A DNA stretch of 64,000 nucleotides, from the NCBI RefSeq assembly GCF_900631955.1, contig NZ_UZWD01000023.1:124001-188000 (forward strand), read 5' to 3'. The position numbers and the translations under genes are program-made. The stretch is from Devosia equisanguinis (GTDB lineage Bacteria > Pseudomonadota > Alphaproteobacteria > Rhizobiales > Devosiaceae). The notes below the pieces were generated by a model. It saw only the letters and a program-made list of their open reading frames with translations. It searched no databases and was not told the DNA's origin. Shown here in pieces: positions 1 through 64,000 of this stretch (the stretch's first letter is position 1; every line of letters starts with the position of its first letter).

Positions 1-355
1 CGCCGGAATTGACCACCTGGAACAGCGAGACCACGCAGACCCCGACGATCAGTGCGGTGATGAGGAAGATCGCGACGACAGGCGCATCTTCCTGATCGGC
101 ATGCTGCCGCAGGAAGCTCGCCGACATCTTGGGGAGGCGCCGAAAGGCCTGGACAAGGTAGGAGGCAAAGAAGGCGATCGCCGAAATCGTCACCGCCCAG
201 CCAGGCACCAGCACCAGGCTGGCCACGGCGACCACGAGGCCTATGGCGATCGAGACATAGAAGGCGTGAAAGCGGCGGCGGACCATATCGGCATCCCGGA
301 AGCACTGGGCGCAAGAGAGCAGGACCATAGGCCGCCTGTCCAGCCCCGGCGGCAT
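1..355 (-). CDS. DUF1345 family membrane protein (partial, N-terminal part)
   Basis: The minus strand is open from an ATG at 355 to the window edge, so the C-terminus is missing. The translation has hydrophobic segments around residues 36-54 and 57-68 and again near 97-112. Between them lies a basic loop containing RQHADQED, the arrangement typical of the DUF1345 (COG4291) predicted membrane proteins, whose function is unknown. Internal ATGs at 328 and 286 are alternative starts; the one at 286 begins MVRRRF and fits the family start better. The gene follows the sugar ABC ATPase by 22 bp and may be its last operon member, but nothing ties it to sugar transport. Confidence 0.6.
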   Translation of the reverse strand, partial: MPPGLDRRPMVLLSCAQCFRDADMVRRRFHAFYVSIAIGLVVAVASLVLVPGWAVTISAIAFFASYLVQAFRRLPKMSASFLRQHADQEDAPVVAIFLITALIVGVCVVSLFQVVNSG

Positions 356-377
356 CGGGGTGTGCAGCACCCCAAGC

Positions 378-1160
378 CTAGATGGCGATGGCGCCGGGGC
401 CGGGTTTGGCGCCGGGCGGCACTTTGCCCATGATGATCATGCCCAAAACCTCGTCCTTGGTGACATCGGAGGTTTTCGCTTCGCCCACGACCTTGCCGTT
501 CTTCATCACCACGACGCGATCGGCCAGATCGAAGACGTCGTGGATGTCGTGGCTGATGAGGAAGATGCCGATCCCCTCGGATTTGAGCTGCTTGATCAGC
601 TCGCCCACCTGCGCGGTTTCCTGCGGCCCCAGGGACGCGGTGGGTTCGTCCATGATCAGAATACGGGCATCGAACAGGATGGCGCGGGCGATGGCGACGG
701 ACTGACGCTGGCCGCCGGAAAGCGCCTTTACCGGTTCCTTGAAGCGGCGGAAATTGGGATTGAGCCGCCCCATGACCTCCCGGGCCCGCGATTCCATCGC
801 CGCATCGTCGAGCGTGCCGAGCGGGGTGATCATCTCGCGCCCGAGGAACAGATTGGCGGCGGCATCGACATTGTCGGCCACGGCCAGCTGCTGATAGACG
901 GTCTCGATCCCATAGGCCTTGGCGTCGCGGGGATTGTTGATCGCGGCGGCCTCGCCATTGATGCGGATATCGCCGCTGTCGCGCTTATAGGCGCCCGAGA
1001 GAATCTTGATCAGCGTCGACTTGCCGGCGCCATTGTGGCCGAGCAGGCCGACGACCTCGCCGCGATGCAGCGAGATGGAGGCGTGATCGACCGCCCGAAT
1101 GCCCCCGAAGGAGATCGAGATGTCGGTCATTTCGACGAGGGGCGTAGTGGTGTCCAGCAT
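378..1160 (-). CDS. xylG: sugar ABC transporter ATP-binding protein (xylose type)
   Basis: A 260-residue ATPase that would energise import of a simple sugar. Walker [10 protein letters not shown] lies at residues 41-49, the Q-loop at about 90, the signature LSGGQ at 147-151, Walker B ILIMDEP at 167-173 and the H-loop His at 204. It has a single ABC domain, as in the FrcA-like ATPases of rhizobia, whereas E. coli XylG carries two; this is normal for the order. The start is supported by AGGAG eight bases upstream. It lies 11 bp after the permease gene in the same operon. Xylose is inferred from the binding protein and permease, not from this subunit. Confidence 0.85.
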
Positions 1161-1171
1161 GGTTCGGACTC

Positions 1172-2491
1172 CTAATGCTTATTCCGGCGGTAGAGCGTGT
1201 CGAGCCACACCGCGAAGACCAGAACGATACCGACGACAATCGACTGCAGCGGGCTGTCCATGCCCATCAGCACCATGCCCGATTGCAGCGATTGCATGAC
1301 CAACGCGCCAAGAAGCGCCCCGGCAATCGTGCCGACACCGCCGGCCAGCGAGGTGCCGCCGATGACGGCCGCGGCGATGACATAGAGTTCGTCGAGCGTG
1401 CCCAGGGCATTGGTCGCGGCGTTGAGACGGGCGGTGGAAATGGCAGCGGCAATGGCGCACAGACCGCCCATCAGCATGAAAATCTTGACCGTGACCCAGC
1501 GGGTATTGATGCCGGCCAGCTCCGCCGCTTCGGGATTGCCGCCCATGGCATAGACATAGCGGCCGAAGCGGGTGCGGGTGGCGAGGAAGGTCATGGCGAC
1601 GCCGACGCCCAGCGCGATCAGCACCGGCACGGCAATGCCGTGGGCGATGAACAATCCGGAATCGGGAATGGCGAGATTGTTCGCCCGGGCATAAGTTTCG
1701 GCGATGCGCACCGGCCAGGGATAGGCATTGGCCACCCAGACCGCGGCGATGGTGATGCCGCAGCCGATGACGGCCAGCACGGCCTCGGCCCAGACCGGAC
1801 GCTGCGGGAAGTTAAAGCGTTCGCGCTGGCGGCGGCCGAAATAGAGGCCGGCGACAATGGCGGCGCAGGCGATGACCGCGACGACCCAGCTCCAGAAGGC
1901 CCCGATCGAGCCGGCCGGGCCACCACCCATCAGCTGGAAGGTCGAATCCATCGGCGCCACGGTGCGGCCAGCGGTGAACCACCAAGCGACACCGCGCCAG
2001 ACGAGATAACCGCCCAGCGTCACGATGAAGGAGGGGATGCGCAGAAAGGCGATGATGCTGCCCTGCAGCGCGCCGATGCCCACGCCCACCACCAGACCCG
2101 CGGCTAGCGAGAGCACCCAGATCAGCGGGTGGCCGAGGCCAAGGCCCAGGTGAACGGGCAGGATCTCGGTTTGCATGATCCCCATGACCATGCCCACCAG
2201 CCCCAGGATCGAACCGACGGAAAGGTCGATATTGCGGGTGACGATAATCAGCACCATGCCGGTAACAAGCACGGCGACGGACGCGGTCTGGACCGACAGA
2301 TTCCACAGATTGCGCGGGGTGAGGAAAAGCCCGTCCGAGAAAATGTTGAAGGCGATCCAGATGATGGCAAGCGCCCCGATCATGCCGAGCTGACGGGTAT
2401 CCAGCTCCGTCGAGGCGAGAAAGCGCTGCAACGGATTGCGCATGAGGGCGCTGGGATGCGCCGGGCTGGTTTGGGCTGAATGTTCTGCCAT
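1172..2491 (-). CDS. xylH: sugar ABC transporter permease (XylH-like)
   Basis: A 439-residue polytopic inner-membrane protein of the BPD_transp_2 family. The N-terminal core carries [12 protein letters not shown] (near residues 87-98) and the C-terminal core carries the cytoplasmic [12 protein letters not shown] loop that contacts the ATPase. A long insertion with extra hydrophobic segments between about residues 200 and 270 distinguishes XylH-type xylose permeases from the shorter ribose and fructose permeases. It lies between the binding protein and ATPase genes. The start has GGGG ten bases upstream. The substrate is inferred from this architecture and from the neighbouring XylF. Confidence 0.85.
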
Positions 2492-2595
2492 GACTTTACC
2501 CCGGGGGATGACACTCCGGAGACCCGGGGCCCGTAGCCCTTACACCGGTCCGCCGGCGCAGGCTACGTGTTGCCGCGATCACCTGGTTGAAACGA

Positions 2596-3630
2596 TCAGT
2601 TGCAGGCGGCAACGGTTCCCACTGGCACGCCAAGACAGACGACCTCCTTCGAGACCCAGCCGGCATCGATAACCAGGTTGAGATTGTCGCGCGTAATGGC
2701 GACCGGCTCGATGAAGAAGGCGTTCATTTCCACCCCCTTGGGGCCATCGGCAAAGGGCACAGTCCCTTCGATTTCGTCCATGCGCTTGCCGCCTGCAAGC
2801 TCGATGGCGACGAGCGCGGCCTTCTTGCCCAGTTCGCGCGCATCCTTCCACACCGACACGGTCTGCGTGCCGAGGGCGATGCGGTTGAGGGCGGCGTGAT
2901 CGCCATCCTGTCCCGAAACCGGCACCGCACCAGCCAGACCCTGCGCCGCCAGCGCCGCTATGGCGCCACCGGCAGTGCCGTCATTGGAGGCAACGACGGC
3001 ATCGACCTCGTTATTGTTGGCGGTCAGGAACTGCTCCATGGTCGACTGGGCGACTTCGGGGTTCCAGTTATCGGTATAGGCCTCGCCCACATTGTGGATT
3101 CGCCCCTCAGCAATGGCGCCCTCAAGCACCTCCATCTGCCCCTGGAACAGGAAGTCGGCATTGGGGTCGCCGGAATTGCCCTTGATGAAGACGTAATTGC
3201 CCTCCGGCTGCAGCGCCATGACGCCGGCCGCCTGCAGACGCCCCACTTCGCGGTTGTCGAAGGAGAGATAGAAGGCGTCGGGATTTTCGATCAGGCGATC
3301 ATAGCCGATGACGGGAATGCCTTCGGCAACAGCGGCCGCAACCGCGGGTCCGACGGCATCATTATCCTGAGCCAGGACGATGATCACGTCCGCTCCCTGG
3401 CTGATGAGGCTTTCGATATCGGTAAGCTGCTTGGCGGCGGAGGACTGCGCGTCGGACGATATGTAGCGGGCGCCGTTGGCTTCGAGCATGCCTTTTATCG
3501 CGGCTTCATCGGTCTTCCAGCGTTCTTCCTGGAAATTGTTCCAGCTGATCCCCACAATCACCTGGTCCTGCGCGATCACAGTACCGGACAAGACCGGCGC
3601 CGCCAGAAGGGCCGCAGCAAACTTGTTCAT
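2596..3630 (-). CDS. xylF: D-xylose ABC transporter substrate-binding protein
   Basis: A periplasmic sugar-binding protein of 344 residues. The ATG at 3630 is chosen because GGGGAGAAGAGG precedes it and it opens a clean signal peptide ([20 protein letters not shown], cleavage near residue 20). The frame is open further upstream, to 3744, but that extension is arginine-rich and would mask the signal. Segments such as [26 protein letters not shown] and VSGQDGD match the ribose/xylose-binding (Peripla_BP_4) fold and resemble E. coli XylF closely. First gene of the importer operon, divergent from the ROK regulator at 3848. Confidence 0.9.
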
Positions 3631-3847
3631 ACCTCTTCTCCCCATTGGCAAATCCCTACCCGAATTGCCGCGAGGTGAGAACCTCCCACTGCCCTTTGCC
3701 ATGAAAACCGCGGTCAATTTCCGCTGCGTTTGAGGCGCCGTCACCGCTGAGCAGTGTCAACACCATTTGCGGGGCGCAATGCACTAAGTCATTGCTTTGC
3801 TTTCGGCCCTTGGCCAAGGTGGCACGTTCAATCAAGGAGTGACCTGC
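3631..3847. promoter_or_regulatory. divergent promoter region between xylF and ROK regulator
   Basis: A 217-bp spacer between two divergent genes, which must hold both promoters. Two short inverted repeats are visible: GAGGT-GAGA-ACCTC at 3672-3685 and TTGCG-GGG-CGCAA at 3767-3779. ROK repressors bind palindromes in such spacers, so these are candidate operators, but neither resembles a known XylR site well enough to name. No convincing -35/-10 pair was identified. Confidence 0.35.
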
Positions 3848-5089
3848 TTGACGCGCACGGTCAGCGACAGCGACAGCGTCCGGCGGCAAAACCGAGGACT
3901 GGTTCTGGGCGCCCTCAGGGTGAACGGCGCCCAGTCGCGCACCGCGCTCGCCAGCCTCACTGGCCTCAGCCACGCCAGCATCACCGCCATTACCCAGGAC
4001 CTTATGGCCCAGGGCCTGATGCGCGAACTGCCGGCGGAAAAGCCTGACGGGCGCAGCCGTGGCCGACCCGCCGTGCTCGTCGATTTCGTGCGCACGGCCG
4101 CCTATGCGGCGCTGTTCGAAATTGACGTCAATCGCCTGCGCCTGTCGCTGGTGGATTATGGCGGCGTGCTGGTGGACCGGGTGGAATCCGATATCGGACC
4201 CACGACATTCGCGGCCACCTCCCCGACGCAATTGCTGACCGAGAGGCTGGCGGTGCTGGCCAGCCGCAATCCCGCCAGCGCGCCACGGCTGCGCCGCATC
4301 GCCATTTCGGTGCAGGGCATTCTCGATCGCGAGGGATGCCGGCTCAAATGGTCGCCCATTGCAAGGCTGGCCGACACGCCTTTCGCAGCCGAGCTGGCGG
4401 AAGAAACCGGCATCCCGGTGACCCTGCACAAGCGCGGGCGGCTTCTGGCGGAGGGCGTGCGCTGGCTTGATCCGGACCTACACGAGGCCAGCGTCGCCAC
4501 GGTATTCGTCGGCTCGACCGTGGGCATGGGGGTGACGTTCAAAGGGCAAATCCTGGGCCGCGACGATGGCGGCGCCACCGAGTTCGGTCACATGAACCAC
4601 GCGCCCAATGGGGCGCTCTGCCGCTGCGGCATGCGGGGGTGCATCGAAGCCTATGCCGCCGATTATGGCGTGCTGCGCACGGCTTATTCCGTGCCCGAAA
4701 GTGCAGCCCCTGCCCCGGCGGTGCCGGCTGAGCAGTATCGCGCGCTGATGCAGAGGGCCGAGGCCGGCGACCGGGCCGCGGCGCATGCCTTCAATCTGGC
4801 CGGGCGCGCCATCGGCTATGGGCTGAGCCGCATGCTGGCCATCTACGACCCTTCGCACATCCTGATCGTCGGTCCCGGCGCACAGGCGCTGGAGCTGATG
4901 CGCAGCGAAATCAACCAGGCGCTGGGCAATTCGCTGGTCGGCAAGATCAATGGCAATCCCAGCATCGTCGCGCATCGCGACGAGCGCGAACCCGTCTTTC
5001 GCGGCCTGATGATGAAGACGCTCGACAATATCGACCAGTCCGAATTTGCGCGCCTGGCCAGCGGCGAACGCGCCGGCAAGGCAGCGTGA
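3848..5089 (+). CDS. ROK family transcriptional regulator (XylR-type)
   Basis: A 413-residue regulator with an N-terminal winged helix-turn-helix (about residues 15-70) and a sugar-kinase-like ROK domain. The ROK zinc site CRCGMRGC is present, followed by IEAYA. The start is a TTG at 3848: AAGGAG at 3834-3839 sits eight bases before it, whereas the upstream ATG at 3797 has no ribosome binding site. The kinase-type ATP motif is not intact, as expected for a repressor. Divergence from xylFHG suggests it represses that operon until sugar binds; this is inferred from position. Confidence 0.85.
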   Translation: MTRTVSDSDSVRRQNRGLVLGALRVNGAQSRTALASLTGLSHASITAITQDLMAQGLMRELPAEKPDGRSRGRPAVLVDFVRTAAYAALFEIDVNRLRLSLVDYGGVLVDRVESDIGPTTFAATSPTQLLTERLAVLASRNPASAPRLRRIAISVQGILDREGCRLKWSPIARLADTPFAAELAEETGIPVTLHKRGRLLAEGVRWLDPDLHEASVATVFVGSTVGMGVTFKGQILGRDDGGATEFGHMNHAPNGALCRCGMRGCIEAYAADYGVLRTAYSVPESAAPAPAVPAEQYRALMQRAEAGDRAAAHAFNLAGRAIGYGLSRMLAIYDPSHILIVGPGAQALELMRSEINQALGNSLVGKINGNPSIVAHRDEREPVFRGLMMKTLDNIDQSEFARLASGERAGKAA

Positions 5090-5101
5090 CTGGATCTTGC
5101 G

Positions 5102-6988
5102 CTAGTATTTCAGCCAGGCGTGCAGCTCATCGGCCAGCTCCGCCGGCTCGTGATCGGCGCCGTGCAGGACCAGTTCGGGATTGTCCGGCGCCTCGAAGGG
5201 CGAGTCGATGCCGGTGAAATTCTTGATCTCGCCGGCGCGGGCGCGCTTGTAGAGCCCCTTGGGATCGCGAGCCTCGCAGACCGCCAGCGGGGTATCGACA
5301 TAAACCTCGACGAAGTCGATATCGCCGGCGATCTCGCGCGCTAGCCGGCGCTCGTTCTCGAATGGGGAGATAAAGGAAACCAGCACAATCAGCCCGGCAT
5401 CGGCCATCAGCTTGGCCACTTCGGCGACACGGCGAATGTTTTCGACGCGCGCCGCCTCGGTAAAGCCGAGATCGCGGTTGAGGCCATGGCGAACATTGTC
5501 GCCATCGAGAATATAGGCGTGTTTGCCCTCGGCGGTGAGCCGCTTTTCGAGCAGATTGGCGATGGACGACTTGCCGGACCCTGAAAGACCGGTGAACCAG
5601 ACGATGCGTGGCGTCTGGCCTTTCATCTGGGCGCGCACCTGCCGGTTCACGTCGAAGGACTGATAGGTGAGGTTCTGCGCCCGGCGCAGGCCGAACTCGA
5701 TGGTCCCTGCCCCCAGCGTCGCATTCGACAGCCGGTCGATCAGGATAAAGCCACCAGTCCCTGCATTCTCGCCATAGGGATCGAAAGCAATGGGCCGATC
5801 TGTGGCAATGGTCACCGTGCCGACCTCGTTGAGATCGAGCTTGTTGGCAGCCGCCTGCTCCAAAGTGTTGACGTTGGTGCGGAATTTGATGTCGGTGATC
5901 GAGGCCGGAACGGTCTGCGTGCCGAGCTTGAGGAGGTAGGAGCGGCCCTGAAAGGCCGGCTCGTCATGCATCCAGACCAGGCGGGCCTGGAACTGGTTGG
6001 AAAATTCCGGCGTCTGGCCGGGATGAGCGAGCACATCGCCGCGCGACACGTCCACTTCCCGGTCCAGCACCAGCGTCACGGCCTCGCCCGCAATGGCGCG
6101 ATCCAGGGCGCCGTCCAGCGTGACGATGCGCGCGATCTGGGCTGGTTTGCGGGAAGCGGCGATCAGCACCTCATCGCCGACGCGCACGCTGCCCGAAGCG
6201 ACGGTGCCAGAAAATCCGCGGAAATCGAGATCGGGGCGATTGACCCATTGCACCGGGAAACGGAACGGTTTGGCAACGCGGTCCTCGCCCACGGCGATGG
6301 TTTCGAGATAGGGCACCAGCGCCGAGCCGGTAAACCAGGGCGTACGGGCGCTGGGTTTGAGGATATTGTCGCCGCGCAGGGCCGATACCGGCACGGCGGC
6401 GAGTGTCTTGAATCCCAGCGGCGCGGCAAAGGCCTGGTAGTCAGCCACGATGCGATCGAACACCGCCTGATCGTAATCGACGAGATCGATCTTGTTGACC
6501 ACCAGCACCACATGCTTCACCCCGATCAGCGACAGGATGAAGGAGTGCCGCCGCGTCTGCGTCAGCACGCCCTTGCGCGCGTCGATCAGCACCAGCGCCA
6601 GATCGGCATTGGAAGCGCCGGTGGCCATATTGCGGGTATATTGCTCGTGACCGGGCGTATCGGCGACGATGAACTTGCGCTTGTCGGTGGAGAAGAAGCG
6701 ATAGGCCACGTCGATGGTGATGCCCTGCTCCCGCTCGGCTGAAAGTCCATCGACCAGCAGCGAGAAATCGATGCCTTCGTCGCCGACGATACGGTTGTGG
6801 CTTTCCTTCTTCAGGCTGGCCAGCTGGTCATCGAGCACCATCTGGCTGTCATAGAGCAGCCGGCCGATGAGGGTGGACTTGCCGTCATCGACGCTGCCGC
6901 AGGTGAGAAAGCGCAGCAACGACTTTTCGGTCTGTTGCGCCAGCCAGAGATCGAGATCGGTATCGGGGGTGGCCATGGCGAGGGACAT
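5102..6988 (-). CDS. cysNC: bifunctional sulfate adenylyltransferase subunit 1 / adenylylsulfate kinase
   Basis: A 628-residue fusion. The N-terminal GTPase half (CysN) drives ATP sulfurylase: G1 GSVDDGKST at 31-39, DTPGHEQY at 110-117 and NKID at 165-168. The C-terminal half is an APS kinase (CysC) starting near 459, with Walker [10 protein letters not shown] at about 467-475. Together with CysD it makes APS and then PAPS from sulfate. It follows cysD by one base, so translation is probably coupled. Such fusions are usual in rhizobia, where the nodulation copy is NodQ. No cysH or sulfite reductase gene is nearby. Confidence 0.95.
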
Positions 6989-6989
6989 C

Positions 6990-7907
6990 TCAGAAATAGC
7001 CTTCCTGTTTCTTCTTTTCCATCGAGCCGACGGAGTCGCTGTCGATCAGACGTCCTTCGCGCTCCGAGGTGCGGCTGGCCTGCATTTCCATGATGATCGA
7101 GGGCAGATCGCCGGCATTGGAGCGGATGGCGCCGGTCAGCGGATAACACCCCAGCGTCCGGAAGCGCACCATTTCCTGGCGCGGGGTCTCGCCCGGCTGC
7201 AGCGGCAGCCGATCATCGTCGACCATGATCAGCGTGCCGGACCGTTCCACCACCGGCCGCGACTGGGCGAAGTAAAGGGGCACGATGGGGATGTTCTGCG
7301 AATAGATATAGGTCCAGACGTCGAGCTCGGTCCAATTGGAGATCGGGAAGACGCGCATGCTCTCGCCCGGATTGAGCCGCGTGTTGAAGGTGCGCCAGAG
7401 TTCGGGCCGCTGGTTCTTGGGGTCCCAGGCATGGCTGGCATTGCGGTGGGAAAAGATTCGCTCCTTGGCGCGGGACTTTTCCTCGTCGCGACGGGCGCCG
7501 CCAATGGCCGCATCGTAGCGGCCGGCATTGAGGGCCTGGCGCAGGGCCGCGGTCTTCATGATGTCGGTATAGCGCGAAGAGCCGTGATCGAACGGGTTGA
7601 TGCCGTCGCGCCGGCCCTCCTCATTGGTATGCCTGATAAGCTCGAAGCCGTATTGCTCGGCCATGCGATCGCGGAAGGCGATCATTTCCCGGAACTTCCA
7701 GGTCGTGTCGACATGCAGCAGCGGGAACGGAATCTTGCTGGGAAAGAACGCCTTGCGCGCCAGATGCAGCAGCACGCTCGAATCCTTGCCGACCGAATAC
7801 ATCATCACCGGGCGCTCGAAACTGGCCGCGACCTCGCGGAAGATTTCGATGCTTTCGGCCTCGAGGGCCTCTAAATGGGTCAGCCGGTTCTTGTCCAAGA
7901 TTTCCAC
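6990..7907 (-). CDS. cysD: sulfate adenylyltransferase subunit 2
   Basis: A 305-residue catalytic subunit of ATP sulfurylase, which forms adenylyl sulfate from ATP and sulfate. The PP-loop SVGKDSS lies at residues 38-44, followed by the family block [11 protein letters not shown] and the conserved [14 protein letters not shown] motif. Length and order (cysD then cysNC) match the usual operon. The upstream 286 bp to the tRNA gene must hold the promoter; I saw no recognisable operator there. Confidence 0.95.
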
Positions 7908-8193
7908 ATCCCATAAGGCGCCAAAGTCTGGCGGAACAGGCCTGTTGGGTACGGCGAAGCGCTGGCGGCTTCAAGCCGAAAAGTGCCGGAAACGCTGGGG
8001 TTACAAGGGCTTGAAGCAAAATTGTGCGGCAGCCTCGCCCTTCGCACCAAAGGGCTCCACAGCCTGAGGGAAGCAGGCACCGGGCGATGCGCGAAGCGGC
8101 ACAATGGCGCAAAAATAGTTCCGCGCCCGTCCGCGAACTTCCACAGGGCGCCCCATTGCCCCCACCGCCACACAATGATACACGCCCCCTGCT
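7908..8193. other. intergenic region between cysD and tRNA-Thr
   Basis: A stretch of 286 bp between divergent cysD and tRNA-Thr. It should contain both promoters. I see no coding potential with a ribosome binding site, no strong hairpin and no copy of the TCTAC-N7-GTAGA operator found in the organosulfur locus. TTGCCC at 8157 and GATACA at 8177 could be a weak tRNA promoter, but the spacing is short. Confidence 0.3.
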
Positions 8194-8269
<76 letters not shown>

Positions 8270-8427
8270 CGGAACACCTCAGAAAAAGCAATTGCTTAAC
8301 GAGCATAAGGCCCTAGCGCCGACTGCCCGCAGGTTGCATGCGTGTCGCGTCCAGCTACCCAGCATTTCCGGGCTTTTCTCGACAGTCGCCGCGAATCCAT
8401 GCGACATGGGAGGCATGGGAGGGCTCG

Positions 8428-8574
8428 ATGGTTGAACGACCTGAAATCCAAGAGGTGGCGGGCTTGGAAGTGATCCGACGGGCCGATGGCATGTTCGGCG
8501 TTTATGACAGCGATGGCATACAAAAGTGGCCCTTTGCCACGGCGGCCGAAGCGGTCAAAGCAGCAGAGCTATAG
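8428..8574 (+). CDS. small protein of unknown function (48 aa)
   Basis: A short gene starting at an ATG with GGGAGGG five bases upstream. The frame is open from 8338, but the earlier part has no start signal. The protein begins MVERPEIQEV and has the look of a compact alpha/beta peptide (VIRRADGMFGVYDSDG, then an alanine-rich helix). It is followed eight bases later by another small gene and the two probably form a unit. Not recognised; function unknown. Confidence 0.5.
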   Translation: MVERPEIQEVAGLEVIRRADGMFGVYDSDGIQKWPFATAAEAVKAAEL

Positions 8575-8582
8575 CCACGCAA

Positions 8583-8837
8583 ATGACGACGGACGCCCCC
8601 ACTAAACTGATCGTCTATGTAGCCTTCGTCCGCGACGAGGAAGGTGAGTTGCAGCCGGCGTTTTCCGCGCGCGAGGCACAGTCCGAATCCACTGCCACAC
8701 AACAGGCACGCATGCTCTGGTCTTCAGGCAAGTATGCCGGCGTCCTCGCCTGGTGGCGCTCGGCCGATCTGGTCAATGGCGAGTTCGGAGAGCCAGTGGT
8801 GTTGTTCCAGCAGGGCGAAGTGCCGGAGATGGAATAG
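8583..8837 (+). CDS. hypothetical protein (84 aa)
   Basis: An 84-residue protein starting MTTDAPTKLIVYVAF, placed eight bases after the preceding small gene and ending just before a strong terminator. A beta strand (KLIVYVAFVRD) is followed by a glutamine/alanine-rich helix and a tryptophan pair (LAWWRSAD). An upstream in-frame ATG at 8526 overlaps the previous gene and is less likely. I do not recognise a family. It lies between a tRNA and a phage-type regulator, so it may belong to an integrated remnant, but nothing in it shows that. Confidence 0.55.
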   Translation: MTTDAPTKLIVYVAFVRDEEGELQPAFSAREAQSESTATQQARMLWSSGKYAGVLAWWRSADLVNGEFGEPVVLFQQGEVPEME

Positions 8838-8838
8838 G

Positions 8839-8865
8839 ACGAGCCCGCCAGTGCGGCGGGCTCGT
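8839..8865. terminator. bidirectional hairpin terminator
   Basis: ACGAGCCCGCC (8839-8849) pairs perfectly with GGCGGGCTCGT (8855-8865) around a five-base loop. It sits between convergent genes (ending at 8837 and 8872) and can stop both. T-tracts are short on both sides. Confidence 0.8.
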
Positions 8866-8871
8866 TAAGGA

Positions 8872-9609
8872 TCAGGCTGCTGGTTTGCGCATCTGGCTGG
8901 TCAATAGATCAGGCATCGGCGCCTCGATCATGGCCCTGTAGCTGGTAGCCACAGCTCGGATGATCTTTAACTGGTCGCTCGGATGCCAAACATGTCTGGC
9001 GTCTAGTTGCAGGGTGACAGCTGCCTCAATCTGAATGACGGTGTTGAGCTGATCAGTCGACAGATGGTCACGCACATTGGCATTCCCCGGCAGGCCCCAT
9101 TTCTTTCGAAGCTGGTAGGCACTTCCCCCGAACATTATCTCGTAGATCGCGTCGGTATTGGCAACGTAGTGCGTCCAGTCGCTTGCGCCGTGCGCCTTGT
9201 AAGAATCAGTTGCTGCCACACGTACCGTCTTGCTCCTGCCGCGAGCTTCGGCACGCTCGATAGTCCTGCGGAGAGCTTCCTGCTCCAGCAGGTTGAACGC
9301 CTGAATATAGCGCTCTTTCCAGCGGGCTGCTTCGGCGCCTGTAAAGCCCATCACAAGCAACGAAAACCCGTCCCTAGTCATCTTGAACATGGTCAAAGGC
9401 CGGTTCTGGGCCGTCCGATAAGAGGACTGCTCAAAATTGAGCGCTCTAAATTCTGCAGAGCATTCAAGGTCTTGGATGGCTCGGATGACGTTTCGATGCT
9501 CTTTGCTGAACCTTTGGGCGACATCGAGAGACGTAACGACCGCACGGTCTTCAGAAATCTCGATGAGCTGCATCGCTTCGAACATAGTGAGTTGAGCGGT
9601 ATCTGCCAT
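8872..9609 (-). CDS. Rha family phage regulatory protein
   Basis: A 245-residue protein whose N-terminal half matches the phage Rha (pRha) domain. It has VTSLDVAQRFSKEHRNVIRA at about residues 25-44, then the F...Y...NR spacing and MTRDGFSLLVMGFTG, followed by KERYIQAFNLLE. Rha proteins are encoded by temperate phages and interfere with phage growth in hosts lacking IHF. The C-terminal part (about 130-245) is not recognised; it resembles the DNA-binding appendages that vary between Rha proteins. No other recognisable phage gene is adjacent, so this looks like a prophage remnant or a domesticated regulator. Confidence 0.85.
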   Translation of the reverse strand: MADTAQLTMFEAMQLIEISEDRAVVTSLDVAQRFSKEHRNVIRAIQDLECSAEFRALNFEQSSYRTAQNRPLTMFKMTRDGFSLLVMGFTGAEAARWKERYIQAFNLLEQEALRRTIERAEARGRSKTVRVAATDSYKAHGASDWTHYVANTDAIYEIMFGGSAYQLRKKWGLPGNANVRDHLSTDQLNTVIQIEAAVTLQLDARHVWHPSDQLKIIRAVATSYRAMIEAPMPDLLTSQMRKPAA

Positions 9610-9672
9610 TGGGCACCTCTATGTGATGCCTCGGGGTATTGACCACACCGTCGTTTCCGTTAGAAGGTGCGC

Positions 9673-9742
9673 TTGCTACTGTCCGTCCCCCGAGGACGGG
9701 TTAAACCCGGACCCTTTACGAGAGGGCCGGGTTTTCTATTTC
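9673..9742 (+). ncRNA. candidate small RNA or stand-alone terminator (tandem hairpins)
   Basis: CCGTCC-CCCGA-GGACGG (9683-9699) is followed directly by AAACCCGG (9703-9710) pairing with CCGGGTTT (9727-9734). Inside that second stem, CCCT pairs with AGGG, and TTTTCTATTTCT follows. A weak TTGACC (9639) and TAGAAG (9661), 16 bp apart, lie upstream on the same strand. No plus-strand gene precedes the hairpins, so either they end a short independent RNA or they are a relic terminator. Transcription is inferred. Confidence 0.35.
9703..9740 (+). terminator. Rho-independent terminator
   Basis: An eight-base-pair outer stem (AAACCCGG/CCGGGTTT) encloses a CCCT/AGGG inner stem and is followed by a T-rich tail on the plus strand. 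The gene it would serve is not apparent. Confidence 0.6.
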
Positions 9743-9787
9743 TCACCCTTCGATGATTCAGGTCAAGGGTAGGACACTTTTCCACAC

Positions 9788-9824
9788 GTCCGACGCATGT
9801 TCGGCTTGTGTTCGGCGCATGTTC
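9788..9824. promoter_or_regulatory. LexA-type (SOS) half-site array GTTC-N7-GTTC
   Basis: GTTC occurs at 9799, 9810 and 9821, each separated by exactly seven bases. A near match, GTCC, lies at 9788 in the same phase. GTTC-N7-GTTC is the direct-repeat LexA box of alphaproteobacteria, so this contains two overlapping perfect boxes and a possible third. It lies about 190 bp upstream of the Rha gene start, which it may control. The target transcript is not certain. Confidence 0.6.
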
Positions 9825-9968
9825 TCGCTCGGACTGCCCTATACAGATGTCCTGGAAGACAAGTGACGCAGCCTCCACGCGATACGTTTTTGGTGGGGCA
9901 TGGTGCGCACTCTCGTTCGCATACATGCATATTTGAATATCGCTTTGATGTAGTATCAAGCGCTAGTG

Positions 9969-10074
9969 GAAGTAGTCTCACCTTCCGGTGGTGCTGGAGC
10001 AGCAACCACAGGGTGGCGCAGCCGGTTAAGAATCCCGAGATGGCGGCTAGTTGCGAGAAGGTTTCGAGTGTCAT
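9969..10074 (-). CDS. possible small membrane protein or gene fragment
   Basis: From the ATG at 10074, with GGAG eleven bases upstream, the minus strand encodes MTLETFSQLAAISGF followed by a hydrophobic stretch to about residue 28. The frame stays open to 9763, but after about residue 33 the codons become rare types and the peptide turns cysteine-rich with no recognisable fold. Only the first part is marked here. It could be a truncated gene or chance; no stop lies at the left coordinate. Confidence 0.2.
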
Positions 10075-10149
10075 TGGTCGTCTCCAGAATGGCGATCGAC
10101 TACCTATTCAGCACACAAGGTTGATATCTCAAATCTACGAAACGCGAGT

Positions 10150-10168
10150 CGGTACGCTGGCTGTACCG
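10150..10168. repeat. inverted repeat CGGTAC-N7-GTACCG
   Basis: A perfect six-base inverted repeat with a seven-base centre, 38 bp before a second one (CCGATAA-TGCCGT-TTATCGG, 10206-10225). Both lie in the gene-poor stretch upstream of position 10312. They could be protein-binding sites or hairpins. No function can be assigned. Confidence 0.35.
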
Positions 10169-10205
10169 GCGCAATTAGTTACAGCCTTAGGAGCCGGCGG
10201 CTCTC

Positions 10206-10225
10206 CCGATAATGCCGTTTATCGG
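10206..10225. repeat. inverted repeat CCGATAA-N6-TTATCGG
   Basis: A perfect seven-base inverted repeat with a six-base loop, about 90 bp beyond the 3' end of the Rrf2 gene. It could act as a weak terminator for that gene but has no T-tract on the minus strand. Confidence 0.35.
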
Positions 10226-10312
10226 AACTGGCTGGTCACGGCCGGGAACAGAGGTCCGGTTTTGATGCCCGCCGCTGCCAGCCCGCCTTCAGGGCCTTTC
10301 GCCAAGCGCGCT

Positions 10313-10759
10313 TCAGGCGGTTGTGGCGGCGTCGAGGGCGAGGACGCCGGCGGCGGATTGCATGGCGCTGAGGCTGGTATTGTCGAGCACTTCGGCAATG
10401 GCATTGCGCACATCCAGCATCAGGTGGCGCACCCGGCAGGTTTCGATGTCGCAATCATCGCAGGGCTGATAGCGGGTCTTGCTGGCGCACTGGATCGGAG
10501 CCAGCGGCCCATCGAGCACCCGCACCACATGGCCGATCATGATCTCGTGCGGCGGCCGGGCCAGATAATAGCCGCCATACTTGCCCTTGCGCGAATAGAC
10601 GAAGCCGGCATTGCGCAGCTCGGCAAGGATGGCGTCGAGAAACTTCTTGGGGATGTTGTTGGTGGTGGCGATATCGCCAACCATGGCGAGCTCGCCCGGC
10701 TGCAGGGACGACAGATGCCCCAGCGCCTTCAGGCCATATTTCCCCTTGTTCGTCAGCAT
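10313..10759 (-). CDS. Rrf2 family transcriptional regulator (cysteine-rich, possibly Fe-S)
   Basis: A 148-residue regulator from the ATG at 10759; the frame is open to 10828, but MLTNKGKYGLKAL is the standard Rrf2 start. The winged helix-turn-helix covers about residues 1-75, with the family motif SRKGKYGGYYLARPP at 56-70. Cysteines at 91, 100, 103 and 108 occupy the region where IscR, NsrR and RirA bind an Fe-S cluster, although the spacing differs. It stands next to the organosulfur locus. CymR, the Bacillus master regulator of cysteine and S-alkylcysteine genes, is also an Rrf2 protein, so this is the best candidate to bind the three shared operators; that is inference. Confidence 0.85.
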   Translation of the reverse strand: MLTNKGKYGLKALGHLSSLQPGELAMVGDIATTNNIPKKFLDAILAELRNAGFVYSRKGKYGGYYLARPPHEIMIGHVVRVLDGPLAPIQCASKTRYQPCDDCDIETCRVRHLMLDVRNAIAEVLDNTSLSAMQSAAGVLALDAATTA

Positions 10760-11122
10760 CGGCAGTAACCCCGTGGGCGCGGCAATGATGCCGAGCGCGT
10801 ACATAATGTCCATGAAATCGCTTAACAAGAGACTGTTTTGCTCCCCTGGCCGGCTTGGCCGTGCGGGTTTTTCGCGTGAACGGGTTGTCGGAGAATAAGC
10901 GCAACAGCGCAGTGGCGTCAGAACGACCGTCGGGGGCGATGCTCATTAACGGCGCGGCAGAGGCACAATCTTTCCCCGGTCCGGCGCGCGACAAAATCCG
11001 ACCAATGCTCGCTGGCAGCGATGAGAAAAAGCCTTGCCAATTGCAGGGCAGACTAGCCCAGGCCCATTTATCTATAAAAATAGTAGACTTAATGTGAGGC
11101 CCTGTTTTGACGGGAGCTTTCC
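10760..11122. promoter_or_regulatory. divergent promoter region of Rrf2 gene and monooxygenase operon
   Basis: A 363-bp spacer with no coding potential that I can support. Its right end carries the operator at 11071-11087, with TATAAA inside it as a possible -10. The remainder is high-GC sequence with no further copy of the operator and no clear hairpin. Confidence 0.5.
11071..11087. promoter_or_regulatory. operator copy 1 (TCTAY-N7-RTAGA palindrome)
   Basis: TCTAT-AAAAATA-GTAGA, with one mismatch between arms. It starts 52 bp before the start codon of the first monooxygenase gene and overlaps a TATAAA that could be the -10. The flanks TTA and CTTA are shared with copies at 14165 and 20133. 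The position suggests repression. Confidence 0.7.
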
Positions 11123-12133
11123 ATGCCGTTCGACCTCAGCCTGCTCGACAAGAGCCCCATCGCCAAGGGCGAAACCGCCAGCGTCGCGCTGCGCCGCACC
11201 ATTGCCTATGCACAGCGCGCCGAAGCGCTTGGCTACAAGCGGTTCTGGGTCGCCGAGCACCACAATACCCACGAGCTGGCCAGCGCGTCCCCGGAGATTC
11301 TCATCGCCAGCCTGGCGGCATCGACGCGGTCCATTCGGGTGGGTTCCGGCGGGGTGATGCTGCAACATTACAGCCCCTACAAGGTGGCCGAAAACTTCAA
11401 CCTGCTCGAAAGCCTGGCGCCCGGACGGATCGATATCGGCATCGGCAAGGCGCCCGGCGGCCTGCCGCTCTCCACCCGCGCCTTGCAGTCCGGTTATGAC
11501 CAGGCCAGGCGTGGCGATTTCGCCAGCCAATTGCGTGAATTCGATGCCTATCTCGGCGCCGGCAACGACCAGCGCCAGGAGGGGCTGGCGGCAACGCCGA
11601 CACCGACGACATCGAGCGAGAAATTCCTGCTGGGGGCCAGTGTCGAAAGCGCGGCGCTGGCGGCAGAGCTCGGTTGGCAGTTCGTTTTCGCCCGCCACCT
11701 CAATGGCGACGATGTCGCCCTGGCTTCGGCGGTGTCCACCTATCGCGATCTTGCACAGAAGACGCCCATCGTGGCCCTCGCCGTCATCGCGGACCGCGAC
11801 GGTAACAAGGCGCGGGAAACCGCTGCCGGCTTTACCCCGATCCGCGTCACCATCGCCAATGGCCAGAGCGTGACGGTCGGCAGCGAGGAACAGGCGGCCG
11901 AGTTTGCCCGCCAGGCCGGCGTCACCGACTACACCACCGAAAAACGCCAGGCCAATGTGCTGGCCGGCAATGGCGGCGACATCGTCGCCGAGATCGAGGT
12001 GCTGGCCGATCGCTTCGGCATCGACGAGTTCATTCTCGATCTCTTCAACCAGGGCGACAGCCGCCTCGACGCCATCGCGCTGATCGCCGATGCCCGCGAC
12101 GCCGCCCACACCCCGCGTGCCCTTTCAGCCTGA
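11123..12133 (+). CDS. LLM class flavin-dependent oxidoreductase (MsnO8/CmoO-like)
   Basis: A 336-residue bacterial luciferase-like monooxygenase, which would use reduced FMN and oxygen. Typical blocks are RFWVAEHHN near residue 40, SGGVMLQHYSPYKVAE near 75-90 and the LAPGRIDIGIGKAPGG loop at about 97-112. The start follows GGGAG with eight bases between. First gene of a transcription unit headed by operator copy 1; the second monooxygenase follows after 17 bp. In the Bacillus ytm operon the equivalent gene is ytmO (cmoO), acting on S-alkyl-N-acetylcysteine. Substrate here is inferred from context only. Confidence 0.85.
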   Translation: MPFDLSLLDKSPIAKGETASVALRRTIAYAQRAEALGYKRFWVAEHHNTHELASASPEILIASLAASTRSIRVGSGGVMLQHYSPYKVAENFNLLESLAPGRIDIGIGKAPGGLPLSTRALQSGYDQARRGDFASQLREFDAYLGAGNDQRQEGLAATPTPTTSSEKFLLGASVESAALAAELGWQFVFARHLNGDDVALASAVSTYRDLAQKTPIVALAVIADRDGNKARETAAGFTPIRVTIANGQSVTVGSEEQAAEFARQAGVTDYTTEKRQANVLAGNGGDIVAEIEVLADRFGIDEFILDLFNQGDSRLDAIALIADARDAAHTPRALSA

Positions 12134-12150
12134 TTTTCCGGAGACCCCAG

Positions 12151-13485
12151 ATGAGCAAGAACCGCATTCCCTTCGGCCTGATGCTGCATGGTCCGGGCGG
12201 CCATATGAACGCCTGGAAGCATCCCGCCGGCCCCGCAGATGCATCAGTCAATTTCCAGTTCCTGCTGGAGCAGACCCTGAAAGCGGAGGCCGCCGGCATC
12301 GCCTTCGCCTTCGTGGCCGACGGGCTCTATATCAACGAGCAGTCCATTCCCCATTTCCTCAACCGCTTCGAGCCGATTGCCCTGCTGTCGGCGCTGGCGG
12401 CGACGACGAGCACAATTGGTCTCGTTGGCACGCTTTCGACCTCCTATAGCGACCCCTTCACCGTCGCGCGCCAGTTCGGCTCCATCGACCTGATCAGCAA
12501 TGGCCGTGCCGGCTGGAATGCTGTGACCTCGCCCCTCGAAGGCTCGGCCCGCAACCATGGCCGGGTGCAGCATCCCGATCACGCCCTGCGCTACGAGATC
12601 GCCGGCGAGCATATCGAGATCGTCAAGGGCCTCTGGGACAGCTGGGACGACGATGCCTTCCCGCGCGACCGCAATACCGGGCGCTTCGCCGACTTCGCCA
12701 AGCTGCATCGCCTCAATTTCAAGGGCAAGTTCCACTCGGCTGAAGGGCCGCTCAACATCCAGCGCTCGCCACAGGGGCAGACCGTGCTGTTCCAGGCTGG
12801 TGGCTCGGTGGCAGGCATTGATCTGGCGGGCCTGCACGCCGACGCCGTGTTTGCCGCCTCCGGCTCCATCGAGGAAAACCGGGTGCTGACGCAAAAGCTC
12901 AAGCAGAGCGCGGTGGCCCATGGTCGTGGTGCCGATGCGCTCAAGGTCTTCCCGGGTATCGGCGTTATCGTGGGCTCGACCGAGGAAGAGGCGGAGCGAA
13001 AGTATCAGGAGATCGCCGGCCTCGTGAATATCAACGAGGCGCTGGCCTATCTCGGGCGCTATTTCGACCACCACGATTTCAGCCAGTATGAGCTGGACGC
13101 CCCCTTCCCCGAACTCGGCGATATCGGCCGCGAGAATTTCCAGTCCGGCACCGACAAGATCAAGGCGCGGGCCAAGGAGCTGGGCCAGAGCCTGCGCGAC
13201 GTTGCGCTGGAACAGACCACGCCGCGCAGCGAGTTCCACGGCACACCCCAACATATCGCCGACCGGATCGAGGCCTGGGTGGATAGCGGCGCGGCCGATG
13301 GCTTCGTGCTGGGCTTCCCGGTCTCGGCGGCGGGCTGGGCGGATTTCGAGGAGCACGTCCTGCCGGTCCTCGAACAGCGCGGTCGTCATGTCCGCGAACA
13401 GGTCGGCACCACGCTGCGCGACCATCTCGGCCTGCCCTTCCGCGAAAGCCGCTACGCCCTGCCTGCCGAAAAGGCGGCGGGCTGA
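12151..13485 (+). CDS. NtaA/SnaA/DszA family FMN-dependent monooxygenase
   Basis: A 444-residue enzyme of the other luciferase-like branch, the large subunit type of two-component monooxygenases. Diagnostic blocks are GLMLHGPGGHMNAWKHP at the N-terminus, STSYSDPFTVARQFGSID near 95-112, SNGRAGWNAVTSP near 115-127, and FQAGGS and SGSIEENR in the second half. It needs FMNH2 from a separate reductase; one is encoded at 19459. The Bacillus counterparts are YxeK (2-succinocysteine) and YtnJ/CmoJ (S-alkylcysteine). Related enzymes also attack sulfones, nitrilotriacetate and dibenzothiophene sulfone, so the substrate is not fixed. Confidence 0.88.
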   Translation: MSKNRIPFGLMLHGPGGHMNAWKHPAGPADASVNFQFLLEQTLKAEAAGIAFAFVADGLYINEQSIPHFLNRFEPIALLSALAATTSTIGLVGTLSTSYSDPFTVARQFGSIDLISNGRAGWNAVTSPLEGSARNHGRVQHPDHALRYEIAGEHIEIVKGLWDSWDDDAFPRDRNTGRFADFAKLHRLNFKGKFHSAEGPLNIQRSPQGQTVLFQAGGSVAGIDLAGLHADAVFAASGSIEENRVLTQKLKQSAVAHGRGADALKVFPGIGVIVGSTEEEAERKYQEIAGLVNINEALAYLGRYFDHHDFSQYELDAPFPELGDIGRENFQSGTDKIKARAKELGQSLRDVALEQTTPRSEFHGTPQHIADRIEAWVDSGAADGFVLGFPVSAAGWADFEEHVLPVLEQRGRHVREQVGTTLRDHLGLPFRESRYALPAEKAAG

Positions 13486-13552
13486 CCACCGCAGCGGCGG
13501 CGGGCCGAGGGTCTGCCGCCGCGTCTCCCTGACCCGATGCCGAGGCTCCGCC

Positions 13553-14101
13553 ATGACCGAGCGCTTTATCCATACCAGTGCCGACGACCCCATCGCCCTG
13601 CCCCTCGTCGAGCAGCTCACCTACGAATATCAGAGCCGCTATGGCGATTATTTCGAGGAAGGCGGGGCGGCGGTGGAGATGAACCGCTATCCGCCCGAGC
13701 GCTTCGGCGCGCCTGACGGGGCTTTCGTGCTGTTGCTGCGCAACGACACCCCGATCGCCGGCGGGGCGTTCATGCGCTATGACGACACCACCGCCGAGCT
13801 CAAGCGCGTCTGGACCGATCGCGACCATCGCCGCCAGGGCCTGGCGCGAAAAGTGCTGGTGGAGCTCGAAGAACAGGCGATCCGGCTCGGCTATACCCGC
13901 CTTTATCTCACCACCGGCTTCCGCCAGCCCGAAGCCCGCGCCCTCTATCTGCGCAGCGGTTACCGGGCGCTGTTCGATCTCGAGGCCGAGCCGGAAACCA
14001 TCCAGATCCTGGCATTTGAAAAGCAGCTGCTGCCCGTGACGGCCGGGCTTCTTCCCGGTGGAAATGGCAATGCGCTTCAGCCTCTTGCGGCGGGCAATTA
14101 G
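13553..14101 (+). CDS. GNAT family N-acetyltransferase (SnaB/YxeL-like by context)
   Basis: A 182-residue acetyl-CoA-dependent acetyltransferase. The acetyl-CoA loop is RRQGLARKVL, preceded by AELKRVWTDRDH and followed by the GFRQPEARALYLRSGY helix of the fold. The start is the ATG at 13553; the frame is open much earlier, but that part overlaps the monooxygenase gene. It is 67 bp after that gene. In the Bacillus pathways a GNAT acetylates the amino group of S-substituted cysteine before oxygenation, which fits this position. A role in detoxification cannot be excluded. Confidence 0.8.
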   Translation: MTERFIHTSADDPIALPLVEQLTYEYQSRYGDYFEEGGAAVEMNRYPPERFGAPDGAFVLLLRNDTPIAGGAFMRYDDTTAELKRVWTDRDHRRQGLARKVLVELEEQAIRLGYTRLYLTTGFRQPEARALYLRSGYRALFDLEAEPETIQILAFEKQLLPVTAGLLPGGNGNALQPLAAGN

Positions 14102-14164
14102 TTTCCGCCAACCCTAAAACTCAGAATGGCGTCACTTCCCGACGGCGTCGGTGACGACATAATA

Positions 14165-14181
14165 TCTACTAAATCTGTAGA
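14165..14181. promoter_or_regulatory. operator copy 2 (TCTAC-N7-GTAGA palindrome)
   Basis: A perfect inverted repeat TCTAC-TAAATCT-GTAGA ending 15 bp before the ATG of the transporter gene, so it would also block initiation. With flanks it matches the copy at 20133 at 22 of 24 positions by my count. Confidence 0.75.
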
Positions 14182-14196
14182 CTAAAGGTGCAAATC

Positions 14197-15969
14197 ATGG
14201 CCTCCATCACCGACACTGGCATTGAAGCGCATGAGCGGTCGGCGCCGCGCGACCTGCAAAGGCTCAAGATCGTGCCCGCCCGTCATCCCTGGCGCGTCGC
14301 CGGCACGATCTTTGCGGCTGTGGTCATCGCCATAACGCTGCATTCCATCTTCACCAATGAGCGCTGGGGCTGGGCGGTGTTCGCCCAGTATTTCTTCTCC
14401 GAACCGGTGCTCGCTGGGCTCGGCCGCACACTGCTGCTCACCGGCATCTCGGCAGTGATCGGCTTCCTGCTCGGTGGCTTGCTGGCCTTCGCGCGGGTAT
14501 CGAAATCGCCGCTGCTGTCCGGCCTGTCATGGGGCTATATCTGGCTGCTGCGTTCGGTGCCGCTGATCGTGCTGCTGCTGGTGCTCAACAATCTGGGCTA
14601 CCTCTATGCCAGCATCAATATCGGCGTGCCGTTTACCGATATTCTCTGGGCGCAGTTCGACACGGTGCAGACCCTGAGCCCGTTCTGGGTCGCCATTATC
14701 GGCCTCAGCCTCAACCAGGCGGCGTTTTCGTCGGAGATCATCCGCGGCGGCATTCTCTCGGTCGACCAGGGCCAGCATGAGGCGGCTGCAGCTCTGGGAC
14801 TCAGCCGCTGGCGCCAGGCGAGCCACATCGTGCTGCCCCAGGCCATGCGCGCCATCCTGCCCTCGGGTTTCAACGAAATCATCGGCCTGGCCAAGGCCAC
14901 CTCCATTGTCTACGTCCTGGCCCTGCCCGAACTGTTCTACACCGTGCAGGTGATCTACCGGCGCAATCTCGAAGTCATCCCGCTGCTAATGGTCGCCACT
15001 GTCTGGTATCTGGTCATCATGGTGGTGCTGTCGGGCTTCCAGTATCTGATCGAGCAGTATTATTCGCGCGGCGCCAATCGCGAGTCCCTGCCGCCGCTGG
15101 TGGACCGACTGTTCCGCGCCATTGCCCGCAGAGATCGAGACGTCGCGCCCGTCGCCGCCCCCCTCTCCGCCAATGCACAGCGCCAGTCCGGCTTTGCCAC
15201 CGATCGGGTCGGCGGCGAGATTGCCATCCACGCAGTCAACAAGTTCTTCGGCACCAATAAGGTGCTGGACGGCGTCGATCTCACGGTTGGCTCGGGTGAA
15301 GTGGTCGCCATTATCGGCCCCTCCGGCGCCGGCAAATCGACGCTGTTGCGCACGATCAATCACCTGGAGCGCGTCGATACCGGTATCGTCGCCATCGACG
15401 GGGAACTGATCGGTTACGAGCGCCGCGGCGACGCGCTGCACGAACTCAAGGAGCCGGCGATCCGCCGCCGCCGCGCCGGTGTCGGCATGGTGTTCCAGAA
15501 TTTCAATCTCTTCCCGCATCTGACCGCCCTTGAAAACGTCATCGAAGCGCCGGTTTCGGTGGCAGGCGTGCCGCGCGACGAGGCGATTGCCCAGGCGCGC
15601 GACCTGCTGGCCCGCGTCGGCCTGGCCGACAAGGCAGATGCCTATCCGCGCCATCTCTCGGGTGGCCAGCAACAGCGTGTCGCCATCGCCCGGGCGCTGG
15701 CCCTCCGCCCCAAGGTGCTGCTGTTCGATGAGCCGACCTCCGCGCTCGATCCCGAACTGGTGGGCGAAGTACTCGACGTGATCAAGGAACTGGCCAAGTC
15801 CGGCACCACCCTTGTAATCGTCACCCACGAAATCGGCTTTGCCCGCGAAGTCGCCGACCGCATCGTCTTCATGGAAGGCGGGCGGGTGATCGAAATCGCG
15901 CCACCCGAACGGCTGTTCAGCGCGCCGACCCAGACGCGGACGCGCGAGTTCCTGGCCAAGGTCCTCTAG
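14197..15969 (+). CDS. amino-acid-type ABC transporter, fused permease and ATP-binding protein
   Basis: A 590-residue fusion. Residues 1 to about 310 form a HisM-type permease with several membrane segments and the EAAAALGLSRWRQASHIVLP loop. Residues from about 345 form the ATPase: Walker A GPSGAGKST, signature LSGGQQQR and Walker B VLLFDEPTSALDP. The ATG at 14197 with AAAGGTG upstream is preferred to the in-frame GTG at 14188. The family imports polar amino acids and cystine-like compounds. It heads the second unit of the locus and is followed by two binding-protein genes. The Bacillus systems encode permease and ATPase separately. Confidence 0.9.
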   Translation: MASITDTGIEAHERSAPRDLQRLKIVPARHPWRVAGTIFAAVVIAITLHSIFTNERWGWAVFAQYFFSEPVLAGLGRTLLLTGISAVIGFLLGGLLAFARVSKSPLLSGLSWGYIWLLRSVPLIVLLLVLNNLGYLYASINIGVPFTDILWAQFDTVQTLSPFWVAIIGLSLNQAAFSSEIIRGGILSVDQGQHEAAAALGLSRWRQASHIVLPQAMRAILPSGFNEIIGLAKATSIVYVLALPELFYTVQVIYRRNLEVIPLLMVATVWYLVIMVVLSGFQYLIEQYYSRGANRESLPPLVDRLFRAIARRDRDVAPVAAPLSANAQRQSGFATDRVGGEIAIHAVNKFFGTNKVLDGVDLTVGSGEVVAIIGPSGAGKSTLLRTINHLERVDTGIVAIDGELIGYERRGDALHELKEPAIRRRRAGVGMVFQNFNLFPHLTALENVIEAPVSVAGVPRDEAIAQARDLLARVGLADKADAYPRHLSGGQQQRVAIARALALRPKVLLFDEPTSALDPELVGEVLDVIKELAKSGTTLVIVTHEIGFAREVADRIVFMEGGRVIEIAPPERLFSAPTQTRTREFLAKVL

Positions 15970-16058
15970 CAAAACCGCAATCCCCGCCATCCCCAACCTT
16001 AATGCCGGTGAGCGGCAGGATGGCGCACGTCCCCAAAACCCCATCAAAGGTATAGAAA

Positions 16059-16991
16059 ATGCTTCCCAGACGATCCTTCCTTGCGCTCGCCAGCGCCGCC
16101 CTGTTGCTCACCGCCGCCCCTGTCGCGGTCTTCGCCCAGGCCTTCGACCTCAGCCCGGATCCTGCCAACCGGCTGCATGCCGAAAAGGTCGATGCGATCG
16201 CCGCACAGCTGCCGGCGGATTTCAAATATGCCAAGGACGGCGTGCTCAGCATCGCCATCGCCGCCGGTGCGCCGCCGATCTCCACCTATGCCACCGATGG
16301 CGCCACCGTAGTCGGCTTCGACCCGGATCTGGGCCGGCTGGTGGGCGAAGTTTTGGGCCTGCCGGTCGAAATCGTACCGATTGCCTGGATCGACTGGCCG
16401 CTGGGCCTCACCGCCGGCAAATATGACGCCGTCATTTCCAATGTCGGGGTGACCGAGGAGCGCAAGGAGAAGTACGACTTCTCCAGCTATCGCAAGGGCG
16501 TACACGGCTTCTACGTCAAGGCCGACAGCCCCATCACCGCTATTGCCGAGCCCAAGGACATTGCCGGGCTGCGCGTGATTACTGCCTCTGGCACCAACCA
16601 GGAGCGCATCACGCTCGAATGGGATCGGCTGAACCGGGAAGCCGGCCTGGCCCCCGTGGAAATCCAGTACTACGACGATGACGCCGCCGCCTCGCTGGCT
16701 ATCGCGTCGGGGCGCGCCGATGTCGAGCTCAACCCCAACGCGCCACAAGCCTACAAGGCCGCGATTACCGGTGAGACCAAACTGGTCGGCACCATCAGCT
16801 CCGGCTGGCCCAACCCGGCCGAGGTCGGCGTCACCACACGCAAGGATAGCGGGCTGGCTGAGCCGGTAACGGCCGCCATCAACCATCTGATCGATACCGG
16901 CCTCTACGCCCAATTGCTGGAGCAGTGGAACCTCACGCCCGAAGGCGTCGAGCAGTCGCAGACCAATCCGCCGGGGCTGCCAAAGCCCTGA
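16059..16991 (+). CDS. amino-acid ABC transporter substrate-binding protein (family 3), copy A
   Basis: A 310-residue periplasmic binding protein with a twin-basic-led signal (MLPRRSFLALASAALLLTAA, cleavage near residue 26). SBP_bac_3 blocks are seen: GFDPDLGRLVGEVLGLP, WPLGLTAGKYDAVISN, TEERKEKYDFSSY and DIAGLRVITASGTNQE. It lies 89 bp after the fused transporter. Its C-terminal TNPPGLPKP is shared with copy B at 18156, and the two are roughly two-thirds identical by eye. The ligand is probably an S-substituted cysteine or its acetyl derivative; inferred from neighbours. Confidence 0.88.
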   Translation: MLPRRSFLALASAALLLTAAPVAVFAQAFDLSPDPANRLHAEKVDAIAAQLPADFKYAKDGVLSIAIAAGAPPISTYATDGATVVGFDPDLGRLVGEVLGLPVEIVPIAWIDWPLGLTAGKYDAVISNVGVTEERKEKYDFSSYRKGVHGFYVKADSPITAIAEPKDIAGLRVITASGTNQERITLEWDRLNREAGLAPVEIQYYDDDAAASLAIASGRADVELNPNAPQAYKAAITGETKLVGTISSGWPNPAEVGVTTRKDSGLAEPVTAAINHLIDTGLYAQLLEQWNLTPEGVEQSQTNPPGLPKP

Positions 16992-17060
16992 GCGCATGGC
17001 GCGGGCGGTTCTCTTCCCTGGCCGCTCGCGCCCCACTCCTTCCAGCATTGCGAGGAAAAA

Positions 17061-18091
17061 ATGACCCAGGAGATCACCAGGATCGGGTTTCTCACACCCG
17101 GCAATTTCGACAATGCCAACCCCTATCCCGGCATCGAAGGCACGCTGGAGCTGATTGGTTTCGGCGAGCGGCTGGGCTTTGACAGCGCCTGGGTGCGCCA
17201 GCGCCATCTCGAGCCCGGCATCGGCTCGGCCGCAGTATTTCTCGCCGCCGCCAGCCAGCGTACCAGCCGCATCGAACTGGGTTCAGCAGTGATCCAGATA
17301 GGCTATGAAAGTCCGTTCCGGCTGGCCGAAGACCTATCCATGGTCGATGTGCTGTCGCGCGGCCGGCTCAATGTCGGCCTTAGCGCCGGCGTGCCGCCGC
17401 ACAGCCAGCTCATCGGCCATCTCGTCCATGACGGCGACTGGACCCAGCACGATCTCAGTCACCAGCGCATCGCTCGTTTCCGCAACCATCTCGATGTCGC
17501 CTATCTCGGCGACGACGACATTTTCGTGCAGACGCCCTTCGGCCGCAGCGGCCGCGACTGCAGCCGCATGCTGCGGGGCTGGCGGATCGCCTCTGGTATG
17601 GCGCGGGCTCGCAGCTTTCGGCACGCTGGGCCGGCGAAAACGGCTTCAACCTGTTGACCGGAAACGTCATCTCGGGCGAAGGCACCGACGATTTTCATGC
17701 GGCCCAGATCAACCTCATCTCCACCTGGCGTGCGGCGCTTGGCGACAAGGCTGGGCGCGTGGCGCTGGGCCGGGTAATCGTCCCCACCGATTCAGCGCCC
17801 GCTTCCCGCATTGCGAAATACCAGGCCTATGCGACCGGCCGCCTCGAGCGGACGCTGAGGCCACAGGGCGAACGCCGAACGCTGTTCCCGCGCGATCTCG
17901 TCGGGCCGGCCGAACAGATCGTTGAATGGCTGCGCGATGACCCGGTCCTGCCGCTGGTGGACGAATTGCGGCTCGAGCTGCCGTATGAATTCGCGCTCTC
18001 GGAATATGAGCAGATCCTTACCGACACGATCACCCGCATTGCGCCTGCTCTCGGCTGGTCCGCGCAAGCGTCCGCCATCGCCGCCGAATAA
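17061..18091 (+). pseudogene. LLM class flavin-dependent oxidoreductase, disrupted by a frameshift
   Basis: The N-terminal part (17061 to about 17540) reads in one frame: TRIGFLTPGNFDNANPYPGI, then VRQRHLEPG and SRGRLNVGLSAGVPP. The C-terminal part, from about 17565 to 18091, reads in another: LADRLWYGAGSQLSARW, then GFNLLTGNVISGEG and PFE-type tail sequences. The change corresponds to loss of one base, or gain of two, around 17540-17570. A single corrected frame gives about 343 residues, the normal family length. It resembles CmoO-like enzymes, making it a second luciferase-like monooxygenase of the locus. It may be a true pseudogene or a sequence error in GC-rich DNA. Confidence 0.8.
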
Positions 18092-18155
18092 TTCCGGCCC
18101 GGTGCGGGCGCGGCACCGGGTTCGTTCCCTCCCTCACGCGCAAGGACATGACAGA

Positions 18156-19079
18156 ATGAAACACCACGTCAGAGGCTTGCTCACTGGTATCGCCCTCCTC
18201 ACATTGACGAGCGCCGGGCATGCCGCCGAATTCGATATCAGCCCGGAACAGCCCGGACGTCTCAAGGCCGAGCCGAATGCCGAAGCCATCGCTGCCATCC
18301 CGGCCGACTTCAAGTTTGCCGCAGACGGCAAGTTCACCGTCGCGGTGTCGCCCTGGGATCCGCCGATCGCCACCTATGCCACCGACGGCGCCACTGTCGT
18401 CGGTGTCGATCCGGACCTGGCTTCGCTGATCGCGGATTCGCTGGGGCTCGAGCTCAACCTCGTCGCCACCGCCTGGGCCGATTGGCCGCTGGGCGTCACC
18501 TCCGGCAAGTATGACGCCGTGATTTCCAACGTCACCGTCACCGAGGAACGCAAGGAGAAGTTCGATTTCTCCAGCTATCGCCAGGACGTGCTGGGCTTTT
18601 ACGTCCGCACCGACAGCCCGATCCAGGAGATCAAGGAGCCCAAGGACATTGCCGGCCTCAAGGTGATCACCGGCGCGGGCACCAACCAAGAGAAGATCAT
18701 CCTGGAATGGGATCGCCAGAACGTCGCAGCCGGCCTGGCGCCCATCGAGGTGCAGTATTACGACGATAGCGCTGCCAGCACCCTGGCGCTGCAGTCGGGC
18801 CGCGCCGATGTCGAATTCAACCCCAATCCGACATTGTCCTATTCCTCTGCAGTCTCCGGCGACACCCGCCTTGTTGGCGTGCAGAGCGGCGGCTGGCCGG
18901 TCAAGGCCGAAATCGCCGCCACCACTCGCAAGGGCTCGGGCCTGGCCGACGCCATCACTATCGCCATCAACGGGCTGATCGAGAACGGTCTCTACGCCCA
19001 GACGCTGGAACGCTGGAACGTCAGCGCCGAAGCGGTCGAGGCCTCGCAGACCAACCCGCCCGGCCTGCCCAAGAGCTGA
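18156..19079 (+). CDS. amino-acid ABC transporter substrate-binding protein (family 3), copy B
   Basis: A 307-residue exported binding protein, paralogous to the product of 16059. The start at 18156 has AAGGA nine bases upstream and opens a signal peptide (MKHHVRGLLTGIALLTLTSA, cleavage after GHA). Shared blocks include TYATDGATVVG, SGKYDAVISN, TEERKEKFDFSSYR and TNPPGLPK at the end. It differs in the ligand-facing stretch near residue 60 (SPWDPP versus AGAPPI in copy A), so the two may have different ligands. Two binding proteins for one transporter also occur in the Bacillus ytm operon (YtmJ, YtmK). Confidence 0.88.
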   Translation: MKHHVRGLLTGIALLTLTSAGHAAEFDISPEQPGRLKAEPNAEAIAAIPADFKFAADGKFTVAVSPWDPPIATYATDGATVVGVDPDLASLIADSLGLELNLVATAWADWPLGVTSGKYDAVISNVTVTEERKEKFDFSSYRQDVLGFYVRTDSPIQEIKEPKDIAGLKVITGAGTNQEKIILEWDRQNVAAGLAPIEVQYYDDSAASTLALQSGRADVEFNPNPTLSYSSAVSGDTRLVGVQSGGWPVKAEIAATTRKGSGLADAITIAINGLIENGLYAQTLERWNVSAEAVEASQTNPPGLPKS

Positions 19080-19144
19080 CCGGCATTTCGGCGACCGGCA
19101 CCGCGCCCGGTCGCCGCTTCCCTTCCCAACTTTGAGGCACTGAA

Positions 19145-19400
19145 ATGAACTTGACCGTCCGTACGCTGACGGCAGGGCTGTTTCCGATCTGACCGCCGCC
19201 GCGGACGCCGAGAATAACGTCGTCAGCACCACACTGCTTAACCGAATCTATCAAATTCTGATCTGGGCGTGGCGAAGCCGGCGCTCTGGTGCCCCGGCTG
19301 GCGACGAATGGTTCGCCAAGGATGGCGATCCAACACCTGGATGTTCAAGATCGGCGAGACTGTGGCCTATTCCGACGGCGCTGCCCTTCGCGCTAAATGA
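19145..19400 (+). pseudogene. remnant of a family 5 (peptide-type) binding-protein gene
   Basis: Short pieces of a peptide/nickel-type binding protein are spread over several frames. One reads AADAENNVVSTTLLNRIYQIL, another EAGALVPRLAT, another NTWMFKIGETVAYSDGAALR ending at a stop at 19398. In intact relatives, LVPRLAT-E-W is followed by TWTFKLR-GVKFSDG, so order and spacing fit a single ancestral gene. An early stop and at least two frame changes are needed, and most of the expected 500 residues are absent. The piece follows copy B by 65 bp and has a possible start ATG at 19145 after a short leader. Confidence 0.6.
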
Positions 19401-19402
19401 CA

Positions 19403-19437
19403 AGAGCCCGCGCGCCTCCGGGGAGGACGCGGGCTTT
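19403..19437. terminator. bidirectional hairpin terminator
   Basis: AGCCCGCG (19405-19412) pairs with CGCGGGCT (19428-19435), with a second CCTCC/GGAGG stem inside. AA precedes and TT follows the arms. It separates the decayed plus-strand gene from the convergent flavin reductase gene. Confidence 0.7.
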
Positions 19438-19458
19438 GGGGTGGAAGTATCGATTGCG

Positions 19459-20010
19459 CTAGGCGCTGAACGGGTCGCGATTGGGGAGCAATTGCTGGTA
19501 TTGCCCGTTCCAGTAGAGCAAGGGCGACTGGCGGTCGGCGACATCGGCACTGCGCACACGCCCGAACACCAGAGCGTGCGAATGGCGCTCGATGATTTCG
19601 TCGACATCGCAATCGAGCACTGCCAGCGCGGCGCTGAGCCCCAAAACACCACTGTCCAGCTGATCCCAGTCCCAGCCGACATAGCGGTCATTGCCCTTGA
19701 TGCCCCCGCGACCGGCGAAACGGTCCGCCACGCCACTTTGCGCCTCGGTCAGGATATTGACCGCAAAAGAAGCGGTTTCCCGCAAAACCTGCCAGGACGA
19801 CGACGCCTTGTTGAGGCTCACCAGAATGACGGGGGGATCGACGGAAAAGGATGACACCGATGTGGCGGTGAACCCGGTCCGCTGCGGACCATTGCCGACG
19901 GTGATGACGCTGACGGCACCGGCCAGATTGCGCATGGCCAGCTTGAAGGCGCTGACATCAACCGCCGGTTTGTTGGCCGGCAGGAAGTTTGCGATATCGA
20001 CGATCGACAC
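19459..20010 (-). CDS. flavin reductase family protein (FMN reductase for the monooxygenases)
   Basis: A 183-residue protein of the flavin reductase-like (split barrel) family. Blocks include FKLAMRNLAGAVSVIT, GFTATSVSSFSVDPPVILVSLNK, SFAVNILTEAQSGVADRFAG and the late HALVFGRV strand. Such enzymes reduce free FMN with NAD(P)H and supply partner monooxygenases. The start is a GTG at 20010 preceded by GAGAGG. It is transcribed toward the end of the locus and diverges from the DUF3088 gene, with operator copy 3 between them, so it is probably co-regulated. Confidence 0.88.
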   Translation of the reverse strand: MSIVDIANFLPANKPAVDVSAFKLAMRNLAGAVSVITVGNGPQRTGFTATSVSSFSVDPPVILVSLNKASSSWQVLRETASFAVNILTEAQSGVADRFAGRGGIKGNDRYVGWDWDQLDSGVLGLSAALAVLDCDVDEIIERHSHALVFGRVRSADVADRQSPLLYWNGQYQQLLPNRDPFSA

Positions 20011-20132
20011 GAGACCTCTCCAAAACTGCGCGCCATGATTGGCGTTTGGAAAGAGTAGCGGCCCCTTCCCGGAGCCGCGAGATCGGCGCGGAGCACAGTT
20101 TGTTACCGGACGGCAGAGGCGGAAAATATATA

Positions 20133-20149
20133 TCTACTAAATCTATAGA
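20133..20149. promoter_or_regulatory. operator copy 3 (TCTAC-N7-ATAGA palindrome)
   Basis: TCTAC-TAAATCT-ATAGA, one mismatch between arms. It lies between the divergent flavin reductase and DUF3088 genes. TATAAT at 20152-20157 immediately follows and could be the -10 for the rightward gene, placing the operator in its -35/-10 spacer. Confidence 0.72.
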
Positions 20150-20205
20150 CTTATAATCATCGCACTTTACTCTGGCCCTACACCCGTTTCGCACACTCCT
20201 CTTTG

Positions 20206-20580
20206 GTGACCGCCTTGGCTGACGACACTCTCTATCTCATCGCCCCCGATTTCCATGTTCCCGGCCGCGAGGACGGGCCGTTCGTGTGCCCGTTCTGCAA
20301 CCAGATCGAGGGGCTTCTGGCCAGCTTTCCGCAGCTGGCGCTCGATATCGAGGTGGTTCGCGTGCCCTTCCCCCGCCCACGCGCCGCCGTAGTGGCCCTG
20401 GTGGGCGAAGAGAACCAGGCGCTGCCGCTACTGATACTGGGCGAAGACCCGCCGGCCGATGCGCACCAGTACGGCGACATCCGTTTTATCGCAGATACCG
20501 ACCGCATTCTCGACCTGCTTGCCACTCGCCACGGCTTCCCGCGCCTCCTCCGCCCACTGACGCAACCGGTGGAGGCCTAG
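20206..20580 (+). CDS. DUF3088 domain-containing protein (CxxC, thioredoxin-like)
   Basis: A 124-residue protein with CPFC at residues 28-31 and the DUF3088 blocks LYLIAPDF, VVRVPFPRPRAAVVALVGEENQALP and TDRILDLLATRHGFPR. No ATG is available: GTG at 20206 is taken, with TTG at 20203 or 20215 as alternatives and no strong ribosome binding site. The CxxC near the N-terminus of an alpha/beta protein suggests a thioredoxin-like fold. The Bacillus ytm operon also has a glutaredoxin-like member (YtnI/CmoI), so a redox step on a sulfur intermediate is a reasonable guess. Confidence 0.75.
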   Translation: MTALADDTLYLIAPDFHVPGREDGPFVCPFCNQIEGLLASFPQLALDIEVVRVPFPRPRAAVVALVGEENQALPLLILGEDPPADAHQYGDIRFIADTDRILDLLATRHGFPRLLRPLTQPVEA

Positions 20581-20595
20581 AAGGCCGGCGCGTGA

Positions 20596-21276
20596 TTACA
20601 CCATCAGCGTCTTGTCGAGCCAGAGCGCGAATCCGCCCTTGAAGGCATTGGCATTGTCGCCTCGCCGGGCCTTGGGTGGCAGCGCATCGAGCCTCGTGAC
20701 ATTGCCGCCGCCGATGACCACATAGTCCGGCTCGAGCGCGGCGGTCAGCTGCTCCACGGCGGCAAAGACGTGCTTCTGCCATTTGTCATGGCCGCGCTGT
20801 TCGAGGCTGGCTTCGCCGAGATAGTCCTCATAGGTCCGGCCCTTGCGGTAAGGCAGATGCGCCAGTTCCATAGGCTGGGCGACATTGTCGACGATCATGG
20901 CGGCACCCAGCCCCGTGCCGAGGCCGAGGAACAGCATGCGGCCACCCTCATAGCTGCCGATGGCCTGCATCAGCGCATCATTGACGATGCGGACCGGCTT
21001 GCCAAAACGCTTGGCGAAGTCGAACCCGACCCAGCCGGGGGCCAGATTATGCGGATCGCTCAGGACCTTGTCGTGGACCACCGGGCCCGGATAGCCGATG
21101 GCCAGGACGTCAAAGTCGAGACCCGCGGCGAGCTTTTCGACGGCGTCGGCCATGCCGGCGGCGTTCATTTTCGGTCCGGAGACAGCCTTGCGCTCCTCAC
21201 CTCCCGCGCTGGTGCGGATTTTGACATGCGAGCCGCCGATATCGATGGCGAGGACGGTGAGGTTGTCAGTGTCCAT
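20596..21276 (-). CDS. ROK family sugar kinase (polyphosphate glucokinase-like)
   Basis: A 226-residue kinase with the phosphate-binding [15 protein letters not shown] at residues 8-22, the GYPGPV loop near 60 and [13 protein letters not shown] near 115-127. It lacks the ROK zinc-binding cysteine cluster and any DNA-binding domain, which fits the compact PpgK-type glucokinases. Its start overlaps the end of zwf by 11 bp, indicating translational coupling. In an operon with a glucosidase, zwf and a 6-phosphogluconate dehydrogenase it would make glucose 6-phosphate. Whether ATP or polyphosphate is the donor cannot be told. Confidence 0.78.
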
Positions 21277-22681
21277 GGACGATCACCCCTTCCTTGCCGG
21301 GGTCGACCCAGCCGCCAGGCGGTTCGAACCCGGCCATGGCCTCGACCGGCCCCCAGCTGCCAGGCTTATAGGGCGCCGGATCGGTCCGCCGCGCCAGGAC
21401 GGGATCGACAATGCGCCAGGCGAGTTCGGAGGCATCCTGGCGGGTGAAGAGCTGGCGCTTGCCGTCCATAGCATCGCCGATCAACCGCTCATAGGGCATC
21501 ATGTCGTCGGTGGTGTCATCGACCGCGTCGAGTTCGACCGGCTCGCCGACCATGTCGCTGCCCGGAGCCTTGCGGCGGGCGCCAATGCCGATCATCACCT
21601 GGGGGCCGACGCGGAAGCGAACATAATTGGCCTGTGACTCGGCCACATCGTCGAACAGGGCCACCGGTGGCTTGCGGAAGCGCACCACCACCTCGGTGGC
21701 GCGGACCGGCAATTGCTTGCCGGCGCGGATGTAGAAGGGCACATCCTTCCAGCGCCAGGTATCGACGAAAAGGCGAACGGCAGCGAAGGTCTCGGCCTTG
21801 GAATCAGGGGCGACGCCGGGCTCGTCCAGATAGCCCTCGAACTGGCCGCGCACCACATCGGCCTCGGTCAACGGCCGCATGGCCTTGAGAATCTGCACCT
21901 TTTCGTCACTGAGATCGTCGGAAGCGCTGGTGACCGGAGGCTCCATGGCCAGGAGCAGCAGCACATTGACCAGATGGTTCTGGATCACGTCGCGAATACA
22001 GCCGACCTCGTCGTAGAACTTGCCACGACCGGCAATGCCGAAATCCTCGGCCATGGTGATCTGCACGCTCTCGACATAGGTGCGGTTCCACACCGGCTCG
22101 AGAAAGCCATTGGCGAAGCGGAAATAGAGCAGGTTCTGCACCGCTTCCTTGCCGAGGAAATGGTCGATGCGGAACACCGCCTCTTCGGGAAAGGCACGAT
22201 GCAGGACGGCGTTCAACGCCTGGGCGGATGCAAGGTCATGGCCGAAGGGTTTTTCCACCATCAGCCGGGACTTCTTGGCGATACCGGCTGATTTGAGGGC
22301 GTCGATGACGGTGCCGAACAGCGAGGGCGGGATGGCCAGGTAGTAGAGCGGATGCGCGGCGCCGCCCAGCGCCGTGCGCAGTTTTTCGAAGGTCTCCGCA
22401 TTCTTGTAGTCGCCGCTGACATAGCGCAACTGCGCCTTGAAGCGGGCGAACACGGCTTCATCGACGCTGCCGAACTGCTTGATGATGCCGCTGCGGGCGC
22501 GCTCGGCCAGCTTGTCGATATCCCAGTCGTCAAAGGCGACCCCGACAATAGGTTCGTTGAGATGGCCGCGCCGCACCATCTGGTAGAGCGAGGGCAGGAT
22601 CATCTTGTGCGCGAGGTCGCCGGTGACGCCGAACACCACCAGCGCGTCGGAGCGATCGAGCAATGGCTTGGACATGCTCAT
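21266..22681 (-). CDS. zwf: glucose-6-phosphate 1-dehydrogenase
   Basis: A 471-residue enzyme that oxidises glucose 6-phosphate to 6-phosphogluconolactone. The nucleotide-binding GVTGDLAHK lies at residues 18-26, and the substrate-site RIDHFLGKE at 171-179, followed by [12 protein letters not shown]. Length is close to the usual 480-490. It overlaps the upstream dehydrogenase gene by four bases (ATGA) and the downstream kinase gene by 11. There is no pgl gene for the intervening lactonase in the operon. Confidence 0.95.
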
Positions 22682-23676
22682 TTCTCCTGATGGCCGCCGA
22701 AGGAATAGCGCATGGCCGACAAGAGCTTGTTGGCGAACTCGTCATTGTCGCGCGAGGCAAAGCGATTGAACAGCGCCGAGGAAAGCACGGGCGCGGGCAC
22801 GCCGGTTTCGATGGCCGCCTGCAAGGTCCAACGGCCCTCGCCGGAATCGGAGACCTTGCCGCCGAAGCGCGACAGCGTGGCGTCGTCCTTGAGCACCTGC
22901 GCGGTCAGGTCGAGCAGCCAGGAGCCGATGACGCTGCCATGGCGCCACACTTCGGTGACGGCGGCAAGATCGATGTCGAAGCGGTAATATTCGGGATTGT
23001 GCAGCGGCGCGGTTTCGGCGTCAGCATCGCGCTTTTCCTTGCCCGCATCGGCTGCTTTGAGAATGTTGAGGCCTTCGGCATAGGCGGCCATGATGCCGTA
23101 TTCGATACCGTTATGAACCATCTTGACGAAGTGGCCGGCGCCGGCCGGACCGCAATGCAGATAGCCCTGCACCGCTGTATCGGTTGTCCCAGACGTGCCG
23201 CCGGAGCCATCCGCCCCCGGAGCCAGCGAGGCCAGAATGGGATCGAGCGTTTTGACGGGCTCCGTGCTGCCGCCGATCATCAGGCTATAGCCGCGCTCCA
23301 GCCCCCAGACGCCGCCACTGGTGCCGACATCGACATAGGCGACGCCCTTGGGCGCCAGCTCGGTGGCGAGGTCCACGGCATCGCGATAGTTGGAATTACC
23401 ACCATCGATCAGGATATCGCCCGGCGCCATCTGGGCGGCGATCTCGCGGGCAATGCGCCCGGTGATCGCGGCAGGCAGCATCATCCAGACGGCGCGCGGG
23501 CCATTGAGCTTGCTCAGCAGATCGCCCATATCGGTGGCGCCGATAGCGCCCTCGGCCACCAGGGCGGCAATATTGGCCGGATTGACGTCATAGACCACGC
23601 ATTGGTGTCCCGCCCGCATCAGGCGCCGCACCATATTGGCGCCCATACGGCCCAAACCGATCATTCCCAGCTGCAT
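22678..23676 (-). CDS. 6-phosphogluconate dehydrogenase, short NAD-type
   Basis: A 332-residue dehydrogenase with the Rossmann motif [14 protein letters not shown] at residues 3-16 and [10 protein letters not shown] and [19 protein letters not shown] in the substrate region. The catalytic-helix segment [12 protein letters not shown] is present. It is of the short class (about 300-330 residues), usually NAD-dependent and decarboxylating, unlike the long NADP-dependent enzyme encoded at the right end of this window. It lies between the glucosidase and zwf genes. Annotation pipelines name it gnd or yqeC-type. Confidence 0.9.
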
Positions 23677-23696
23677 AGAAAGCTCCTGTTTGACGC

Positions 23697-26099
23697 TTAT
23701 TCGCTGACGCGCTGAACCGCGAAACGGTTGTCATTCCAGCGATTGTCTTCAAGCCAGAGGAAGGTGAACACCACCGCCCTGCCCGGCCCGAGATTGGATA
23801 TGTCGAGATCGGCCACATGAGTTCCAAGGCCGCTATCGCGCGTTTTCGTGTCCGTAGGCTGCTGCCAGTCATCCAGCCCCCAATGAACCAGCGCCGGCGC
23901 CGGCAGTTCGAGCCGCAGGCTTTTGCCCGCCGGCACATGAGTGATGGCATTGTTTAGCCGCCAGATGCGCAGGTTTGATGGCGAAGTGCCGGCGACATAA
24001 CGCGCATGGGTCTGCGGCGGCATGTCGAACACCGCGCCATCAGCCAGCGAGCGCAATAGCTTGATGTGCTCTGCATGCGCCCAGACCAGCGGCATGGCGC
24101 TGCCGGAGGGGCGGCCGCGAAACAGCTCGCGCCGGGGCACATCGTCGGCGTCCCAACTCTGCTCGGGCAACAAACCCTCGACACTGGCGGAGGCTTCGAG
24201 CGTTCGGAGGAGGCTTTGCGCATTTTCGACGCGGCCGCCAGCAAGCTCGTAATGCGCGCGTTCGCCGGCCAGCAGCGGCCAGGCCCGGCCCTGCCCGGTG
24301 CCATCAAAGGCTTCGCCGCTTTCGTGTTCTCCATAGCCATCGCCGGTATAGCGATACCAGAGCGGTCCTTGCGGCAGCTCCACCTTGAGGGTGGCGTCGA
24401 GCATCGTCACCGTGTCGAGGATACGCGGATCATCGGCTCCGCGCAGGCCGAAGCGCACCAGCGCCAGAGCATCCGGGCTCAGCACCTGGCGGGAGGGCAA
24501 TGCCGACTTGCCGAGCACCTGGTTGCGAATGACCGTGACGCCGGAGCCGGCATCGGCGATATCGGTAGCGACGTCGTTACCCATGCGGACATAATAGCCG
24601 GCGACGCCAAGCGCCGGGTCAGGGTCACGAACATAGGTCCAGTTCTCGATCTGCTCGTTCCAGCAATCGGCGGTTTCGCGCAGATGCGTTGCGGCAGTGG
24701 CGTCATCGAGCAGGTCGGCCGCCGCCAGCAGCGCCGCGATTTCGACAGCGAGCGTGAACGGACTATAGCCGCCATCCTCTTCCCAGCGGTCCTGTCGGCT
24801 GGCCGGACCATTGGCGACGATGTAGCCGGCAGCGCGGCGGATCATCGGCAGATAGCGCCCAAGCGCGGTACCATCGAGCACGCCCTTGCGGCGCAAGAGA
24901 TCGGCCAGCAGGATCGGAAAAGCGCATTCATCCATCTGCACGCCACGCCAATAGGGCCGCCCATCCAGCCACATATTCTGCGCCCAGCGGCCGGAGGCCA
25001 ATTGCACCTCGCGCAGATATTCGAGAATGCTGAGCGCCTCGCGCTCGTCGCCCGCCGCGAGGAAACCGCCGGCGGTTTCGACCAGGTCGCGCGGCCACAC
25101 CAGATGGTAGCCGCCCATGTCGTCGTCGCCCTTGGTCGGGCCCCAGGGGATGGAAAGGCTGGCCACCACTGCACCCGGCCGGTCAACCGCGCGGTGGCTG
25201 GCGAGCACGGCGGTGGAGACACGGTAGGCATTGATCGCGCCGGATCGCAGCTGGTCGAGTGGCTTGAGGCTCTGTTGCCAGCCGCGCCAGTTGTTGCAGT
25301 AATCGGCGAACGCCCGATCCCAGCCTTCGCGCAGGCTGGCCCCCACATTGGCACCCGCCTCGGTTTCGGACTGCCCGAAACCCACGACCAGCTCGACGTT
25401 GTTGTCGCCATCAAAACCAATCTCGGCGCAGAGGGCGACATTGCCGTCATCGGCGCGCTGATATTGCGGTTCGAGCCGGCCATTGCGGCTCAATTGCTGA
25501 TAGCCGTCCGAGACACCGACAAAGCCGACCGAGCGGCTGCGCCAGGGCAAGGAACTGCCCAGCGCCAGATAGCGGGAGCGCCCGCTGGCATAGAGCAAGG
25601 TGATGTCGCGCTGCTCGCCGATCCAGGCGGAATTGTCCATGCCGGCATTGACCAGATGCGGGGCCAGCAGCGCATAGACTCGATAATCGGCGAGACTGCC
25701 CACCAGCGGGGCAAATGTGACCTTCTGGATGAGACTGGGCCGCGCCGGATCGGAGATGACATGTTTTTCGATGCGGTAGCGACCATCGCGCGAGCGATTG
25801 CTGACGGAAAAGGCCGGAATGCCATCCTCAACCTGACGTGTGGTGCTCTCGCAGTCGCGCTTCTCCTCGGAGAAATAGCCATCCGGTCCCACCACCAAGA
25901 GCTCGAAATCGCGGGTGCAGGCGCTGTCGACGCGCGGAAAATAGACCTCGTTGACCACGCCATGGCTGAGCGTGAACCAGAGCGGGGAATGCCGCGACAA
26001 CGCCGTGCCCACCCCGCTCTTGGCGCTCGAGGTCCAGCGGGGCGCAATCCCCGGCGCGCCGGGCGCAAAATCCAGCATGGGGTCGGACGGTAGACGCAT
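23697..26099 (-). CDS. glycoside hydrolase family 15 protein (glucoamylase-like)
   Basis: An 800-residue enzyme of the bacterial glucodextranase/glucoamylase type. The N-terminal beta domain is followed by an (alpha/alpha)6 barrel. Key blocks are GGYHLVWPRDLVETAGG near residues 325-341, the general-acid region VQMDECAFP near 385 and the catalytic-base region GLLPEQSWD near 640. A C-terminal beta domain follows. No signal peptide is present, so it probably acts in the cytoplasm on maltodextrin or a similar glucan. It opens an operon with gnd, zwf and a sugar kinase. The start at 26099 has a weak ribosome binding site; the ATG at 26078 is possible. Confidence 0.88.
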   Translation of the reverse strand: MRLPSDPMLDFAPGAPGIAPRWTSSAKSGVGTALSRHSPLWFTLSHGVVNEVYFPRVDSACTRDFELLVVGPDGYFSEEKRDCESTTRQVEDGIPAFSVSNRSRDGRYRIEKHVISDPARPSLIQKVTFAPLVGSLADYRVYALLAPHLVNAGMDNSAWIGEQRDITLLYASGRSRYLALGSSLPWRSRSVGFVGVSDGYQQLSRNGRLEPQYQRADDGNVALCAEIGFDGDNNVELVVGFGQSETEAGANVGASLREGWDRAFADYCNNWRGWQQSLKPLDQLRSGAINAYRVSTAVLASHRAVDRPGAVVASLSIPWGPTKGDDDMGGYHLVWPRDLVETAGGFLAAGDEREALSILEYLREVQLASGRWAQNMWLDGRPYWRGVQMDECAFPILLADLLRRKGVLDGTALGRYLPMIRRAAGYIVANGPASRQDRWEEDGGYSPFTLAVEIAALLAAADLLDDATAATHLRETADCWNEQIENWTYVRDPDPALGVAGYYVRMGNDVATDIADAGSGVTVIRNQVLGKSALPSRQVLSPDALALVRFGLRGADDPRILDTVTMLDATLKVELPQGPLWYRYTGDGYGEHESGEAFDGTGQGRAWPLLAGERAHYELAGGRVENAQSLLRTLEASASVEGLLPEQSWDADDVPRRELFRGRPSGSAMPLVWAHAEHIKLLRSLADGAVFDMPPQTHARYVAGTSPSNLRIWRLNNAITHVPAGKSLRLELPAPALVHWGLDDWQQPTDTKTRDSGLGTHVADLDISNLGPGRAVVFTFLWLEDNRWNDNRFAVQRVSE

Positions 26100-26297
26100 G
26101 GGAAGTCTTTCGGATCAGAACAGAACGCTGGCAGGATGCTAGCGCGAAAACGCGTCGGCACAATGGACGTTGCTCGCAAATGGATACGGATCGCGCCACG
26201 AGCTTCGTGACTCGGGAGCCTCACCCATGCGCACTGGTGGGTTGGCGGTGTGCGTGTTAGTCAGCGCGGTCGAAATTTTGTGCCGAGCCAGCCGCCC

Positions 26298-27056
26298 ATG
26301 ACGTTCTGTATCGTGACCAACGAGACTCCGGCCGCCAATGCTGCGGCGATGCGGCTGCGTGATCGCTATGGCATGGTGTCGCTGGAAGACGCCGATGTGG
26401 TGGTGGCGCTGGGCGGCGATGGGCTGATGCTGCAGACGCTGCATCAGGTCATGGGCTCGGGCAAGCCGGTCTACGGTATGAACTTCGGCTCGGTCGGCTT
26501 CATGATGAACAATTTCAGCGAAGACGATCTCGACGAGCGGCTCAAGGTCGTGCAGCAGACCCAGATCTATCCGCTGTCCATGAACGTACTCGATGCCTCG
26601 GGGACGAGCCGCTCGGCGCTGGCCATCAACGAGGTGTCGCTGTTCCGCTCGACCTACCAGGCTGCCAAGCTGCAGATCCTGGTGGATGGAGAAGTGCGGC
26701 TGGACGAGTTGATCTGCGACGGCGCGCTGCTGGCGACGCCGGCTGGGTCGACCGCCTACAATCTTTCTGCCCACGGCCCGATCCTGCCGATCGAGGCGCC
26801 GCTGCTGGCGCTGACGCCGATTTCACCATTCCGGCCGCGCCGCTGGCGCGGGGCCATCCTGTCGAACCGCGCTGAAGTGACCTTCATCACCCGCGAGGCC
26901 GAAAAGCGGCCAGTCAGCGCGGTGGCGGACAATGTGGAATTCCAGAATGTGCGGGAAGTGACGGTACGCGAGGACCGCACCCACGGCGTCACCCTGCTGT
27001 TCGATCCTGGCACAAGTCTGGAAGAACGCGTGCTGAGCGAACAGTTCCGCTTCTAG
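26298..27056 (+). CDS. nadK: NAD kinase
   Basis: A 252-residue enzyme that phosphorylates NAD to NADP. The nucleotide motif [11 protein letters not shown] has GGDG at 39-42. [10 protein letters not shown], the [17 protein letters not shown] segment (about 147-163) and the late domain [17 protein letters not shown] follow, as in alphaproteobacterial NadK. The ATG at 26298 gives the standard length; the frame is open from 26250 but the extension overlaps the spacer to the glucoamylase gene. It converges on the DUF2336 gene with only three bases between. Confidence 0.93.
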
Positions 27057-27059
27057 ATT

Positions 27060-28265
27060 TTATGCTGCGGGCAGCGCCAGAGCCGGTTGCACTTGAGCGG
27101 ACGGCAGGGACATCAAGGCGCTGCTGCTGCCCGCAAAGGCGGCCATGACGCCACGCGCCGCCTTGCGCGCCAGGGCGATGTTCTGCTCGCCCAGATAGGC
27201 AAAGGCCTCTTCCAGCTCGGGGGGAATATCGCCGTCATAGTCGGCAAGCATTTCCTCGGTCAGCGCCGTGACGACGTAGTGACGGGCGGCGACGTCATCG
27301 GCGAGGTCGGCCGCACGGGCATGCAATACCAGCCGGACGAGCAGGCGGCCGATGCCGCTGTCGAGACCGCAACGGGCGAATAGCGCCATAAGGGCCGGGC
27401 GGCTGCCGGATTCCAGCAGCGAAAAGACCTTGTCCCGCGAGACCTGCGCCAGATTGGCCAGACAGGCAGCAAAGAACATCACATGGCCGGTGACCACGGC
27501 ATGGAGCAGGAGGCGCGTGTTGAGCTGGTTGGCGCCCACCAGCTGCTCGACGAAATTGGGGTCGGCAGCGACGCTAGCGCGCTCGCCAATGGCCGAGACG
27601 GCGGTGTCATTGCCATCGCGCAGCAGACGCTCCAGCCGGTCTGGGGCGAGAGCACCCTTGACCATGCGGCATTGGCGCAGGCTTTCGGTGGCCCGCTGCA
27701 ACAGCAGCAGCCGCGCTGGCGCGGGCAGGTCCTTGCGAGCCAACAGGGCGCCGCGCATCGACGCGTCTTCGCCACGAGTAGCGGCCAACCCCTGCAGCAC
27801 GTCGGCGACAAGCAGCACATCCTTGCGGCGCAGCACGCGCAGGGTCAGGCTGTCATCATTGCGGGCAATGAGCGCCGCGCCAAGGCGCGGGCTGATCGTG
27901 GTGCGCTGGGCAATCGAAACGAGCGCCGCGATATCCCCATTGCGCACCACCGACATCAGGTCGGCATCGACCAGAATGGGCGAATATTGCAGCACGGCGC
28001 GGGAAATGATCGGGCTGTCGCGCAACAGCGCCAGGATGATCGGGCGCGGCGCATCGAGCGAATGCAGCAGGCCATAGGCCAGCGAGGCGCGCACTTTGAC
28101 CGAAGGATCGTCGAGAAAGGAAATCAGCGCGGCGTAAAGCGCAGCATGCTCGTCGGCCGGACCATCGTGCTTTAGATAGGCCAGCGCGGCCAGATGAGCG
28201 GCATGCCCACGCTCGTCACTGTCACTCGACTGTGAGAGATCCGCAAACGCCTGATACCCAATCAT
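27060..28265 (-). CDS. DUF2336 domain-containing protein
   Basis: A 401-residue all-helical protein made of HEAT-like repeats, for example FLDDPSVKVRASLAYGLLHS near residues 50-69 and LLRDSPIISRAVLQYSPIL near 80-98. DUF2336 proteins are common in Hyphomicrobiales and Caulobacterales, and their function is not established. No signal peptide or membrane segment. The last 30 residues are alanine- and leucine-rich. It is monocistronic as far as I can see, and no terminator lies between it and nadK. Confidence 0.8.
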   Translation of the reverse strand: MIGYQAFADLSQSSDSDERGHAAHLAALAYLKHDGPADEHAALYAALISFLDDPSVKVRASLAYGLLHSLDAPRPIILALLRDSPIISRAVLQYSPILVDADLMSVVRNGDIAALVSIAQRTTISPRLGAALIARNDDSLTLRVLRRKDVLLVADVLQGLAATRGEDASMRGALLARKDLPAPARLLLLQRATESLRQCRMVKGALAPDRLERLLRDGNDTAVSAIGERASVAADPNFVEQLVGANQLNTRLLLHAVVTGHVMFFAACLANLAQVSRDKVFSLLESGSRPALMALFARCGLDSGIGRLLVRLVLHARAADLADDVAARHYVVTALTEEMLADYDGDIPPELEEAFAYLGEQNIALARKAARGVMAAFAGSSSALMSLPSAQVQPALALPAA

Positions 28266-28342
28266 TACACTCTCCGCGCACTCGCGAAGAGCACCTTAGA
28301 ATGCAGAGTTTAAGGAACGGTTCACCATAAACATGGCGTGGG

Positions 28343-28489
28343 TCAGCCGGTGACGAATGTCCAGAGCCCGGCCAGCGTTTGCGCGGCGGCGATGGTGACG
28401 AGCCAGGAACAGAGCGCCAGCGCCGAGATGACCCAGCCGCGCGGAATGGCTGCAATGGCGAGTTCCCATTCGAGCGGTCTGTCTTGCAT
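28343..28489 (-). CDS. small single-span membrane protein (48 aa)
   Basis: A short frame encodes MQDRPLEWELAIAAIPRGW followed by a hydrophobic span of about 25 residues (VISALALCSWLVTIAAAQTL) and ends WTFVTG. GGAG lies about twelve bases upstream. Codon use matches its neighbours. It sits between the DUF2336 and transglycosylase genes in the same direction. I do not know a family; the topology suggests a small inner-membrane peptide. Confidence 0.5.
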   Translation of the reverse strand: MQDRPLEWELAIAAIPRGWVISALALCSWLVTIAAAQTLAGLWTFVTG

Positions 28490-28591
28490 GTGTGGTCGGT
28501 CTCCGGCGAGACCCTGACTTCACCCGGAAATGGCTAACGTTGCGTTAGGATTGCCCGGTGCCACCCACTTTGATGGCGAGCCAAATGCGAC

Positions 28592-29404
28592 CTATTGGCC
28601 GTAGAGCTGGGTGAAGAAAGCGGCGCCCGCTCCAGTGGCACTCTCGGCTTCGCTGGGCAATTCGACTTCGTTCTTGAACAGGCCCGTGAACGACATATTT
28701 TCGCGCGAGAAACGGGAGGGCAGCGGCGGCGCCTGATCTACCCCGCGCGATCCACCCTGCCCCGCCATCTGCTGGGTGGAAAAGGCCGCATTGGTGCCGG
28801 TCTCGTGCTTGGCCACCAGCACCCGGTAAACCTCGCGAATGGTGCGCGGTTTGCCATTGTCGAAGAAGATGGCGACGTTGGAGGAGGCCTGGCGGGGGAA
28901 AAGGTCGGCTGCGAGCTGGTCGGCATTTTGCAGGCCGGCGCGGAACAGCTTTTCGGCGCCCTGCGCGCCCAGGAAATGGGCAATGTAGAGCTCGCCGGCA
29001 CTGGGCATGCGCCCGAAGGCACCGCGCAGATAGTCGCCATTGGAACGGGTGAAGGCGGCGGCGAGGTCGGCTGCTATCTCGGGGTTTTCCCGCAGCTTGA
29101 GAATAGCGTCACGCGTCGCCGGATCACGCACGGTGTAATTGCCGTCGCTGGTGATCTCGATCTTGTCCGCATAGGTTTGATAGCCGAGACGCGGGCCTTC
29201 CTGCTTCATCACCTGCAGCCAGGTGCTTTCGAGAAACTGGAACAGGCCGACCGCGCTCGATGTGCTGGCCTTGGCCGCCGGATTGAGACTGCTCTCGCGC
29301 ATTGCGGTCTGCAGCAGGTAGCTGAAATCCACGCCGCTGCGATTGCCGGCCGTGGTCAGGGCCTGCGCAAGGTTCTGCGGGATGGAAATCGACTGCACAC
29401 CCAT
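28592..29404 (-). CDS. lytic transglycosylase (SLT domain)
   Basis: A 270-residue protein. The SLT fold covers about residues 20-180: catalytic-type Glu37 in AMRESSLNP, the AVGLFQF motif at 51-57, and the late segment GELYIAHFLGAQGAEKLF. These enzymes cleave peptidoglycan glycan strands. No signal peptide is visible at the chosen start, so export would need another route, or the protein may be delivered by a specialised secretion system such as the flagellar one. The C-terminal third is low-complexity. The extended domain around 180-200 (NGKPRTIREVYRVL) is typical of a Rhizobiales subgroup. Confidence 0.8.
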   Translation of the reverse strand: MGVQSISIPQNLAQALTTAGNRSGVDFSYLLQTAMRESSLNPAAKASTSSAVGLFQFLESTWLQVMKQEGPRLGYQTYADKIEITSDGNYTVRDPATRDAILKLRENPEIAADLAAAFTRSNGDYLRGAFGRMPSAGELYIAHFLGAQGAEKLFRAGLQNADQLAADLFPRQASSNVAIFFDNGKPRTIREVYRVLVAKHETGTNAAFSTQQMAGQGGSRGVDQAPPLPSRFSRENMSFTGLFKNEVELPSEAESATGAGAAFFTQLYGQ

Positions 29405-29467
29405 CGACGGGCTTTCGTGTGGGAATCAACCGCAGCGATCCTATCACGCAAGCCCGTTAATACGTGA

Positions 29468-30064
29468 TTAACCATGTGCAGGATGCGGGGCCGTCCAATA
29501 GGTGACGATATCGGCGAGGTCAGGACGCGGACGATCCTCGGGAGCGACGGTCGGGGTGCCGATATGCACGAAACCGACAAAACGCTCCCCAGGGCCAGCG
29601 CCCAGCATGGCGGCGGCGTCTTCGTCGAAGCTGAACCAGCGAGTGATCCAGGACGCGGCAAAGCCGAGGGCGTAGGCGGCATGTTCGAGATTGAAGGCGA
29701 CATTGCCGGCAGACAGCAATTGTTCGAATTCGGGCACTTTCGGGTGCGGCTTGGGGGTGGAGAGGACGCCGATGACCAGGGGGGCGGGCAAGAACTGGCG
29801 GCGTTCGATATCAAGGCTCGCTTCATCGATATCGGGACGCCGCCGCGCCGCGATTTCGGCTAGGGCATTGCCGGCATCGATACGCGCCTGTCCTGCGAAA
29901 ACCACCAGCCGCCAGGGCGCCAGCTTGCCGTGATCAGGCACGCGGGTGGCAATGGTCAGAAGCGTCTGGAGTTCCCCTGCCGAAGGTCCCGGCTCCTGCA
30001 GGAAGGCCTGGCCGACCGAGCGGCGGGTCAACAGATAATCGCGCAAAGCAGAATTGGCGGGCAT
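29468..30064 (-). CDS. nitroreductase family protein (YdjA-like)
   Basis: A 198-residue FMN-binding oxidoreductase. The start at 30064 is set by AAGGAG six bases upstream; an in-frame ATG at 30088 is less likely. RRSV near residue 14, PDHGKLAPWRLVVF near 45-58, and the NVAFNLEHAAYALGFAASWITRW helix are the family blocks of the small YdjA-type nitroreductases. The physiological substrate is unknown. It is single, with the exported protein gene diverging from it 190 bp away. Confidence 0.85.
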   Translation of the reverse strand: MPANSALRDYLLTRRSVGQAFLQEPGPSAGELQTLLTIATRVPDHGKLAPWRLVVFAGQARIDAGNALAEIAARRRPDIDEASLDIERRQFLPAPLVIGVLSTPKPHPKVPEFEQLLSAGNVAFNLEHAAYALGFAASWITRWFSFDEDAAAMLGAGPGERFVGFVHIGTPTVAPEDRPRPDLADIVTYWTAPHPAHG

Positions 30065-30254
30065 GGCTGGCTCCTTGTTGGCCGACACATAGCCGGGGCA
30101 GCGCAGCGCGACCAGCCCTCCCGCAAAATTGAGCGTTCGGGCATCGCGACGGTTTTAAAACCGCTGGGGTTGTGACACAGCTTTTCCGTGATTGCGGCTT
30201 AATCACCGCGGAATCGGCCAGCCAGCTGGCCTATCGGACGACGTCGGAGAGTTC

Positions 30255-31235
30255 ATGCGTATTCTACGCCTTTTGTTGTCGGTTGTTTGCCTCGCCGCCG
30301 TCGGCATTACAGGCACGGCGCATATGGCCGCCTGGGCGCAGGAAAATGCCGAAATCCCACCCCTGCCCCGCCCGCGTCCGGATCGCGATGCATCAGGCGC
30401 CGTGGCGCCGGTTCCAGCCCCGCCGCCGCGGCAGCAGACACCGGCGACCGAAGCCATCGACACGCTTGCCGGCGCCCCGCAACCGGTCACCCTCACCGCC
30501 CGGATTACGCAGGACGGCACCACCATCCCCGAGGGGTTGATCTGGCGCATCTTTGATAGCGTTCCTGATGCCAATGGCGAGATGGCGCTGGTGGCCAAGG
30601 TGGAGGGCGGCACGGCGCAGCTGGAACTCCCCCCCGGTGAATATGTCATCCACCTCGCCTATGGCCGTGCCCAGACCAGCGAACCGCTCTCGGTGGCCGC
30701 CGGACAGAACAGCAAGGACATCGTCATGGAAGCGGGCGCGCTGCGCCTCAATTCGGCTGTGACCGGCGATATCCCAATCGCGCCGAACCTGCTGCATTTC
30801 GACATCTACACGGCTGGGCCGGAGAATAGCCGCGTCATGCTGGCTGAAAACCTGCAGCCCAACGAGATCATCACCCTCAATGCCGGCACCTACCACATCG
30901 TCTCGCGCTTCGGTGATATCAATGCCGTGGTCAAGGCAGACCTGCGGGTCGAGCCCGGCCAGTTGACCGACGCGACGCTCTACCATCATGGCAGCGAAGT
31001 CTCATTCAAGCTGGTGTCCGAAGAAGGCGGCGAGGCCATTGCCGACGTGGAATGGACGGTGAAGTCGACCGACGGGGCGACCTTGTTCACCGACCGCGGC
31101 GCCTTCCCCTGGACCGTTCTGGCTGAAGGCGATTACACGGTGCTCGCCAAGCTGGGCGACCAGGTCTACAATCGTGACTTCCAGGTGCAGCCGGGTGGCC
31201 AGCGCGAAATTGAAATCCTGAACAACAAGTTCTGA
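30255..31235 (+). CDS. exported protein of unknown function with repeated beta domains
   Basis: A 326-residue protein with a signal peptide (MRILRLLLSVVCLAAVGITG, cleavage near AWAQ at about 28). A proline-rich linker, residues 33-60, follows. After it come three or so beta-sandwich-like units: PQPVTLTARITQDGTTIPEG, NLLHFDIYTAGPENSRVMLA and a C-terminal unit ending in AEGDYTVLAKLGDQVYN. The pattern (xPGxYxV-type turns such as PPGEYVIHLAYG) resembles PEGA or carboxypeptidase-regulatory-like modules. CGGAGAG precedes the ATG. Function unknown; probably periplasmic. Confidence 0.7.
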   Translation: MRILRLLLSVVCLAAVGITGTAHMAAWAQENAEIPPLPRPRPDRDASGAVAPVPAPPPRQQTPATEAIDTLAGAPQPVTLTARITQDGTTIPEGLIWRIFDSVPDANGEMALVAKVEGGTAQLELPPGEYVIHLAYGRAQTSEPLSVAAGQNSKDIVMEAGALRLNSAVTGDIPIAPNLLHFDIYTAGPENSRVMLAENLQPNEIITLNAGTYHIVSRFGDINAVVKADLRVEPGQLTDATLYHHGSEVSFKLVSEEGGEAIADVEWTVKSTDGATLFTDRGAFPWTVLAEGDYTVLAKLGDQVYNRDFQVQPGGQREIEILNNKF

Positions 31236-31416
31236 GCGCGCCTCCCCGATTGAATTGCCACTCTCCTGTCATCTTTGTCGCTTGGACTGGGCAAGCCTGC
31301 GCCTCACCTCGCCGGGGAAACCTTGGCATTTGCACAACGCGTGGCGTCTGGGTATTTCTGTTGCTTGAACAGCAGTGGCCAGTTTCCTAGGTTTGGCCGG
31401 ACAATGGGAGAAAAGC

Positions 31417-33213
31417 ATGCTCAACAGTTCAAAGGGTCGGCGCAGCCTCGCCACCTTCGCCGCCGCCTGTCTGCTCAGCGTTGCGCTTCCGGCCGGCGCC
31501 GCCTTTGCCCAAAAGCAGAAGAACAAGGACGTCGCGCCACCACCAGCGGCAGAAATGTCGATTGACTATGTCGTCTCCATTCCGACGGTGACGGGCGTCG
31601 ACTCCAGCATTGATGACGCGACGCTCACCGACATCCTATCCGGCGCCTTCGTGGAAAATGCCGACGCCTTGGCCGGTCTGGACGCTACCAGCATCACCGT
31701 GCCCGAAATTGCAGTGACGGTAAAATCCACCCGCGCCGACGAGGTCAAGGAAACCACCATCACCTTCAGCAACCTGGTGCTTGAGAACGTCACCGATGGC
31801 GTTGCCGACAGCGTCAGCCTGGGCTCCATCGGCATGGAAACCGGCGAGGGTACGGTGGATTTTGGCGCGATGTCGGCCGCCAATTTCGATATCGGCGGCG
31901 TCCTGGGCATTTATGGCCTGGTCGACCGTGGCGGGCAGACCGCACTCGAGACCATCTATACCGATTTTACCGCCGAAGGCGGCAGCATCGACATGACTGA
32001 CGGTTCCTGCACCATTGGCGGGACCTATGGTGCCGAATTCAAGGCGCGGCCGCTGAAAATGCCGTTCGGCGAGATGATCGCGCTGGCGCAGGAGCTGGAA
32101 GATGATCCGGACACTATGGATCCGGCGCTGATCGGCCAGGTGATGCGCATGTATGCCGACATCCTCACCGCGTTCGAGACTTCGGAAGTCACCTTCGACG
32201 GTTTCAGCTGTGACATTACGGACGAACAGGGTCGTCCGATGAATTTCGCCATTGCCAGCATGACGCTTGGCGGCATGTCGCCCGGCACCTACCCCTCCAT
32301 CGTCCTTGAAGGCCTCAATATCGCCGTGGAAGACGACGGCGCGATATCGCTCGACAATTTCACCTTCAAGCCGATGGACCTCAGCGGCACCATTGCCGTG
32401 CTTGAAGGCGCGCCCGAACTGGTCGACGAGGCCTGGCTGGAGGCCAATGCGCGTGGCCTCATCCCGGCGATGGAAGGTTTTTCTCTCAGCGGCATGAGCG
32501 TGGACGTGCCGGACCCTGACAATGAAGAGGCGCGGGTGAAAGCCGATATCGGCAATTTCGACCTGACGCTGGGCAGCTATGTCAACGGTATCCCGACCCT
32601 GCTCGACACCTCGGCGGCCAACATCCAGGTCGCCCTGCCCGAGAATGGCGGCGACGAACAGATGCAGCAGCTCATCGCCCTTGGCGTCACCGATATCGAC
32701 GCCGGGTTCCGCCTGGCGGCAAATTGGGACGAGGCCAACAGCACTATCGTGCTTGAGGAAGCCTCGGTCACCGGCGCCAATCTCGCCACAGTCAAGCTGG
32801 CCGGTACTATTGCCAATGCCACTGCGGACCTGTTCGCGCTCGACACCGACACGGCGCTGATGGCGGCAATGGGCGTGGCGATCCAGTCGCTCAATCTCGA
32901 CGTGACGGATGCCGGTCTGTCGGACATTGTCCTCGCTGCGGCTGCGGCCGAACAGGGGGGTGACCCCGCAGCGTTGCGCCCGATCTTTGCTGGTCTGGCT
33001 GAAGGCACCATTATCGGCTTCATGGCCGGGGCCGCCGACGCCGCCAAGCTGGGCGCCGCGGTGAACAGCTTCGTCAGCGGCACCGCCAAGTCGCTGAACA
33101 TCACCATCGATGCCAAGTCGGCGCCCGGTCTGGGCCTCGAAGACTTCATGGCCGCCGAGGAAGACCTCACCACGCTGCTGGGCAAGGTGAACATTTCCGC
33201 CACGGCAAAGTAA
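31417..33213 (+). CDS. large exported protein of unknown function
   Basis: A 598-residue acidic protein. The ATG at 31417, with GGGAG ahead of it, opens a signal peptide ending near AFAQ (about residue 31). The mature part is rich in Ala, Asp and Gly with alternating beta-strand-like segments. Recurring phrases include MSIDYVV-SIPTVTGV, ISLDNFTFKPMDLSGTI and NIQVALPENGG; a C-terminal helix-rich unit ends in LGLEDFMAA. No cysteine pair pattern beyond two Cys in the middle. It is followed by a strong terminator. No family recognised; the repeated strands suggest a duplicated periplasmic domain. Confidence 0.7.
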   Translation: MLNSSKGRRSLATFAAACLLSVALPAGAAFAQKQKNKDVAPPPAAEMSIDYVVSIPTVTGVDSSIDDATLTDILSGAFVENADALAGLDATSITVPEIAVTVKSTRADEVKETTITFSNLVLENVTDGVADSVSLGSIGMETGEGTVDFGAMSAANFDIGGVLGIYGLVDRGGQTALETIYTDFTAEGGSIDMTDGSCTIGGTYGAEFKARPLKMPFGEMIALAQELEDDPDTMDPALIGQVMRMYADILTAFETSEVTFDGFSCDITDEQGRPMNFAIASMTLGGMSPGTYPSIVLEGLNIAVEDDGAISLDNFTFKPMDLSGTIAVLEGAPELVDEAWLEANARGLIPAMEGFSLSGMSVDVPDPDNEEARVKADIGNFDLTLGSYVNGIPTLLDTSAANIQVALPENGGDEQMQQLIALGVTDIDAGFRLAANWDEANSTIVLEEASVTGANLATVKLAGTIANATADLFALDTDTALMAAMGVAIQSLNLDVTDAGLSDIVLAAAAAEQGGDPAALRPIFAGLAEGTIIGFMAGAADAAKLGAAVNSFVSGTAKSLNITIDAKSAPGLGLEDFMAAEEDLTTLLGKVNISATAK

Positions 33214-33241
33214 GCCGCCGAAAAATATTCGAAAGCGAAAC

Positions 33242-33271
33242 GGGGCCCTTGTCACAAAGGGCCCCTTCTTC
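33242..33271 (+). terminator. Rho-independent terminator after the exported protein gene
   Basis: GGGGCCCTT (33242-33250) pairs with AAGGGCCCC (33257-33265) around a six-base loop and is followed by TTCTT. It lies 29 bp after the stop codon. Confidence 0.85.
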
Positions 33272-33360
33272 ATTGGCGCTGGCGCAAACTATGCCGCTTA
33301 TCCCCGGGCATCGCGGCGCTTCTACACTGGGCTCATCAATCTTTGAGGAGTCCGAGGACC

Positions 33361-33624
33361 ATGACCGACCGTTTCGCCAGCCATGCCGCCACCATTGATG
33401 GCCCCGCCCAGCATGGCTTTGCCATTTCGCCCCATGACAGCACCGAGCTGAGCGAAGCGACGCGCGCGCTCTATGTCGGCGCGGGCGGCACGCTAGCCGT
33501 CGTTACCGTGTCCGGGGCAAGCCTGGCCTTCGCCAATGTCAGCGCCGGCAGCATTTTGCCGCTGCGCGTCGTGGCCGTGAAGGCCACCGGCACCACGGCC
33601 GCTGACATCGTGGGTCTGGTCTGA
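33361..33624 (+). CDS. GTA-like spike base protein (RCAP_Rcc01079 / GhsA family)
   Basis: An 87-residue protein starting MTDRFASHAATIDGPA. Blocks typical of the spike base family are ISPHDSTELSEATRALYVGAGG, LAFANVSAGSILPLRVVAV and ATGTTAADIVGL. In Rhodobacter capsulatus the homologue GhsA (rcc01079) and its partner GhsB form head spikes of the gene transfer agent and bind the cell capsule. The stop codon overlaps the next ATG (TGATG), so the two are translationally coupled. No other GTA structural gene is in the window. Confidence 0.75.
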   Translation: MTDRFASHAATIDGPAQHGFAISPHDSTELSEATRALYVGAGGTLAVVTVSGASLAFANVSAGSILPLRVVAVKATGTTAADIVGLV

Positions 33625-34886
33625 TGCTGGGGCTGAAACTCACGCCTCTCAATTGGCACCCTCGGCAATGGTGGCCGCAGGGTGCCAGCTCCGCGATCGA
33701 ATTCATCGCAAATCGCTCCATGTTCAATGGCTTGGAGAGCCCGCTTGACTCAATTCTTGAGTTCTCGCGGGGCTCGACCAAGCTCGCCGCCGATGCCTCG
33801 GGCAATTATCACAGCTTTGCCGAAGACCAGCTGGCGCGCACCAACAGGGGCGCCAGTCTCGAACCGCAGGCCACCGAACTGCTGCCGCGCAACATCTTTT
33901 CAGGCGTGACGCCAGCGCGCGGCAGCGGCGCCTTCCCCACGGGCTGGAGCGTCGTCGGCCCGAGCTCGGAGTTTGCCGAGATCCTGGCGCCGGAGCTGGT
34001 CTGCAATGTGGAAACCCAACCGCTTCGCTATAATGGTGGCGGCGAGGAAAGCTATGCCGGCTTCCGAACCGCCGGGGGGCTGCCCCACAGCAGCGGCACC
34101 GACTATTGGCTTTCACTTTATGCGCGCCTGCCGCCCGGCAAAGTGGCCTTCGACCTCTACTGGTATACGCCGCTGGACTCCGAAGGCATCGCCAGGATCG
34201 TCGAAGGCGCTGCACTCACCCCTGACTGGCAACGTTTCGACGTGGCCCGCCAGGCGGGGTCGACCGGGGCCCGCGAGGTCAACCTGATCAAGACCGCGGT
34301 ACTGAGCGCCGATCATGCCATCGACATCGCCCTGCCCATGCTGCGGGAGGCGCGTCCCGGCTCGTTCATACCGACCACCGGCAGCCCGGCCACCCGCGCC
34401 GCCGACCGGCTGGCACTGAGCCCGGTCGATCTGGGGATCAGCGCGGCGTCTGGATCACTGTTCCTGCGTTTTGCCTTGGACGCCCAGGCAACCGGACAGA
34501 ACGAAAGGCTCTTGTCCCTCGAAGGCGCCAACTCTGCCGAGGATTGTATCAGCATCATCCGCGACACGAATGGTAACATCGTGGTTGCCGTTATATCGGA
34601 CGGTGTTCTGCAATTTGAACGCAGTTTTGATCCACTCCCTGTGGGCGAAACGCACAAAATTGGCATAGCCTGGGGTGGTGGCTCGGTGCGCGTGCAGTGC
34701 GGAAATGCAGCTGCCGAGACGATCGCCGCAACCGCGCCGACAAGCCTTGAGGCATTGGCCATCGGCGCTGGTTTGGATGGCGCTGAGCCGACGGCTCTGT
34801 GGCTTGAGGCGCTTGCCGCCTATCCAAGCCATCTCGACGATACCGCCTTCGCGGCCGCATTGGGCGACCTGGGGGGCAGACTATGA
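33624..34886 (+). CDS. GTA-like head spike/fibre protein (GhsB-like)
   Basis: A 420-residue protein. The N-terminal 70 residues hold the sequence FSRGSTKLAADASGNYHSF, reminiscent of the particle-linking region of phage head-fibre proteins (the FxRASTAT-type motif followed by a Gly-Asn turn). Then come one or two concanavalin-like beta-sandwich domains: SYAGFRTAGG to IDIALPMLREARPGSFIPT, and ISAASGSLFLRFALDAQ to the C-terminus. Such domains bind glycans. Its order after the GhsA-like gene and coupled start match the R. capsulatus pair. It converges on a glycosyltransferase gene with a six-base overlap. Confidence 0.65.
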   Translation: MLGLKLTPLNWHPRQWWPQGASSAIEFIANRSMFNGLESPLDSILEFSRGSTKLAADASGNYHSFAEDQLARTNRGASLEPQATELLPRNIFSGVTPARGSGAFPTGWSVVGPSSEFAEILAPELVCNVETQPLRYNGGGEESYAGFRTAGGLPHSSGTDYWLSLYARLPPGKVAFDLYWYTPLDSEGIARIVEGAALTPDWQRFDVARQAGSTGAREVNLIKTAVLSADHAIDIALPMLREARPGSFIPTTGSPATRAADRLALSPVDLGISAASGSLFLRFALDAQATGQNERLLSLEGANSAEDCISIIRDTNGNIVVAVISDGVLQFERSFDPLPVGETHKIGIAWGGGSVRVQCGNAAAETIAATAPTSLEALAIGAGLDGAEPTALWLEALAAYPSHLDDTAFAAALGDLGGRL

Positions 34887-36044
34887 AGCCTTGGCTCGCT
34901 GGGCGGCGTCGCGATAGATCGACAGCAGATGTTCGAGATTGCGCTCGGGCGTGTAGCGGCGGAGATAGTCGCGCCGCGCGCCTGCGCTAAGCGCTCCCAA
35001 TGTATCGGAATTGCCCAGCACGTCGGTGACCACCCGCACGAGATCGGCGGCGTCGCCGGCCTTGAACAAGACGCCGCCTCCGCTTCGGCCAACCAGTTCG
35101 GCCGGAGCCCCGATATCTGATGCAATAACCGGCAGCCCCGCCGAAAATGCTTCGGCAATGGTCATGCCAAAGGTTTCATAGGCAATCGAAGGCACGACCA
35201 GCACGGCGGCGCGGCGCATCAGCGGCGTAACCGCGTCCTGCCGAAGGTGACCGGTAAACACCACATTGCGCGGCGCACTCGCCATGAGACGCGACCGCTC
35301 GGGGCCGTCGCCGACAATGGTGAGAGGGATATGCGGCAAGGAGCGCCAGGCCTGGATCAAGGTGCCGGCGCCTTTCTCAGGCGATAGCCGGCCGACGAAC
35401 AACGCCCCTGCCCGGCTATGCTCCATGACGCCGACATCTTCGACAAAGTGCGGCTTCACCACGATCCTGTCGCCATCGAGCCCGCCTTCGATGAACTTGC
35501 CGCGGGCGAACTCGGTGAGCGCAATAAACCGATGCACATGCCGGGCCCAGATGTCATTGCGCGCCGCATGCTGGCGCAGGCGCATGGCGGCCAATGTCGC
35601 GGCAAAGGAACCGCGATAGCACCGGCTCAGAAACGCAACCGCCTTGTTACCGTTTATGCAGGTTTCGCACACCGCACCATTGCGCAGGAACAGGGCATTG
35701 GCGCACAGCAGCCGATAGTTATGCAGGGTTTGCACCACCGGCAGCTGCCGTTCTGCCGCCCCTTCGTGCACTGCGGTGGTGAGCAGCGGAAAGAAATTGT
35801 GGATATGAACGATATCGGGGCGATAGTCGTCGCAGAGCCCCTGTACCCAAATCTTGCGCTTGGGATCGTTGGCAACGGTTAAAAACAGGCGCGCCTGCTC
35901 GACGGGAGAGGAAATGCCCCGGTTCGACACAGTCTCCAGCCGCACATCCATGCCGGCCTTGCGCATGATGTCGACTTCGCCGGCGACGGCAAGGTCTTCG
36001 CCACCTTGGTTGCGGTAGCTGTTGTGCAGGACAAGAACTCTCAT
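34881..36044 (-). CDS. glycosyltransferase family 4 (group 1)
   Basis: A 387-residue retaining glycosyltransferase of the GT-B fold. The start at 36044 overlaps the polymerase gene by four bases (ATGA). MRVLVLHNSYRNQGGED opens the N-terminal domain, and IVHIHNFFPLLTTAV gives its donor-side strand. The C-terminal domain has FVGRLSPEKGAGTLIQAW, VGDGPERSRL and the EX7E region YETFGMTIAEAFSAGLPVIA. It belongs to the exopolysaccharide cluster. The sugar transferred cannot be read from sequence; GDP-fucose made next door is a candidate donor. Confidence 0.85.
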   Translation of the reverse strand: MRVLVLHNSYRNQGGEDLAVAGEVDIMRKAGMDVRLETVSNRGISSPVEQARLFLTVANDPKRKIWVQGLCDDYRPDIVHIHNFFPLLTTAVHEGAAERQLPVVQTLHNYRLLCANALFLRNGAVCETCINGNKAVAFLSRCYRGSFAATLAAMRLRQHAARNDIWARHVHRFIALTEFARGKFIEGGLDGDRIVVKPHFVEDVGVMEHSRAGALFVGRLSPEKGAGTLIQAWRSLPHIPLTIVGDGPERSRLMASAPRNVVFTGHLRQDAVTPLMRRAAVLVVPSIAYETFGMTIAEAFSAGLPVIASDIGAPAELVGRSGGGVLFKAGDAADLVRVVTDVLGNSDTLGALSAGARRDYLRRYTPERNLEHLLSIYRDAAQRAKAS

Positions 36045-37243
36045 GCGCGCTGCGCCTTTGCATTCGCCCGCACCGGCCCCAGCAGCCAGGCGATCATGAG
36101 GGCGTTGGCGAACATGAAGTTGGCGCTGTCGAGGCTGGGATTGACGGTGAGAGAGGTCAGCAATGTGCACAAGGCCATCCAGGCGAGCGCCGGTCTGGCG
36201 TTCTGCCTTGCCAAAGCGCAAAGCCGCCAGCAGCCCAGGCCGAGCAGCAACAAGCCAGCCATGCCGACCCGCACCAGCGCCTGATAGAACGAGCTATGCA
36301 GGCCGATAAAGATCAAATGCCCACTGCCGTCATCCACCAGGCGCCAGTCGAACGGCAGCGACGGATAATAATTGCGCACCAACTCAGTCCCCAAACCAAT
36401 ACCGATAAAATGTGATTGCGCGGCCAGTTCCAAACCGTCGCGCCAGAAAAATGCCCGGACCCCGGAATTGGCGTCCAGCGACAGCAATTGCAGCGGAAAT
36501 AGCGGCGCCAGAACTGAAAAGATTGCCAGCAACGCCACAATGAGCGTCGCAGTTCGGCCGCGGCAGGCAAGGACACCAAAGAGGATGGCGAAGACGCCCA
36601 GCAGTGCTGCCGATGTGGTGCCGGCACAGGCGATGACATAGACGCCGCCCAACACTGTCCATCCCACGCTCGGCCGCGCCACCATCGACCAGTAAAAGAA
36701 CAGCAGCAGCGGCATGGCGTGTTGATTGGTGAGGTTCTCGACATTGAAAAGCGCGGCGAGAAATCCCGCCTCACCGCTCCAGGCCGACACCGCCGCCATG
36801 ACCAGTTTCAGCCCAAGCGCCGTCAGCACCGCGTTATCGCCCGCCATAAGGCCGCTGCTGTAGCTGACCCGATTAAACAAACACACGAGGACCAGCAGCG
36901 CCGGATAGCTCACCACCTGCTGCGGAATGGCGCCCGGATCGAAGAGCCGCGTCCAACCGGTTTCGAACAGTCCAAGGGTAGAAAGCACCGCATAGACAAG
37001 ATAAAGCGCCGCCATGGCCACGAAAGGCCAGAGTTGGCGCAGAAGGGCGCGGTTGACGAAGGGCAGGCATAGCGCCAAGACCACGGCCAGCGCGCCCCCG
37101 CCCCAGCCGCGCGTCACCGGCCATGCCGCGCAGTAGAGCAGCACCAGCCCATAGACAGCGCCTAGAACCGGGAACATGAGGACGGGTCGCGCCGAGAGTC
37201 TCTGGCACATTGGAGCGGGTTGAAAGGCGGCGAGAGCGTTCAT
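36041..37243 (-). CDS. polysaccharide polymerase / O-antigen ligase-like membrane protein
   Basis: A 400-residue integral membrane protein with about ten hydrophobic segments and a large periplasmic loop between residues 240 and 320. That loop includes FFWRDGLELAAQSHFIGIGLG, the kind of sequence seen in Wzy polymerases and WaaL ligases. NQHAMPLLLFFYW lies in the middle. It overlaps the upstream transferase gene by four bases. A Wzy role in an exopolysaccharide cluster is more likely than ligation to lipid A, but sequence alone does not settle it. Confidence 0.7.
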   Translation of the reverse strand: MNALAAFQPAPMCQRLSARPVLMFPVLGAVYGLVLLYCAAWPVTRGWGGGALAVVLALCLPFVNRALLRQLWPFVAMAALYLVYAVLSTLGLFETGWTRLFDPGAIPQQVVSYPALLVLVCLFNRVSYSSGLMAGDNAVLTALGLKLVMAAVSAWSGEAGFLAALFNVENLTNQHAMPLLLFFYWSMVARPSVGWTVLGGVYVIACAGTTSAALLGVFAILFGVLACRGRTATLIVALLAIFSVLAPLFPLQLLSLDANSGVRAFFWRDGLELAAQSHFIGIGLGTELVRNYYPSLPFDWRLVDDGSGHLIFIGLHSSFYQALVRVGMAGLLLLGLGCWRLCALARQNARPALAWMALCTLLTSLTVNPSLDSANFMFANALMIAWLLGPVRANAKAQRA

Positions 37244-38028
37244 TCACCCTTGCCCCTGAGCGGCTGCGCCGATGTCGGCCGCCCTCGCGATCTCAGGGCC
37301 TGCAAGCCTACGCGCCAGACGAAACGCGGCGCCAGCACCAGGTAGCGGCGCCAGAGGCGGCGCGGCTCGTTCAGCAGGCGATAGGCCCATTCGAGGCCGT
37401 TGATCTGCATCCATCGCGGCGCCCGCCGCTTGCGTCCCGCATGATAGTCAAAGGCAGCCCCGACCCCGATCAGCAGCCGCCCGATCTCGCGATAGTTGTC
37501 ACGCATCCAGGCATCCTGCTTGGGTGAGGACAGCCCCACCCAGACGATGTCGGCGCCGCTATCCCGAATGCGCCGCAGGGTGTCGGCCTGTTCGGCTGAT
37601 GTCGGCGGGTGAAAGGGCGGGGTCTCTACCCCGACAATTGAAATGGCCGGATTGCGCTGCCGCAACTGCTGCGCCAGAAGCGCGGCAGTGCCCTCGCCGC
37701 CGCCATAAAGATAGTGGCGCAGGCCATTGTCCCGCGCGCAAACGAATGGCAGCAGATCAGGACCACAGGTCCGCTCCACCGCATGACCTTGCAGTCGTCC
37801 CAGGAACACCAGCGGCATGCCGTCGGGGACGATCATCGCCGCCTCTCCATGCAGCGGCGACAGCACAGGATCATCGATGATGGCCATGAGACTAGCCACA
37901 TCGCGGGCGCAGATGAAGCGGCCGATGGGTTCGCGTGCCCAGGCCTCGATACTGTCCGTGGCGTCCGGCAGGGTGGTGACGGCAATCGGCACACCCAAGA
38001 CGTCATATGTCGTCGCGGACCCGCTCAT
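37240..38028 (-). CDS. WecG/TagA/CpsF family glycosyltransferase
   Basis: A 262-residue enzyme of GT family 26. The start at 38028 overlaps the fucose synthase gene by four bases; the frame extends upstream but that part is noise. Diagnostic blocks are YDVLGVPIAVTT at the N-terminus, AAMIVPDGMPLVFLGRLQG, RHYLYGGGEGTAALLAQQL and IVWVGLSSPKQDAWMRDN. Family members add ManNAc-type or glucuronic acid residues to lipid-linked sugars. UDP-glucuronate is made by ugd in this cluster, so glucuronate is a plausible donor. Confidence 0.88.
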   Translation of the reverse strand: MSGSATTYDVLGVPIAVTTLPDATDSIEAWAREPIGRFICARDVASLMAIIDDPVLSPLHGEAAMIVPDGMPLVFLGRLQGHAVERTCGPDLLPFVCARDNGLRHYLYGGGEGTAALLAQQLRQRNPAISIVGVETPPFHPPTSAEQADTLRRIRDSGADIVWVGLSSPKQDAWMRDNYREIGRLLIGVGAAFDYHAGRKRRAPRWMQINGLEWAYRLLNEPRRLWRRYLVLAPRFVWRVGLQALRSRGRPTSAQPLRGKGE

Positions 38029-38978
38029 GCCGCCGCCCCTGCCCGCTGCGCCTGAAACCACGCATAGGTTTGGCGGATTCCATCCTCGAGACCGATACGA
38101 GGTCTCCAGCTGAGAGCGCTCATTGCAGCGCCATCGAGCAGCTTGCGGGCCATGCCGTCGGGCTTGCTGGTATCGAACACGATCTCGCCGTCGAAGCCGA
38201 CAGTGTCGCAGATGGTTCGCGCCAGATCGGCAATGGCAATATCGGTACCACTGCCGACATTGACCGGCAGATCGCCGGAATAGCTGCGCAGCAACAGAAC
38301 CAGCGCTTCGGCGCAATCATCGACATGAAGAAATTCGCGACGCGGCCGGCCACTGCCCCAAACATGGAGCCTCGCCGATCGCTGCGCGCGTGCCGCATCG
38401 GCCTTGGCGATCAGCGCCGGCAGCACATGGGCACGCACCGGATCGAAATTGTCCCAGGGGCCATAAAGATTGGTGGGAAGGGCGGCAATATAGTCGCGGC
38501 CGAACTGGCGGCGATAAGCTTCGGCCAGCTTGACCCCGGCGATCTTGGCCACGGCATACCATTGATTGGTCGGCTCGAGCGGGCCAGTCAGCAGCGCCGC
38601 CTCGGCAATGGGCTGCGCGGCATCGCGCGGATAGATGCAACTGGACCCCAAATAGAGCAGGCGACCGATATTGGCGGCATGGGCGGCCGAAAAGATATTG
38701 GTGGCGATGGCGAGGTTTTCGAACAGGAACGGCACCGGCTCACGATCATTGGCCAGAATGCCGCCGACGCGCGCCGCGGCAACGATGATCGCATCCGGCC
38801 GCTGCGCCGCTACGAAGGCCTCGACCTCGGCCTGCCGCGTCAGATCGAGTGCGCGCCGATCGGCGAGAACAAGCCGGCAGTCTTCGCGCTCCAGACGCCG
38901 CGCGAGGGCCCGCCCCACCATTCCGGTATGGCCGGCAATCCAGATGCGCTTGCCCCCGAGATCAAACATGCTCACCAC
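38025..38978 (-). CDS. fcl: GDP-L-fucose synthase
   Basis: A 317-residue NADPH-dependent epimerase/reductase converting GDP-4-keto-6-deoxymannose to GDP-L-fucose. The Rossmann motif is [14 protein letters not shown] at about residues 12-25. [11 protein letters not shown], the SSCIYP motif, and [11 protein letters not shown] with the catalytic Tyr and Lys are all present, as is [12 protein letters not shown]. It overlaps the start region of its substrate-supplying gene, gmd, by seven bases, and the pair is a standard unit for fucose. Confidence 0.93.
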
Positions 38979-40042
38979 CGCCCCGGATCCAGGCGGCGGC
39001 TAAGCAGTTCGATATCCGCGCGCACCATTTCGGCAGCGATATCCTGCACGCTTGCCTTGGGCGCCCAGCCCAGTTCCCGTCGTGCCTTGCTGGCATCGCC
39101 GAGCAGCAACTCAACATCGGTGGGTCGGAAACAAGCTGGATCGACCGCGACGAGACATCTGCCGGTGGCTCGATCGAAACCCTTTTCGTCCTCCCCCTGC
39201 CCCCGCCAGTCGAGCGCAATGCCAACTTCGGCGAAGGCCAGTTCGACAAAATTACGGACTGAGGTGGCGACGCCCGTGGCGAGAACATAGTCGCCCGGCG
39301 CCGGCTGCTGCAGCATACGCCAGGCGCCCTCCATATATTCGCGCGCATGGCCCCAATCGCGCTGCGCGTCGAGATTGCCCAGCACCAGACTTTGCGGCAG
39401 GCCCAGGTGAATGGCGGCCACGCCAAGCGATACCTTGCGGGTCACGAAGCTCTCGCCGCGCAGGGGACTGTCATGGTTGAAAAGGATGCCATTGCTGGCA
39501 TGCAGCCCATAGGCTTCGCGATAATTGATGGTTATCGCATGGGCGTAGAGCTTCGCCGCCGCATAGGGCGAGCGCGGATAAAATGGCGTATTCTCATTCT
39601 GCGGTACGTCGCGGGCTTGGCCGAAAAGTTCGGAGGTGGAGGCCTGATAGTAGCGGCTGTGCTGTTCCAGGCCGGCCACGCGGATGGCCTCGAGCAGGCG
39701 CAAAGCGCCAAGCCCATCGATATTGGCGGTAAGCTCGGGCGTGGCGAAGGAAACGCGCACATGACTTTGCGCTGCCAGGTTATAGATCTCGTCCGGCCGC
39801 GTGGCCGCCACGACGCGCGTCAAACTGGCGGCATCGCTCATGTCGCCATAATGCAGGGTCAGGCGTTGGGACAGCTCCGCGTCGTCGCCGATCAGTCGCT
39901 CGATCCGGCCGAGGTTGGACATGGAGGCATGGCGGCGCAAGCCATGCACGACATAGCCCTTCTCCAACAGCAGCCGCGCCAGGAATGCACCATCCTGCCC
40001 GGTAATGCCGGTAATCAGCGCCACTTTGTCCGACACAACCAC
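38972..40042 (-). CDS. gmd: GDP-mannose 4,6-dehydratase
   Basis: A 356-residue SDR enzyme making GDP-4-keto-6-deoxymannose. The NAD(P) motif is [19 protein letters not shown] at residues 8-26. [20 protein letters not shown] and the catalytic [13 protein letters not shown] (YxxxK) are present, as is the [17 protein letters not shown] block. It leads the five-gene leftward operon (gmd, fcl, GT26, polymerase, GT4). Its upstream 217 bp contain the promoter and two inverted repeats. Confidence 0.95.
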
Positions 40043-40086
40043 TGCCCCCGAAATAACGCCGGCACTGCAGGCTGCCGCTGCGCTAT

Positions 40087-40259
40087 CGGCGACAATCCAC
40101 GCCTATGAATTTGCATAGTTCAGGCCGTGTTACATTAGGGTAGATTTACGGCCAGCCCCCAGTACAAGACCTCAAATTCTCACCAGGCAAGAAGTCTTGC
40201 ATGAATTTCGGCAGGTCGATCGCGGCCTCCGGTAGCAACAGCAACAGCAGTGCGCGTAT
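40087..40259. promoter_or_regulatory. upstream region of gmd operon with inverted repeats
   Basis: The spacer between gmd and the tyrosine kinase gene contains GCAAGA-AG-TCTTGC at 40187-40200, a perfect six-base palindrome, and GCCGT (40124) pairing with ACGGC (40148) at distance. It must hold the gmd promoter. The sequence around 40110-40150 is unusually A/T-rich for this genome. No known operator was recognised. Confidence 0.35.
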
Positions 40260-41885
40260 TCAGGCATAAGTGTTTTCTTCCCGGATCTGCGGAAAGTGCT
40301 GGGCGGCGGGGTACTCGGTCATGGCGAGCAATACCGGCAAATTCGGGCGACCGGCATGGGCCATGGTATCGAGAGCCCGCAGCACATCGCGCTGCGGGGT
40401 TCGGCTCCAGCGGACCAGCAGCACTGCCGCGTCACAAAAGCGGGCGAGATAGGCGGCATCCACCAGCCGCCCTACTGGCGGTGTATCGATGATGACGATG
40501 TCATAGGCCCGGCCGGCGGCCTGGATCAGTTGGGCCATGGGCCTGCCGGCCAACAGATTTTCAACCGATTGCCGGTGGACGCCAAACCCGGAAACAACCG
40601 AAATTCCGGTCATGGGATCGGCGGCCAGAATGGCATCGATCCGGTCTGGCAGCATCTTTCCGCGCAGATAGTCGTGCAGGCCAGTGCCCCCGGCAATACC
40701 CATCAGCCGGCCGATCGCTGGCGTGCGCAGATCGGCGTCGAGAAGCAGCACCTTCTTGCCCATGCCCCCATAGGCACGAGCCAGCAGCAGCGCGCTGATG
40801 GACTTGCCTTCCTGCGGCAGGGCCGAAGTCATGAGAATGACCCGCCCTCGTTCCGCATCAGGCGGCGCACCTGTTGCCAGCGCGCGATCCAGGCGGAAAC
40901 GCAGATGCCGCAGGCTTTCAGCATAGGCCGAATGGCCATCAAAATTGTCGAGGTCGGGTGGTGGTCCCGGCCGTGTTTTCCAGCCGGAGCGGCGGGTCAC
41001 GGTGGCGGGCAAGGTCGACACCACCTCGCGCCCAGTCGCGCTCTCCAGTTCTTCCTGGCTATGGAAGCCTCCAGCATAGGCATCCACCGCAAGCACCGCC
41101 GCGATGGCAAGAACGGCCGATGAGATAGCTGCAAAGACAAGGAGCAACCGTGTATTGGGGAAGGACGGCAGCAGCGGCATAGGCGCATTGGCGACGATGC
41201 GACTGTCAGCAACCTGCAGGTCCAATTGCCCCTCGAGATCGCTCATGCGTTGGGTCAGCCGGTTCATGCCCACGACGTCGCCGCCAATTGCAGGTGACAA
41301 GCCGAGCTCGCTTCGGCGCTGTCCGAGAAGATCGAGCGCCTGCGTCAGGGCCTGTCGCTTTGCCGCAACCTGTCCCTCGAGATAGGCCTGCGCTGCAGCG
41401 TTGGCGATTTGGGCCGAGAGTGCTGGCGAGGCGGTTTCGGCTGTTATCGCGATAATATAGGTCAGCCCCCGCCGCTCGATACGAAGACGGGGAACCAGCC
41501 ATTCCATGGCCATGGCCCAATCTGCACTGGTCGCCTCGCCCGCTGGCACGATGGGAACTGGACGCCCGAGCACGTCAGGATTTTCCAGCAGGTTGGCGAG
41601 ATCGACGATGCGCAAAAGCGTTGGCACCGAACGGATGATCTCCACCTCACTTTCGACCCGGGCCGCATCGACCGAGCCTAGCGGCGGCGCGGCGAACTCC
41701 AGTTGCAGCGGCTCGATCCGAGACGGATCAACCGCCACGAGCGCCGTTGCCGCATAGCGCGTGGGCAGCAGCAGGATGATCACCACGGCGAGGATCATCA
41801 GGCCCGCGAATATAGCGAGGCCCGTTCTGGCCCGTCGCCGCAGCACATCCACGATCGCGCCGATATCCAGACCATCGCCTTGCAC
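40260..41885 (-). CDS. exopolysaccharide chain-length regulator / tyrosine autokinase (Wzc/ExoP type)
   Basis: A 541-residue inner-membrane BY-kinase. A Wzz domain is flanked by membrane segments at about 22-40 and 247-268. The cytoplasmic kinase carries Walker A SALPQEGKS at 354-362, Walker A' VLLLDADLR at 379-387 and Walker B VIIDTPP at 464-470. The start is a GTG at 41885. The C-terminal tail has only two tyrosines (EYPAAQH, ENTYA) instead of the usual tyrosine cluster, so autophosphorylation may be limited. It is divergent from the sugar transferase gene. No outer-membrane exporter gene is nearby. Confidence 0.88.
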   Translation of the reverse strand: MQGDGLDIGAIVDVLRRRARTGLAIFAGLMILAVVIILLLPTRYAATALVAVDPSRIEPLQLEFAAPPLGSVDAARVESEVEIIRSVPTLLRIVDLANLLENPDVLGRPVPIVPAGEATSADWAMAMEWLVPRLRIERRGLTYIIAITAETASPALSAQIANAAAQAYLEGQVAAKRQALTQALDLLGQRRSELGLSPAIGGDVVGMNRLTQRMSDLEGQLDLQVADSRIVANAPMPLLPSFPNTRLLLVFAAISSAVLAIAAVLAVDAYAGGFHSQEELESATGREVVSTLPATVTRRSGWKTRPGPPPDLDNFDGHSAYAESLRHLRFRLDRALATGAPPDAERGRVILMTSALPQEGKSISALLLARAYGGMGKKVLLLDADLRTPAIGRLMGIAGGTGLHDYLRGKMLPDRIDAILAADPMTGISVVSGFGVHRQSVENLLAGRPMAQLIQAAGRAYDIVIIDTPPVGRLVDAAYLARFCDAAVLLVRWSRTPQRDVLRALDTMAHAGRPNLPVLLAMTEYPAAQHFPQIREENTYA

Positions 41886-42036
41886 GGCACCCTCTTCCTT
41901 TGTCTGGACAAACGCGGACAGTTGTTATGCTGAATTCACCTAGGCAGAGGCACGTAGCGCATTGGTAGATGTCCCAATTCTGGCCAAGTCCAAAATAGTT
42001 AACAATACGTAAAAATACATGGAATGAGGCACTGGA

Positions 42037-42843
42037 ATGCAATTGCCCGAGGAGACCTGCTATGCATTCCAGGCCGAACATTGTTCATGCAGGAACGTCA
42101 CTGCGCATAAATTGAGAAATGCTGATCTGGCCAGCGGCTTATCTGTCGGCGAACTAGACACCATAGCGGTAGCTTTGCCCAATCCCTGGCCTCTGGCGAT
42201 CAAGCGCATGATCGACGTCATAGGCTCGATCGTTGGATTGGCCCTGCTGGCGCCGTTGCTCCTGGCGACAGCCATTGTCATCAAGGCTGCAGATGGTGGA
42301 CCGGTATTGTTTCGGCAATGGCGCGTCGGCAAGGATGGGGCGCGGTTTCGCATCCTCAAATTTCGCACGCTGGCGGCCGACAGCTGTGACAGCGCCGGAC
42401 TGGTGCTGGTGTCGTCCGCCGATGACCCACGTCTGACCCCGCTCGGCGCCATCCTCCGACGCTACAATATCGATGAATTGCCGCAGCTGCTAAACATCCT
42501 CGCAGGCGAGATGTCGCTGGTCGGGCCGCGCCCGCATGTGCCTGACATGCTGGTGTCGGGCCTATTCTATGAGGCGGCCGTGCCCGGCTATGCGCTACGC
42601 CTGAACATGCGCCCGGGACTGACGGGCTGGGCGCAATGCAACGGATATCGGGGACCGGTGCACGATCCCGATACCGCGGCGCAACGGGTACGGCACGACC
42701 TGGCCTATATCGGCAATTTTTCGCTGGCGCTGGACCTGCAAATTCTTGCGCTCACCCTCGTCCGCGAATTCATCTGGCGCCAGCAACCCAATGTTCGGTC
42801 TGGTCCCTATCGTGTCGATGAGCTACCTGCTGCCATGCCGTGA
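42037..42843 (+). CDS. priming sugar transferase (ExoY/WcaJ-like)
   Basis: A 268-residue enzyme that would put the first sugar phosphate on undecaprenyl phosphate. A single membrane hairpin lies near residues 60-85 (IDVIGSIVGLALLAPLLLAT). The bacterial sugar transferase blocks follow: GPVLFRQWRVGKDG, FRILKFRTL, LRRYNIDELPQLLNILAGEMSLVGPRP and RPGLTGWAQCNGYRG. The ATG at 42037 begins a roughly 45-residue unmatched N-terminal extension, so a later start is possible. It is transcribed away from the kinase gene and its 3' end overlaps the convergent epimerase gene by 37 bp. Confidence 0.9.
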   Translation: MQLPEETCYAFQAEHCSCRNVTAHKLRNADLASGLSVGELDTIAVALPNPWPLAIKRMIDVIGSIVGLALLAPLLLATAIVIKAADGGPVLFRQWRVGKDGARFRILKFRTLAADSCDSAGLVLVSSADDPRLTPLGAILRRYNIDELPQLLNILAGEMSLVGPRPHVPDMLVSGLFYEAAVPGYALRLNMRPGLTGWAQCNGYRGPVHDPDTAAQRVRHDLAYIGNFSLALDLQILALTLVREFIWRQQPNVRSGPYRVDELPAAMP

Positions 42844-43832
42844 CGGCGCTTGTACCAGTCTGCAAACCGCCGCACACCCTCACGCATCGGCGTATGTGAA
42901 AGCCCGGGAACGAGGGTATTGAGCAGGCTGGTATCGGCGAAGGTGGCCACCACATCGCCCGGCTGCATGGGCAACAGGTTCAGTTCGGCTTTGACGCCGA
43001 GCGCCTCCTCCAGCGCCGCAATGAAGTCCATCAGGTCCGAAGGTGCACCGCCACCGATATTGACCACGCGATAAGGGGCAACCGCTGAAAGCGAGTCCCC
43101 GGCGACCCCCTGCCCTTGAACCGGGACCACATCGAGCAGAGCAGAGATGGACGCCACGAGATCGTCGACATAGGTGAAATCGCGGCGCATACGGCCATAA
43201 CCATAGACATCGATGGACCGGCCCGACAGCATGGCATCGGCGAATTTGATGGCGGCCATATCGGGACGGCCATAAGGCCCGTAAACGGTGAAAAAGCGCA
43301 CCGCAGTCGAGGCAATGCCGAAGAGATGGGCATAGGAATGCACCATTGCCTCGCCAGATTTCTTGGTGGCGGCATAGAGGGACACCGGATGATCGGCCAG
43401 ATCGGTCTCGACGAAGGGCAGCTTTGTATTGCCGCCATAGACCGAGCTGGTGGAGGCGAACAACAGGTGCCGCACCGGATGCGCCCGCAGAGCCTCGAGC
43501 AGATTGGCCGTGCCGACCACATTGGACTGGATATAGCTCTGTGGCGCCTCGAGGCTGTAGCGAACACCGGCCTGGGCGGCGAGATGCACCACGATCTCCG
43601 GCCTGGCCTCGGACACAGTCCGCCTCAACAATGCTGCATCTTCAAGCATACCCTCAACAAAGCGGAAGGTGCCAAAACGCTGCAATTGTGCCAGGCGCTC
43701 GTGCTTGAGGGCGGGATCATAATAGGGCGTCAGACCGTCGAACCCGACAACATCATGGCCGCTTTCAAGCAATAGAAGGCTGAGATGAAAACCGATGAAG
43801 CCAGCAGCGCCGGTGACTAAAATACGTGTCAT
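42807..43832 (-). CDS. NAD-dependent epimerase (UDP-glucuronate 4-epimerase-like)
   Basis: A 341-residue extended SDR enzyme. ILVTGAAGFIGFHLSLLLL is the Rossmann start at residues 4-22; LAAQAGVRYSLEAPQSY, STSSVYGGN and the catalytic YAATKKSGE follow, as does RFFTVYGPYGRPDMA. These are the CapI/LspL-type blocks, which convert UDP-glucuronate to UDP-galacturonate. It overlaps ugd, the UDP-glucuronate source, by four bases. The C-terminus overlaps the sugar transferase gene on the other strand. Confidence 0.88.
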   Translation of the reverse strand: MTRILVTGAAGFIGFHLSLLLLESGHDVVGFDGLTPYYDPALKHERLAQLQRFGTFRFVEGMLEDAALLRRTVSEARPEIVVHLAAQAGVRYSLEAPQSYIQSNVVGTANLLEALRAHPVRHLLFASTSSVYGGNTKLPFVETDLADHPVSLYAATKKSGEAMVHSYAHLFGIASTAVRFFTVYGPYGRPDMAAIKFADAMLSGRSIDVYGYGRMRRDFTYVDDLVASISALLDVVPVQGQGVAGDSLSAVAPYRVVNIGGGAPSDLMDFIAALEEALGVKAELNLLPMQPGDVVATFADTSLLNTLVPGLSHTPMREGVRRFADWYKRRHGMAAGSSSTR

Positions 43833-45154
43833 GGCCTCGGCTCTTCAGCATCAGGGCGACCGACACTCATATAGCGCAGGCCCGCACGTTGCATCTCTTC
43901 GCGGCGGTAGACATTGCGCAGATCCACAAAGACCGGGTGCCTCATGACGCCAGCCACCCGCGCAAGATCGAGGGAGCGGAACTCGTTCCATTCGGTAACG
44001 AGCACCAAGGCATCGGCATTGTCGGCGGGCGCATAGGCATGCTCGGCCATGACCACGCCCGGCACCACTAAAGCCGCCGCCGCCATGCCCTGCGGATCAT
44101 AGGCAACGACGCGCGCGCCGCGTTCCATCAGCATGGTGGCAATGTCGATTGCCGGGGCGTCGCGAATATCGTCGGTGTTCGGCTTGAAGGTGAGGCCAAG
44201 CAGACCGATTGTCTTGCCGCTGACATCGCCACCGCAAGCCCCGACGATCTTGTCGACCATCAGAAAGCGCTGACGTGCATTGGCGGCAATGGTGGCCTCC
44301 ACGAGGGACAGCGACACATCGTGGTCTGCCGCCGTGCGGACCAGAGCCAGCGTGTCCTTGGGGAAGCAGGAGCCGCCATAACCGGGCCCGGCATGAAGAA
44401 ATTTGCTGCCAATGCGCCTGTCGAGCCCGATGCCCCGCGCCACCTCCTGCACATCAGCGCCGGCGCGCTCGCAAAGCTCAGCCATTTCGTTGATGAAGCT
44501 GACCTTCATGGCAAGAAAGGCATTGGCCGCATATTTGGTCAGCTCGGCAGTGCGGCGATTGGTGAACAACAGCGGCGCCTGGTTGAGATAAAGCGGACGA
44601 TAGACTTCGGTCATCACCGCTCGGGCCCGCTCATCTTCGATGCCGACAACAATGCGGTCGGGACGCTTGAAGTCTTCGATCGCCGCACCTTCGCGGAGGA
44701 ATTCGGGGTTGGAGACCACCAGCACATCGGCATCAGGTCGATGCTCGGCGAGGATGCGTTCTACCTCGTCGCCGGTGCCGACGGGCACGGTGGACTTTGT
44801 CGCCACTACGGTGAAGCCATCCAGATGCTCGGCGACCTTGCGCGTGGCATCATAGACATAGCTGAGATCGGCATGACCGTCGCCCCGACGACTGGGCGTG
44901 CCAACAGCGAGAAAAACCACATCGGCTTCGGCGATGGCCGCACCAAACGACGTGGTGAACACCAGCCGGCCGGCGGCCATGTTGCGGCTGAGCAATTCAT
45001 CGAGACCGGGTTCGAAAATCGGCACCACACCCTGCTGCAGCGCTGCGATGCGGTCGGCATCCACATCGATGGCGGTCACCTGATGGCCGAAATCGGCCAG
45101 GCCTGCCCCCGTCACCAGCCCGACATAGCCGGCACCGACAATGGCGATTTTCAT
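43829..45154 (-). CDS. ugd: UDP-glucose 6-dehydrogenase
   Basis: A 441-residue enzyme making UDP-glucuronate. The start at 45154 (MKIAIVGAGYVGLVTGAGL) is the family standard; the frame extends to 45217 without a start signal. Catalytic-site sequences AGPGYGGSCFPKDT, with the nucleophilic Cys, and GLTFKPNTDDIRDAPA are present, as is FLREGAAIEDF. It feeds the epimerase encoded directly downstream. Length is normal. Confidence 0.95.
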   Translation of the reverse strand: MKIAIVGAGYVGLVTGAGLADFGHQVTAIDVDADRIAALQQGVVPIFEPGLDELLSRNMAAGRLVFTTSFGAAIAEADVVFLAVGTPSRRGDGHADLSYVYDATRKVAEHLDGFTVVATKSTVPVGTGDEVERILAEHRPDADVLVVSNPEFLREGAAIEDFKRPDRIVVGIEDERARAVMTEVYRPLYLNQAPLLFTNRRTAELTKYAANAFLAMKVSFINEMAELCERAGADVQEVARGIGLDRRIGSKFLHAGPGYGGSCFPKDTLALVRTAADHDVSLSLVEATIAANARQRFLMVDKIVGACGGDVSGKTIGLLGLTFKPNTDDIRDAPAIDIATMLMERGARVVAYDPQGMAAAALVVPGVVMAEHAYAPADNADALVLVTEWNEFRSLDLARVAGVMRHPVFVDLRNVYRREEMQRAGLRYMSVGRPDAEEPRP

Positions 45155-45225
45155 CTCGAATCTCACTCCGCACGTGGCGCACAGGGACAATACGGGTGGG
45201 CCGCACGTTCGGCTCACAAAAAAGT

Positions 45226-45642
45226 CTAGTCGTCGGCGGGCGGTGCGCTGCGCATTTTCTTGACGCCGGAGCGAATGGTCTTGCCCTCGAGCCGGCGCTT
45301 CTTGGACGCGAGGGTGGGACGCGTGGCGATACGCGGCTTGGGCGGAAAGGCCCCCTCGCGCAACAGCGCCACCAGTCGTGCCTGGGCTTCGGCGCGGTTC
45401 ATCGGCTGGTCGCGATGCGAATTGGAAGTGATGACGATGACGCCATCCTTGGTGAGACGACTACCGGCAAGAGCGGCGACGCGACGCTTCATCGGCTCGG
45501 AAAGATTTGGGGAATTGGCAAGGTCGAAGCGCAATTGCACCGCGCTGGCGACCTTGTTGACATTCTGTCCACCGGGCCCAGACCCGCGCACGAATGACTC
45601 CTCGATCTCGCTGGGATCGATGGAAATGGAGCGGGTGATCAT
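45226..45642 (-). CDS. arfB: alternative ribosome-rescue factor (peptidyl-tRNA hydrolase, ArfB/YaeJ)
   Basis: A 138-residue protein that hydrolyses peptidyl-tRNA on ribosomes stalled without a stop codon. The GGQ motif lies at residues 24-26 within RGSGPGGQNVNKVASAVQLR. The C-terminal basic tail (KPRIATRPTLASKKRRLEGK) would enter the mRNA channel. The start at 45642 is the family start; the upstream in-frame stretch runs through a repeat and is not coding. Transcribed after the small gene at 45786 but separated by the repeat. Confidence 0.92.
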   Translation of the reverse strand: MITRSISIDPSEIEESFVRGSGPGGQNVNKVASAVQLRFDLANSPNLSEPMKRRVAALAGSRLTKDGVIVITSNSHRDQPMNRAEAQARLVALLREGAFPPKPRIATRPTLASKKRRLEGKTIRSGVKKMRSAPPADD

Positions 45643-45671
45643 GATCGGATCGGCCAAGATACCCCTCCTGC

Positions 45672-45762
45672 CCTCCCCTGAAGAAGGGGAGGAAACCACC
45701 GCGTGGGTGGCTCGATCTATTCTCACCCACAGGCCTGCTCCTCCCCCTTCTTTAGGGGGAGG
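45672..45762. repeat. intergenic palindromic repeat (two related hairpins)
   Basis: CCTCCCCT-GAAGA-AGGGGAGG (45672-45692) and CCTCCCCCT-TCTTT-AGGGGGAGG (45740-45762) flank a central part containing CCACC-GCGT-GGGTGG. Such purine/pyrimidine-rich palindromic units are dispersed between genes in many Hyphomicrobiales. Either hairpin could act as a transcript end. It lies between two genes on the same strand. Confidence 0.6.
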
Positions 45763-45785
45763 CTCGGTGGGGGTTAAAATGCAGT

Positions 45786-46010
45786 CTACCGTTTCCACCG
45801 CCCGGTGAAATAGACTTCCTCGTCATGAATGACGCGGCCCTTTTCGGTGGTGCGGAATTTCCCCGGCTCCACCTCTTCGACCCATTTCTTCTTCAGCATG
45901 CCGGCAAAGGTCTTTTCGCCGATATCCTTGAAGTCATCCGGGCCGAGGATTTTGTCCTCGCCCAGATGATAGAGGGCCTTCATTTCGCGGTTCGATGGAC
46001 GCTGTGGCAT
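45786..46010 (-). CDS. small conserved-looking protein (74 aa, winged-helix-like)
   Basis: A 74-residue basic protein beginning [17 protein letters not shown] and continuing with GEKTFAGMLKKKWVEEVEPG, then KFRTTEKGRVIHDEE. The helix-helix-strand pattern, with a turn at EPGK and TEKG, looks like a small winged helix. It follows thrS with a one-base overlap (TGATG), so it is probably cotranslated. No family name recognised. Its last codons border the palindromic repeat. Confidence 0.65.
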   Translation of the reverse strand: MPQRPSNREMKALYHLGEDKILGPDDFKDIGEKTFAGMLKKKWVEEVEPGKFRTTEKGRVIHDEEVYFTGRWKR

Positions 46011-48001
46011 CAGAGCGCTTTCTGCCCGGCTTCCTTGAGATCGGGCGGGGTCGCCTCCGCCATCAGCGCTACCAGCGCATCCATGAACGGTTGCACCTGC
46101 TGGCCCTCGGTGCCGAGACGGCGGATGGAGACATTGCCCTCCTCGGCCTCGCGCTTGCCGACCACGAACAGCAGCGGCACCTTTTGCACCGAGTGCTCGC
46201 GCACCTTGTAGTTGATCTTCTCGTTGCGCGTGTCGATCTCGGCCCGAATGCCGGCCGAACGCAGCTGGCGCACCAGCTTTTCGGCGTAATCATCGGCTTC
46301 CGAGACGATGGTGGCCACCACAACCTGGGTCGGGGCCAGCCACATCGGCATCTTGCCGGCATGGTTCTCGATCAGAATGCCGATGAAACGTTCGAGCGAT
46401 CCCAGGATGGCGCGGTGCAGCATCACGGCGAACTGGCGCGAGCCATCCTCGGCCACATAGGTGGCGTTGAGACGCTCGGGCAGCACGTAATCGAGCTGCA
46501 GCGTGCCGACCTGCCAGGACCGGCCAATGGCGTCCTTGAGATGGAATTCAAGTTTGGGCGCATAGAAAGCACCCTCGCCTTCCGCGATCTCGAAGTCATA
46601 GCCGGTGGCGCGCAGCGCATCGCCCAGAGCCTTCTCTGCCGCATCCCAACGCTCGATGGTGCCACCAAACTTTTCCGGGCGCGTCGCGAGCTTGATGACG
46701 ACGTTTTCGAAGCCGAGATGGCCATAGACCGAATAGAGCAGATGCACGAAGTGCTCGGTTTCGCTCTGGATCTGGTCTTCGCGGCAGAAAATATGCGCGT
46801 CGTCCTGCGTCATCTGACGCACGCGCATCAGGCCGTGCAGCGCGCCATGGGCCTCGTTGCGGTGGCAGCAGCCGAATTCGGCCATGCGCAGCGGCAAGTC
46901 GCGATAGGACTTGATGCCCTGGTTGAAGATCTGCACATGCGCCGGGCAGTTCATCGGCTTGAGCGCCAGGAGGTCGCCAACCTCTTCGAACACCGGACCG
47001 TCTTCGTCGGTGTTGGGCACCACGTCGGGCACCACGAACATGTTTTCGCGATATTTGCCCCAGTGGCCGGACTGTTCCCAGAACTTGGCGTTCATCAGCT
47101 GGGGCGTCTTGACTTCGACATAGCCGGCGCCATTCAGGCGACGACGGATATAGGCTTCCATCTGGTTGTAGATCACAAATCCGCGCGGATGCCAGAACAC
47201 CGAGCCCTGCGCCTCTTCCTGGAAATGGAAGAGATCGAGGTCACGGCCGATCTTGCGGTGGTCGCGCTTTTCGGCCTCTTCCACCATGACGAGGTAGGCG
47301 TCGAGCTCTTCCTTGCTCGCGAAAGCCGTCCCATAGATGCGGCTCAGCACCTCGCGATTGCTGTCGCCACGCCAATAGGCGCCGGCCACCTTGGTCAGCT
47401 TGAACGCCTGGCCGACATCTTTGACGCTGCGCATATGCGGGCCGCGGCAAAGATCGATCCACTGGCCCTGCTTGTACATCTTCAGCGACTGGTCAGCAGG
47501 AATCGCATCGACCAGTTCGACCTTGAACTCTTCGCCCTTGGCGCGGAAGAAATCCTTGGCCTGATCGCGGGTCCACACTTCCTTGGTGAAGGCTGCGCCG
47601 CGATCGATGATCTCGCTCATCTTCTTTTCGATGGTGCGCAGTTCGTCTTCCGTGAACGGGCCCTGCTGGCGATAGAAGTCGTAGTAGAAGCCGTTCTCGA
47701 TCACCGGACCGATCGTCACCTGCGTATCCGGCCAGAGCTCCTGTACCGCCTCGGCGAGCACGTGCGCGGCATCGTGCCGGATCAGTTCCAGCACGTCCTT
47801 GGAGCCACTGTCGCGCGTGACGAACTCGATCTTGCCATCGGCCTCGAGCGGGTCCGCAAGATCGGACAGCACGCCATTCCACTTCATGGCGACCGTCTTC
47901 TTGGCCAGGCTCTTGGAGATCCCTTCGACCACGGTGGTGCCGGTGGTGCCGCGCGGGAACTCGCGAGATGCACCATCGGGGAACGTCACCTTGATCGACA
48001 T
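46010..48001 (-). CDS. thrS: threonyl-tRNA synthetase
   Basis: A 663-residue class II synthetase charging tRNA-Thr. The N-terminal TGS-like domain starts [16 protein letters not shown]. The editing domain has the [17 protein letters not shown] block. In the catalytic core, motif 2 region [15 protein letters not shown] and motif 3 region are present with [18 protein letters not shown]. The anticodon-binding domain is at the C-terminus. The ATG at 48001 is preceded by GGAG with seven bases between and gives the normal length. No T-box or structured leader was found upstream. Confidence 0.96.
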
Positions 48002-48097
48002 TTCATGTCTCCAGAAATTGGGTTGAGTGCAGCGCCTGTCGCTGCAAGGGCGCCTGAATAGCACGATTTCCAGGCGATGCCAGCCTTTAGATGCCGG

Positions 48098-48499
48098 TCA
48101 TTCCGGCATGCCCTCGAACTGGGGCAGGCTGTCGGTGATCTCGTACCAGGGCGCTTTCGAGCCGACGAACATGTGGAAAGACGGGCGCACCGTGGGCGCA
48201 TCGATCAGCGTGCCCATGGCCACATGGGTGTTGCCGTTGTCGGCGATGACGGAATAGAGGAACGAACCACAGGTCCCGCAATGAACATCGTGGTTCCGGG
48301 GCGGCGTGCCATAATACAGCACAAGCTCGGCGCCATAGGTCAGGCGCAGACGACCCGTCTTGATCGCAGCCATCGGCTTGAACGCCGAGCCGGTAGCACG
48401 TCGGCAGCATGAGCAATGGCAATAAAAGGCCGCGGCAAAAGCGTCTTCGACCTCGTAGCCGACAGCGCCGCACAGGCACCCGCCCCTAAGCGTGCTCAT
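48098..48499 (-). CDS. GFA family protein (zinc-binding, CENP-V/GFA type)
   Basis: A 133-residue protein with the paired cysteine motifs of the GFA family: CLCGAV near residue 9, CHCSCCRR near 28 and CGTCGSF near 75. The founding member binds glutathione and formaldehyde, but most members have unknown activity. It overlaps the yidD gene by 14 bp and is the last gene of that leftward group. Confidence 0.85.
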   Translation of the reverse strand: MSTLRGGCLCGAVGYEVEDAFAAAFYCHCSCCRRATGSAFKPMAAIKTGRLRLTYGAELVLYYGTPPRNHDVHCGTCGSFLYSVIADNGNTHVAMGTLIDAPTVRPSFHMFVGSKAPWYEITDSLPQFEGMPE

Positions 48500-48818
48500 G
48501 CTTTTCCCCTCGCCACTGTCCGTAACGCCACGGCAAGTACCAGCGCCCCCGCTCCGGCAAGCTCGAGGGCACCGGATCGTAACCGTGAGTGCCGCCGGGC
48601 CGGCAGCGCCAGAAGCGCGCCAGCCCCATCCAGCCGCCGGGCCAGAACCCGAATTGCCAGATCGCGTCGCGGGTAAATTCCGAGCAGCTGGGCATGTGCC
48701 GGCAGGTGCGCCCCATAAAGGCGGAGAAGGTGTAGCGATAGAGTGTGATGAGGAAGACCGCGGCCACCTTGAAGGGGAAATCTATCGCCCGCCAGAACTG
48801 CGTCATGAATCGATCCAT
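48486..48818 (-). CDS. yidD: membrane protein insertion efficiency factor
   Basis: A 110-residue protein with an amphipathic N-terminal segment (FKVAAVFLITLYRYTFS) and the YidD signature CRHMPSCSEFTRDAIWQFGF, then RFWRCRPGGTHGYDPVP. It assists YidC-dependent insertion of membrane proteins. The start at 48818 overlaps the stop of the scaffold gene (TGATG). In other alphaproteobacteria yidD also lies beside an IscU-like gene. Confidence 0.92.
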   Translation of the reverse strand: MDRFMTQFWRAIDFPFKVAAVFLITLYRYTFSAFMGRTCRHMPSCSEFTRDAIWQFGFWPGGWMGLARFWRCRPGGTHGYDPVPSSLPERGRWYLPWRYGQWRGEKHEHA

Positions 48819-49270
48819 CAGCTTTGCGCCGCAACCTCTTGTGCCGACTCGAGCTTTTCCAGCGCCTGAGCGATGGCATCGAACACCAGAAGGGTGGACA
48901 TGTGCCTGTTGGGATAGTCCCGCACTGGCTCTAGATATTTGAGATCGGACCATTTGCCAGCAGGCGGCACGCCACCGGCCTTGAGCATGTCGTGCATCTG
49001 CTGGCGTACGCCGAGAAACTCGGGCACCGGCGTACCCACCACCTCGCGCGCCACCACGGCGGCAGAGGTTTGTCCCAAAGCACAGGCGGACACGTCGTGG
49101 CCATAGGCGACGATCACGCCACCCTCGACCTTGAGGTCGATCTCGATCACCGAGCCACAGACGCGGCTGACCTTGCGCGCCGAAGCGTCGGCATCGGTCA
49201 GGCGCCCCGGCTGGACCGCATTGCCGGCCAGGTCGAGGATTTTTTCGGAATAGAGATCGCTGAGCTCCAT
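48818..49270 (-). CDS. iron-sulfur cluster assembly scaffold-like protein (IscU/NifU N-terminal)
   Basis: A 150-residue IscU-like protein. Cys38 (RVCGSVIEID) and Cys63 (SACALGQTSA) match the first two cluster ligands. The third ligand is not a cysteine: the expected spot near residue 124 reads RHMSTLL. This two-cysteine form is known in alphaproteobacteria that build clusters with the SUF system, so it may not be a full scaffold. It is cotranslated with yidD and diverges from folE. Confidence 0.82.
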   Translation of the reverse strand: MELSDLYSEKILDLAGNAVQPGRLTDADASARKVSRVCGSVIEIDLKVEGGVIVAYGHDVSACALGQTSAAVVAREVVGTPVPEFLGVRQQMHDMLKAGGVPPAGKWSDLKYLEPVRDYPNRHMSTLLVFDAIAQALEKLESAQEVAAQS

Positions 49271-49420
49271 GGCGGCGGCAATTCTGTTTCTTGTTCCGGT
49301 CTCGTTCCGCTTCTATATAGGAGCTCTCCAGCGGACTGTCAGAACAATCTGCTGCTGACATGATCCGACACGCCTACAGCCACGTTATATCAAGCGGTCG
49401 CAACGCAAGGAGCCCGACCT

Positions 49421-50047
49421 ATGGACGCCCCAGTCAAGCCGCTCAAGCCAGCGACCACGAGCCAGGTCGCATTGCCCCGCCCGACCAAGGAAGAAGCCGA
49501 AGCCGCCGTGCGGACGTTGATCGCCTGGGCCGGAGACGACCCCAATCGCGAGGGCCTGTTGGACACCCCCGCGCGCGTCGCCAAGGCCTATGGCGAGCTG
49601 TTCGCCGGCTATGGCCAGGATGCAGCAGCGGTGCTGTCCAAGACCTTCAAGGAGGTCGGTGGCTACGACGATCTGGTGCTGGTCCGGGACATTCCCTTCT
49701 ACGCCCATTGCGAGCACCACATGGTGCCCTTCTATGGCAAGGCCCATATCGCCTACCTCCCCCATGACGGGGTAGTGGGCCTGTCCAAGCTGGCACGGCT
49801 GGTCGAAGTTTTTGCACGGCGCCTGCAGACGCAGGAAACCATGACGGCGCAGATCATCGACGCCATCAACGAAAACCTGGGCCCGCGCGGCGCGGCGGTT
49901 ATGCTCGAGGCCGAGCATATGTGCATGACCATGCGTGGCATCAAGGCGCATGACGTCAAGACGGTTACGCACCGCTTCACGGGGGTCTTTGCCGAAGATC
50001 GCGTCGAGCAGGATCGTTTCTTTGCCATGGTGGCCGGCCGCCGTTAG
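49421..50047 (+). CDS. folE: GTP cyclohydrolase I
   Basis: A 208-residue enzyme opening folate (and queuosine/pterin) synthesis from GTP. The zinc and catalytic residues lie in [12 protein letters not shown] (Cys97, His99, His100) and in the later [13 protein letters not shown] with a second Cys. [19 protein letters not shown] is the tetramer helix. The start at 49421 has AAGGAG twelve bases upstream. It diverges from the Fe-S scaffold gene. Confidence 0.95.
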
Positions 50048-50255
50048 GGCGGTCCGCAATTCCTCGTTCCACATTCACGAAACTGCGCAGTGCCAGTGCT
50101 AAATTAGCGCTGGCCTCTTGCTGCCTAAAGGTCTAGACCGGCCGGGCAATGACAGACCCTTCCTTACGGAACGCATCGACAATCAAGAGCAGCAAAGCGC
50201 TATAGCGCCCGGGTTATCCGGCGCGCGACAGCGCCGGCAAACCATGGAGCCAGCC

Positions 50256-51239
50256 ATGCTGAAAGCCTTCTCCTGCGCCAGCGATCTGCTGACCGAAACC
50301 GAATTCACCGGCGACCCCAGCGGCCTGGTCTGGATTGATCTGATCAATCCCTCGCGTGATGAAGACCGCGCCGTCGAAGAGGCCCTGGGCATCGTCATCC
50401 CCTCGCAAGCCGACATGGCCGAGATCGAGCTCTCCGCTCGCCTCTATCACGAGGACGGCGCCGAGTTCCTGACCATGACGGCACTGGCCAATCTCGATAC
50501 CGATGACGCCATCAAGATGCCGGTGACCTTCATCCTCAAGGGCACAACGCTGGTGACGGTGCGCTGGTGCGATCCGCGCCCCTTTTCGGCCTATCGCGTC
50601 CGCGCCGCCAAGCAGAAGGATACACCTTCACGCACCGGCGAACATGTCATGCTCGGCCTCTTGGAAGCACTGATCGACCGCATGGCGGACGCGCTGGAAC
50701 GGCTCGGCACCGATGTCGATCACATCTCCCGCGACATCTTCCGCAACAAGTCGCGCAACGTCTCCAAGAAGACGCGCGACCTGCAGGCGGTGATCGAAAA
50801 GATCGGCGCCAAGGCCGAACTGCTGAACCTGATTCAGGAAAGCCTTGTCAGCATTGGGCGGCTAACCGCCTATCACGGCGCCATGGACGACACACCGCGC
50901 AAAAGCGCGGTGAACAAGGAAAACCGCAACCTGCTCAAGGTCGTGCAGCGCGACGCCATCTCGCTTGGAGAACATGCAAGGGGACTCAATGGCCGCGCCA
51001 GCTTCCTGCTAGATGCGACGCTGGGCCTCATCAATCTCGAGCAGAACCAGATCATCAAAATCTTCTCGGTCGCCGCCGTCGTCTTCCTGCCGCCCACCCT
51101 GGTAGCCTCAATCTATGGCATGAACTTCGACATCATGCCGGAACTGCATTGGGATTTTGGCTATCCCTTCGCGATCTTCCTGATGATCCTGTTCGCCGTG
51201 CTGCCTTATCTGTTCTTCAAGCGGAAGGGCTGGCTGTAA
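50256..51239 (+). CDS. corA: CorA-like magnesium transporter
   Basis: A 327-residue ion channel. The N-terminal cytoplasmic domain is followed by a long helix (about residues 150-260) and two C-terminal membrane segments. The selectivity motif GMN is in ASIYGMNFDIMPE between the two segments, and the tail is basic (FKRKGWL). The ATG at 50256 has GGAG six bases upstream; an in-frame ATG at 50244 also exists. It would carry Mg2+, or Co2+/Ni2+. No Mg2+ riboswitch was seen upstream. Confidence 0.92.
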   Translation: MLKAFSCASDLLTETEFTGDPSGLVWIDLINPSRDEDRAVEEALGIVIPSQADMAEIELSARLYHEDGAEFLTMTALANLDTDDAIKMPVTFILKGTTLVTVRWCDPRPFSAYRVRAAKQKDTPSRTGEHVMLGLLEALIDRMADALERLGTDVDHISRDIFRNKSRNVSKKTRDLQAVIEKIGAKAELLNLIQESLVSIGRLTAYHGAMDDTPRKSAVNKENRNLLKVVQRDAISLGEHARGLNGRASFLLDATLGLINLEQNQIIKIFSVAAVVFLPPTLVASIYGMNFDIMPELHWDFGYPFAIFLMILFAVLPYLFFKRKGWL

Positions 51240-51270
51240 GGCCTGCCGGACGGTCCTTATACCCTCGCCG

Positions 51271-51353
51271 CGCATCACCCTTGGGCTTGATCCGAGGGGC
51301 TTGTGCGGAGTTTGCCATGGGAAAGTGAAAAGCCCTCGGGTCACGCCCGAGGG
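51271..51353. repeat. intergenic palindromic elements (CCTCGGGC type)
   Basis: ACCCTTGGGCTTGATCCGAG at 51277-51296 is a degenerate form of the CCTCGGGCTTGACCCGAGG element common between genes of Hyphomicrobiales. A second palindrome, CCCTCGGG-TCACG-CCCGAGGG (51333-51353), follows. Either could end the corA transcript. They lie in the 215-bp gap before hisI. Confidence 0.6.
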
Positions 51354-51454
51354 TGACGTGCTGTGAATGCGGTGGCATTTCAGAAGCCTGCCTCCCCCTT
51401 CCCCTCATCCCGCGTCCACGCTAAAGCCCGCTTACGCCAACCGGAGCCACGGCC

Positions 51455-51907
51455 ATGACCATCGCTTTCGCCGATCCGAAATCACTCGACCACGCAGCGC
51501 TCGAAGAAGGCACTGCCTTTGCGCCGCGCTTCGATGCGCATGGCCTGGTGACGGTGGTCACCATCGAAGAGGGCAGCAATGCCGTGCTGATGGTGGCGCA
51601 TATGAATGCCGAGACGCTGTCGCTCACGCTCGAAACCGGCATCGCCCATTACTGGTCGCGGTCGCGCCAGTCGATCTGGAAGAAGGGCGAGACCTCGGGC
51701 GAATTGCAGGAAGTGGTGGAGATGCGCGTCGATTGCGACCAGGATTGCCTGGTCATGGCCGTGCGCCAGACCGGCCGCGGCGCTGCCTGCCACACCGGCC
51801 GCAAATCCTGCTTCTATCGCCGCGTCGCGATCAAGGACGGCGCGGCGGTGCTCGAAGACACCGGCATGCCGCGCCTCTTTGATCCGCACGCAGTTTACGG
51901 CCACTGA
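51455..51907 (+). CDS. hisI: phosphoribosyl-AMP cyclohydrolase
   Basis: A 150-residue enzyme of histidine synthesis that opens the adenine ring of phosphoribosyl-AMP. The metal-site sequences [18 protein letters not shown] and [15 protein letters not shown] are present, and the late [11 protein letters not shown] carries the other zinc cysteines. The separate HisE activity is not fused, as is usual in this order. The ATG has GGAG nine bases upstream. Other his genes are not in the window. Confidence 0.94.
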
Positions 51908-51911
51908 CCGG

Positions 51912-52667
51912 TCAGGGCGCTGGCGCGGGCGGCGGCACCGGCCGCTCGAACAGCCCCACCATCAGCATGCCGGCTATGAAACCGCCCAGATGCGCCTGCC
52001 AGGCGATTCCCAGGCTGGTGCCCGTCAGCAATGGCAGGAAGGGAATGGCGGCGTTCAAAATCAGCCATATCAGCGCGAAATAGCGCGACCTTGGATTGGT
52101 AAAGACCTCGCCGATGCTCGCCAATTTGCGCCCAAGAATCACCTGCTGGCCGGTTTCGGGATGGCGCGCCACCAGCACCGGCTGGAAGATGAAGCGCGTC
52201 GCCGCCCCGGTCAGGCCAGCGACGCCACCGGATGCACCAATGAGATAGACCCCATCGCGCAGCGTGAAGGCGGCAAAGGCTGCCGCACCCGCCGCCGCCG
52301 AAACCAGGAATATCACCAGCATCGCCCCTGCCCCATATCGCCGCGCCACCGGGGTGGCGAAGATGGCCAACCAGGCGACATTGATCAGCAGGTGGTCCCA
52401 ACCGCCGTGAAGGAAGGCGTGTGAAAACGGCGTCCAGATCAGCGGCATGGCGATGCCGATATCCTGTGCCGCCAGCCAGATGCGGGCGGGCTGGAACGCG
52501 AACCAGAAAATCAGCTGCTGCTGGCCTTCGGGGTTAAGAACCAGGGTTGATGCGAGGTGAATCGCGACGAGCACGCCGGCAAGCACGGTCACCGCGCCCG
52601 GAAGCAGAAAGATTGGCTCGCGCGCTGGAGAGCCCTGATTGGCGGGCCCTTGCCCCTGATCACTCAT
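51912..52667 (-). CDS. rhomboid family intramembrane serine protease
   Basis: A 251-residue membrane protein with six or so hydrophobic segments. The catalytic serine is Ser146 in GASGGVAG and the histidine is His226 in AHLGGF, the normal dyad. HAFLHGGWDHLLINV is the conserved His-rich loop. The start at 52667 has AGGA upstream, and the upstream in-frame ATG at 52718 is less likely. It converges on hisI with a gap of four bases. The proline-rich C-terminal tail is unusual but short. Confidence 0.88.
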   Translation of the reverse strand: MSDQGQGPANQGSPAREPIFLLPGAVTVLAGVLVAIHLASTLVLNPEGQQQLIFWFAFQPARIWLAAQDIGIAMPLIWTPFSHAFLHGGWDHLLINVAWLAIFATPVARRYGAGAMLVIFLVSAAAGAAAFAAFTLRDGVYLIGASGGVAGLTGAATRFIFQPVLVARHPETGQQVILGRKLASIGEVFTNPRSRYFALIWLILNAAIPFLPLLTGTSLGIAWQAHLGGFIAGMLMVGLFERPVPPPAPAP

Positions 52668-52852
52668 CGAATAGTCCTGAACCTGAGGTGCTGCGCCACT
52701 TTGCGTTAACTTTTCCACATTGGGACAGCCGCGTTAACCTTAACTTTTCTTTAAGCGGGCGTTTGCGTCGGCATTTTGCCATTGTCTCGGACGCGGCGGA
52801 CGCGCTCCCAGGGGGTGAGCGCCTCCCCTGCTTGGAATGGCGGGTCCAGACG

Positions 52853-53506
52853 ATGCAGATGTCGAGCACCAAGACGCTCTATACCTATTGGAACACGATT
52901 CGCGGCTCCCGCAGCGCGCCGGATCGCCGCGACATCGACCCGACCCGCATCCGCGAAGCGCTTGCCAACACCTTTATTCTCGAACTCGACGAGTCCGACC
53001 GCTTCTCGTTCCGCCTGGCCGGATCGCATCTGTGCACCAGCTATTGCCGCGAATTGAAGGGTCGCTCCTTCTCGGCGCTCTGGCACGACCGCGACAACGA
53101 CGCCATGGAGACCCTGCTCCGCGCCGTGACCGAAGATCATGCCGTGGCGCTGGTGACCTTCCAGGGCACCACAGCCCTGCACACCAAGACCAATTTCGAA
53201 GCCATTCTCATGCCGCTGCGCCATAATGGCACCACCCATACGCGGGTGCTGGGCGCGATGACGGCACTCGATGAGCCCTATTGGCTCGGGGTGCAGCCGA
53301 TCCTCGAGCAGCGGATCACCGGTCTGCGCCTGATCTGGCCGGATGAAGTGCCTGCCGAGGAAACCGTGCGCGAGGTCGCCTCCAGCGTCGTCAATGACGT
53401 GCACTTCGCCCACAGCGCCCCATCCTTGGCCATGCCGACAACGGTCTATGGCCGCTCAGCACGCCGTTATGCCCACCTGGCGGTCATCGACGGCGGCCGG
53501 AACTGA
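52853..53506 (+). CDS. PAS domain-containing protein (PAS_5)
   Basis: A 217-residue soluble protein with one PAS_5-type domain (formerly DUF1457). RRDIDPTRIREALANTFILELDESDRFSFRLAGSHLC-type spacing gives the N-terminal half, and TFQGTTALHTKTNFEAILMPLRHNG the second. No kinase or output domain is attached. These proteins are abundant in Hyphomicrobiales, and their ligands are unknown. The start is the ATG at 52853, although the frame is open from 52547. Confidence 0.8.
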   Translation: MQMSSTKTLYTYWNTIRGSRSAPDRRDIDPTRIREALANTFILELDESDRFSFRLAGSHLCTSYCRELKGRSFSALWHDRDNDAMETLLRAVTEDHAVALVTFQGTTALHTKTNFEAILMPLRHNGTTHTRVLGAMTALDEPYWLGVQPILEQRITGLRLIWPDEVPAEETVREVASSVVNDVHFAHSAPSLAMPTTVYGRSARRYAHLAVIDGGRN

Positions 53507-53615
53507 TTGAACGCGCGGCATTTTCCGCGTGTTCTGCTGACCACCAACACCATGCGTTAACCAAGATCGCTTAGCCTGCTTGTGGAAAACCCTCGAGGCT
53601 GGGACCGGTTGACGC

Positions 53616-54245
53616 ATGCTAAGTGATGACATCTCCTCGCCGGATATCGTGGCCGTTCGCCCTCGTGCGAACGAAGAGCGTTTTCAGCGCGTCAAGGTGT
53701 CGATTCTCGGCCGCTACATGCTGGCCGATCGCCGCGAATTCCCCTGCCAGGTGCTGTCCATGTCGCCCGGCGATGCCGTGGTCATCGCCCCGGTCTCGGG
53801 GATCAATGGCGAACGCGTCATCGCCTATCTCGATCATATCGGGCGCGTCGAAGGCACCATTATCGGTCAGATCGATGGCGGCTTCGTCATGGATATCGCC
53901 GCCTCGCCGCGCAAACGCGACAAGATGGCTGCCCAGCTGACCTGGCTGGCCAATAAGGATTTGCTCAACCTGCCGGAAGACCGCCGGCATGAGCGCGTCG
54001 TCCCCGACATCCGCCACTCGACCATCGTGCTCGATGACGGCCGTCGCTACAACTGCAAGATCATCGATATTTCGCTCTCTGGCGCGGCCATCGAGCTCGA
54101 CGTTCGCCCGGCCATGGGCACGCCGGTGACGCTGGGCCGCATGCGCGCCCGCGTCGTGCGCCATTTCCAGAATGGGGTCGCGGTCGAGTTCGCCGCATCC
54201 CAGGAAATGCTGACCGTGGTGCAGCAGAACCTCCGGATGAACTGA
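53616..54245 (+). CDS. PilZ domain-containing protein (tandem PilZ)
   Basis: A 209-residue protein with two PilZ-like units. The second (residues about 120-205) has the c-di-GMP motif RxxxR in RRHERVVPDIR and the partner DISLSGAAI. The first (about 20-100), ERFQRVKVSILGRYML, has a degenerate partner motif SMSPGDAV. It probably senses c-di-GMP through the second unit. It lies 172 bp before the transglutaminase-like peptidase gene, a pairing of interest for surface adhesion control. Confidence 0.85.
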   Translation: MLSDDISSPDIVAVRPRANEERFQRVKVSILGRYMLADRREFPCQVLSMSPGDAVVIAPVSGINGERVIAYLDHIGRVEGTIIGQIDGGFVMDIAASPRKRDKMAAQLTWLANKDLLNLPEDRRHERVVPDIRHSTIVLDDGRRYNCKIIDISLSGAAIELDVRPAMGTPVTLGRMRARVVRHFQNGVAVEFAASQEMLTVVQQNLRMN

Positions 54246-54417
54246 CGCGCCCAGAGGCAGGCCGGCACTGTGCCGCGACGGGTCGGATTCAGTTGGTTAA
54301 TGCAACCCTGCAAGCCCCTGTAAAATACCGATAAAATTCGCATAAAAACTGTCTCGCAGTTTTCGGGTCGGGGCAATGGCCCCTCTCTAACGTGGTCTCC
54401 ATCAGGGAGATCGCGTT

Positions 54418-55047
54418 ATGGCAATCAACAACAAGGGCGTGCTGGCGGGACTTATCGCCGCTTTCGTGGCAATCGCCTGCGCTGCACCGGCTGCAGCACT
54501 CGACCTTACCAATGTCGCCTTCATCCAAACCGCGACCGGGACCACCTCGATCCCCGTTGGCCACCTGGAATTCTGCAAGAGCCGCGCCAATGAGTGCCGT
54601 CCCAATGACGGTGTGGTCGAGGCCATGCCGCTCAACGAGACCAATTGGCAGCAGCTGGTTTCAGTGAATGCCTATTACAACCAGACGATCCAGCCGGCGA
54701 CCGACATGGAGCTCTATGGCGTGGAAGAGTTCTGGACCTACCCCACCAGCGGCTACGGCGATTGCGAGGACTACGCGCTGATCAAGCGGCGTGACCTGAT
54801 CAATGCCGGCTGGCACCCCAGCACGCTGATGGTGGCCGTGGTCCGCCAGACCAATGGCGATGGCCATGCCGTGCTTATTGCCCGCACCGATCGTGGCGAC
54901 CTGGTGCTCGACAACCAGGATGGTACCATCCGCCTGTGGAGCGACACGCCTTACCAGTTCATCAAGCGCCAGTCGCAGGCCCATGCCGGCCAGTGGGTCG
55001 ACATGATTGATACCCGCCCGATGGTGATTGCGGCCAGCACCCGCTGA
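54418..55047 (+). CDS. transglutaminase-like cysteine proteinase (BTLCP, LapG-like)
   Basis: A 209-residue exported protein. The signal peptide covers about residues 1-27 (ending APAAALD). The catalytic triad of the BTLCP family is visible: Cys116 in YGDCEDYAL, His150 in GDGHAVLIA and Asp165 in LVLDNQDG. In Pseudomonas, the family member LapG cuts a surface adhesin when c-di-GMP falls. No LapD-type receptor or large adhesin gene is in the window. Confidence 0.88.
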   Translation: MAINNKGVLAGLIAAFVAIACAAPAAALDLTNVAFIQTATGTTSIPVGHLEFCKSRANECRPNDGVVEAMPLNETNWQQLVSVNAYYNQTIQPATDMELYGVEEFWTYPTSGYGDCEDYALIKRRDLINAGWHPSTLMVAVVRQTNGDGHAVLIARTDRGDLVLDNQDGTIRLWSDTPYQFIKRQSQAHAGQWVDMIDTRPMVIAASTR

Positions 55048-55093
55048 GAGTTTCCGAGCCCCGCCCCAAGCTTTCCCTGATAGGGGTTCGAAG

Positions 55094-55130
55094 AGCAAGG
55101 CCGGTCACGCGCAAGCGGACCGGCCTTGCT
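55094..55130. terminator. bidirectional hairpin terminator
   Basis: AGCAAGGCCGGTC (55094-55106) pairs perfectly over 13 bases with GACCGGCCTTGCT (55118-55130). It separates the convergent BTLCP gene and the small membrane protein gene. Confidence 0.85.
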
Positions 55131-55153
55131 GTATTCGGCGCTGGCAAAAGCGC

Positions 55154-55474
55154 TCAATAGCGGATTGCCACATAGACGCTCATGAACAACAGCCCGGTGA
55201 TGAAGGCCCAACCAAAGGCGACGAGGGCCGAGAACAATACCGATGCCATCGAGATCGTGCCGTCGTCCTCATGGCGCCAGCCCATCTGCAGCATGATGTA
55301 GGGCCCACACACGAAGCTGACCGCCAGATTCCCCAGCGAGCTCACGAAAGTCTGCCCATCGTAACGGAGCATCGCCGGCTGACGCACCAGCCATTGATAC
55401 AGGTGGGTCGTGGCGCCTGAGATGCACAACCCTACCCCCATGATCAAGGCAGCCAGCAAGAGTTCTCGCGTCAT
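55154..55474 (-). CDS. small membrane protein of unknown function
   Basis: A protein of about 106 residues from the ATG at 55474 (MTRELLLAALIMGVGL); an in-frame ATG at 55489 is also possible. It has three hydrophobic segments, at about residues 4-20, 40-60 and 77-100, and a conserved-looking WRHEDDGTISM loop. Similar small proteins are annotated without function in Hyphomicrobiales. It converges on the BTLCP gene. Confidence 0.6.
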   Translation of the reverse strand: MTRELLLAALIMGVGLCISGATTHLYQWLVRQPAMLRYDGQTFVSSLGNLAVSFVCGPYIMLQMGWRHEDDGTISMASVLFSALVAFGWAFITGLLFMSVYVAIRY

Positions 55475-55589
55475 CCGGTGCGTCCCCACGATTTCGGCAA
55501 AGCCGATTTAATGCCTTAACTCTTTGTTAAGCATATTGGCTGCCCTATGACCTGTCACCTGCGCGTGGAAAACGTGGTTAACGCTGGCC

Positions 55590-56270
55590 ATGACCAACAG
55601 CACTTCATCGGCCGATGCGCCCTATGCGGGTCGCAGCCATGTCGCCTATAACCTTGCGGGCATTGCACTTTTGCTGTTGCTGGCGGCCGTCGGCGCTGCC
55701 TATTTAATCGACCGGGCAGCGCGCAATACCCACATCACGGCGCCCGTCATCGACGATTCGAAAAGCCTGACGCAGACCGTCGGTGGCCAGGAATTAACTA
55801 TTCCAGCCAGCTGGTTCCGCTATGGGGAACAGATGCGCAGCGGCTTTGCCAGCCAGGTCGACCTGGAAGTCCAGCTCAAGCTGCTTGAGAACGGACCTGC
55901 CCTGCCGGTGCAGGTCACCCTGTTGCCCAGCAACAAGGCGCGCGCCAGCAGCGTGCTGCTCGACACGGTCTATCTGCATCAATTCGGGGAGGGCACGATC
56001 GGCGGCTATGCTGGCCTTGTGGGCAAGCCTCTGCTTGCCAGCGACGGTTATAGTGGCGAGACCGTCTGGTACGACCCGCTTTCGCCGGTGCCCTTCGTGG
56101 CCAAATGTGCAATTCCCGTCACTGACCAGGGCGAAGGGCGCTGTCTGCGTACCGTGCATCTGCCGGGAGGCCTCGCGGCCATTTTTACCTTCGACAGGAC
56201 GGCTCTTGCCGCCTGGAGAGCCTTCGATCCGGAGATGGCGCGCTGGCTAGGCCAGATCGGGGCACTTTAG
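55590..56270 (+). CDS. membrane-anchored protein of unknown function
   Basis: A 226-residue protein with a short cytoplasmic N-terminus, one membrane segment at residues 20-42 and a soluble periplasmic part. The periplasmic part shows strand-rich text such as GGQELTIPASWFRYGEQ and LEVQLKLLENGPALPVQVTLLP and two cysteines (CAIPVTDQGEGRCLR). No family recognised. It stands alone between two leftward genes. Confidence 0.6.
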   Translation: MTNSTSSADAPYAGRSHVAYNLAGIALLLLLAAVGAAYLIDRAARNTHITAPVIDDSKSLTQTVGGQELTIPASWFRYGEQMRSGFASQVDLEVQLKLLENGPALPVQVTLLPSNKARASSVLLDTVYLHQFGEGTIGGYAGLVGKPLLASDGYSGETVWYDPLSPVPFVAKCAIPVTDQGEGRCLRTVHLPGGLAAIFTFDRTALAAWRAFDPEMARWLGQIGAL

Positions 56271-56337
56271 GCCCGCTCCCTGCGGACGGTTCGGGCAATG
56301 ACCCGCCAGGGGTCATCGCCAGCAACGTCAGTTGATC

Positions 56338-56556
56338 TCAGTCGATATCGTCGAGGTCGATGTCCAGGATGGACATCGAGAACATGTAGGACTTGTCGCC
56401 GTCTTCGTCGTCGACATGGATCAGCCCGATCGACTCTTCACCAACGAAGACCTCGACCGAGTCGTTCAGCTTGGCGCGCGGACGCACGTCGATGTTGCGA
56501 TTGTTGAAGGTGCGCTGCAGGAACTTCTGCAGCTTGATGATCTCGGGATGGTTCAC
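56338..56556 (-). CDS. DUF3126 family protein
   Basis: A 72-residue protein matching the DUF3126 pattern: HPEIIKLQKFLQRTFNNRNI, then RPRAKLNDSVEVFVGEESIG and DEDGDKSYMFSMSILDIDL. The start is a GTG at 56556 with AGGA upstream; the ATG at 56616 would add 20 unrelated residues. It follows cysE by 116 bp in the same direction, an order also common in related genomes. Function unknown. Confidence 0.85.
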   Translation of the reverse strand: MNHPEIIKLQKFLQRTFNNRNIDVRPRAKLNDSVEVFVGEESIGLIHVDDEDGDKSYMFSMSILDIDLDDID

Positions 56557-56672
56557 GTCCAAATGTCCTGCTGTTGGGGTAAGGCGGCAATCTAGTGACT
56601 GCCTCGGCGCTGACAACCCCCGCTCCGGGGCATTTTATCGGGAACAACCCTGCCGCGACCCTTGCAGTGGGA

Positions 56673-57500
56673 TCAGCCGTTCTGATCGTAAACCAGCACC
56701 ATCTGGTCCATCACCAGCGCCGGCTGCGCACATCCGGCCTCCCCGATGACCTTGGCGGGTACGCCGGCAACGGTGCTGCGCGGAGGCACTTCCTTGAGCA
56801 CGACCGAGCCGGCGCCGATGCGCGAGCAATCACCGACCTTGATATTGCCCAGCACCTTGGCCCCGGCGCCAATCAGGACGCCATTGCCGATCTTGGGGTG
56901 CCGATCTTCGTCGGACTTGCCGGTGCCGCCGAGGGTAACATTCTGCAGCATCGACACATTGTCGCCGATCACGGCAGTCTCGCCGATGACGAGGCCGGTG
57001 CCGTGGTCGAGCATGATGCCCTTGCCCATCACCACCGCCGGGTTGATATCCACCTGGAACACCTGGCTCGAGCGGCTTTGCAGATAGAGCGCGAAATCGC
57101 CGCGGCCATCGCGATGCATGGCATGGGCAAAGCGGTGGGTCTGGATGGCCTGATAGCCCTTGAAATAGAGGAGCGGCTCAACAGCGCGATGACAGGCCGG
57201 ATCACGCTCCAGCGTCGCGGCCAGATCGGCGCGTGCAGCCTCGCCGATTTCGGGGTGATCGCGCACGATGTCGGCAAAGGCCTGGCGGATGATGTCCGCC
57301 GAAACATCCTCATGATCGAGTCGGGCAGCCAGGCGATGGGCAAGCGCCGCTTCAAAGCTATCGTGATTGAGGATGGAGGCCAGCACCAGATTGGCCAGCG
57401 ACGGCTCGCGATCCAGAATGTCCTGCGCTCCGGCTCGCACTGCTTCCCAGACGGGATCAACGGACTGGATCTGGGGCGACTTCTTGGCAATGCCGGTCAT
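56673..57500 (-). CDS. cysE: serine O-acetyltransferase
   Basis: A 275-residue enzyme making O-acetylserine, the acceptor for sulfide in cysteine synthesis. The helical N-terminal domain precedes the left-handed beta-helix, whose hexapeptide repeats start near residue 160 (IDINPAVVMGKGIMLDHGTG and onward to the GSVVLKEVPPRSTVAGVPAK end). It completes the sulfur theme of the window, with cysD/cysNC and the organosulfur locus. No operator copy was seen upstream. Confidence 0.95.
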   Translation of the reverse strand: MTGIAKKSPQIQSVDPVWEAVRAGAQDILDREPSLANLVLASILNHDSFEAALAHRLAARLDHEDVSADIIRQAFADIVRDHPEIGEAARADLAATLERDPACHRAVEPLLYFKGYQAIQTHRFAHAMHRDGRGDFALYLQSRSSQVFQVDINPAVVMGKGIMLDHGTGLVIGETAVIGDNVSMLQNVTLGGTGKSDEDRHPKIGNGVLIGAGAKVLGNIKVGDCSRIGAGSVVLKEVPPRSTVAGVPAKVIGEAGCAQPALVMDQMVLVYDQNG

Positions 57501-57583
57501 GGGCCGATCTCCGCATTATCGGGGACAACGGATATATGCCAGATTGTTTCCCGTTTCAAAGGCTACAAGCAGAGATTGGTTCC

Positions 57584-58351
57584 TCAAACCGCAACAACGG
57601 GGAATGTCTTTCCCAGGAATTCCAGGGCTGCCGCCTTGAACGCCCTGTCGCCGGTCGCACGCATGTGATCACGCTTGGGAATAACGAAGGCCTCGCCATG
57701 CGGCAGCAGTTCGGCCAGCGGCTGTGGCGGCCCCGCCATTTCGTCCGCCTCACCCACTGCCACCAGAACCGGCACTTCGATCCGCCGAACATCGGCCCGC
57801 GCCATGGGCTGGCGTGAGGTTTCCATGCAGGCCGCCAGTGCCTCGCGATCCGACCCGGTATGTTCGGCAAAGATGCGGAACTGTCGCGCCGTCGGATGCG
57901 TCAGGTCAGCCAGATTCGGCGCGCGCAGGCCGGCGATGATGTCATTGCCGTCGGTGAGACCATTGATGAGATTCATGCCCATGCCGCCGAAAATCGCGGC
58001 GACGACGCGTTCGGGATGGTCATAGGCCAGAAAAGCCGCTATGCGCGCGCCCATTGAGTAGCCGAGTACTGCCGCCCGGGTGATGCCGAGATGATCGAGC
58101 AGCGCCAGAGCATCCTCCGCCATCTGCGCGGGATAATAATCCTCAGGGTCGTGCGGCTTGTCGGATTGGCCATGGCCGCGATTGTCGAGGGTGATGGGCT
58201 GGTAGCCCGCCACGGTCAGCGTTTCCATCCAGCCGGTGTCGATCCAGTTGACCTTGCCGCTCGAGGCGAAACCGTGGATGCACAGCACCGGCGGGCCGTT
58301 CCCGGCGACTTCATAGGCAAGCTCGACATCACCTGATTTGAAACGCGGCAT
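57584..58351 (-). CDS. alpha/beta hydrolase
   Basis: A 255-residue alpha/beta fold hydrolase. The ATG at 58351 has AAGGAG seven bases upstream; an in-frame ATG at 58381 is not used. The oxyanion segment is VLCIHGFASSG near residue 23-33, and the nucleophile elbow is LGYSMGAR near 90-97. DNRGHGQSDKP and the late KRDHMRATG, with the catalytic His, are present. The substrate is not evident. The acyl-ester class (such as 3-oxoadipate enol-lactonase relatives) is the broad group. Confidence 0.85.
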   Translation of the reverse strand: MPRFKSGDVELAYEVAGNGPPVLCIHGFASSGKVNWIDTGWMETLTVAGYQPITLDNRGHGQSDKPHDPEDYYPAQMAEDALALLDHLGITRAAVLGYSMGARIAAFLAYDHPERVVAAIFGGMGMNLINGLTDGNDIIAGLRAPNLADLTHPTARQFRIFAEHTGSDREALAACMETSRQPMARADVRRIEVPVLVAVGEADEMAGPPQPLAELLPHGEAFVIPKRDHMRATGDRAFKAAALEFLGKTFPVVAV

Positions 58352-58461
58352 TTGAAGCTCCTTTGGCCCCTTCATACCCATGCGGGCCCACCACGACCAG
58401 ATTCGATTGCGCGTCGGCCTTTTCTAATTTAAGGCTCACTGAGCTATTAATGAGGTTCGTC

Positions 58462-59166
58462 ATGCGCATCTTCGTTACCGCCCTGATCAGTCTCGTTCTT
58501 GCCGGCCAGGCGCTGGGCGCACCCCTGCAGGAGATTGTGGCCAAGCTGGACGGCACTGACTATCTGGTCCGCAGTACCTGCAAGGATTTGGGTACGGACA
58601 AGCTCTATCTGGGCGACCCCGAAGACACCGAGTTCCGGGTGTTCATGCTGTTCACCGCCAATTCGGTAAATGCACTCAACATCACCAAGCAATGCGAGGC
58701 GACCGGCCAATTGGTTACCCCACTCACGGTGCGCAAGAATCTTGGCGGCACGCTCGACATACGGATTGGCGACGTACCAGAAAACGGCGATGGCGTTGAG
58801 GCGCAGTCGCTGGCTGATTTCGCCGCCACCATCAATGCCGAGCTGGCAAAGGCCGACAGCGTGGAAGTGGCAATTGCCAAGGATGAACAACCGCTGCTGC
58901 AGCCAATTGGCACGGTCGCTGGCGCCTCCAGCACCACCCTGCTCTTTCTGGACAAGATGCCGCCGCAGGTGGCCCTCGACTATCTCAAGGCCTGCTATCG
59001 CACCTGCGATACGGCGACCTTCGCCCTACAGCCGCCGCAGATCGACAAGAGCTATTTTTCCATTCTGATCCGCGCCATCGGCTGGCTCCCGGAAGGTGTG
59101 ACCGCCCCCTCCGGTTCCGCCGAGCGCAAAATCGGCACCGCAGTCGGTGCGACAAAGAAGAATTAG
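58462..59166 (+). CDS. exported protein of unknown function
   Basis: A 234-residue protein with a signal peptide (MRIFVTALISLVLAGQALGA, cleavage near 20). The ATG at 58462 has GAGG nine bases upstream; the ATG at 58450 is also in frame. The mature part shows strand-rich phrases (EFRVFMLFTANSVNALNITK, TLDIRIGDVPENG) and two late cysteines (CYRTCD). No family is recognised. The pattern is that of periplasmic proteins with a disulfide. Confidence 0.6.
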   Translation: MRIFVTALISLVLAGQALGAPLQEIVAKLDGTDYLVRSTCKDLGTDKLYLGDPEDTEFRVFMLFTANSVNALNITKQCEATGQLVTPLTVRKNLGGTLDIRIGDVPENGDGVEAQSLADFAATINAELAKADSVEVAIAKDEQPLLQPIGTVAGASSTTLLFLDKMPPQVALDYLKACYRTCDTATFALQPPQIDKSYFSILIRAIGWLPEGVTAPSGSAERKIGTAVGATKKN

Positions 59167-59235
59167 CTTTCCCTTTTCTTCGCGCCTCGCCTTGGCTATG
59201 GTCGCGCCAAATCAAACCCTTATCCAGGTCCGACC

Positions 59236-59481
59236 ATGGCCCACGGCACCACACCGCACTTCCACAACACCCAAGGTCTGCGCAGCATCGAGATTGGGTC
59301 CAAGGAATTCCAGTGCATCGGCGCCCTGCCGCCCTTCGACCACCCGCACATCTTCCTGGACATGGGCAAGGGCGACGAGATTGTCTGCCCCTATTGCTCG
59401 ACCCTTTATATCTATAAGGCCGAACTGGGCGCCGGGCATGCAAATCCCCCGTCGGCCATTTTCGAGGCCCACGCCGCCTGA
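59236..59481 (+). CDS. zinc-finger domain-containing protein (zf-CHCC, NDUFS6-like)
   Basis: An 81-residue protein with the CHCC zinc site: Cys27 (FQCIGALPP), His36 or a near His (PHIFLDM), and Cys51/Cys54 (VCPYCSTLY). This is the bacterial relative of mitochondrial complex I subunit NDUFS6, found across alphaproteobacteria. It precedes the FAD monooxygenase gene by eight bases, and the two are probably cotranscribed. Confidence 0.9.
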   Translation: MAHGTTPHFHNTQGLRSIEIGSKEFQCIGALPPFDHPHIFLDMGKGDEIVCPYCSTLYIYKAELGAGHANPPSAIFEAHAA

Positions 59482-59489
59482 GTAGTCCC

Positions 59490-60668
59490 ATGCCCGCCAC
59501 GGGCCGCAATTACATCATTGCCGGTGCCGGCATTTCCGGCATGACGCTGGCTCTGGCCCTTGCCAAGTTCGGCGCAAGCGTTCTCGTCCTGGAACGCAGT
59601 CCGGGCGTGCAGGAGTTTGGTGCCGGCCTGCAGATCAGTCCGAATGCCCGGCTGGTGCTGAACCAGCTCGGCCTCAGCGACGCCATCGACCAAGTCAGCC
59701 TCGAGCCCACTGCGCTGGATGTTTATCCGCAGGGCAGCTTGGCGCCCGCCGTGAGCATGGAGCTCGGCACATTGATGCGGGAGCGATTCGGCTCGCCCTA
59801 TGCCGTCATGCATCGCGCCGATCTCGCCGGCCTGCTCTACAAGGCGTGCCGGCGCTTCGCCAATATCGACATCCTGTTCGGCGTACGCGGCTGGACTGTA
59901 GACGCCCAGGACCGTGGGGTCACAGTTTCGGTCGAGGAAGCCAGCGGACAGACCCGCACGACTCGCGGCCTGGCTTTTCTTGGCGCCGACGGTGTGCATT
60001 CGCAGACGCGCCAGACGCTGCTCGACGGCCCCGCAGCGCGTTTTGGCCGGCGACTGGCCTGGCGGACGCTGGTGCCTGCCGGCGATGTCGCCGACTATCT
60101 GGCCATCGATCATGTCTCGGTGTTTTTCGGCAGCGGCTTCCACCTTGTCTGTTATCCGATGCCCCATCGCGGGCAGGTCAACCTGGCACTGTTCATGCCT
60201 GGCGATACGCCGGACAAACCCAGCGGACAACCAAGGCCAGCCAGGCCCGGCAAGCGTGCCGGCGCCATCATCGCCGCCGCAGGCAACCGCTGGACGCCCT
60301 GGCCCCTGTTCACGGTCGACACGCCCACCTGGCACAAGGGCAATATCGGCCTGCTCGGCGACGCCGCCCATGCCATGGTGCCGTTCCAGGCGCAGGGCGC
60401 GGCCATGGGCATCGAGGATGCTGCCGTCCTGGCACGCTTGCTCGCCAATGGCGCCGCCGAAGACGCCAACAGCGCACTGGCCAGCTATGTGACGGAGCGA
60501 CAGGCGCGAGTGCGCCGCGTGGCTGCCCTCTCGGCCAGCAATGGCCGAATTTTCCACATGAAATGGCCGCTCAGCATGGCCCGTAACCTTGTGATGACAT
60601 CGCAGGGACCGCGGGGGCATCTGAAACGCCTCGGCTGGATTTATGACTATGACGCCGGGCTGGTGTGA
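59490..60668 (+). CDS. FAD-dependent monooxygenase (UbiH/salicylate hydroxylase-like)
   Basis: A 392-residue flavoprotein hydroxylase. FAD motif IAGAGISGMTLALALAKFG lies at residues 9-27, and the second FAD motif LLGDAAHAMVPFQAQGAAMG near 285-304. The mid-sequence GADGVHSQTRQ is the NAD(P)H-linked DG motif. These enzymes hydroxylate aromatic substrates such as salicylate or ubiquinone precursors; the substrate here cannot be told. It follows the zinc-finger gene closely. Confidence 0.88.
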   Translation: MPATGRNYIIAGAGISGMTLALALAKFGASVLVLERSPGVQEFGAGLQISPNARLVLNQLGLSDAIDQVSLEPTALDVYPQGSLAPAVSMELGTLMRERFGSPYAVMHRADLAGLLYKACRRFANIDILFGVRGWTVDAQDRGVTVSVEEASGQTRTTRGLAFLGADGVHSQTRQTLLDGPAARFGRRLAWRTLVPAGDVADYLAIDHVSVFFGSGFHLVCYPMPHRGQVNLALFMPGDTPDKPSGQPRPARPGKRAGAIIAAAGNRWTPWPLFTVDTPTWHKGNIGLLGDAAHAMVPFQAQGAAMGIEDAAVLARLLANGAAEDANSALASYVTERQARVRRVAALSASNGRIFHMKWPLSMARNLVMTSQGPRGHLKRLGWIYDYDAGLV

Positions 60669-60776
60669 GGCCGGCCCGATCAACTGAAGGGCTTCGCCCT
60701 TGCTTCGCGGCGCGCGCCCGTGTCAATTGCGACATGGGCCATCGGCCGGGATAGACAGAAGGGTTTGAACCACCGC

Positions 60777-62114
60777 ATGCCATCTGCGACACGCTCCCGA
60801 CTGACGCTCACCTGCATTCTCATCACGGTCCTGCTCGACATGATCGGCGTCGGCATCATCGTGCCGGTGCTGCCTGAACTGCTCGAGGATTTGACTGGCG
60901 GCAGCGTGGCCGATGCGGCCGTTATCGGCGGCTACCTGGTTTTCGCCTATGCCTTCATGCAGTTCGTGTTCTCTCCCGTGCTCGGCAATCTCTCCGATCG
61001 GTTCGGGCGCAGGCCGGTGCTGCTATTGTCTCTGCTGGGACTGACCTTCGACTATCTCATGATGTCGATCGCCCCTTTTGTCTGGTACCTGTTCATCGGC
61101 CGCATCATTGCCGGCATTGCCGGCGCGGCATTGGCAACGGCCACGGCCTATATGGCCGACATCACCCCGCCGCATAAGCGCACCCACCGCTTCGGCCTGA
61201 TCGGCGCCGCCTTCGGCCTGGGCTTCATCATCGGTCCGGTGATCGGTGGCGAATTGGGCGAGTTGGGGCCGCGCGTGCCCTTCTACGCCGCCGCAGCTCT
61301 TGCCTTCGCCAATTTTCTGTTCGGCCTGCTCGTCCTCCCCGAAAGTCTGCCCAAGGCGTCGCGCCGCAAGTTCGACATTCGCCGCGCCAACCCGCTGGGC
61401 GCGGTCGTGGCGCTGCGGCAATATTCCTCGGTGCTCTGGCTCCTCGCCGTGCTGTTCTTCCTGCAGCTGGCCACGCAGGCGCTGCCGACGATCTTCAGCT
61501 ATTTCACCGTCGAGGTGTTTAGCTTCTCCTCGTCCAATATCGGGCGCACGCTGGGGGCCTTCGGCATCGGCTTTGCGTTCAGCCAGGCGGTTTTGGCCGG
61601 GCCCCTGTCCAAGGGCCTGGGTGAACCGGCGGTCGGCATAATCGGCCTCGCGGCGGCGGCAATCGCCTTTGCCGGCATCGCCTTTTCAGCCGATGTCTAC
61701 CAGCTCTACCTGTTCATTGCCGTCGGCACGGTCAGCGGCCTGGCCCCACCAGCCATCAATGGCCTGCTCTCTCGTCAGGTGCCCGACAACAGCCAGGGGG
61801 AATTGCAGGGCGCGGTGAACGCGGCAAGTTCGCTGGCCACCATTATCGGCCCGCTCGCGGCGACGCAGATCTTTTCATATTATTCCGCCGCCCCGAGCTC
61901 GGGCCATTACTTCCCCGGCGCGCCGTTCATAGCCTGCGGAATAGCCGTGGTGATAGCCGTCCTGATCTTTGCCATCGCCTCGTTCCGCTTCGAGCTTGGG
62001 CGTCGTCCGAGCGTCGCCGATCACCCGCATGTGCCCGAGATGCCCCCGCCCGGACAGGTCCGCAATGCGCCATTGGAGACTGGGAATGACGACGACAATT
62101 CGCGCCGCTACTGA
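60777..62114 (+). CDS. MFS transporter, TCR/Tet type
   Basis: A 445-residue efflux-type transporter with twelve hydrophobic segments. GNLSDRFGRRPVLLLSLLG is the MFS motif A in the TM2-3 loop, and GFIIGPVIGG is the drug-exporter motif C in TM5. The family exports tetracycline and other compounds, but most chromosomal members have unknown substrates. The start is the ATG at 60777; the frame is open from 60720. The hydrophilic C-terminus overlaps the next gene by 29 bp. Confidence 0.88.
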   Translation: MPSATRSRLTLTCILITVLLDMIGVGIIVPVLPELLEDLTGGSVADAAVIGGYLVFAYAFMQFVFSPVLGNLSDRFGRRPVLLLSLLGLTFDYLMMSIAPFVWYLFIGRIIAGIAGAALATATAYMADITPPHKRTHRFGLIGAAFGLGFIIGPVIGGELGELGPRVPFYAAAALAFANFLFGLLVLPESLPKASRRKFDIRRANPLGAVVALRQYSSVLWLLAVLFFLQLATQALPTIFSYFTVEVFSFSSSNIGRTLGAFGIGFAFSQAVLAGPLSKGLGEPAVGIIGLAAAAIAFAGIAFSADVYQLYLFIAVGTVSGLAPPAINGLLSRQVPDNSQGELQGAVNAASSLATIIGPLAATQIFSYYSAAPSSGHYFPGAPFIACGIAVVIAVLIFAIASFRFELGRRPSVADHPHVPEMPPPGQVRNAPLETGNDDDNSRRY

Positions 62115-62574
62115 CGCCGACTGGCCGGCGATCCTCGCCATGCTCCATCCCGTCTTCGCCGCAGGCGAGACCTATGCCGTGGACCGGGACCTTGATGAAG
62201 CCGGCATCCACAGTTTCTGGATGATGCCTGGACATGAAGTGTTCGTTGCCGAAATCGACGGCAAGGTGGTGGGCACCTATTACCTTATGGCCAACCGGCA
62301 CGGTGGTGGCGCCCGCGTGGCCAATTGCGGTTACGTCACCTCAGAGTCAGCGCGCGGAAAAGGCGTGGCCAGCGCCATGTGCACCCACTCGCTCACCAGA
62401 GCTCGTGAACGCGGTTTCCGCGCCATGCAGTTCAATCACGTCGTGTCGACCAATGAAGGCGCTGTAGCGCTGTGGCAGAAACTCGGCTTCACCATTGTCG
62501 GCACCCTGCCCGGCGCCTTCGAGCACCCGGTGCATGGTTTCGTGGACGCCTATGTGATGTACCAGACACTGTAG
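62086..62574 (+). CDS. GNAT family N-acetyltransferase
   Basis: A 162-residue acetyltransferase. The acetyl-CoA loop reads VTSESARGKGVASAMCTH near residue 85-102. FNHVVSTNEGAVALWQKLGF is the typical late helix, in which an N-acetyl acceptor is held. The ATG at 62086 has GGAG ahead of it and lies inside the end of the transporter gene, so the two are probably cotranslated. The substrate is unknown. Confidence 0.85.
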   Translation: MTTTIRAATDADWPAILAMLHPVFAAGETYAVDRDLDEAGIHSFWMMPGHEVFVAEIDGKVVGTYYLMANRHGGGARVANCGYVTSESARGKGVASAMCTHSLTRARERGFRAMQFNHVVSTNEGAVALWQKLGFTIVGTLPGAFEHPVHGFVDAYVMYQTL

Positions 62575-62626
62575 CTGCAGAGCAGCCCGTCACACCTTTC
62601 AACGCAGAGGCCCCTGGTCAAAAAAT

Positions 62627-62654
62627 AAAAGGCCGGGACAAGTCCCGGCCTTTT
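62627..62654. terminator. bidirectional Rho-independent terminator
   Basis: AAAAGGCCGGGAC (62627-62639) pairs over 13 bases with GTCCCGGCCTTTT (62642-62654). On the minus strand the stem is followed by TTATTTTTTG, a good T-tract for ending the gnd transcript. It also serves the rightward acetyltransferase gene. Confidence 0.9.
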
Positions 62655-62674
62655 CGCAAGATAGCGCGGCGCGC

Positions 62675-64000
62675 TTACTTGCCCAAAGTGCTCGGCCAGG
62701 TGCCGTGCAGGTCGGTGCCGCGGCCGACGATCTCGAAGCCGTGGGCGCCGAAGAAGTCGCGCTGACCCTGGATCAGATTGGCAGTGCCCTGGGCCTGACG
62801 ATAGCTGTCGAAATAGCTCAGTGCGGCCGAGAGACAGATCATCGGGAATTCGCCGACGGCGGCAGCGGCCACCACCTTGCGCAGGCTCGGATGGCTGTCC
62901 TTCATGATGGTGACGAAGTCGGGCACGACCAGAAGATTGGTGGCTTCGCCCTTGGCATAGGCCGAGCTCATCTGATCGAGGAAGCGTGAGCGGATGATGC
63001 AGCCGGCGCGCCAGATCTTCGCAATCGTGGCCAGAGGCAGTGCCCAGCCGTTCTCTTCCGATGCCTTGGCGATGACGGCAAAGCCCTGGGCATAGGAGAC
63101 GATCTTGCCGGCGAGCAGCGCCTTTTCCAGGTCTTCGAGCGTCACATCGGTCTTGGCGCGGTTCGGCTTGCCATAGACGGCCTCGGCCGCGACGCGTTCA
63201 TCCTTGCGCGAAGAAATCGAGCGAGCCGCCACGGCGCCTTCGATGGCTGTGGCCGGCACGCCCATCTGCTGGGCGGCGATGGCGGACCACACGCCAGTGC
63301 CCTTCTGGCCGGCCTTGTCGAGGATCAGATCGACCAGCGGCTTGCCGCTTTCGGCATCGACCGCATCCAGCACATGGCCGGTGATCTCAATGAGGTAGGA
63401 GTTGAGCGGACCCTCGTTCCACTTCTTGAACACGGCGGCGCATTCCTTGGCCGTCATGCCCAGGCCGTCGCGCATCACGCCATAAACTTCGGCGATCATC
63501 TGCATGTCGCCATATTCGATGCCGTTGTGGATGGTCTTGACGAAGTGGCCGGCGCCGCCTTCGCCGAGATAGGCGCAGCAGCTCTCGCCATTGAACTTGG
63601 CCGCGATGGCGGTCAGCACCGCTTCGGCATTGTGCCACTGCTCCTTGGAGCCGCCGACCATGATCGAGGGGCCGTGACGGGCGCCCTCTTCGCCGCCGGA
63701 CACACCGACGCCGAGATAGCCGATATTCTTGGGCTTGAGATAGTCGAAGCGGCGCTGCGTGTCGGTGAACAGCGAGTTGCCGCATTCGATGATAGCGTCG
63801 CCAGGCTCGAGATGGGGCAGCAACTGCTCGATCATGTCGTCGACCGGCTTGCCGGCCTTGACCATGATGATGATCGAGCGCGGCGCCTTTACCGTCTGGA
63901 CGAAGTCGGCCAGGTCATATTTCGGAATGGTCTTGCCATCGAGACCCTGCGCCTTGGCCTCGGCGACGAATTCGTCGATACGCCCCGGCGACCGGTTGTG
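62675..64000 (-). CDS. gnd: 6-phosphogluconate dehydrogenase, NADP-dependent long form (partial)
   Basis: The frame is open from the right edge; the N-terminus, including the Rossmann start, is outside the window. Readable blocks are GDAIIECGNSLFTDTQRR, LGVGVSGGEEGARHGPSIM, the catalytic FVKTIHNGIEYGDMQMI and the C-terminal substrate-tail QGQRDFFGAHGFE. This is the long (about 470-residue) class that oxidises 6-phosphogluconate to ribulose 5-phosphate with NADP. A short NAD-type enzyme is encoded at 22678, so the organism has both. Confidence 0.93.
   Translation of the reverse strand, partial: HNRSPGRIDEFVAEAKAQGLDGKTIPKYDLADFVQTVKAPRSIIIMVKAGKPVDDMIEQLLPHLEPGDAIIECGNSLFTDTQRRFDYLKPKNIGYLGVGVSGGEEGARHGPSIMVGGSKEQWHNAEAVLTAIAAKFNGESCCAYLGEGGAGHFVKTIHNGIEYGDMQMIAEVYGVMRDGLGMTAKECAAVFKKWNEGPLNSYLIEITGHVLDAVDAESGKPLVDLILDKAGQKGTGVWSAIAAQQMGVPATAIEGAVAARSISSRKDERVAAEAVYGKPNRAKTDVTLEDLEKALLAGKIVSYAQGFAVIAKASEENGWALPLATIAKIWRAGCIIRSRFLDQMSSAYAKGEATNLLVVPDFVTIMKDSHPSLRKVVAAAAVGEFPMICLSAALSYFDSYRQAQGTANLIQGQRDFFGAHGFEIVGRGTDLHGTWPSTLGK

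Follow-up and report, generated by a model that had tools for sequence, protein, structure and literature searches.

Among described systems, those closest to the locus analyzed here are two of Bacillus subtilis. The ytm/ytn (Cmo) pathway uses YtmI, YtnI, YtlI and CymR, and has in common with our locus kin of the monooxygenases CmoO and CmoJ, a GNAT, an amino-acid ABC transporter and a flavin reductase. The chemistry of CmoO and CmoJ has been described, and YxeK, the oxygenase of the yxe/scm pathway for S-(2-succino)cysteine, is a homologue of CmoJ (PMC10863075). The yxe/scm pathway follows the logic of acetylation, oxygenation and deacetylation that we propose below (PMC9706529, PMC12757645), with a GNAT, an ABC transporter and an M20 deacetylase in the yxe loci and YxeK as the only monooxygenase on the gene list given there (PMC9706529); its deacetylase YxeP, the same protein as ScmP, is there shown to be an N-acetylcysteine deacetylase (PMC12757645).

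The window, a stretch of 64,000 nucleotides from the 4.1 Mb genome of the soil bacterium Devosia equisanguinis, had been predicted from its letters to carry an Rrf2 regulator, two intact luciferase-like monooxygenases (LLMs) and a broken third, a GNAT, a transporter, a flavin reductase and a DUF3088 protein, and every product on that list was recovered, all but the broken LLM by matches to Pfam and NCBIfam profiles. The sequence and its context also support the core of the original prediction, namely an alphaproteobacterial cluster of the Bacillus ytm kind for salvage of S-substituted cysteines. Most likely the locus is a compact gene set for removing the carbon group from a modified cysteine and recovering the sulfur. 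It seems to be a proteobacterial version of the Bacillus pathway, in which the control sites in the DNA, and perhaps the redox helper too, are peculiar to it. Relative to ytm/ytn, the Devosia locus has no glutaredoxin-type CmoI between CmoO and CmoJ and instead a DUF3088 gene at its end, its permease and ATPase are fused, a third LLM is added, its GNAT appears unrelated, its Rrf2 protein is accompanied by a palindrome in the locus, and a linked M20 deacetylase, which most relatives have, is absent. It departs from yxe/scm, where YxeK acts alone, in possessing two oxygenases of the CmoO and CmoJ types. Other arrangements occur in Bacillota: Paenibacillus cellulosilyticus (L156) has in a row genes for a LysR protein, a GNAT, a binding protein, two permeases, an ATPase, CmoO, M20 and CmoJ, differing from Devosia in the LysR regulator and the separate permeases and ATPase, whereas Niallia taxi (L140) has the order FMN reductase, CmoO, glutaredoxin and CmoJ, with the glutaredoxin where Devosia has DUF3088.

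The heart of the locus is a pair of adjacent genes separated by 17 bases, which bears out the predicted pairing of a CmoO-like with an NtaA/CmoJ-like enzyme. The upstream gene (11123..12133, plus strand) encodes a CmoO-type FMN-dependent monooxygenase of the MsnO8 family (TIGR03558, 316.9 bits against a cut-off of 166.95). It shares 42-44% identity with CmoO-like proteins of Bacillota, against 34-35% for the other MsnO8 protein of the genome, and is on these comparisons the best candidate in the genome for a counterpart of the Bacillota CmoO. The downstream gene (12151..13485, plus strand) encodes a CmoJ/YtnJ-type enzyme of the NtaA family, a predicted FMN-dependent C-S monooxygenase (TIGR03860, 469.2 bits against 279.7), which shares 51% identity with B. 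subtilis YtnJ/CmoJ and groups with Bacillota CmoJ in a 16-member set with support 99/99, outside of which lie 14 congeneric paralogues.

To gauge how constant this grouping is, we used the named loci among the hits, that is, the best 80 of 533, all with at least 65% identity, so that the counts describe close relatives. In these, a CmoO-like gene lies directly 5' of CmoJ in 77 of the 80, and a related GNAT and the fused permease/ATPase occur within 9 kb of CmoJ in 79 and 77, respectively. As controls we took 16 paralogous NtaA-family loci, 14 congeneric and two from the genome itself, with about 1.5 kb on each side; none of the 16 had a CmoO-like gene, or a GNAT or M20 gene of the cluster's kind, at E<=1e-10 in these stretches, which are shorter than the 9 kb windows behind the cluster counts. 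Given this recurrence in the named loci as against its absence from the paralogue loci, the gene grouping is not due to chance.

Immediately 3' of CmoJ there is a 67-base spacer (13486..13552), followed by the GNAT gene (13553..14101, plus strand; PF00583, 56.5 bits), whose product is a predicted S-alkylcysteine N-acetyltransferase. While the presence of this acetyltransferase was correctly foreseen, its likeness to the Bacillota GNAT does not extend to recognizable orthology, as tblastn (E<=1e-3) gave nothing for it in the stretches from Paenibacillus, Niallia and Pantoea. The spacer is the site at which most relatives carry the M20 gene, in accordance with the claim that a linked deacetylase is missing from the window: of 14 usable congener loci, 9 have an M20 gene that separates CmoJ from the GNAT (a fifteenth, L058, was left out on account of its truncated contig), the other 5 having no linked M20, and such a gene lies directly 3' of CmoJ in 68 of the best 80 of 533 loci. 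What looks like a missing gene in one genome is found in its relatives where it had been expected. Among solved proteins the closest to the congener M20 is YxeP (257 bits), and other M20 amidohydrolases score 250, 235 and 227 bits; the lead of YxeP over them is slight. The M20 paralogues of the Devosia genome itself reach at most 51% identity. Given that the deacetylases of B. subtilis are described as redundant at 35-50% identity (PMC12757645), the 51% paralogue may serve the pathway in this strain.

The predicted transport genes comprise a fused amino-acid ABC permease/ATPase of 593 residues (14197..15969, plus strand; PF00528 and PF00005) and two family 3 solute-binding proteins (16059..16991 and 18162..19079, both plus strand; PF00497, 86.7 and 85.8 bits), just as had been expected. 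The best NCBIfam model for the fused protein is the TcyN-type cystine ATPase, at 327.8 bits and under its cut-off of 406. Between the two binding proteins lies the third LLM monooxygenase (17061..18091, plus strand), which matches an intact congener protein in two frames, the first covering residues 1-161 and the second residues 162-344, so that the suspected break is a real frame break relative to that protein, one that could be a sequencing error. The same gene gives a single unbroken match in 9 of the 14 usable congener loci, a broken one in 2 and none in 3, and a relative of the intact type lies near CmoJ in 71 of the best 80 of 533 loci. We also considered a remnant gene in 19080-19458, and rejected it since blastn (E<=1e-3) gave no match to the interval in the loci compared, from which four loci of the window's own stretch had been removed.

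At the far end are an NAD(P)H:flavin reductase (19459..20010, minus strand; PF01613, 125.6 bits), the predicted supplier of FMNH2, and a DUF3088 protein (20203..20580, plus strand; PF11287, 124.8 bits) with the anticipated CxxC motif in the form CPFC. The reductase is open in one frame, and a frameshift suggested by an overlapping downstream frame was set aside, as the 183-residue frame covers the whole Pfam domain; it also matches congener proteins over nearly their full length. Within 9 kb of CmoJ, just 4 of the best 80 of 533 loci have a flavin reductase; DUF3088 occurs there in 14, of which 10 are outside Devosia. The structure model of the DUF3088 protein (pLDDT 88.5, pTM 0.81) has the order strand-helix-strand-helix-strand-strand-helix, and its best Foldseek matches are Omega GSTs and thioredoxins, all of them weak (best E 4.3e-3, none <=1e-3), which suggests a thioredoxin/Omega-GST-like redoxin fold. 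Placement of DUF3088 (PF11287) in the thioredoxin-like clan dates from 2010 (PMC3091736); what we newly propose is a role alongside CmoO and CmoJ, in which, judging from the modeled fold, the protein might take the place of the glutaredoxin CmoI. The first cysteine of the motif is invariant in the 14 aligned relatives, and the second is found in 6 of the 14.

The divergent gene at the other end (10313..10759, minus strand) encodes an Rrf2 family regulator (PF02082, 118.8 bits), probably the repressor of the locus. An analogy to CymR had been drawn, of which the family membership stands: the CymR model NF047409 is the best specific Rrf2 model, but its 86.2 bits fall short of the cut-off of 195. 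Of 75 genomes of the genus, 25 have an orthologue of at least 70% identity, and for those with the cluster the figure is 15 of 16; a relative lies within 9 kb of CmoJ in only 2 of the best 80 of 533 loci. We noted three operator-like palindromes of the consensus TATCTAY-N8-TAGACTTA: TATCTATAAAAATAGTAGACTTA (11069..11091, no mismatch) before the CmoO-CmoJ-GNAT genes, TATCTACTAAATCTGTAGACTAA (14163..14185, one mismatch) before the transporter genes, and TATCTACTAAATCTATAGACTTA (20131..20153, no mismatch) between the flavin reductase and DUF3088. The site 5' of the CmoO-like gene is kept in congeners and other Hyphomicrobiales, and the second has a counterpart with 2-3 mismatches at the equivalent position in L060-L065. 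In the locus, 0.17 sites with up to 3 mismatches would be expected against the three observed; at up to 2 the genome has 4 sites and the reversed control 5. The three palindromes are the only sites in the genome with at most one mismatch, and this suggests that they mark one regulon, which probably belongs to the adjacent Rrf2 protein as their presumed ligand. A search of the open-access literature, with subscription papers mostly outside its scope, found no paper on this operator or on a rhizobial or Devosia cluster, and to that extent the palindrome is a new finding. A link to sulfate assimilation through cysD and cysN/C, which lie upstream in the window, was set aside: no matches to these genes were seen in the congener stretches and the region upstream of cysD is without the palindrome, and they are therefore regarded as chance neighbors.

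From these features we infer the following scheme, which, with Rrf2 control included, we consider likely to describe how S-substituted cysteines are made to yield their sulfur as cysteine. The ABC transporter would import an S-substituted cysteine from soil, and the GNAT would acetylate it on nitrogen. The CmoO-type enzyme would then convert the thioether to a sulfoxide, the C-S bond of which the CmoJ-type enzyme would cleave to give N-acetylcysteine sulfenic acid and an aldehyde, with the flavin reductase supplying FMNH2 to both enzymes. The sulfenic acid would be reduced by the DUF3088 redoxin, and an M20 deacetylase, which here must be an unlinked paralogue, would release cysteine. The Rrf2 protein would govern the three transcription units through their common palindrome.

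Several other readings can be weighed against this scheme. The CmoJ-like enzyme alone might oxygenate N-acetyl-S-(2-succino)cysteine, as the homology of YxeK to CmoJ (PMC10863075) and the GNAT, transporter and M20 deacetylase of the yxe loci would allow, leaving the CmoO-like enzyme some other role; given the CmoO-like gene directly 5' of CmoJ in 77 of the best 80 of 533 loci, and the single monooxygenase on the yxe list in PMC9706529, we hold this to be rather unlikely. YxeK is absent from the solved structures that the CmoJ-type protein matched. A different substrate altogether, such as a sulfonate, a sulfone or nitrilotriacetate, is brought to mind by the breadth of the NtaA/DmoA family model and by the top solved match of the CmoJ-type protein (571 bits), a structural-database entry named nitrilotriacetate monooxygenase. 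However, the protein scores 489 bits with YtnJ against 182 with EDTA monooxygenase, 223 with DszA and 213 with DmoA, so that kinship with nitrilotriacetate or sulfone enzymes only, the outcome that would have spoken against the original prediction, was not seen; its neighbors, furthermore, are an amino-acid type transporter, a GNAT and, in relatives, an M20 protein. On scores and neighbors together we set this possibility aside as very improbable, the name of the top match notwithstanding.

The binding proteins raise the question of what is imported. In family 3 binding proteins an arginine forms the carboxylate site and an aspartate the alpha-ammonium site. All 150 cluster binding proteins retain the arginine, and the usual aspartate position is occupied by proline (117), valine (31) or methionine (2); a second alignment gave the same pattern in 148 of 148, with aspartate in 6 of 10 non-cluster controls. 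This would be consistent with a transporter for N-blocked ligands, such as mercapturates or other N-acyl S-conjugates, with the oxygenases using imported N-acetyl substrates and the GNAT being secondary. The aspartate is also lacking, however, in the Paenibacillus counterpart and in 4 of the 10 controls, so that its loss is not specific and is weakened as proof of such ligands, and the GNAT is present in 79 of the best 80 of 533 loci; we judge this reading unlikely. Finally, the absence of M20 and the broken third LLM could mean that the locus is decaying in this strain and the complete pathway has been lost. Against this, the remaining genes are all open and the three palindromes are kept, a linked M20 and the third LLM are likewise absent from 5 and 3, respectively, of the 14 usable congener loci, the frame break might be an error of sequencing, and the 51% M20 paralogue may suffice, given the redundancy of B. 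subtilis deacetylases (PMC12757645); we judge decay, too, to be unlikely.

Beyond that scheme we tentatively advance a wider proposal, possible but on the doubtful side, in two parts: that the cluster DUF3088 proteins are dedicated N-acetylcysteine sulfenic acid reductases, a non-orthologous replacement of CmoI working in many lineages with the first cysteine alone, and that Hyphomicrobiales have an FMNH2-dependent organosulfur regulon controlled by an Rrf2 repressor through the operator TCTAY-N8-TAGA, to which S-alkylcysteine salvage and a flavin reductase used in common belong, together with an alkanesulfonate-type monooxygenase in some Devosia. The locus would extend the Bacillus sulfur-salvage pathway to rhizobia and their relatives, where it may be tested in tractable strains, and it offers a testable function for the uncharacterized domain DUF3088. 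It also provides a concrete DNA site and a candidate regulator for organosulfur use in Hyphomicrobiales, the operator joining genes that annotation leaves apart.

The locus at 10313-20580 carries, in order, genes for an Rrf2 regulator (minus strand), a CmoO-like and a CmoJ-like luciferase-like FMN monooxygenase (LLM), a GNAT, a fused permease/ATPase, a first binding protein, a frame-broken third LLM, a second binding protein, a flavin reductase (minus strand) and a DUF3088 protein; every product named in the original prediction is present in the sequence. In comparisons with solved structures, the CmoJ-like protein drew as its top match an entry named nitrilotriacetate monooxygenase (571 bits), followed by Bacillus subtilis YtnJ (489 bits, 51% identity), with the next match at 254 bits and DszA (223), DmoA (213), riboflavin lyase (191) and EDTA monooxygenase (182 bits) lower still. 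A tree of 33 sequences, constructed without YxeK, separated with 99/99 support a set of 16 comprising the window protein, ten proteobacterial relatives, YtnJ, the Niallia protein, two from Paenibacillus and one from Pantoea, and 14 congeneric paralogues fell outside it; this tree is midpoint-rooted, and the positions of three long branches, namely a second Pantoea protein and two paralogues from the window's own genome, are unsure.

The CmoO-like proteins of the Niallia taxi and Paenibacillus cellulosilyticus clusters are closer to the window CmoO-like protein (43.7%, 245 bits and 42.4%, 250 bits, respectively) than to the other MsnO8-family protein of the window genome (33.8%, 159 bits and 34.6%, 179 bits). 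In the Niallia gene row, an FMN_red family flavin reductase is followed in turn by the CmoO-like gene, a glutaredoxin of 85 residues and CmoJ. Pantoea vagans has two NtaA-type genes, one of them a relative of CmoJ, beside a GNAT, an M20 gene and an ABC transporter annotated without an amino-acid type, which represents another transporter solution. The predicted likeness to the Bacillus ytm pathway is sustained by the identity to YtnJ and the well-supported tree set, and the locus is best explained as a proteobacterial Cmo pathway variant. The kind of pathway is itself already known, since its wide occurrence in soil bacteria has been stated (PMC10863075).

Within Devosia, a CmoJ orthologue of at least 78% identity was found in 16 of 75 genomes, counting the 4.13 Mb draft genome of the window. 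Among 80 named loci, chiefly from Hyphomicrobiales and Burkholderiales and representing the best of 533 hits, the CmoO-like gene lies immediately 5' of CmoJ in 77 and an M20 gene immediately 3' in 68, while a GNAT (79/80) and the fused permease/ATPase (77/80) occur within 9 kb. Third LLMs and paired binding proteins are each found near CmoJ in 71 of these loci and DUF3088 in 14. Four loci have a flavin reductase in that range and two an Rrf2 relative, and therefore neither of these two is a regular cluster member. Of the 14 usable congener loci, 5 have lost the third LLM or carry it broken, which makes it accessory in Devosia; an intact congener copy scored 108 bits with the LLM_KPN_01858 model, below its cut-off of 413. 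Its role might be guessed to be the second sulfoxide stereochemistry or oxidation of the released aldehyde. In two fetched loci, matches to the CmoO-like protein, permease/ATPase and third LLM (L056) or to the permease/ATPase (L055) are split over at least two frames, from decay or sequencing error.

Around the cluster, the 379 bases at 19080-19458, separating the second binding protein from the flavin reductase, showed no similarity to the fetched loci. The sulfate activation genes cysN/C and cysD lie nearby on the minus strand (5102-7907), and none were seen beside the cluster in congener stretches. A tRNA-Thr gene (8194-8269) and a lone phage-type Rha regulatory gene (8872-9609) that follows it may be remnants of an integrated element. 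On the other side, a single minus-strand run (20596-26099) encodes a ROK protein, glucose-6-phosphate dehydrogenase, 6-phosphogluconate dehydrogenase and a family 15 glycosidase.

In congeners, the palindrome TATCTAY-N8-TAGACTTA is common to the regions upstream of the CmoO-like gene. With up to 3 mismatches allowed, three copies lie in the window, against an expectation of 0.17 and with none of 100 shuffles reaching that number: one upstream of CmoO, one upstream of the permease/ATPase gene and one in the gap separating the flavin reductase from DUF3088. Allowing one mismatch, these three are the only sites in the whole genome; at two mismatches there is one further site, against five for a reversed control pattern. 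Across the genus, 18 of 75 genomes contain sites differing from the pattern at no more than one position (32 such sites, versus 7 for the control), namely 15/16 genomes with the cluster and 3/59 others. Of 78 loci examined, 38 (35/73 outside Devosia) have a perfect core, TCTAY-N8-TAGA, in the 130 bases preceding the CmoO-like gene, as against 1 of 1,560 block-shuffled sequences; the core is missing in most Burkholderiales of the 78-locus set. In other Devosia the palindrome also precedes flavin reductases located elsewhere (L167, L168, L181, L183), an alkanesulfonate-type LLM (L172; 215 bits in a profile scan, cut-off 510), LLMs resembling it by sequence (L177, L185, L186), a family 3 binding protein (L188) and a 313-residue protein without assignment (L180, L182), while the site in L166 looks like chance. 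We suggest that the palindrome is a putative operator marking out a gene unit. The Rrf2 protein is the candidate regulator acting through it: its orthologue (at least 70% identity; 25/75 genomes) occurs in 15/16 genomes with the cluster versus 10/59 without (Fisher p about 2e-8) and in 16/18 with the palindrome versus 9/57 without (p about 3e-8), p-values that overstate the association, since the genomes share ancestry and also served to define the palindrome.

The deacetylase had been predicted to be encoded elsewhere. The window lacks a linked M20 gene, and the genome has paralogues of 51, 48, 46 and 40% identity at best; 9 of 14 usable congener loci carry an M20 amidohydrolase exactly between CmoJ and GNAT. 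The linked M20 protein matches B. subtilis YxeP first among solved proteins (257 bits), with other M20 amidohydrolases close behind (250, 235, 227). It is absent from the remaining five loci, as in the window; in G035, one of these genomes, a relative at 69% is encoded at another place, its match flagged for one stop, and the paralogues in the four others do not exceed 52%. Similar paralogues are also present in three M20-bearing genomes searched. In B. subtilis, deacetylases sharing 35-50% identity are redundant (PMC12757645); by inference, the 51% paralogue could be the working deacetylase in this strain.

Arginine in family 3 binding proteins usually binds the α-carboxylate and aspartate usually holds the α-ammonium group of the ligand. 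The arginine is kept in all 150 cluster proteins (16059-16991, 18162-19079 and 148 more from the fetched loci L060-L139), and the aspartate in none, being replaced by Pro, Val or Met; it is present in 6/10 non-cluster controls and likewise lacking in the Paenibacillus counterpart. This points to N-blocked ligands, as a lead rather than sufficient evidence. The closest solved relatives of the GNAT are weak (39 bits), and tblastn found no match to it in three Bacillota or Pantoea stretches; it may have been recruited independently.

The DUF3088 model (pLDDT 88.5, pTM 0.81) has the order strand-helix-strand-helix-strand-strand-helix, as in thioredoxin-like folds. Foldseek ranked thioredoxins and Omega-class glutathione transferases highest, with a best E of 4.3e-3 at probability 1.00 and nothing at E ≤1e-3, and sequence comparison with solved proteins gave no match (best E 1.3). 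The first cysteine is kept in all 14 aligned proteins, and the second position is Cys in six, Ser in four and Gly in four. In the Bacillus pathway a sulfenic acid needs reducing after the CmoJ step (PMC10863075). CmoI is the reducer there. DUF3088 was proposed to be thioredoxin-like as early as 2010 (PMC3091736). From its fold, its cysteine, the shared palindrome and its recurrence near CmoJ, we propose that DUF3088 reduces the post-CmoJ sulfenic acid in this locus. As far as open-access literature searches go, the new elements are the gene unit marked out by the putative operator, the link with DUF3088, and a deacetylase kept by relatives and missing in this strain.
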